Both the position numbers and the translations under genes were made by a program. Source: a virus. Taken from it: a stretch of 23,756 bases of DNA. The notes under the pieces were generated by a model. The model was not told the DNA's origin, made no database searches, and saw only the letters and a program-made list of their open reading frames with translations. How positions within the stretch are numbered: position 1 is the first letter of the stretch; every line of letters begins with the position of its first letter. Shown in pieces: positions 1 to 23,756 of this stretch. The stretch covers positions 1 to 23,756 of the IMG/VR virus record IMGVR_UViG_3300025450_000125. One strand, 5' to 3'.

Positions 1-1725
1 CCGTCCCCATATAAACGAGGGGCTGGCGGTGGAATTTATTTACCTCCGGGCAAAGATGAAGCCGAACCTATTTGTGTGTACGAGCATGACTTGTACGTAG
101 TAAAACTTATGGAAGACCCTGCTGATGGTTTATCAGCTTTGGTTAGATTGCACTTACCTATGGATGGTGTTAAGGAGTTTGTAGTACCCAATTCAATAAT
201 TACAGTTAAAGATGAATTACGCAAAGTGTTAGCTAAAAATGGTGTAGCAGGTTCTACGTCACAAATGGCACACCTAGCGACATATATGAACATATTTGTT
301 AAGACACTTCAGTATAAGCACAAGGCAGAAATTATGAGAACTCAATTCGGATGGGTAGAAAACGATACCAAGTTTATTCTTGGTGACAGGGAAATTAGCA
401 AGGACGGTATATTTGGTAGTCCTCCGTCATCGGTTACGAAAGCTCTAGCCCACTATTTGCAACCCGCAGGTACGTTAGAGAAGTGGAAAGAAGTATTTAA
501 TCTGTACGCCAAGCCCGGACTTGAGGGTAATGCTTTCGCTGCGCTGACTGCTTTTGGTGCGCCACTATTTAAACTTACTGGGTTGAAAGGCGCAATCATT
601 AACGTAATGTTCAAGAAAGGTGGTTCGGGTAAGTCAACCGCATTGTTTATGTGTAACAGCGTATACGGCGCACCTGAGGCATTATGTTCTATCTGGAAGG
701 ACACCAACAACGCTAAGATGCAACGCTTGGGCTTACTGAATAACTTGCCCTACACCGTGGATGAGATCACTAACATATCCGCAGAGGACTTCTCTGACTT
801 GGCCTACGGTATGTCACAAGGTCGTGGTAAAGATCGTATGAAGGGGGCGACCAACGAATTACGTGACAACTCTACAACATGGCAAACCATATCCCTAGCA
901 AGTTCAAACGCCAGCTTCTATGAAAAACTAAGTAGTGCTAAAGCCGGTGCTAACGCTGAGATGCTTCGGTTGTTTGAATATGAGATTGCCCCGACTGATA
1001 TTATTTCCGTAGAAGAAGGTAAGCGCATGTTCGACCACCAGCTACGTGAAAACTATGGGCATGCAGGGGAAATATATCTGCAATGGTTGGTTAACAACAA
1101 GGATGAGGCCAAGAGGATTTTCGATAAAGCCCAATCCATGATCGACCAAGCACTAAGACTTACTGCCCCTGAGCGTTTCTGGTCTGGTTTGGTTGCATGT
1201 AACATAGCCGGTGGCGTTATTGCTAAGCGCTTGAAGCTGCATGACTACGATATGAACGCCATATTTAACTGGGCCGCTGAAGCAGTTAAGGGTATGCGCC
1301 ATGAGATTAAACCCCCACTCGACGATGCACCTAGCATTCTGGGCGACTATATCAACCGGCACATGCAAAACATCTTGGTAGTGAAAGCCGACAATGATAA
1401 CCGCACGTCAACCGCATCGTTGCCGAGCCTTGAACCAAAAGGACAACTACTTATCCGATATGAGCCTGACACCAAGCAGCTATATGTTGTTACCCGTGAT
1501 TTCCGTTCGGATTGCGTGGAGCGGCAGATTAACTATAAGGATACCCTGCAGGAGTTGAGACGCCGTGGGTTCTTTAAGGAGACGATGAATAAGCGTATGT
1601 CCAAAGGCATGAAGATCGTTTCCCCTGCAGTTAACACGCTAGTCTTTGATTGCTCCGATCCGGGGTTCTTGGATATGGACGGTTTGATAGCCCCGCAGCT
1701 ACCGAATGAAAATCGACCAAGTTGA
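1..1725 (+). CDS. DUF927-type primase/helicase ATPase, 5' end missing
   Basis: The frame is open from the first base, so the gene starts outside the window. The visible 574 residues are the C-terminal part of a phage replication protein of the DUF927 (helicase-like P-loop ATPase) family. A Walker A motif GGSGKST lies at residues 207-213 counted from the window edge. An acidic Walker B-like DE follows in TVDEIT (residues 254-255), then a sensor-like Asn in ASSNAS (about 303) and an Arg in MLRLFE (about 323) that could be an arginine finger. Family members usually pair this module with an N-terminal primase or DUF3987-like part, which would lie upstream. The likely role is unwinding or priming at the phage origin. 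This is the only large plus-strand gene and it converges on the minus-strand late genes, as a separate early or middle unit would. It overlaps the next gene by 20 bp. A GTG at 76 is only an internal codon. Family is fairly sure; exact activity is inferred. Confidence 0.85.
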   Translation, partial: PSPYKRGAGGGIYLPPGKDEAEPICVYEHDLYVVKLMEDPADGLSALVRLHLPMDGVKEFVVPNSIITVKDELRKVLAKNGVAGSTSQMAHLATYMNIFVKTLQYKHKAEIMRTQFGWVENDTKFILGDREISKDGIFGSPPSSVTKALAHYLQPAGTLEKWKEVFNLYAKPGLEGNAFAALTAFGAPLFKLTGLKGAIINVMFKKGGSGKSTALFMCNSVYGAPEALCSIWKDTNNAKMQRLGLLNNLPYTVDEITNISAEDFSDLAYGMSQGRGKDRMKGATNELRDNSTTWQTISLASSNASFYEKLSSAKAGANAEMLRLFEYEIAPTDIISVEEGKRMFDHQLRENYGHAGEIYLQWLVNNKDEAKRIFDKAQSMIDQALRLTAPERFWSGLVACNIAGGVIAKRLKLHDYDMNAIFNWAAEAVKGMRHEIKPPLDDAPSILGDYINRHMQNILVVKADNDNRTSTASLPSLEPKGQLLIRYEPDTKQLYVVTRDFRSDCVERQINYKDTLQELRRRGFFKETMNKRMSKGMKIVSPAVNTLVFDCSDPGFLDMDGLIAPQLPNENRPS

Positions 1726-1900
1726 CTACAACATTAACTGGCGCAAGTTTAAACCGGGGTATTCTTTTTTTATACCCTGCATAGCTTGCACCGAGGCTAA
1801 AAAGACTTTGAGAGAAGTAGCTAGGAAATCTAAGATGAACATAGTTATGAAGACCGTGATTGAAGAGGGCATTCGAGGCATACGAGTGTGGCGTGTCTAA
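1706..1900 (+). CDS. conserved small phage protein, 64 aa
   Basis: The 64-residue protein starts at an ATG inside the end of the DUF927 gene (20-bp overlap in another frame), an arrangement that suggests translational coupling. Its pattern is a Trp/Phe-rich start (INWRKFKPG), then SFFIPCIAC, a short basic helix, and an end reading VIEEGIRGIRVWRV. From memory this layout resembles small phage proteins found beside replication genes, but I know of no assigned function. Basic residues (about 13 Lys/Arg) could suit nucleic-acid or protein binding. Only two Cys are present (IPCIAC), too few for a zinc site in a monomer. It sits just before a terminator, so it is the last gene of the plus-strand unit. 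Confidence 0.7.
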   Translation: MKIDQVDYNINWRKFKPGYSFFIPCIACTEAKKTLREVARKSKMNIVMKTVIEEGIRGIRVWRV

Positions 1901-1919
1901 GCTATAATAGCTTTGTTTT
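1899..1919 (+). terminator. weak inverted repeat before the main terminator
   Basis: AAGCTAT and ATAGCTT (1899-1905 and 1907-1913) form an AT-rich inverted repeat that begins inside the TAA stop of the 64-aa gene and is followed by TGTTTT. Only about five pairs with a five-base loop are sterically likely, so it is at best a weak accessory terminator upstream of the strong one at 1935-1960. Confidence 0.3.
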
Positions 1920-1934
1920 CCTTGGAAGTGCTTT

Positions 1935-1960
1935 CCCCCGCTCAGTGCGGGGGTTTTTTT
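1935..1960 (+). terminator. intrinsic terminator of the plus-strand unit
   Basis: A perfect 7-bp GC-rich stem (CCCCCGC / GCGGGGG) with loop TCAGT is followed directly by seven T residues. It lies 34 bp after the stop of the 64-aa gene. On the minus strand there is no T tract after the hairpin, so it should act mainly on plus-strand transcription. The stop codon of the minus-strand 2109-aa gene (1959-1961) overlaps the T tract, so the two converging units share this boundary. The hairpin could still protect the 3' end of the late mRNA. Confidence 0.9.
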
Positions 1961-4900
1961 ATTTGGGAGAAGCGTTCTTGAGCGTTGGTATCAGGTACGG
2001 AGCTAATTTTTTATCTATCTGCATTCCGTGGAACGATAACCCTCTTTTCTCCACAGCGGCTTTGATAGAATTTGTTATAGTGTCCGGCGTAATAATATAT
2101 TTCTCTGCGGGATACCTATTATTAAACTGTCGTATCTGATTAATTGCTTTTTGGATATCTTTGTTATCTTTATTTTTTTCAAGCAGCGCTGTGTCTAATT
2201 GCTTAAGCACATCCGTGCGTTCTCTGGAGGCTTTTATCTCTTCTTTCATTAGATTGAAGTTAGCCTCTTGGCGACTAGATAATCGAGTGCTTTGAAATCC
2301 TAGCGTTTGAGCAGCTAATGTAATTGGAGTTATTTCGTCTTTTTTTAGTACCGGCAATCCTGTTTTGGTTGTAGCACCCTCTTCTCTTAGTCTCTCAGCA
2401 GTTACTGCACCACGGAAGAACGCAGGTACGAGCTTCTCTAACCCACGCAATATCTGCCCGTTATGGAAATCATCTAATGCCCCTACCATATTAATACCAG
2501 TTGATACACCGGGGCCTAAGTTAGCTAGTACATAGTTCTGTACGGTCTCTAAAGCAGTTTTGCCTTCCTTTGCACCACGGAACCATAAACCATCAAAAGA
2601 GGTACGTGAACCGATGTTCATGTCAGTCAGCTCAGAAATTGCACCTTTTTCTAATATTTTAGCTAGTGTATGCTCTTTACCGTCCAGCCCAGTAATTGTA
2701 GGTGTACCGAACATTTTTGGTAAGAATTCATAACGGAACCGTAAATCGGAATTATCAGCGGTTAACGGATTCTTGCGGCGGCGCTTTTTCTTTTCTTCTT
2801 CGTCGCCAAACATATCCATAGCGGCATCAATTGCTGCACATATTGTGCTGTACAGAGGCATACCAACTAACCCGTGGAACATACCACCCATAACCAGTAC
2901 CCCACTTAAGCGATGGAGAGCTGGCAGCATTTCCTTAGGATTAGTCACATTCATTGCGTGGTACATATTACGTACAAAGAACGAAGTCATGTTAACTGCA
3001 TACATCTTAAACTGCCCAAGCGTTTTACCTACAAAGTTCTGCATATAGCGAGGACGGTTAAAGTTGTCGTAACGGCCTAGCAATTCTTGAGTGGTATCAA
3101 TAGCTTTTTGTACCGACGCTTCGAAGTCTTTGGTCTTTTCGTATTCAAGCTCGAACGTCATCATGTAAGTCATTTCACGGCTAAGACGTTCAGCTCCGTT
3201 AAACAAAGCAGACATAACACGGGCAGTCTTTTGTAGTGCTGCACCGGCAACGCTCTCTGCAATATTAGACGGAGTACGGTTACGATTTGTAAGGATAGAC
3301 GTATTAGTAGTTGTAGTAAGCCCTCTATCCACCGCCTCTTGGAATGCACGTTGGGCTAGATCGCTACCCCTAACAATCGAAGAAGAACCTATTGAAGGTG
3401 ATGTATGGGTAACGTCTCCGTTAGCTTCTACTTTGTTAACCCCAACGGCTTTAAATATGTTAGCGTACTTGGCAAACTTCTTAGCGGCAGCGCCATAACC
3501 ATACTGTTGGTTTAGTGTTGGCATAACCATGATGGGGACAGACGCAAGTTGCGTAGCTGCAGACGCTGCGCTGGTAAGAAGCCAGTAGTAAGCAAATTGG
3601 TTTATCTTCGTTGTTAAGAAGCCCTGCTCAGGAGGGTTCATTTCTTGCATAGCTCTTTGCTTGAACTCGTTTATAAACAGCTCATATTTAGCACGAGCTT
3701 GTGCGGGCATGCCTTCTAGGTTGTCACGACCGCTTTGCAATTCATTTTCTAGGTCAGAACCATAACGCAACTTAGCAGCTTGGTTAGCCATACGGGTTGC
3801 AGATACTTTAAAGTTGCGCAACACATCCGAACTGAAACCAGTTACTTTGTCAGCATGTAAGAATTGCTTACGGAAGCTCTTTTCTGGAAGAGTCATCAAG
3901 TACGTCTGGTATAACTGATCCTTAAGAGCTTCTTTATCAAAGTCCGTCTTTGCAGTAGCCGCATCGATTGCAGAGAACATATCAGTTAGCATCTTACTCT
4001 CGCCACTGAATTCGTTGCGCAATGCGCCCATGTTGTCGCCAGCTTTAAATATATCGCTCTTATTGTCTACGCCCAAATCTCTAGCACGTTTGAGCAAGAA
4101 TAAGTTACGTGCAGTACCAGATTCGAATAAATAAAATTCTCTACCTTTAGGTCCGTTCACCCGCAACCAGTAGTTGCCTTCACGCATAAATGGAAAGTAC
4201 TCACCCTTTTTATCCGCCTCTTCTTGCATTTGGCGAACCGCTGCCATCAACTTTCCTTTTGGCGTATTAGGGTCATTTATACTGCCTTCAATTTGCATCG
4301 AGTTGATTCTACGGTCAAGCAGATGTCTAGTTAATTCGTAGTTGTCTTTGTAGAACTTACGAACCATTTTATAAATATCATGTCCACCCTTAAACTCACC
4401 TAGCGCATCCCATTTTTTATAGACCTCTTGGATACCTGCAGTGCGAGTATCTATTTCTGATTGGGTAGCTTTACGGGTAGCTTCGTTTATGTTGGGGTCA
4501 TTTAGAGTAGCCCTAAGGGAATTCAGTTGGCTATCGTTCTTAATAGCGTCATTAGCATTCGCATGTTCTACAGGACTTATACCTACTAGACGAGCTAAGT
4601 GCATGGCATCAGCAAGAGTATTCTTAGCATTTTTAGCACTACGAATAAACTTGCTTATTTGTTCAGCCTTCTTAGAAAAAGCCGCCCGCATATTGATACG
4701 CATTGCAGACATATGTTGGGTTGTATCGTCTATGCGTTTAAGCGCAGGTATCTTATCCCCCATCCAACGCACGATATCCACCGATTGCATAGCACCTAAT
4801 AACTTAGTTATAAACGCATTACCCATAGCAGGGAGGCTGGCGTTCATTAAGTCATTAAAATCTTGTGCATTACGTGAACGTGCAAGGCCACCTAATAGCC

Positions 4901-7900
4901 CCGTCATTTCCGTAGCGTCTTTTGATAGCTCCAGCTTTTTTAGGTCCGCATCTACTTTTTCTTGAACCTTATCAAGTTTTTCTGCCGCACCTTCTACAGC
5001 CTTGACATCTTTAGGCGTATACTGCATCAGCCCTTCGGTAACAAGCATCAAGTCTTGGAAAGCGTTAACACTTCCTTCGGGCATACCGAATGCGTTAGCT
5101 AGCGCACGTACAAATTTAGTAAACAGATTCTTAAAGAACCCCGGCGCACCTTGCTTTGCTTTACCTTGGGTATTAGCTAAGAACTCTTGCACATCAGGCT
5201 CAGTCATACCATAGGCAACAAATTCTTTTAAGTCGTCTAATATGCCTACGCCGCCTTTTTTGCGAGCAGAGAACAATCTATCTAGTGCAGCAGGGACTTC
5301 TTGCCCCATCATTTTGGCTTCTGTATACGCTGCTGCCGTCTCATCGACGATATCTTTAAGCTCAGTTATTAACCGTTCAAGGCGTGGGTCTACTGGGAGT
5401 CCTTCTGCAACTGCTCTTTCGTATTCTGCAATCTGCTCAATGGTTGCACCATGCACGGCTTCATGCAGGAATGTTTTAAAGGTTAACCCGCCACCACCTT
5501 CAAACTTATCGCCCCGTAAAATCAAATACTTTTTGCCATCTTCGGTCGTAAAGTAAATACCGTTGGCGTCTTTAAACTTGTCTTTTAAACTTTGTCCGTC
5601 ACGCAGGGAGATATCAGGTAAGTCTGCTTCTGATTGTGCAACTATGTAATTGACATCTTTTAGGAATGGTTTTAGGCGTTGGGCAAGAGTCCTTTCAAAA
5701 GCATTCCCGGTCTTTACTATATGATCTATAGCAGCCGTTGCGGTCTTATAAGCTGCAAGCCTAGCGCCCCTTACCAAATCTACTAACTGCGCAGCAAGAG
5801 AAACTCTATCTGATAATTTGGCGTTAGGTGCAAGTTCTTTTGCTTTCCGTTTACGTGGTGGATTATCAATCCTATGCTGTTCAAGAACCGTCGGGATATT
5901 TGCTTTTTTCTTAGCAGCGATACGATCCTTGGCTAGGGCTACCTCTTCTGGGGTTACATTATTTGCAGTCAGTGCAGCGGCAGCTTTTTCTTTTGCCGCT
6001 TTGTGAGGTCTTTGTGTAAGCTCAACCAAACCTTCAACCAGATTGTTACGTTGGGTTTTATTTGTTTTATCCCAAGAAGCAGCTTGCTCAAGGCTTTCGG
6101 CCTCTTCTAGATTGTTTGGTTCAACCGCAAGGTCACTTATTAGCTTGTCTGCGTATCGGCTTTCTGCATTAGCAGTCTTTGCTTGTGCTTTTTGTAACGG
6201 CGTTCTTGCTTTCTTTTCTACAACTGGCTCAGCTATAGCTGATTGAAATTTAGTACCGTTACCAAATGCCCAAACATCCCCACTTTTTTTGGCATATCCT
6301 TGCGCCATACTTGAAGACATACGTGGTCCAGTATCCATTACATTTCTGGCTACTAATGCTTCTCCGGGTTTTAAGGTACGTGCTTTTTTATCGAATTCAA
6401 ATTTATCAAATAACCCATTCCTATCTAATTGAAACTCAGTTACGTTGTCAACTTTAGCGTACATGGGGTATACAACCCCACCAGTTACCCCAAATTCTGC
6501 GGTAGGGTCTCCTGCATAAGACGAAGCTATGTATGGGTTGTCTGAAGTAAAAATTGCATATCCGGGTCTCCCAGAAAACGGGTCAACTGCCCCACCTACT
6601 AACCCCCGATATAAAACTAATGGTTTACCCTCACTATCTACAGCTTTACTATTACCAAACCATTTTTTAGTTGATGGGTTTATTGCGGTTTCTGTGGCGG
6701 GAGCAACTTCTTCTTGTTGCGCATTTTTTGGTGTAACTTGGGCTACTGGCGGGGTAGCCGCAACTTCTTCTGGTGCGGTTGGTATTGCAGTTACTGGAGT
6801 TACCTCAGTTGTGGTTTCAGCTTTTTCTAGTTTAGCTTCCGCCTTCTTTAGCTCTTGTCTAGCCTTGTTAACTTCAACCTGCGCTTCTTTCTTAATTTCA
6901 GGCGTATCTGCTTCTACAAGCTTTATTTCAGCTTCTCTTAACTGCGCAGCTTTTGCATCTACTTCGGATACTTCTGGTGCTAATGCACTTGGCTGAAGTC
7001 CTTCTCCTTCATCAACCCGTCCAGCAGGTCCGCTAACGCTAGCCAATCGTTCAGGACTAAGTGCCTCAGGTCCTCCGGCGGTGGTTCCTCCATCGCTAGG
7101 CAATGAAACGCCTTGCTCACTTGTTCCGGTGTCAACTCTAGTAGGTGGTCTTCCATTTAACTCCCCTTCTAATCTTTGACGAGCCATCGCTACGGCGGTA
7201 TCTTTAGGGATGCCATATTCCTGCTCAAGCTCAACAGCTAAATCTAGTACTGCCTTTTCATCTACTTTAACAGGAGTTTGTGGAATTGTCTGTCCTGCAG
7301 CTTGTGCTTGCCCTTGTTTCTCTGCCGTATCAAGGGGCATTGTAGGTATTGGTGTACCTGCAGCAGATTCTACCTTTGGTCCGGGCGGTGGCGCTGCTTG
7401 TTGCCCTTGCTGGGTAAATACTTCCTTACCCCCTTGAACTGTTGCACCTAAACCACCCCCAACAATACCAGCTTCCAACGCTTGCAATGCTAGCTCTTTT
7501 GGGTCTACACCCTTTTCTGTACCAACCGTTTCAGCTAATCCAGATGCAACTTCTTCGGCAGCTTCCGTACCAAACTGTATACCGGCCTCTTTAGCTATTC
7601 TCGTACCAGCAGTAGCCCCGGTTACGTGTTGTCCTTTTAACAACCCTTTAGTAGCAAATCTTTCTAGGTAAGTCTCAACCACGGCTCCGGCAGCGGAAGT
7701 GGCAACGTCGGCAACTGTTGCATCCTCTAAAGATTTTTTGTCGTTCTGGAGGCGGTTATTTAGTATTTCATTAGTACGGGCTGTTATATACGCAGGGCTA
7801 GCCACCATAGCAGCTGCCATATCTGGAGAGGAAGATATGATCCTTTCAGCAATAAACGGAACTAACAGAAGAGGTTTACCGGGCAATTCCCCCAATGTTG

Positions 7901-8288
7901 TGGTAGGCGCATAGCCGATATCTTTACCCCAATCTTTTAGGGACTTTGCAAAATCAAACAAAGGTTGTAATTGTTGTTTATTCTTTAAATCTTCTTCAGA
8001 TACACCTGATATAGGAAGTTTAGATTCAAGATAGTCCCCAACATTTTCAGCTACTCTTGCTACACCTTCTACACCTTCACCAGCTAGACTAGCAGCTCTT
8101 GATGCTAGACCCATAAAAGGGTTTTGTGTTTTAGGCCCTTGTTGCGCACTGGGTTCTTCTACCTTAGGGATAACACCAAGCTCCTCAGGTGTGTATTCTT
8201 TTTGTTTGGTAGTTATACCAAGTTCTTCAGGGGTATATTCTTTTTGAGCTTGTATACCAAGTTCTTGTGGGGTAAATTCTTGTACCAT
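1959..8288 (-). CDS. giant polyvalent virion protein with ART and zincin domains
   Basis: This 2109-residue protein is probably packaged in the virion and delivered into the host. I chose the ATG at 8288 because AAGGGG (8299-8294) sits just before it; two in-frame GTG codons at 8294 and 8291 are less well placed. Features in order: three repeats of the [FY]TP[QE]ELG type (residues 4-39); a coiled coil (about 450-490); an ART-PolyVal-like ADP-ribosyltransferase domain opening at W543 (WFGNSKAVD, then LVLYRG and FTSDNP), closing near DVWAFGNGTKFQSA; and a zincin motif HEAVH at 942-946 with a possible third ligand E1022 in KEFVAYG. Then follow long helical regions. From about 1545 to 1930 there are hydrophobic stretches (YYWLLTSAASAATQL; LVMGGMFHGLVGMPLYS), a basic run EEEKKKRRRK near 1838 and a tail resembling large-polyvalent-protein-associated domains such as LPD38. 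Polyvalent proteins of phages and conjugative elements carry such mixtures (Iyer and colleagues). Targets are unknown. It is the last gene of the late unit, starting 9 bp after the previous stop. Confidence 0.85.
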   Translation of the reverse strand: MVQEFTPQELGIQAQKEYTPEELGITTKQKEYTPEELGVIPKVEEPSAQQGPKTQNPFMGLASRAASLAGEGVEGVARVAENVGDYLESKLPISGVSEEDLKNKQQLQPLFDFAKSLKDWGKDIGYAPTTTLGELPGKPLLLVPFIAERIISSSPDMAAAMVASPAYITARTNEILNNRLQNDKKSLEDATVADVATSAAGAVVETYLERFATKGLLKGQHVTGATAGTRIAKEAGIQFGTEAAEEVASGLAETVGTEKGVDPKELALQALEAGIVGGGLGATVQGGKEVFTQQGQQAAPPPGPKVESAAGTPIPTMPLDTAEKQGQAQAAGQTIPQTPVKVDEKAVLDLAVELEQEYGIPKDTAVAMARQRLEGELNGRPPTRVDTGTSEQGVSLPSDGGTTAGGPEALSPERLASVSGPAGRVDEGEGLQPSALAPEVSEVDAKAAQLREAEIKLVEADTPEIKKEAQVEVNKARQELKKAEAKLEKAETTTEVTPVTAIPTAPEEVAATPPVAQVTPKNAQQEEVAPATETAINPSTKKWFGNSKAVDSEGKPLVLYRGLVGGAVDPFSGRPGYAIFTSDNPYIASSYAGDPTAEFGVTGGVVYPMYAKVDNVTEFQLDRNGLFDKFEFDKKARTLKPGEALVARNVMDTGPRMSSSMAQGYAKKSGDVWAFGNGTKFQSAIAEPVVEKKARTPLQKAQAKTANAESRYADKLISDLAVEPNNLEEAESLEQAASWDKTNKTQRNNLVEGLVELTQRPHKAAKEKAAAALTANNVTPEEVALAKDRIAAKKKANIPTVLEQHRIDNPPRKRKAKELAPNAKLSDRVSLAAQLVDLVRGARLAAYKTATAAIDHIVKTGNAFERTLAQRLKPFLKDVNYIVAQSEADLPDISLRDGQSLKDKFKDANGIYFTTEDGKKYLILRGDKFEGGGGLTFKTFLHEAVHGATIEQIAEYERAVAEGLPVDPRLERLITELKDIVDETAAAYTEAKMMGQEVPAALDRLFSARKKGGVGILDDLKEFVAYGMTEPDVQEFLANTQGKAKQGAPGFFKNLFTKFVRALANAFGMPEGSVNAFQDLMLVTEGLMQYTPKDVKAVEGAAEKLDKVQEKVDADLKKLELSKDATEMTGLLGGLARSRNAQDFNDLMNASLPAMGNAFITKLLGAMQSVDIVRWMGDKIPALKRIDDTTQHMSAMRINMRAAFSKKAEQISKFIRSAKNAKNTLADAMHLARLVGISPVEHANANDAIKNDSQLNSLRATLNDPNINEATRKATQSEIDTRTAGIQEVYKKWDALGEFKGGHDIYKMVRKFYKDNYELTRHLLDRRINSMQIEGSINDPNTPKGKLMAAVRQMQEEADKKGEYFPFMREGNYWLRVNGPKGREFYLFESGTARNLFLLKRARDLGVDNKSDIFKAGDNMGALRNEFSGESKMLTDMFSAIDAATAKTDFDKEALKDQLYQTYLMTLPEKSFRKQFLHADKVTGFSSDVLRNFKVSATRMANQAAKLRYGSDLENELQSGRDNLEGMPAQARAKYELFINEFKQRAMQEMNPPEQGFLTTKINQFAYYWLLTSAASAATQLASVPIMVMPTLNQQYGYGAAAKKFAKYANIFKAVGVNKVEANGDVTHTSPSIGSSSIVRGSDLAQRAFQEAVDRGLTTTTNTSILTNRNRTPSNIAESVAGAALQKTARVMSALFNGAERLSREMTYMMTFELEYEKTKDFEASVQKAIDTTQELLGRYDNFNRPRYMQNFVGKTLGQFKMYAVNMTSFFVRNMYHAMNVTNPKEMLPALHRLSGVLVMGGMFHGLVGMPLYSTICAAIDAAMDMFGDEEEKKKRRRKNPLTADNSDLRFRYEFLPKMFGTPTITGLDGKEHTLAKILEKGAISELTDMNIGSRTSFDGLWFRGAKEGKTALETVQNYVLANLGPGVSTGINMVGALDDFHNGQILRGLEKLVPAFFRGAVTAERLREEGATTKTGLPVLKKDEITPITLAAQTLGFQSTRLSSRQEANFNLMKEEIKASRERTDVLKQLDTALLEKNKDNKDIQKAINQIRQFNNRYPAEKYIITPDTITNSIKAAVEKRGLSFHGMQIDKKLAPYLIPTLKNASPK
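8168..8279 (-). repeat. three YTPEELG protein repeats at the N-terminus
   Basis: Residues 4-39 of the polyvalent protein hold EFTPQELGI, EYTPEELGI and EYTPEELGV, spaced 13 and 14 residues apart. At DNA level the copies differ mostly at third codon positions (for example CCTGAAGAACTTGGT versus CCTGAGGAGCTTGGT). This suggests the peptide itself is kept by selection and is not just a recent DNA duplication. A short linear binding or packaging signal is a plausible reading. Confidence 0.75.
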
Positions 8289-8297
8289 CACCACCCC

Positions 8298-10793
8298 TTA
8301 TTGTTGCACGTATTTGCCGTTTGACTGCAATATATATGTTACACCGTCTTTAATAAATGTAGGGGGTAGCCCGGCTGTTTTTTTGGATTGATCTTCCGCT
8401 GGTTTATTTTCCTGCTTTTGCTTTTTCCATGCTTCATTTGCTTCCCCAGTAACTTTATCAACTTGATCCGGGTCAGAAGCCAAAGGAAAGATACCACGAT
8501 TTTCTAAATAAGACTTTACAAATTTTTGTCGAGCTAATTCTTCTGCCGTGTCTGCTCTATGTTCAGAACCGTAAATACTTGGGTGGGCAGCTCTAGATGC
8601 TTCCGACGTTGCCACAGCTATTTGTTGAGGGGTTAATTCTTTACCGCCGTTTTCAGCTTTCGCTTTTTCTAATTGCGCTTTAAGCTGTATTTGGAACTCA
8701 GTATTATTTTTATTATATTCTGCGAGTGCCATAGCAGACTGGGTATGTTCTTTAGCCGCACCCATTGTAGCACCAGCATGGATTTGAGCTGATTTAATAG
8801 CAGCTTCCGCAGCGATTCTAGAACCAAGAGCTTTCTCGAGACGATCCAATTCTTTGTTGTAGTCTTCGTTAGCATTCTTAACGATATCGGCTTGGGCTTT
8901 ATAGCTCATATTACCAACTTCAAACTGAGCCTTAGCAATTTCCATCTGTTGACGTTGTTGTTCCTTAACGTCTTGCATTGCCCCCTGCACCGCAGGTTCA
9001 GCACCTTTACCGATATTAACCGCAGCATATGGCGATTGACCACCTAAAATACCTAATCCTGCCTGAAGAAACCGCATAGCAGATTGTTTTTCTGCATCAC
9101 CTGCACCAGCCTGCGTAAATTTTTCTAGCCTATTAAGATAGTCTTGTCCTGCAGTGTATTCGGGCATTACAGATTTTTGTTCTTGTATCCGTTCTTGCAA
9201 AGTCTTGCTTGGTTGAATTGCAGCTTCATCCTTAGACATATCTTTAACTTGATCGCCTTCAGCAAACGCAACGATTCCACCACCAGCCATATTATTCATG
9301 GAAGTAGCAGGAGCAGCGCCCAGTCCGGGGTTACGCATTTGTTGACGAAAGTCCATCTCACTTTGCGCAGCCTGTGCAGTCTGTGGGTCGTTAAGTTTAG
9401 GGTTAGCTTTCAAAGCAAGCTGCTGGTCGTCCAATCTACCAAGCATTGCATCTAGTTTAGCTGCAGGAACCCCACTAGCTATACCACCCGAAGCCATCTT
9501 TTTAACTTCAAAATCATCCGTTAAACCACCTTTCCTACCCATTAACTTAGCAGCACCTAAGCCAGCAACGCCCAGACCAGTTGCAGTGGATGCAAGACTT
9601 GGAGCGGCTTGATACATACTCGTAGCAGCCTGAGATAACGGTAAACCCTGATACAGACCCTGCATGAAGCTGAGCTGTTTGTATGGGTAGTTAAGCTGGT
9701 CAAGGTAATTCTGGTACTGTGTAGTGAGACCTTGTTGTTGCAGAGCTTGCTGTTGAGTACCCGCCGCCAACATACCCTGATTGATCGCTTGTTGTTGTCC
9801 AAACTGTTCTTGACCCAGATTACCAAGCGTACTAGCTGCTTGGCCAGAAGTATTAAGTCCTTGTAGGCCATACTGCCCTGCATTCGTTGCGGCATTAACA
9901 CCGGTAAGACCTTGAGCAGTACCCGCAAGTTGTGCATTAACTCCCTGCAAGCCCATACCTGCACCAGCAATACCTGTGTTATAAGCGGTATTAGCAGCGT
10001 TAAGGCCAGCCAATCCAGTTTGTGCGCCCTGCATGCCGAGGGTAGCGGCTTGTTGCATATTTTGGTTAGCGGTATTGTATGCTTGGTTATACGCATTACC
10101 GACTAGCTGATTCTGCGCCAACATGCGGTTTTGTTCATTTAGCCCTTGCATTAAACCTTCACGGCTACCACCAAACGCTCCGGATTTAGTAGCCGCGCCT
10201 TGTTCGTATGCATCTTGAATGCCGTACTGTTGGTTAAGCAGTTGTTGAGCAGGAGCTAGAGTTGCTTGAAGATATGGGTTCATGTATGCCTGAACCGCAG
10301 CAGGGTTAGTAGCGTTTTGCCCATAAGACATACCCGCATTCATACCCGCCATACCCGTGCCAATATCAGCACCAGATAATCCAGCAGCTTGTTGCCCGTA
10401 GCCAAAACCTTGAGCGCCGTAAAGTCCACCACCTTGTACACCAATATTTGCGCCTTGCTGACCGTAACCTAATGCAGCGTTTTGTAATTGCCCGGAAGTA
10501 TCATAGGCTTGCAGTCCGCTTTGCCCTACTTGGTATGCAAGATTTGAAGCGTCTGTAACTTGGGGTGCGACTTGTTGGTTAGCAATATTTTGGAATGCTT
10601 GGGTTTGCATGGGCGTAAAGCCCGCAACTTGCTGCCCTTGATACGCTTGGTAAGGGTTTTGATTAATATCAGTTAGCGCAGCGCCTTGACCTAATGTGTT
10701 CTCAACATATGGCTGTGCATATGAAGGGATAGATACGTTATTTACCGTAGTGCTAGTTGGTTGTGCGCTTCCGCTGCTGCTGCCGCCGCTCAT
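8298..10793 (-). CDS. internal/ejection-type virion protein, 831 aa, low complexity
   Basis: An 831-residue protein of no firmly known function. The N-terminal half (to about 420) is rich in Gly, Gln, Ala and Asn with loose repeats. GYGQQ blocks lie at about 105-160, and units like GLTGVNAATNAGQY and GLQGLNTSG at about 255-318. A Gly/Ala-rich hydrophobic stretch near 405-425 (GLGVAGLGAAKLMG) could cross a membrane. Two GGI motifs follow: MASGGIASG (about 432) and MAGGGIVAFAEGD (about 501). The C-terminal third is charged and helical, probably coiled coil (EKALGSRIAAEAAIKSAQIHA region), ending in VTYILQSNGKYVQQ. The start ATG overlaps the GNAT stop as ATGA. Its place between a smaller GGI-bearing protein and the giant polyvalent protein suggests an internal protein like T7 gp15 in position. 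No sequence homology to gp15 is claimed. Confidence 0.7.
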   Translation of the reverse strand: MSGGSSSGSAQPTSTTVNNVSIPSYAQPYVENTLGQGAALTDINQNPYQAYQGQQVAGFTPMQTQAFQNIANQQVAPQVTDASNLAYQVGQSGLQAYDTSGQLQNAALGYGQQGANIGVQGGGLYGAQGFGYGQQAAGLSGADIGTGMAGMNAGMSYGQNATNPAAVQAYMNPYLQATLAPAQQLLNQQYGIQDAYEQGAATKSGAFGGSREGLMQGLNEQNRMLAQNQLVGNAYNQAYNTANQNMQQAATLGMQGAQTGLAGLNAANTAYNTGIAGAGMGLQGVNAQLAGTAQGLTGVNAATNAGQYGLQGLNTSGQAASTLGNLGQEQFGQQQAINQGMLAAGTQQQALQQQGLTTQYQNYLDQLNYPYKQLSFMQGLYQGLPLSQAATSMYQAAPSLASTATGLGVAGLGAAKLMGRKGGLTDDFEVKKMASGGIASGVPAAKLDAMLGRLDDQQLALKANPKLNDPQTAQAAQSEMDFRQQMRNPGLGAAPATSMNNMAGGGIVAFAEGDQVKDMSKDEAAIQPSKTLQERIQEQKSVMPEYTAGQDYLNRLEKFTQAGAGDAEKQSAMRFLQAGLGILGGQSPYAAVNIGKGAEPAVQGAMQDVKEQQRQQMEIAKAQFEVGNMSYKAQADIVKNANEDYNKELDRLEKALGSRIAAEAAIKSAQIHAGATMGAAKEHTQSAMALAEYNKNNTEFQIQLKAQLEKAKAENGGKELTPQQIAVATSEASRAAHPSIYGSEHRADTAEELARQKFVKSYLENRGIFPLASDPDQVDKVTGEANEAWKKQKQENKPAEDQSKKTAGLPPTFIKDGVTYILQSNGKYVQQ

Positions 10794-11197
10794 AGTCGAA
10801 TCTCCATTAACGTGGCTTTTTTGCTAAGCCCAATTTTTTCATACAATCTTGCGGCGGCGTCTCTTGCATATACTTGCACACGGGTAGCCCCCATATCTTT
10901 TGCGATTGCACAAACCTGTTTAAAAACTTCTTTGGTTACTACAAATTTTCCACCTAAGCTAGTAATAACCGCTGTTCTATCGTTAGCACCATTACCCACA
11001 GATACCGTGGCTACCCCACGTAACTGCCTAGCTTCATCAATTGCAGCTAAAAGATGCCAAGTACCGCTGTTGACATACACTTTTAACTGGTCAATATTAT
11101 AGTCATCCGTATGCTCTAAACCCCTAGCTAACATGGGTTCGACCATTTCCCACGCTTGGGGGATAAACTTAGGGTCTATAACTTGTACGGTTATCAT
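10790..11197 (-). CDS. GNAT-family N-acetyltransferase, 135 aa
   Basis: A small GCN5-related acetyltransferase fold is suggested. The order is an N-terminal substrate-side half (IPQAWEMVEPMLARGLEHTDDYN), a strand with LLAAIDEARQLRGVATVSV, then VTKEVFKQVCAIAKDMGATRVQVYAR as the helix-strand pair near the acetyl-CoA site. It ends with AAARLYEKIGLSKKATLMEIRL, the usual GNAT C-terminal Tyr and Gly layout. The classic Q/RxxGxG/A acetyl-CoA loop is not obvious, so it may be divergent. It shares 4-bp ATGA overlaps with both neighbours, which ties its translation to two virion proteins. It may acetylate a virion protein or a host target; the substrate cannot be read from sequence. Confidence 0.75.
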   Translation of the reverse strand: MITVQVIDPKFIPQAWEMVEPMLARGLEHTDDYNIDQLKVYVNSGTWHLLAAIDEARQLRGVATVSVGNGANDRTAVITSLGGKFVVTKEVFKQVCAIAKDMGATRVQVYARDAAARLYEKIGLSKKATLMEIRL

Positions 11198-12819
11198 TTG
11201 GGTAAGTGCTTATAAGCCTTCGAATCAACTGCTACTTTATCTTTACCTATCGATTTTTTACGGCTTTGCTGTACTTTATTCATCATTGCATATAAGCGCT
11301 TTGCACCAGCATCGGTTGATCCATTACCTAGCTCAGATACAATACGTGCGGGGATTACAAATTCACCATCAGCAAGACGTGCAGGTTGATGTTTTCCGAT
11401 CTGCGCAGGGATATCATCACTCACCCCATCACCCGGACCTTTTAATAATCTACCGCCATCAGAGTACGAACCTAGATTATATACGTCTCCACCCTTGGCG
11501 TAGTTATTTGTCGTTCCTTGCATTGGGTAAGCTGGCCCCATACTAACTGAAGGATGCGCACCCATAATGCCTGTATCTGTAGGATGTTGACCGCCTGTGC
11601 CGTCATCTGGACTTGGGTAGTAACCGCCAATACCGCCACCCATTGCATACTTTTCAGCTTTCATTATGCCGCCTTTAGCTGCGCCACCTCCATCATACGA
11701 CCCATAATTAGTTACGGGCGCAGGGGTTTGTTGCACCGGAGTTTGTTGCGCAGCGGCTTGTGCGGCTGCTTGTTGTGCGGCTGCTTGTTGTATAGCTTGT
11801 TGTTGCGCTATGGCTTGCTGTTGTTGAGCCACGGCAGCTTGTTGCGCTGCGGACACCATTTGTGGACTACGTGGTGTCATTACGCCTAACTGCGGCTGAT
11901 TTACATATTCTGCTTGTGCCCGCTGCGCCAGCATGTTGTTATAGTCTTGCACCGCTTGAGAAGGCGTGTTAACCGGTGTAGTATATTTTGAAGTACTACC
12001 ACCATCAGCCATTGCAACAATACCGCCATTAGCACCAGAAGGGATACCGTAACCAACCGCATTTACTGGGGTGCCCGGGGTCATTGTCTGAGAACTAAAA
12101 TATGGTTGCCCCACTCCTCCAAACTGCGGGTTAACAGTTTTAGAATATGAGAAGGGTCGTATATAAGATGTGGGTATTGCATTACTTGGCGTACCAAAGC
12201 GCTTATTGTCCGCAGATAATAAGGCATACGCTCCTAACCCCCCTGCCCCAACAATACCAGCTTTTTGCCAGTTATTCAGGCTGCTCCAAAACCCTTTATC
12301 AGCATTAGTTTTTGTTACGTTATCTAAGTACTTCGAGGGCATGTTCTCTGCAGGTGTTCCACCAGCAAAAGGGTTTGTGTTGTCTACGTTTGGTTGTCCC
12401 GTGTATTGATCTTGTAAGACTTGGGTTTTATCACTTACACCAGCATCACCACCTTCATTGGTAGTCCCACCGCCACTGGTATCAACATAATTTTCATACC
12501 CAGTAGTAGTTGGCACAGTGCTTGTATCAGTTAGAAAATTACCAGCGTTACTCATTCCTGAAGTAAAACCTTCTGGCAATGCACCTGTATCCATAAACGC
12601 CTGAGCGCCAGCATCAGACAACGTACCAGCCACGTCACCAAGTGCACCACCATCCATACCCCCAGTAGCTGCAGATAGCAAACCACCAATAGGGCTACCG
12701 CCTTTAACAGTACTTTCAGCTGCACTTTCTAAGGCAATAGGGACAGCAAGTTCAGGAGCTACGATACCTAGCCCAATCTTACCGACTGATTCAAGAATGT
12801 TTCCGCCGCCACCGCTCAT
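11194..12819 (-). CDS. internal/ejection-type virion protein with GGI motifs, 541 aa
   Basis: The 541-residue protein opens MSGGGGNILESVG, much like the start of the 831-aa protein. It has Gly/Ala hydrophobic stretches (near 10-35, and AGIVGAGGLGAYALL near 190-205), a Gln/Ala tract (about 320-358), and several GGI-type motifs: NGGIVAMADGG (about 264-273), AKGGIMKAEKYAMGGGI (about 379-396) and YAKGGDVYNL (about 440). The C-terminal module at about 480-515 (LADGEFVIPARIVSELGNGS, then an AGAKRLYAMM helix) is, from memory, a recurring ending of phage structural proteins of unknown function. A good ribosome site, AAAGGAT, lies before the ATG. Position and the following gene order suggest a small internal protein comparable in place to T7 gp14. 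Function is inferred only. Confidence 0.7.
   Translation of the reverse strand: MSGGGGNILESVGKIGLGIVAPELAVPIALESAAESTVKGGSPIGGLLSAATGGMDGGALGDVAGTLSDAGAQAFMDTGALPEGFTSGMSNAGNFLTDTSTVPTTTGYENYVDTSGGGTTNEGGDAGVSDKTQVLQDQYTGQPNVDNTNPFAGGTPAENMPSKYLDNVTKTNADKGFWSSLNNWQKAGIVGAGGLGAYALLSADNKRFGTPSNAIPTSYIRPFSYSKTVNPQFGGVGQPYFSSQTMTPGTPVNAVGYGIPSGANGGIVAMADGGSTSKYTTPVNTPSQAVQDYNNMLAQRAQAEYVNQPQLGVMTPRSPQMVSAAQQAAVAQQQQAIAQQQAIQQAAAQQAAAQAAAQQTPVQQTPAPVTNYGSYDGGGAAKGGIMKAEKYAMGGGIGGYYPSPDDGTGGQHPTDTGIMGAHPSVSMGPAYPMQGTTNNYAKGGDVYNLGSYSDGGRLLKGPGDGVSDDIPAQIGKHQPARLADGEFVIPARIVSELGNGSTDAGAKRLYAMMNKVQQSRKKSIGKDKVAVDSKAYKHLPK
11761..11790. repeat. 15-bp perfect tandem duplication in a Gln/Ala tract
   Basis: TGCGGCTGCTTGTTG occurs twice head to tail (11761-11775 and 11776-11790) within a longer Gln/Ala-coding tract spanning about 11745-11860 of the 541-aa gene. 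The unit is five codons (a QQAAA-like block), so copy-number change by slippage would keep the frame. Confidence 0.85.
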
Positions 12820-12849
12820 AGTCTATCCTTTAACTTTTGTCAAATATTA

Positions 12850-13494
12850 TCATGGATACAGCGCAGATACAAAAGTTGCTGTAGCAATAACCGATGGTAT
12901 TGCCGGTACTGGAGATACCGCCGTCTGTGCCAAAATGTTTACACTTGTGTTGCTTACGCTCCACATGAACTCTAAATAGTCCCCTGCATTCATAGCCTGT
13001 ACAAAATTCCAAGCTGCAATTAGTTGAGCGCTACTTCCCTGCACTGCTACTTTACTGGCTGAGTTGGGTATATCAGCACCGTTTACCCGTACCCAAATAT
13101 AAATATACTGTGTTGAACCTGTAGAACTATTCAGTTGTGCAGAAAACTGAAAATTATATATGCCCGCTACCGCACAGATTATTCTAGAAGTGTGAGTAGG
13201 ATCAACACTTACTTGGTTAGAAGTGGCCGTGCTATTAAGCCGCATTGCATAGGCAGTGTTAGTTGCTACAGCAGTTTGGGTGGTTGTATCGTAAAAAGAC
13301 CCATTAGGAAACCGTAAATAACTACCGCCTGTATTAGACGTAAAGGGCTGAGCAAAGTTATCTATTTGGTTGAAATATATACGCAGGGCGTTATTAAGCT
13401 GGTCTGTGTAATCTTTATCGTATTCTATCGGTGCTAACAATAAGTTAGGCGATTTTGGTGGGCGCAGCGGTAGATTTTTAAGATCAGTTGTCAT
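12850..13494 (-). CDS. C1q/TNF-like jelly-roll tail fibre protein, 214 aa
   Basis: A short N-terminal attachment-like part (APIEYDKDYTDQLNNALRI then YFNQIDNFAQP) is typical of small phage tail proteins. It is followed by a predicted beta-rich domain from about residue 75 to the end. The strands read ICAVAGIYNFQFSAQLN, YIYIWVRVNGADIP and AGDYLEFMWSVS. This order, including the AGIYNF strand and the late GDYLEF strand, fits C1q/TNF-like trimeric jelly rolls used as receptor-binding tips. The ATG at 13494 overlaps the stop of the HNH/AP2 gene as TAATG. An in-frame TTG at 13500 is rejected as start. An AAGG lies about 9 bases upstream. A role in host attachment is inferred from fold and neighbourhood. 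Confidence 0.75.
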   Translation of the reverse strand: MTTDLKNLPLRPPKSPNLLLAPIEYDKDYTDQLNNALRIYFNQIDNFAQPFTSNTGGSYLRFPNGSFYDTTTQTAVATNTAYAMRLNSTATSNQVSVDPTHTSRIICAVAGIYNFQFSAQLNSSTGSTQYIYIWVRVNGADIPNSASKVAVQGSSAQLIAAWNFVQAMNAGDYLEFMWSVSNTSVNILAQTAVSPVPAIPSVIATATFVSALYP

Positions 13495-14105
13495 TACCAA
13501 TACCTTGCTTCAAGTTCTTTACGGGCTGCTGCGGCTTCTTCTACGGTACTACAGATTGACGAATAATATTTCTTTTTTTTAACAGTTATCGTTGCGTAAT
13601 ATTTTCCATTATGGAACAAAACTCCAGTTACACCGGTTTTGCTTGCTTTTGGAATGCGAATATTTCTAGCTTGCGTTCTTGGTGATGCCCAGCGGCAGTT
13701 GTCTGGCTCGTAATTTCCATATGTGTCAATACGATCAAGCGTTTCATCGCCTTGTGGCTCACCCATGTCAACAGCAAAATTGCGATAATCCATCCATGCG
13801 GGACAAACAGTCACCCCTTTACCTCCATAGTTAGGGTAGTCTTTATCTGTTGGAATTGTGCATCGTCTAATCATTGCTCGCCACGTATTATAAGAACCTT
13901 TGCCTGTTCCACCATGTTTGTAATTTCCTTTGTCACAACCACATGATATCGTATTGCCTGTTACCAAGCTACCAGATACTACTATTGATTCGTTACCACA
14001 TTCACACTTACACCGCCATAACACTTTCTTTAATCGGTCACGCCCGGCTTGTTCAATCACAGTTAACTTTCCAAACACCTGCCCAGTACGGTATACGAGT
14101 TTCAT
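13494..14105 (-). CDS. HNH/AP2-type homing endonuclease-like protein, 203 aa
   Basis: A 203-residue DNA-binding protein of the free-standing phage homing endonuclease type. The N-terminus has a zinc-ribbon-like set of cysteines (WRCKCECG at 30-37, SCGC at 54-57). Next comes YNTWRAMIRRC, then YGGKGVTVCPAW, and the family signature LDRIDTYGNYEPDNCRWAS, which resembles a His-Asn-His nuclease core with H64 or nearby residues as candidates. The C-terminus carries an AP2/ERF-like DNA-binding domain (GVTGVLFHNGKYYATITVK then TVEEAAAARKELEARYW). Such genes sit between structural genes of phages and copy themselves into unoccupied sites. The start ATG at 14105 follows AAGGAG by five bases, but this ribosome site is inside a hairpin (see separate entry). 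It may also be a regulator without nuclease activity. Confidence 0.8.
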   Translation of the reverse strand: MKLVYRTGQVFGKLTVIEQAGRDRLKKVLWRCKCECGNESIVVSGSLVTGNTISCGCDKGNYKHGGTGKGSYNTWRAMIRRCTIPTDKDYPNYGGKGVTVCPAWMDYRNFAVDMGEPQGDETLDRIDTYGNYEPDNCRWASPRTQARNIRIPKASKTGVTGVLFHNGKYYATITVKKKKYYSSICSTVEEAAAARKELEARYW

Positions 14106-14128
14106 AAAAGCTCCTTATTAGAGCCTTT
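14106..14128 (-). promoter_or_regulatory. hairpin covering the homing endonuclease ribosome binding site
   Basis: On the minus strand AAAGGCTC (14128-14121) can pair with GAGCTTTT (14113-14106): eight pairs, one of them G-U, around the loop TAATAAG. The Shine-Dalgarno AAGGAG (14116-14111) is partly in the loop and partly in the 3' arm. The start codon follows the stem directly. In long read-through transcripts this would hide the ribosome site. It could alternatively act as a weak terminator, since four Us end the stem. Confidence 0.6.
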
Positions 14129-14159
14129 AGTATACACTTTATTTCTCCATCAGTATACA
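14129..14159 (-). promoter_or_regulatory. direct repeat TGTATACT, possible promoter
   Basis: Two copies of TGTATACT (14159-14152 and 14136-14129, minus strand, 23 bp apart) fill most of the gap between the 703-aa gene and the HNH/AP2 gene. The downstream copy contains TATACT, close to a -10 hexamer, but no TTGACA-like -35 is seen at normal spacing. If it is a promoter, transcription would start about at 14122, inside the 5' arm of the hairpin. The core GTATAC is palindromic, so a protein-binding site is another option. Confidence 0.35.
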
Positions 14160-14161
14160 TA

Positions 14162-16273
14162 TCACCTACGTCCATCATTCCTGATATCAATACGGGGCGT
14201 ACCTAACTGCCAAGCTACACCTAGCGAGTTAGACTCAATCCTAAAGCTCATTTGCCGCCCACGCAACCGGGTATAGACCTGCCCATCGAATTGCTGAATG
14301 TCATAAGTCCCACGAGTGCTGTAATTGTTATAACTTTGGACGACAGGATTATCCGCAGCGCCGTAAGGGGTACCCGAGTTTTCCCGAGGTTTAACCGTCA
14401 TAGTTACAAATGGCTGGTCTACGTTAGAACCGTTAAAGTTCACATCAGGCAGTATGCGCCACACAAACCCAAAGTTATGACCATCACCAATATCAAAATC
14501 AGAAGACTGAACGTAAGCATCGATTGGTACTGGGGTTAACCCTGATACATCATCTACAGCAGCTTCGTGGTAAAGCAAACGGCTGTTATAGTCTGCAGCA
14601 ATAGGATAAGGACGTGTGCCGCTATCAGACCAAGCCGTGCGCCCAAGAGTGCCGTAATACCAGACTTTATCTAGGTAGTTATAAATAACATATTTGTTAA
14701 CTTGGTTAGAGTTAGCCGAGCAGTAGAACCACCATACCTCGTTGTAACCCTCGTTGCCGCCAGCAAATACTTGGAACGATTGGCTTGTATTAATGTCATC
14801 AAAAATATACTGACGCAGCGAGCAAGGCAGCGTCTCAACACGACCTGAATAGGTATAGAACTTTTCTTGCCCCATCCAGTAAGTCACGTTGTTAATCGTA
14901 ATCATTGAGTTAGGCGACATGACGGAAATGTTGTCCATCAAGATGTTAAAGCCCCAGACATAAGGCGCACCTAAGTACTGCATGGAATACAAGCAGGAAT
15001 CAGTCCAAACCAGAATTTCCTGACGAGTCGCACGAGCGCCCATGATATATGAACCATTAGTTAGACGGAATTCACCTGATTGGTTTGTAACATCAGGAAC
15101 CCATTGAAAAGCATTTGCTTGGTCTGACCAACGTACTAGCATCGGATCAAATGTCGTATTAGCGTTTAACGGATCGTAAGAGTTAGCGCCAAATGCAATA
15201 GCAAATTCTTGAATAGCGGAAGCAATAATCTGATTAGTTCTGTTAGGTACAAATTGCCCTTGATACCCGTTATAAGTAGCTAAACTCTGCAAAGATTGTG
15301 CACGGGAAGATGGACCTAGCTGAGCTTGCCAATAATAAATAGCACCGCCACGTTGAGCAAGAATTAAGTCCTGACCAAAGTTATCGTTCGTCCAAAGCAA
15401 GAGCTGCTCACCAATCGTACTCGTAGGTGACGCCGAACCCCAACCACCAGCACCCCAAGCACCTGCACCCCAACCAGTACCGATAACGTAAACGTCTAGA
15501 CCCGTGTTAATTTGATAAGTAGCAACGACTGCTGAACCGCCACCTGAAGTAGCACTTGTAGAGAACACACCAGTAATATTGATGGTATAAGTGTTGATTG
15601 AAACGACGTTAAATACTTGTTGTTCAATATTTAATTCAGCGGCAGTAAATCCCCCAAAAGGTCCCGTAGCTCCTGAGAAAGTGACGAAATCGTTTTGGGT
15701 TGTGCCATTGCTTGCATCAGTGACCAAAATGGTTGAGCATCCCACGCTATCGCCTGTAGAGTGAGCAGTTGCCGTAGTCCCGTTATATCCACGAACAAGT
15801 CCTGTAAGAGTGCTGCCAGAGACAGCGTTGTAGTAGATTTGCTCTGAACCGATCTTAATAACGCCCGGTGAATTGGGAAATGATGCTGCTGAAGTAAGGG
15901 TTAGAACAATTGCCGTTGCATTAAGATTTGCTGCTAGTGTGCTGTATGCAGTTGAAAACGGGTTAGCCGACATCGGGTTAGTTACTTTGCGAATAGGCGT
16001 AATATCGTAGTACGTGTTGCCTTCTTCTATGTAGTACTTTAAGTTCGTGCCTACGCCCAAGTAGTTATTGTTACCGCTTAAATCAACCCAGTTCCATAAC
16101 GAACGACATACACCTTGATACTGCGGATCAGCTACACGCACCCAACCGCCGATCTTTTCAGGAAAGCCAGAACGAAAACGAATCTTGTCGCAATCATACC
16201 AACCACCTTCGTTAGCATAATCAGTGCCTTCTCGGTTTACACCGGGGCGAAAGGTTAGTTTCTGTAACGGCAT
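14162..16273 (-). CDS. tail structural protein (hub/propeller-like), 703 aa
   Basis: The N-terminus (LQKLTFRPGVNREGTDY, then GGWYDCDKIRFRSGFPEKIGGW at about 23-44) is a recurring signature of large podovirus tail or head-tail structural proteins; I recall it as 'putative structural/tail protein'. Many short beta strands with Trp-rich turns follow (GTGWGAGAWGAGGWG near 265; MLVRWSDQANAFQWVPD; WFYCSANSNQ; KVWYYGTLGR). These suit a beta-propeller or hub comparable to P22 gp10-like stabilisation proteins, although sequence homology to gp10 is not claimed. LTGLVRGYNGTTATAHSTGD near 165 resembles a small inserted beta module. An AAAGGAT site precedes the ATG. It begins 10 bp after the endolysin stop. 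Virion role is confident, exact position in the tail is not. Confidence 0.75.
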   Translation of the reverse strand: MPLQKLTFRPGVNREGTDYANEGGWYDCDKIRFRSGFPEKIGGWVRVADPQYQGVCRSLWNWVDLSGNNNYLGVGTNLKYYIEEGNTYYDITPIRKVTNPMSANPFSTAYSTLAANLNATAIVLTLTSAASFPNSPGVIKIGSEQIYYNAVSGSTLTGLVRGYNGTTATAHSTGDSVGCSTILVTDASNGTTQNDFVTFSGATGPFGGFTAAELNIEQQVFNVVSINTYTINITGVFSTSATSGGGSAVVATYQINTGLDVYVIGTGWGAGAWGAGGWGSASPTSTIGEQLLLWTNDNFGQDLILAQRGGAIYYWQAQLGPSSRAQSLQSLATYNGYQGQFVPNRTNQIIASAIQEFAIAFGANSYDPLNANTTFDPMLVRWSDQANAFQWVPDVTNQSGEFRLTNGSYIMGARATRQEILVWTDSCLYSMQYLGAPYVWGFNILMDNISVMSPNSMITINNVTYWMGQEKFYTYSGRVETLPCSLRQYIFDDINTSQSFQVFAGGNEGYNEVWWFYCSANSNQVNKYVIYNYLDKVWYYGTLGRTAWSDSGTRPYPIAADYNSRLLYHEAAVDDVSGLTPVPIDAYVQSSDFDIGDGHNFGFVWRILPDVNFNGSNVDQPFVTMTVKPRENSGTPYGAADNPVVQSYNNYSTRGTYDIQQFDGQVYTRLRGRQMSFRIESNSLGVAWQLGTPRIDIRNDGRR

Positions 16274-16283
16274 TATTTATCCT

Positions 16284-16742
16284 TTACGCAGTCGTTGAAC
16301 CGCCAAACTGCTTATACTTAGCCAATAGCACATGCAAATCATTTTCATGCTGCCCATAGCCCGCACCGGGTAAGGAAGCCCAAATATGGCGGCACTTATC
16401 TAATGCTACTCCAATATACCCAGTTTCCACGTCATCTAGGGCTTTGCACTCTTTAATTTGTTGAATGGCTATGGCGTCCTGTGATTCGGGGCTAAAATCT
16501 TTTAAGTCAAGTTGCTTCTTATAAGTATCAAAGTATCGTGCAAGCAGTTGATAGCGTCCAGCGGCAGTTGATGCTAATCCTTGGCGTAATACCACGAGCT
16601 TTCTTGGATGGTCTGCATAGCTGTCAAATAACCCACCCCCGACGAGTACATCATATCCTCTATCGTTCGTCTTTTGGATACCGTTATCTGTTCCTTCCGA
16701 GTACGCTATTGTATCTAAGAACGCTTTTAAATTTGGACTCAT
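16284..16742 (-). CDS. lambda R-type endolysin (lytic transglycosylase), 152 aa
   Basis: Close in length (152 versus about 158 aa) and motif order to the phage lambda endolysin R, which cleaves the MurNAc-GlcNAc bond of peptidoglycan by transglycosylation. Recognisable blocks are FLDTIAYSEGTDNG with catalytic Glu16, RGYDVLVGG, DHPRKLVVL, AAGRYQLLARYFDTYKKQL, KDFSPESQDAIAIQQIKE and IWASLPGAGYGQ. No signal peptide or SAR segment is present, so export depends on the adjacent holin. The start is the ATG at 16742, forming an ATGA overlap with the holin stop. A longer in-frame start at 16832 would add 30 residues with no counterpart in lambda R and lie within the holin gene. The two genes are therefore a coupled lysis cassette. 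Annotation is firm. Confidence 0.93.
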   Translation of the reverse strand: MSPNLKAFLDTIAYSEGTDNGIQKTNDRGYDVLVGGGLFDSYADHPRKLVVLRQGLASTAAGRYQLLARYFDTYKKQLDLKDFSPESQDAIAIQQIKECKALDDVETGYIGVALDKCRHIWASLPGAGYGQHENDLHVLLAKYKQFGGSTTA

Positions 16743-17236
16743 TTCTGCACCGGTGTTGAGTTGTACAGCATCTCGTCTTTGTGCTGGCTTCCGCTGGAAG
16801 AACCGAAATAGAAAGCAATAATTCCTGTCCATGCTGTCCCCAGAGAACCTAGCATAATCATCAGTTGATTAGACTCTTGTGCATAACCCATCATTAAAGA
16901 ATACAAAATACCAAAGAATCCAATCGTCACCGCACCAGCCAAAATAGGTGGCACAACTGAATGAGTGGATATCTGCATATCACGGGCAGACTTACGATCT
17001 TCTACTGCTATCGTTTCAAAGTTCAGACCAAGTGCTTGCGCTTGTTTTTGCAACTCTATCTCTGCAATTTTTACTTGGGCTAATTGATCTGCTGATAATT
17101 TGCCAGACTCAATCATGTTCTGAACGTCTTTCTCAGGAACGCCAAAAACTTTTGATAGGGCAGTAACAGCAAGCCCTGCAAGCGGGCCACCTAAAGCCGT
17201 TGCAATCGTCGGAGCTATTTGCATTAACCAGTCCAT
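16739..17236 (-). CDS. holin, three-transmembrane type, 165 aa
   Basis: The protein has three hydrophobic segments: residues about 7-33 (IAPTIATALGGPLAGLAVTAL), about 94-116 (VVPPILAGAVTIGFFGILYSL) and about 126-148 (LMIMLGSLGTAWTGIIAFYFG). Between the first two is a soluble helical stretch with KIAEIELQKQAQALG and EDRKSARDMQ. This layout matches the Holin_3TM family of Gram-negative phages. It would form lesions in the inner membrane at the time of lysis and release the endolysin encoded directly downstream with an ATGA overlap. A ribosome site AAAGGAT precedes the ATG at 17236. No spanin gene (Rz/Rz1) is apparent next to it in any frame. Confidence 0.85.
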   Translation of the reverse strand: MDWLMQIAPTIATALGGPLAGLAVTALSKVFGVPEKDVQNMIESGKLSADQLAQVKIAEIELQKQAQALGLNFETIAVEDRKSARDMQISTHSVVPPILAGAVTIGFFGILYSLMMGYAQESNQLMIMLGSLGTAWTGIIAFYFGSSSGSQHKDEMLYNSTPVQK

Positions 17237-17245
17237 GACAATCCT

Positions 17246-18322
17246 TTAAGTCTTAATGCAGGGCAAGAGAGCCACGTTAACAGGGCGAGTTTCTGTTCCG
17301 CCTGTGGAATTAACCGTAGTAGAAGTACTTGCACCAGCGCTAATACCCGTAGATGCAGCGCCCGTAGTTGAACCACTGTACGAATACCCACCACCCGACT
17401 GAATAGCACCACCAGTCGTTGGCTCAACATAAAAGTGGGCATGGCCCGGGTCATTAATACTGACCGACGTTGTAGATGATGCGCTGTGAGTGTGGCTTGC
17501 AAACGAACCAGACTGAGTACTACCAAATGTACGACCGGGGTCAACACCTCTACCACCATCGTAACCACGAACAAACTCACCACGCAGGTCAGGTAAGTTA
17601 AAAGTAGTCACTCCATCGCCTGCACCAAATACTACACCGATAGCAGCGAAAAGGTTTGAATACGCCGTTCTTGATACTGCACTACCATCGCATACTAAGT
17701 AGTTAGCAGGAGCAGTCACCATTGCAAAGTAAAATACCGCACCCGTAGGTACACCTTGCGCCGAAGGAATTGAACTAATTTGAGTTTGTACGAACTGCGT
17801 AGTTGCAATTTGTGTGGTGTTTGTATTAACCGCTGCCGTAGGTGCAGTCGGTGTTCCTGTAAATGCAGGCGAGTTAAATGGGTTTTGTGAGCTAATAATT
17901 GCGTTAGCCGCAGCGGTGATTGAAATACCTGTAACTGTACCCGTACCCGCACCATCACACTGAACTTGGCTTTGTGAAACAGACGGGCAGCTATATCCTG
18001 TACCTGAAGCAGTTTTAACTACTACCGCATATCCCGTATTGTTAAGTACCGTATAAATCTTTGGTTCGTTAGGGATGATGACGTTATTAACCGCCGAAGG
18101 AGTACCCGTAATTGATAGCACCATGCTTCGGGCTTGGTCATACGTACCGTTTAAAGATGTCAGCGTGACGCTACCTGTAGATACATCAACCGTGGTTAGT
18201 CCGGCAATCGCCTGTTCGAGCAATGTGCCTAAGTTGTTGTTAGTCGTCTGGCCCCAGATACCAGCTTGTTCCCCATCGCCCGGCAAGGCAATTTTGAGAG
18301 AGGGTGAGTACGAGGTTGGCAT
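17246..18322 (-). CDS. tail fibre with phage tail collar domain, 358 aa
   Basis: The N-terminus (SYSPSLKIALPGDGEQAGIWG, residues 4-24) is a usual virion-attachment start of short tail fibres. A middle part of about 25-185 is Thr/Ser/Val rich and beta-structured, with FTGTPTAPTAAVNTNTTQIATT, a common fibre shaft linker, near 150-172. A Phage_Tail_Collar domain lies at about 190-250: GAVFYFAMVTAPANYLVCDG, SRTAYSNLFAAIG, and GDGVTTFNLPDLRGEFVRGYD. The end is rich in Gly, Ser, Thr and His (SFASHTHSASS; DPGHAHFY) and closes with ETRPVNVALLPCIKT, a frequent collar-fibre ending where His residues can bind metal. A ribosome site AAGGAA precedes the start. Likely a trimeric receptor-contacting or baseplate fibre. 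Confidence 0.85.
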   Translation of the reverse strand: MPTSYSPSLKIALPGDGEQAGIWGQTTNNNLGTLLEQAIAGLTTVDVSTGSVTLTSLNGTYDQARSMVLSITGTPSAVNNVIIPNEPKIYTVLNNTGYAVVVKTASGTGYSCPSVSQSQVQCDGAGTGTVTGISITAAANAIISSQNPFNSPAFTGTPTAPTAAVNTNTTQIATTQFVQTQISSIPSAQGVPTGAVFYFAMVTAPANYLVCDGSAVSRTAYSNLFAAIGVVFGAGDGVTTFNLPDLRGEFVRGYDGGRGVDPGRTFGSTQSGSFASHTHSASSTTSVSINDPGHAHFYVEPTTGGAIQSGGGYSYSGSTTGAASTGISAGASTSTTVNSTGGTETRPVNVALLPCIKT

Positions 18323-18331
18323 CGCTATTCC

Positions 18332-19054
18332 TTACTGTAAATTATTGACTGGAATCCAGCCGGGGTTTTGTGTGTCGTCTATATCATTCCAAGTCGTTGA
18401 TGCGGCATTATTGACCGGAACCCAAGTATTGTTCTGGCTGTCGTCTATTTTAAACCAGCCGCTGTATGTTCTGCTATCTGCAAGTGCAATTGATTCAGCC
18501 GTATTGCCACTAAAGTTACCTTGAACCGTTACCGTATCTATAGAGAACATGACTTCTGTTGTGGTGACTCCGTAGCTAATACGTGCATCAAATGCGTCTG
18601 AGTAAGATGTAGACTCAACTACAAATTCATAATAGTCAAACTTACCGGAGTCGTTATCTAGTATCGAAATGGTTTCAGAAGATAGCCCATAGTACCCTGC
18701 AAAAGCGGCAAAAAGATCGGCAAAAGTGATGGATTCTGAGGTCGTTGCATTGGTTCCCCAGCCACCTGTTTGGGCTGTTGTCAGAGTGAAACTTTCTGCA
18801 TTCGCTGCGCTGGTTGTCCACGTTCCAACATCGGCATCTGTGAGGGTAAATGACTCAGATAAAGCTGTACCAAACGAACCTGTAGCCGACTCTGTATCCG
18901 TCAAAGTAAACGCATCGTTATATGCGCCGGAAAAAACCGCAACCGCTGCCTCAACATCAGCCAGTGTAAACGCTTCAGATAACGCAACGCCGTAAGCCGC
19001 CCCGCCGAGACCAGCGTAAGGAGATTGAGCGTATGCTGTTATGCCGAATGACAT
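18332..19054 (-). CDS. repeat-containing tail fibre-like protein, 240 aa
   Basis: After a short start (FGITAYAQSPYAGLGGAAYGV) the protein contains degenerate repeats built on E[SA]FTL[TA]D: EAFTLADVE, DAFTLTDTE, ESFTLTDAD, ESFTLTTAQ, ESITFADLF, ETISILDND and ESIALADSR. The first five copies are about 19-22 residues apart. The end has two copies of a 22-residue unit (IDDSQNNTWVPVNN and IDDTQNPGWIPVNN). The composition (acidic, Thr/Ser/Ala rich, almost no Lys) suits an extended beta-repeat fibre or a surface decoration. No known family is recognised. The ATG overlaps the stop of the upstream 170-aa gene as TAATG, and the collar fibre follows after 9 bp, so it is probably part of the same tail module. 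Confidence 0.65.
   Translation of the reverse strand: MSFGITAYAQSPYAGLGGAAYGVALSEAFTLADVEAAVAVFSGAYNDAFTLTDTESATGSFGTALSESFTLTDADVGTWTTSAANAESFTLTTAQTGGWGTNATTSESITFADLFAAFAGYYGLSSETISILDNDSGKFDYYEFVVESTSYSDAFDARISYGVTTTEVMFSIDTVTVQGNFSGNTAESIALADSRTYSGWFKIDDSQNNTWVPVNNAASTTWNDIDDTQNPGWIPVNNLQ
18342..18449. repeat. two diverged 66-bp repeats at the 3' end of the 240-aa gene
   Basis: Similar segments beginning at 18342 (TTATTGACTGGAATCCAG) and 18408 (TTATTGACCGGAACCCAA) are offset by 66 bp. They encode the 22-residue repeat with IDD[ST]QN and W[VI]PVNN. The copies differ at several silent and coding sites, so the duplication is not recent. Confidence 0.75.
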
Positions 19055-19566
19055 TATGCTGATCTTGCTAAAAATGCTTGAAACACGGTATCACCAGCAA
19101 CCAATGCTTGACCCGTTCCAATATTCGCATAAATTTCAATATAGTCTGTAGTTCCGTTCATCTGAATAAGTTGCGACAAGATAAAAGTACCGCCCCCTGC
19201 GTTTACAGCCATTCCGTAACCAAAAGCAGAACCATTTTTATATAAATAAAGCGACCCGCCAGTAAACGAAGCAGCAACTTGAACGACAGCGTTTACTTGG
19301 TAGTAACCAGCTACGTTTGGCGTAAACCTATAGTTCGTCGTATTGTCAAAACAATTTGCGGTATCAAATGATTTTGTTTGAAATTGAATTTTTGTAGTAA
19401 CGCCGCTACTTAAAGTTTGTGCCGGGCTTTGATACGCACTAAAAGCTGGCCCATTGCCCGCAACACCGGCGCCAAGTTTTACCTGAGTAACCGAAGCATC
19501 CGCAAGTTGTGTAGTGCCTACAGACCCATCTGCATTCATGCCTGATTGGACTTTTGTTAATGCCAT
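19054..19566 (-). CDS. C1q-like tail fibre protein, 170 aa
   Basis: The N-terminal stretch LTKVQSGMNADGSVGTTQLA then DASVTQVKLGAGV is a typical short attachment segment of phage and cyanophage fibres (residues 3-35). A C1q-like jelly-roll domain fills about 38-170. It starts PAFSAYQSPAQTLSSGVTTK and continues with FDTANCFDNTTNYRFTPNVA then GYYQVNAVVQV. Strands LYLYKNGSAFGYGM and TDYIEIYANIGTGQ follow, ending at VFQAFLARSA. The FxAY start, the RFTPNVAGYYQV strand and the final F-x-A-F-L are hallmarks of this fold. C1q-like domains trimerise and would form a receptor-binding tip. Ribosome site AAGGA precedes the start. Confidence 0.8.
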   Translation of the reverse strand: MALTKVQSGMNADGSVGTTQLADASVTQVKLGAGVAGNGPAFSAYQSPAQTLSSGVTTKIQFQTKSFDTANCFDNTTNYRFTPNVAGYYQVNAVVQVAASFTGGSLYLYKNGSAFGYGMAVNAGGGTFILSQLIQMNGTTDYIEIYANIGTGQALVAGDTVFQAFLARSA

Positions 19567-19575
19567 AATAAATCC

Positions 19576-20520
19576 TTACGCCGTGTATGTGCCTGATGAG
19601 GTGAACTTAACAATCGTATTACTGCCACTCGTAGTAACTGTAGGTGAACCTGTGGTGATGCCAGAATAGTTTGCTGTTGGCACGGAAAGAATAACGACTC
19701 CAGAACCTCCAGCAGCACCGTTTGCACCCAGTCCACTACCACCTCCTCCGCCACCTGTATTAGCAGTACCAGCAGTTCCTACAGCGCTATTCGTTCCAGT
19801 ACCCGAACCGCCTCCACCTGTTCCACCAGCACCAGCAGTTGCGCCATATCCACCGCCACCACCACCGCCGCCATAATAAACAGATGACCCTGTGATTGAA
19901 GACGCTAATCCAGTTCCACCAGCACCAGCAGTGCTTCCAATGGCTAAATTACCGGGTGCACCTGCTCCACCACCTCCACCGCCAACACCAAAACCATCAG
20001 TTCCACCGGATGAACTTCCTGCGCCACCTTGGTTCCCCTGCCCGGTAGTTCCTTGACCGGGTATTTGTTCACCCATGTCATCACGTTTTCTACCACCGCC
20101 GCCACCTGACCCACCGGCAATTTGGTAATAACCACCGCCATAAGCTATCAAGTTTATGTTGTATGCGTTTGATGTCGTGATGCTTGAGTTACTCCCATTA
20201 CTAGAAGCTCCACTCGCTGCCCCAGCACCTACCGTGACCGTGTAAGTCGTACCTGTAGATAAAACCAACGTACCCGGTAAAACTCCACCAGCTCCACCAC
20301 CGCCGCCTATGCTTTGCCCCGGACCACCCCCGCCAACAATAAGATAGCTAGCTGAATAAATCAAACTGGTGGAAGAGACCCAAGTACTTGACCCAACATA
20401 AACCTCAAGCTGCCCCAAAGTAGTATTCCAACCCTGTTGACCCACGACAGGCGAAGCCGGACGGTTAGCTGTTGTCCAACTAGGAGGAGTAGATGCTGCG
20501 ACGTTATTTGCCTGAGTCAT
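19576..20520 (-). CDS. glycine-rich adhesin-like tail protein, 314 aa
   Basis: The N-terminal module (NRPASPVVGQQGWNTTLGQL then EVYVGSSTWVSS) resembles the start of the 333-aa paralogue. From about 62 the protein is dominated by Gly runs (VGGGGPGQSIGGGGGAGG; YYGGGGGGGGYG; GGGGGGSG), which in T-even gp38-like adhesins form a polyglycine-II sandwich. The ending SNTIVKFTSSGTYTA is shared with the other glycine-rich proteins here. An unusual charged segment GRKRDDMGEQIPGQG interrupts the glycine region (bases about 20050-20095) and may be an exposed recognition loop. A ribosome site AAGGAA lies before the ATG. A receptor-binding role is inferred. Confidence 0.8.
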   Translation of the reverse strand: MTQANNVAASTPPSWTTANRPASPVVGQQGWNTTLGQLEVYVGSSTWVSSTSLIYSASYLIVGGGGPGQSIGGGGGAGGVLPGTLVLSTGTTYTVTVGAGAASGASSNGSNSSITTSNAYNINLIAYGGGYYQIAGGSGGGGGRKRDDMGEQIPGQGTTGQGNQGGAGSSSGGTDGFGVGGGGGGAGAPGNLAIGSTAGAGGTGLASSITGSSVYYGGGGGGGGYGATAGAGGTGGGGSGTGTNSAVGTAGTANTGGGGGGSGLGANGAAGGSGVVILSVPTANYSGITTGSPTVTTSGSNTIVKFTSSGTYTA

Positions 20521-20529
20521 TTAATTTCC

Positions 20530-21993
20530 TTAAGCATTGTAAGTTCCACTGCTTGTGAATGTATGTATTGTGTAGCCGCCAGAGGATGTAACCGTACCGC
20601 CAGTACCACGCTGTGAGCCGAGGTAGCTGATGATTACGATGCCTGAACCGCCTGCGCCACTGACATAGCTACCACCCGCACCACCACCGCCTCCTCCCGT
20701 GTTAGCAGTTGCATTTGTTCCATTACCAACAGAACCTGCACCACCGCCGCCTAAACCGCCAGTTCCTCCTGTGGTATTACCTGATCCGCCGCCACCACCG
20801 GAATAAGTTACAGCAGTTCCAGAAATAGAGGATGATGCACCTGCTCCGCCATTACCTCCTGTAGTAGCACCGCTACCGTTAGCGCCAACCGCACTTGCGC
20901 CACCACCACCGCCCCCCGCCGGAGCACTAGAACCTCCTGCGTAGCCTTGACCAGAAGTGGCTGTTCCGCCTGCCCCACCTGAAGCACCACCGCCTCCAGA
21001 AGCACCGGAACCACCCGCAGTAGACGAAGATGAGCCTGCTCCATAACCTCCACCAACTGCTGTTGCAATGGTAGATATAACGCTATTGCTTCCTGCGTTT
21101 CCGCTAATGTTTGTAGATACAGCAGCACCACCAGCACCGACTGTGATTGTGTAAGCTGTACCTGATGACAAAGTTGCAGATGAAGTTAATAAACCACCTG
21201 CTCCACCACCACCGCCATAATATGCACCACCTGAACCACCTCCAGCCACAACAAGATAATTAACCGTGTAGCCAGCAGGCTGGGAAAACTGAAGCCAAGA
21301 AGACGTTGTTGTGTCGTACCACTCAGGGTTGCCTGTTGTGCTGTTTAAACGCACTAATCCTCGTTGTCCTGTTGGTCGTTGTGCGGTTGTTCCCACTGGG
21401 AGAAGCATAGCCCCTGTACCAGATCCACCTGTTACATCCAAAAATGCCTGTGATGCTGCACCTGATGCAAGATAAGAAGAGACTACCGATCCAGCCTGAG
21501 CAGGGATAGCGTTTAGTACGGATGAGACATAAAAGCCTACGGTTGTGATAAGGTCGCCAGCGGTAGCACCAACAGCCAGAACCACAGTAGTACCGTTAGT
21601 AGCAGTGAAATCAGCAGACCCAAGCTTAACTCCATTACGATAGACATCAAGAAACCCCGCTACATAAGATGCTGGTGTAAACGTCGTTTGTCCTGCGGTT
21701 GCTGTGAATTCTGTGACTGTCCGGTATGCAGTCGTTGTAATGTTGGATGCTGGAATGCCCAAATACCGAACCGAGATGTTGCCCGTGCCTGTTGGAGGCG
21801 CAGCCGAGAAGGTTAGCGTTGTGCCTGATACCGAATACGTTGTTGGGGCTTGCAATACACCGCTAATCGCAACCAAAACTGCTGCCGAATTAGCAGGGGC
21901 CACAGACATTGTAAAAACAGTAGTCGTGCCATCACCTGTGAATGTATCAGTGATGAATGCCGTTTGGGTAGGACTAGCTCCAATATAGCTCAT
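20530..21993 (-). CDS. glycine-rich adhesin-like tail protein with two beta domains, 487 aa
   Basis: The longest of the glycine-rich set. Residues about 3-80 (SYIGASPTQTAFITDTFTGD, then VFTMSVAPANSAAVLVAISG and a VSGTTLTFSAAPPTGTGNI strand) form a fibre-shaft beta domain common in phages. A related second domain at about 92-160 has EFTATAGQTTFTPASYVAG, FLDVYRNGVKLGSADFTATN and GTTVVLAVGATAGD. A linker TTAQRPTGQRGLVRLNSTTG then NPEWYDTTTSSWLQ corresponds to the N-termini of its shorter paralogues. From about 247 the sequence is polyglycine-rich, then ends SYLGSQRGTGGT and FTSSGTYNA. Its ATG overlaps the stop of the 333-aa gene as ATGA. The beta domains probably attach the glycine-rich tip to the virion. 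Confidence 0.8.
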   Translation of the reverse strand: MSYIGASPTQTAFITDTFTGDGTTTVFTMSVAPANSAAVLVAISGVLQAPTTYSVSGTTLTFSAAPPTGTGNISVRYLGIPASNITTTAYRTVTEFTATAGQTTFTPASYVAGFLDVYRNGVKLGSADFTATNGTTVVLAVGATAGDLITTVGFYVSSVLNAIPAQAGSVVSSYLASGAASQAFLDVTGGSGTGAMLLPVGTTAQRPTGQRGLVRLNSTTGNPEWYDTTTSSWLQFSQPAGYTVNYLVVAGGGSGGAYYGGGGGAGGLLTSSATLSSGTAYTITVGAGGAAVSTNISGNAGSNSVISTIATAVGGGYGAGSSSSTAGGSGASGGGGASGGAGGTATSGQGYAGGSSAPAGGGGGGASAVGANGSGATTGGNGGAGASSSISGTAVTYSGGGGGSGNTTGGTGGLGGGGAGSVGNGTNATANTGGGGGGAGGSYVSGAGGSGIVIISYLGSQRGTGGTVTSSGGYTIHTFTSSGTYNA

Positions 21994-22991
21994 GCTGTAT
22001 ACGTCCCACTAGAAGTAAAGGTGTGAACCCAGTAAGTTACCGAGCCAGATGTGTATTGTGTAACTGTACCGCCTGTTCCACGCTGAGTAGCGTTTGCATA
22101 GGAAATGATGACAACACCTGATCCGCCTGATAATCCTGCAACTCCGTTCCATGACCCACCGCCACCGCCGCCTGTGTTGGCTGTACCAGCAGTTCCTGAT
22201 CCATTAGCACCACCATTACCGCCTCCACCTGATCCGCCAATAGAACCATTTTGATAACTCGCTCCACCACCACCACCAGCATAAGTTACTGAAGTACCAG
22301 TTATTGCTGATGAACTTCCATTACCGCCCGGACCACCATAAGTAGCGTTTGCATTTGCACCAACCGCACTTGCACCACCTCCACCGGCAGCTTGGTTTGA
22401 GCCTGTCGCTGCGCCACCTGCATATCCTTGCCCAGAAGTACCAGCACCGCCAGATGGTGAACCATTACTATTACCTGATCCACCACCACTTCCACCAGCT
22501 CCGCCTGCACTACCAGTACCGCCAGAAGATGTACCACCACCGTAACCACCACCAATTGCAGTTGCTACACTTGAAATTAACGAATTTGAGCCTGCTGTAC
22601 CGTTAATAAAACTATTGCTTGCCCCAGTTGCTCCAGCACCGCCTGCCCCGACTGTAACTGTGTATGCTGTTCCAACAATCAAAAGCGCAGAAGCGCTAAG
22701 AAAACCACCAGCACCGCCACCACCACCGCCATAACCAACGCCAGTAACACCAGCACCACCACCGCCTCCTCCGGCAACTATCAAATACGTTGTTGCATAA
22801 GTATTAGTGGCTATTGGTTGCCATGATCCGCCCGTCCACGATTCCAATTGCCCAAGTGTGGTGTTCCACCGCTGCATACCAACTACGGGTGAGGCAGGGC
22901 GTTGTGCAGTCGTTCCTGATGGTACGAGCATAGCTCCAGTACCCACCCCAGTGGCATCAAGTGCTGCGGCGCTGATGGTGCTAATTGCCAT
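21990..22991 (-). CDS. glycine-rich adhesin-like tail protein, 333 aa
   Basis: The order is a short start (AISTISAAALDATGVGTGAM), a linker RPASPVVGMQRWNTTLGQLE then SWTGGSWQPIA, a polyglycine-rich body from about residue 72 (VAGGGGGGAG; GGYGGGTSSGG; AGGGGGASYQNG), and the shared ending QRGTGGTVTQYTSG then VHTFTSSGTYTA. It is nearest in N-terminus to the 314-aa protein and in C-terminus to the 487-aa protein, so the set looks mosaic. The likely fold of the body is a polyglycine-II sandwich with short variable loops for receptor contact. The ribosome site AAGGAAG precedes the start. Confidence 0.8.
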   Translation of the reverse strand: MAISTISAAALDATGVGTGAMLVPSGTTAQRPASPVVGMQRWNTTLGQLESWTGGSWQPIATNTYATTYLIVAGGGGGGAGVTGVGYGGGGGGAGGFLSASALLIVGTAYTVTVGAGGAGATGASNSFINGTAGSNSLISSVATAIGGGYGGGTSSGGTGSAGGAGGSGGGSGNSNGSPSGGAGTSGQGYAGGAATGSNQAAGGGGASAVGANANATYGGPGGNGSSSAITGTSVTYAGGGGGASYQNGSIGGSGGGGNGGANGSGTAGTANTGGGGGGSWNGVAGLSGGSGVVIISYANATQRGTGGTVTQYTSGSVTYWVHTFTSSGTYTA

Positions 22992-23000
22992 AATGCTTCC

Positions 23001-23375
23001 TTAAGCAGGAGCTGTGATTTCTTTCCAAGCCCGTGTTGGCTCATCCCAAACATACGGCTTTCCGTCCGTTGGCATTGGAGTAGGTGCTTCCCAGAGCCAT
23101 GTTGTATTGCTCAGAGTCCAGCTTGGGAATGGTTGAGGAGCGAAGAAAACGTCTTTAACTGCATCGTAGGTGTAACCGATGCCAGCATAGTTACCACGCA
23201 GGGCTACGCCACCATCGGGCTTACCGTCTTGACCGTAATGAACGCCACCACGGGTGTTATAGGACGTTTGAATCCAAGCACCGGGTGAGGTATCTACGAA
23301 GGTTTTGAAAAAATCAGCTTCAGCAACAATCACTTGTGTCACTTTGCCGTCTACTACTTTTGCATAATGGCTCAT
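23001..23375 (-). CDS. conserved small virion-associated protein, 124 aa
   Basis: The protein starts SHYAKVVDGKVTQVIVAEAD and has a core NTRGGVHYGQDGKPDGGVAL then RGNYAGIGYTYD. It continues with FPSWTLSNTTWLWEAPTPMP and ends YVWDEPTRAWKEI. This pattern recurs in cyanophages and other tailed phages, where it is annotated as hypothetical or tail-associated. Trp/Tyr/Pro-rich short strands suggest a compact beta fold. It lies between two glycine-rich adhesin genes, which may mean it assists or caps one of them, as small proteins beside fibre genes often do; this is inference. Ribosome site AGGAGA precedes the ATG. Confidence 0.75.
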   Translation of the reverse strand: MSHYAKVVDGKVTQVIVAEADFFKTFVDTSPGAWIQTSYNTRGGVHYGQDGKPDGGVALRGNYAGIGYTYDAVKDVFFAPQPFPSWTLSNTTWLWEAPTPMPTDGKPYVWDEPTRAWKEITAPA

Positions 23376-23389
23376 TGATTTCTCCTGAA

Positions 23390-23756
23390 TTAAGCCGTGT
23401 AAGTACCGCTTGTCGTAAATGTATGAATGGTATAACCGCCTGACGATGTAATCGTTCCACCAGTGCCACGTTGCGAACCTAAATAGCTAACAACAACAAT
23501 ACCAGAAGCTCCATTTGCGCCATCACTACCACCTTGCGCTCCACCACCGCCACCGCCACCAGTATTGGTCGTTCCTGCCACCGCAGAAGAAGAACCAGAA
23601 TATCCATAACCAGCGCCGCCTCCACCCGTACCACCAGCTCCACCAGAACCTGATCCGCCACCACCGCCGCCACCACCTGCATAACCTGTATTTGTACCGG
23701 TAATTGCATAAAAAGCACCGGGACCGCCAGCGCCGCCAAGACTGCTAGTTCCATTA
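23390..23756 (-). CDS. glycine-rich adhesin-like tail protein, 5' part outside window
   Basis: The frame stays open to the right edge, so only the last 122 residues are seen. They are polyglycine-rich (Gly runs with Ser, Ala, Tyr, Thr) and end SYLGSQRGTGGT, ITSSGGYTIHTF and TTSGTYTA. This tail is almost identical to that of the 487-aa paralogue, although the DNA differs at many third positions. It is the fourth member of the glycine-rich set. An internal GTG at 23581 is not a real start because the glycine pattern continues upstream. Confidence 0.8.
   Translation of the reverse strand, partial: NGTSSLGGAGGPGAFYAITGTNTGYAGGGGGGGGSGSGGAGGTGGGGAGYGYSGSSSAVAGTTNTGGGGGGGAQGGSDGANGASGIVVVSYLGSQRGTGGTITSSGGYTIHTFTTSGTYTA

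Follow-up and report, generated by a model that had tools for sequence, protein, structure and literature searches.

A virus record in IMG/VR, IMGVR_UViG_3300025450_000125 (23,756 bases, the whole stretch of DNA analyzed here and called the window below), encodes on its (-) strand a giant open reading frame (ORF) that joins an ADP-ribosyltransferase (ART)-like domain, a zincin domain (HEAVH...EFVAYG), and a C-terminal part that is long, helical, and marked by conserved hydrophobic stretches. What would a virus do with such a protein, and do its enzyme-like domains act on the host, on the protein itself, or on neither? A preliminary description made from the letters alone had placed the ORF at positions 1959 to 8288; the ORF does exist, and its end at 8288 corresponds to an ATG. 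An alternative start is the first GTG at 8294, which gives 8294..1959 on the same strand and 2111 aa. Residue numbers below follow the GTG start, and numbering from the ATG is 2 lower; HEAVH, at 944 to 948, thus becomes 942 to 946, exactly as first described, and EFVAYG becomes 1022 to 1027. We conclude that the giant is probably an ejection protein of the gp16/virion RNA polymerase (vRNAP) type whose cargo can be exchanged, and as such the large member of a podovirus-type gene cassette (Table 1). The preliminary description mentioned neither the tandem N-terminal tag nor the LPD39 domain, and it did not link the giant to N4 vRNAP or to an ejection-type cassette.

Table 1. Features of the giant ORF and of the genes adjoining it in the window
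Feature	Coordinates	Strand	Details
Giant ORF	1959..8288	(-)	2109 aa from ATG at 8288; putative polyvalent/ejection-type protein
N-terminal tandem tag	8172..8276	(-)	Three copies of [FY]TP[EQ]ELG[IV], spacing 13-14 residues
ART-like domain	6195..6677	(-)	Residues 540-700 (GTG numbering); WFGNSK..LYRG..IFTSDN..GDVWAFG
Zincin domain	5034..5762	(-)	Residues 845-1087; HEAVH 944-948, EFVAYG 1024-1029 (GTG numbering); homolog of domain C1 of N4 vRNAP
LPD39 domain	4287..4805	(-)	Residues 1164-1336; Pfam PF18858, E = 6.1e-08, over gathering score
Helical C-terminal region (putative carrier)	1962..4997	(-)	Residues 1100-2111; conserved in relatives; hydrophobic near 1555-1590 and 1796-1814
831-aa protein	8298..10793	(-)	Directly upstream of giant; conserved adjoining giant in relatives
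135-aa GNAT-like small protein	10790..11197	(-)	Weak Pfam GNAT match, E = 0.12; conserved in some relatives
541-aa cassette protein	11194..12819	(-)	Order conserved in relatives
703-aa virion structural protein	14162..16273	(-)	phrog_3287, E = 7e-67; PDB 9nwi_Y, E = 1.6e-13

The zincin domain and the conserved C-terminal region

The structure model of the zincin domain (pLDDT 86 to 97 in most blocks) contains three strands, a helix bearing HEAVH, and later helices bearing EFVAYG, which is the zincin-type layout of a three-stranded sheet, an HEXXH helix, and a following helix with a glutamate. The model matched residues 2124 to 2366 of N4 vRNAP with a Z score of 9.9 (also 9.4), and the domain aligned with C1 of Schitoviridae virion RNA polymerases at an hhalign probability of 97.9% (E = 6e-13). 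The zincin profile also matched PDB entry 9sfn_G, annotated "Internal virion protein" (E = 2.9e-18). Judged from these profiles and models, the window zincin is a homolog of domain C1 of N4 vRNAP, and the zincin fold first proposed from the HEAVH motif is borne out. HEXXH and EF[VI][AS]YG were present in all 22 of the family members listed, and the H, E, H, and E residues (E1024 included) were invariant across a 21-row alignment.

Relatives of the giant are encoded at 38 viral-contig loci, all of them metagenomic; one scan of bacterial genomes confirmed no close relative. Conservation among these relatives covers the zincin and about 1,000 residues after it, and the N-terminal half is variable. 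The C-terminal region, conserved in a 20-row alignment, also forms the end of the giant proteins of two phages, LASTA and Pavtok, at E about 1e-100; both have HEXXH upstream of it but different N-terminal enzymes, and the Pavtok giant is annotated with methylase, helicase, and lytic transglycosylase. In a Foldseek search of BFVD, a model of moderate confidence (mean pLDDT 72.6) matched polyvalent proteins with E = 4e-52; it also matched Internal virion protein D (E = 3.6e-7), although at the profile level the latter match was weak (probability 18 to 24%). Foldseek against the PDB gave no match below E = 0.001 for either model, and a PDB search with the C-terminal region gave no significant solved match. 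Profile alignment gave no significant sequence match to N4 domain C2, and the two folds may still agree.

Hydrophobic stretches had been noted in this region near residues 1555 to 1580 and 1795 to 1815. They are real, but they are mild: the Kyte-Doolittle 19-aa mean of the window protein reaches its maximum of 1.51 at residues 1796 to 1814 and stays below 1.4 at the first stretch, where some relatives peak just above 1.4.

Automatic annotation of the relatives suggests an antirestriction protein of the DarB kind, and the C-terminal region does match a PHROG labeled "DarB-like antirestriction." However, the labeled match is the C-terminal carrier, for which we detected no homology to P1 DarB or to JC1 gp69, two giants that occur in virions and are labeled "DarB" or "DarB-like," and a Pfam search of the window protein found no methylase or helicase domain. 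We therefore rejected membership in the DarB group, which we consider highly improbable.

Module exchange and the ART-like domain

The N-terminal halves of the relatives that were scanned gave no Pfam ART hit, and the zincin is retained in relatives without a recognizable ART. Two comparisons show directly that modules have been exchanged. The carriers of L010 and L016 are 90 to 92% identical, yet in L010 an additional ART-like stretch of about 180 aa (residues about 1000 to 1180) separates the zincin from the C-terminal part; from the sequences, this difference reflects a module recently gained or lost. In L040, an ART 78 to 80% identical to that of the window sits on a different backbone. 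By eye, the N-terminal half of L002 has a GNAT-like stretch (DRVGAVMLTGIDRQAGGAKGRASGLLKSI...) at the place of the window's ART, with no Pfam hit. Two giants with the zincin also gave weak PepSY (peptidase propeptide) matches in their N-terminal halves (L007, residues 377 to 416, E = 9e-5; L001, residues 506 to 560, E = 0.03), both under the gathering score.

The Pfam ART-PolyVal match of the window domain is sub-threshold (E = 0.004; 18.3 bits versus a cut-off of 31.2). Its first half aligned with ten canonical phage polyvalent ARTs at 42% identity and an hhalign probability of 98.8%, its second half was unaligned in the same comparison, and its model matched solved ARTs at a moderate Z score of about 6. 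These comparisons support an ART-like fold, as the preliminary description had proposed. A joint ART-plus-zincin alignment with the canonical ARTs misplaced their second halves and was set aside. Polyvalent ARTs of the Tox-ART-HYD2 clade have an active site made up of H on strand 1, Y on strand 2, and D on strand 5, according to the survey by Iyer et al. (PMC5512222). In the window domain, the H and Y are replaced by R563 and F582, and the GYDG motif is absent. Given that R and F also occur in two other ART copies, those of L040 and L004, this is a conserved ART variant rather than the product of random decay. Activity of the domain is uncertain, since the H-Y-D signature of the family is missing, and the earlier statement that the protein modifies host proteins is to that extent unsupported.

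T4 Alt, which acts on host RNA polymerase, is the model for a reading in which the zincin, the ART-like domain, or both would act on host proteins after ejection. Both folds are supported, the catalytic zincin residues are invariant, and ART modules are spread among giant phage proteins, all of which is consistent with such a role, but the window ART is without the residues that define polyvalent ARTs, and no substrate is known. We regard a host-directed effector as possible, if somewhat doubtful. It is compatible with an ejection protein, of which it would describe the cargo part.

The preliminary description had also suggested that the chain could release its own domains. In this scenario, the zincin would cleave the protein, either inside the capsid or following entry, and free the ART-like effector. 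The invariance of HEXXH and of the downstream glutamate would fit such processing, as would the long Ala/Pro/Glu-rich or Ala-rich linkers that flank the ART, and P1 DdrB undergoes processing before it is packaged (PMC5512222). However, the same paper describes N4 vRNAP, which has the homologous zincin, as packaged unprocessed, and a 2025 study of the recombinant full-length N4 protein found no evidence of degradation (PMC12633501). The zincin is moreover kept where no ART is recognizable, the ART-like insert of L010 lies on its other side, and no cleavage site was identified. In view of these N4 vRNAP data, we consider self-cleavage unlikely and rejected it as the main mechanism; the suggestion is without direct support. 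Nor would it amount to a new kind of delivery system, as had been anticipated, since Iyer et al. had already proposed in 2017 that the zincins of polyvalent proteins, ART-plus-zincin fusions included, bring about release by autoproteolysis (PMC5512222). It is more likely that the zincin is a conserved carrier domain, possibly catalytic on some substrate, than that it is a scissor freeing the ART.

The gene cassette and the N-terminal tags

The giant gene is the last of a late cassette whose products are 703, 541, 135, 831, and 2109 aa long, and the order 703-541-135-831-giant is the same in several relatives. Only 9 bases separate the stop of the 831-aa gene from the giant's ATG. The 831-aa protein has a weak match to a DNA ejection protein family (phrog_4287, E = 6e-4), which together with position suggests that the smaller cassette genes may encode ejection proteins. 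Among the virion genes lies a 203-aa ORF (13494-14105) that by eye has an HNH/AP2-like look and is possibly a homing endonuclease, and 19576-22991 encodes three neighboring glycine-rich proteins that are alike in composition and probably tail associated.

A giant gene placed after smaller genes, here 135-831-giant in conserved order, is the arrangement of the T7 gp16/vRNAP type, and the giant's position would be equivalent to that of T7 gp16 and of the N4 and DEV vRNAPs. From this position and from the homology to N4 vRNAP and 9sfn, we infer that the giant is very probably a virion protein that is ejected, in agreement with the polyvalent-type virion protein of the preliminary description. As an ejection protein, it would have a conserved carrier, composed of the zincin and the helical C-terminal region, that takes it into the virion. 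After adsorption the carrier would bring the protein through the envelope channel, where contact with the inner membrane may be made by the mild hydrophobic stretches. Cargo that can be exchanged would make up the N-terminal half: an R-type ART-like domain in the window giant, methylase-helicase and transglycosylase domains elsewhere. ART-like modules can also follow the zincin. Finally, we propose that the tandem tag at the N-terminus acts as a short address that directs loading or ejection.

The self-similarity score of the window tag exceeded that of every internal window and of 100 of 100 shuffles, and N-terminal self-similarity at a shuffle P of ≤0.02 was found in 14 of 39 non-redundant large proteins from the fetched loci. 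New in this analysis is that orthologs start with differing short tags, often in two or three tandem copies: across the window giant and L001, L002, L010, L020, L025, L026, and L031, the N-termini bear TPEELG, FSFEEA, NPFAQFV, FVPFTGKLD, FVPLEEANK, FTSFTP, SETP, and WTPPSDA. The position of such tags is strictly N-terminal. When viral contigs were scanned for tandem NPFDQF to check the position without bias, all 59 hits (L080 to L138) were N-terminal, lying no more than 38 codons from the upstream in-frame stop, a measure that does not depend on the start chosen. All 13 hits of a single-copy tag, IPNVGxVNFPD, were N-terminal as well, and several of these came from contigs that the family set already included; these statistics hinge on the chosen patterns, and the NPFDQF pattern had some codons fixed. 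The NPFDQF-tagged bodies long enough to compare, 55 in number, fell into 24 clusters, between which no similarity was detected at 1e-5. One of these tagged proteins, L100, is a giant that has a vRNAP-type match as well as ddrB-ParB, ART-PolyVal, GNAT, and LPD38 domains. The window's own tag had no phage match by tblastn, none with one codon-restricted tandem pattern (which misses other codons), and no copy on neighboring genes in the flanks examined.

Given that a reporter enters the capsid when it carries no more than the N-terminal 30 residues of P1 DarB (PMC9024508), the tandem tags are candidate loading tags; most other tagged proteins examined are without a named function, and a loading role is for that reason something that we infer. 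Literature searches, which mostly covered journals other than subscription titles, found NPFDQF in no phage paper and only P1/T4-type precedents for capsid-targeting tags. We tentatively propose, as an idea that may hold, that tailed phages use general N-terminal address tags to load or eject unrelated cargo and that the window giant carries one. The tag types, often present in two or three copies, would be interchangeable and would include [FY]TP[EQ]ELG, NPFDQFD, FVPFTGKLD, WTPPSDAV, IPNVGxVNFPD, and others. If such tags were shown to direct loading, the choice of cargo would be explained and injected proteins could be predicted from sequence.

Comparison with known systems

By its sequence, the window giant is one of the polyvalent phage proteins described by Iyer et al. 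in 2017, a class that conjugative elements also encode (PMC5512222). It shares with them a large multidomain build, an ART-PolyVal-like domain with a zincin, an LPD39 domain (here over the gathering score), and a late-gene context, in this case behind a virion structural gene and within a conserved cassette. It differs in having R and F for H and Y in the ART, and the portions of that survey consulted do not mention a tandem N-terminal tag.

The ejected vRNAP of N4, gp50, is ordered NTD-RNAP-C1 (HExxH)-C2, the last being large and helical (PMC12633501; PDB 9pnr and 9pnt). Its C1, with HELVH at 2228 to 2232, is homologous to the window zincin in sequence and fold, a large helical C-terminal part follows in both, and in both the giant gene lies behind smaller ejection-protein genes, putatively so in the window. 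In contrast to gp50, the window giant has no RNA polymerase domain that we found, its N-terminal half holds the ART-like domain, and its C-terminal part is not alignable to C2. In phage DEV, the small gp73, gp72, and the vRNAP gp71 are co-transcribed ejection proteins equivalent to T7 gp14, gp15, and gp16 (PMC10925440). T7 gp16 and the Internal virion protein D of Zobellviridae resemble the window giant in cassette position. The C-terminal model matches Internal virion protein D by Foldseek, whereas homology at the profile level is weak. The 1337-aa protein 9sfn_G is homologous in the zincin region, including LHEAVHAAT and KELVAWGLT, but the match is confined to that region. The capsid-targeting sequences of P1 DarB and T4 IPIII are likewise short N-terminal signals on injected proteins (PMC9024508), but we saw no sequence similarity between them and the candidate tandem tags.

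Linking the polyvalent giants to the structure of N4 vRNAP provides a concrete carrier-plus-cargo model, in which the same zincin domain accompanies a polymerase in N4 and other modules in the window giant and its relatives. The model makes it possible to test what the conserved HExxH domain does in proteins that are ejected.
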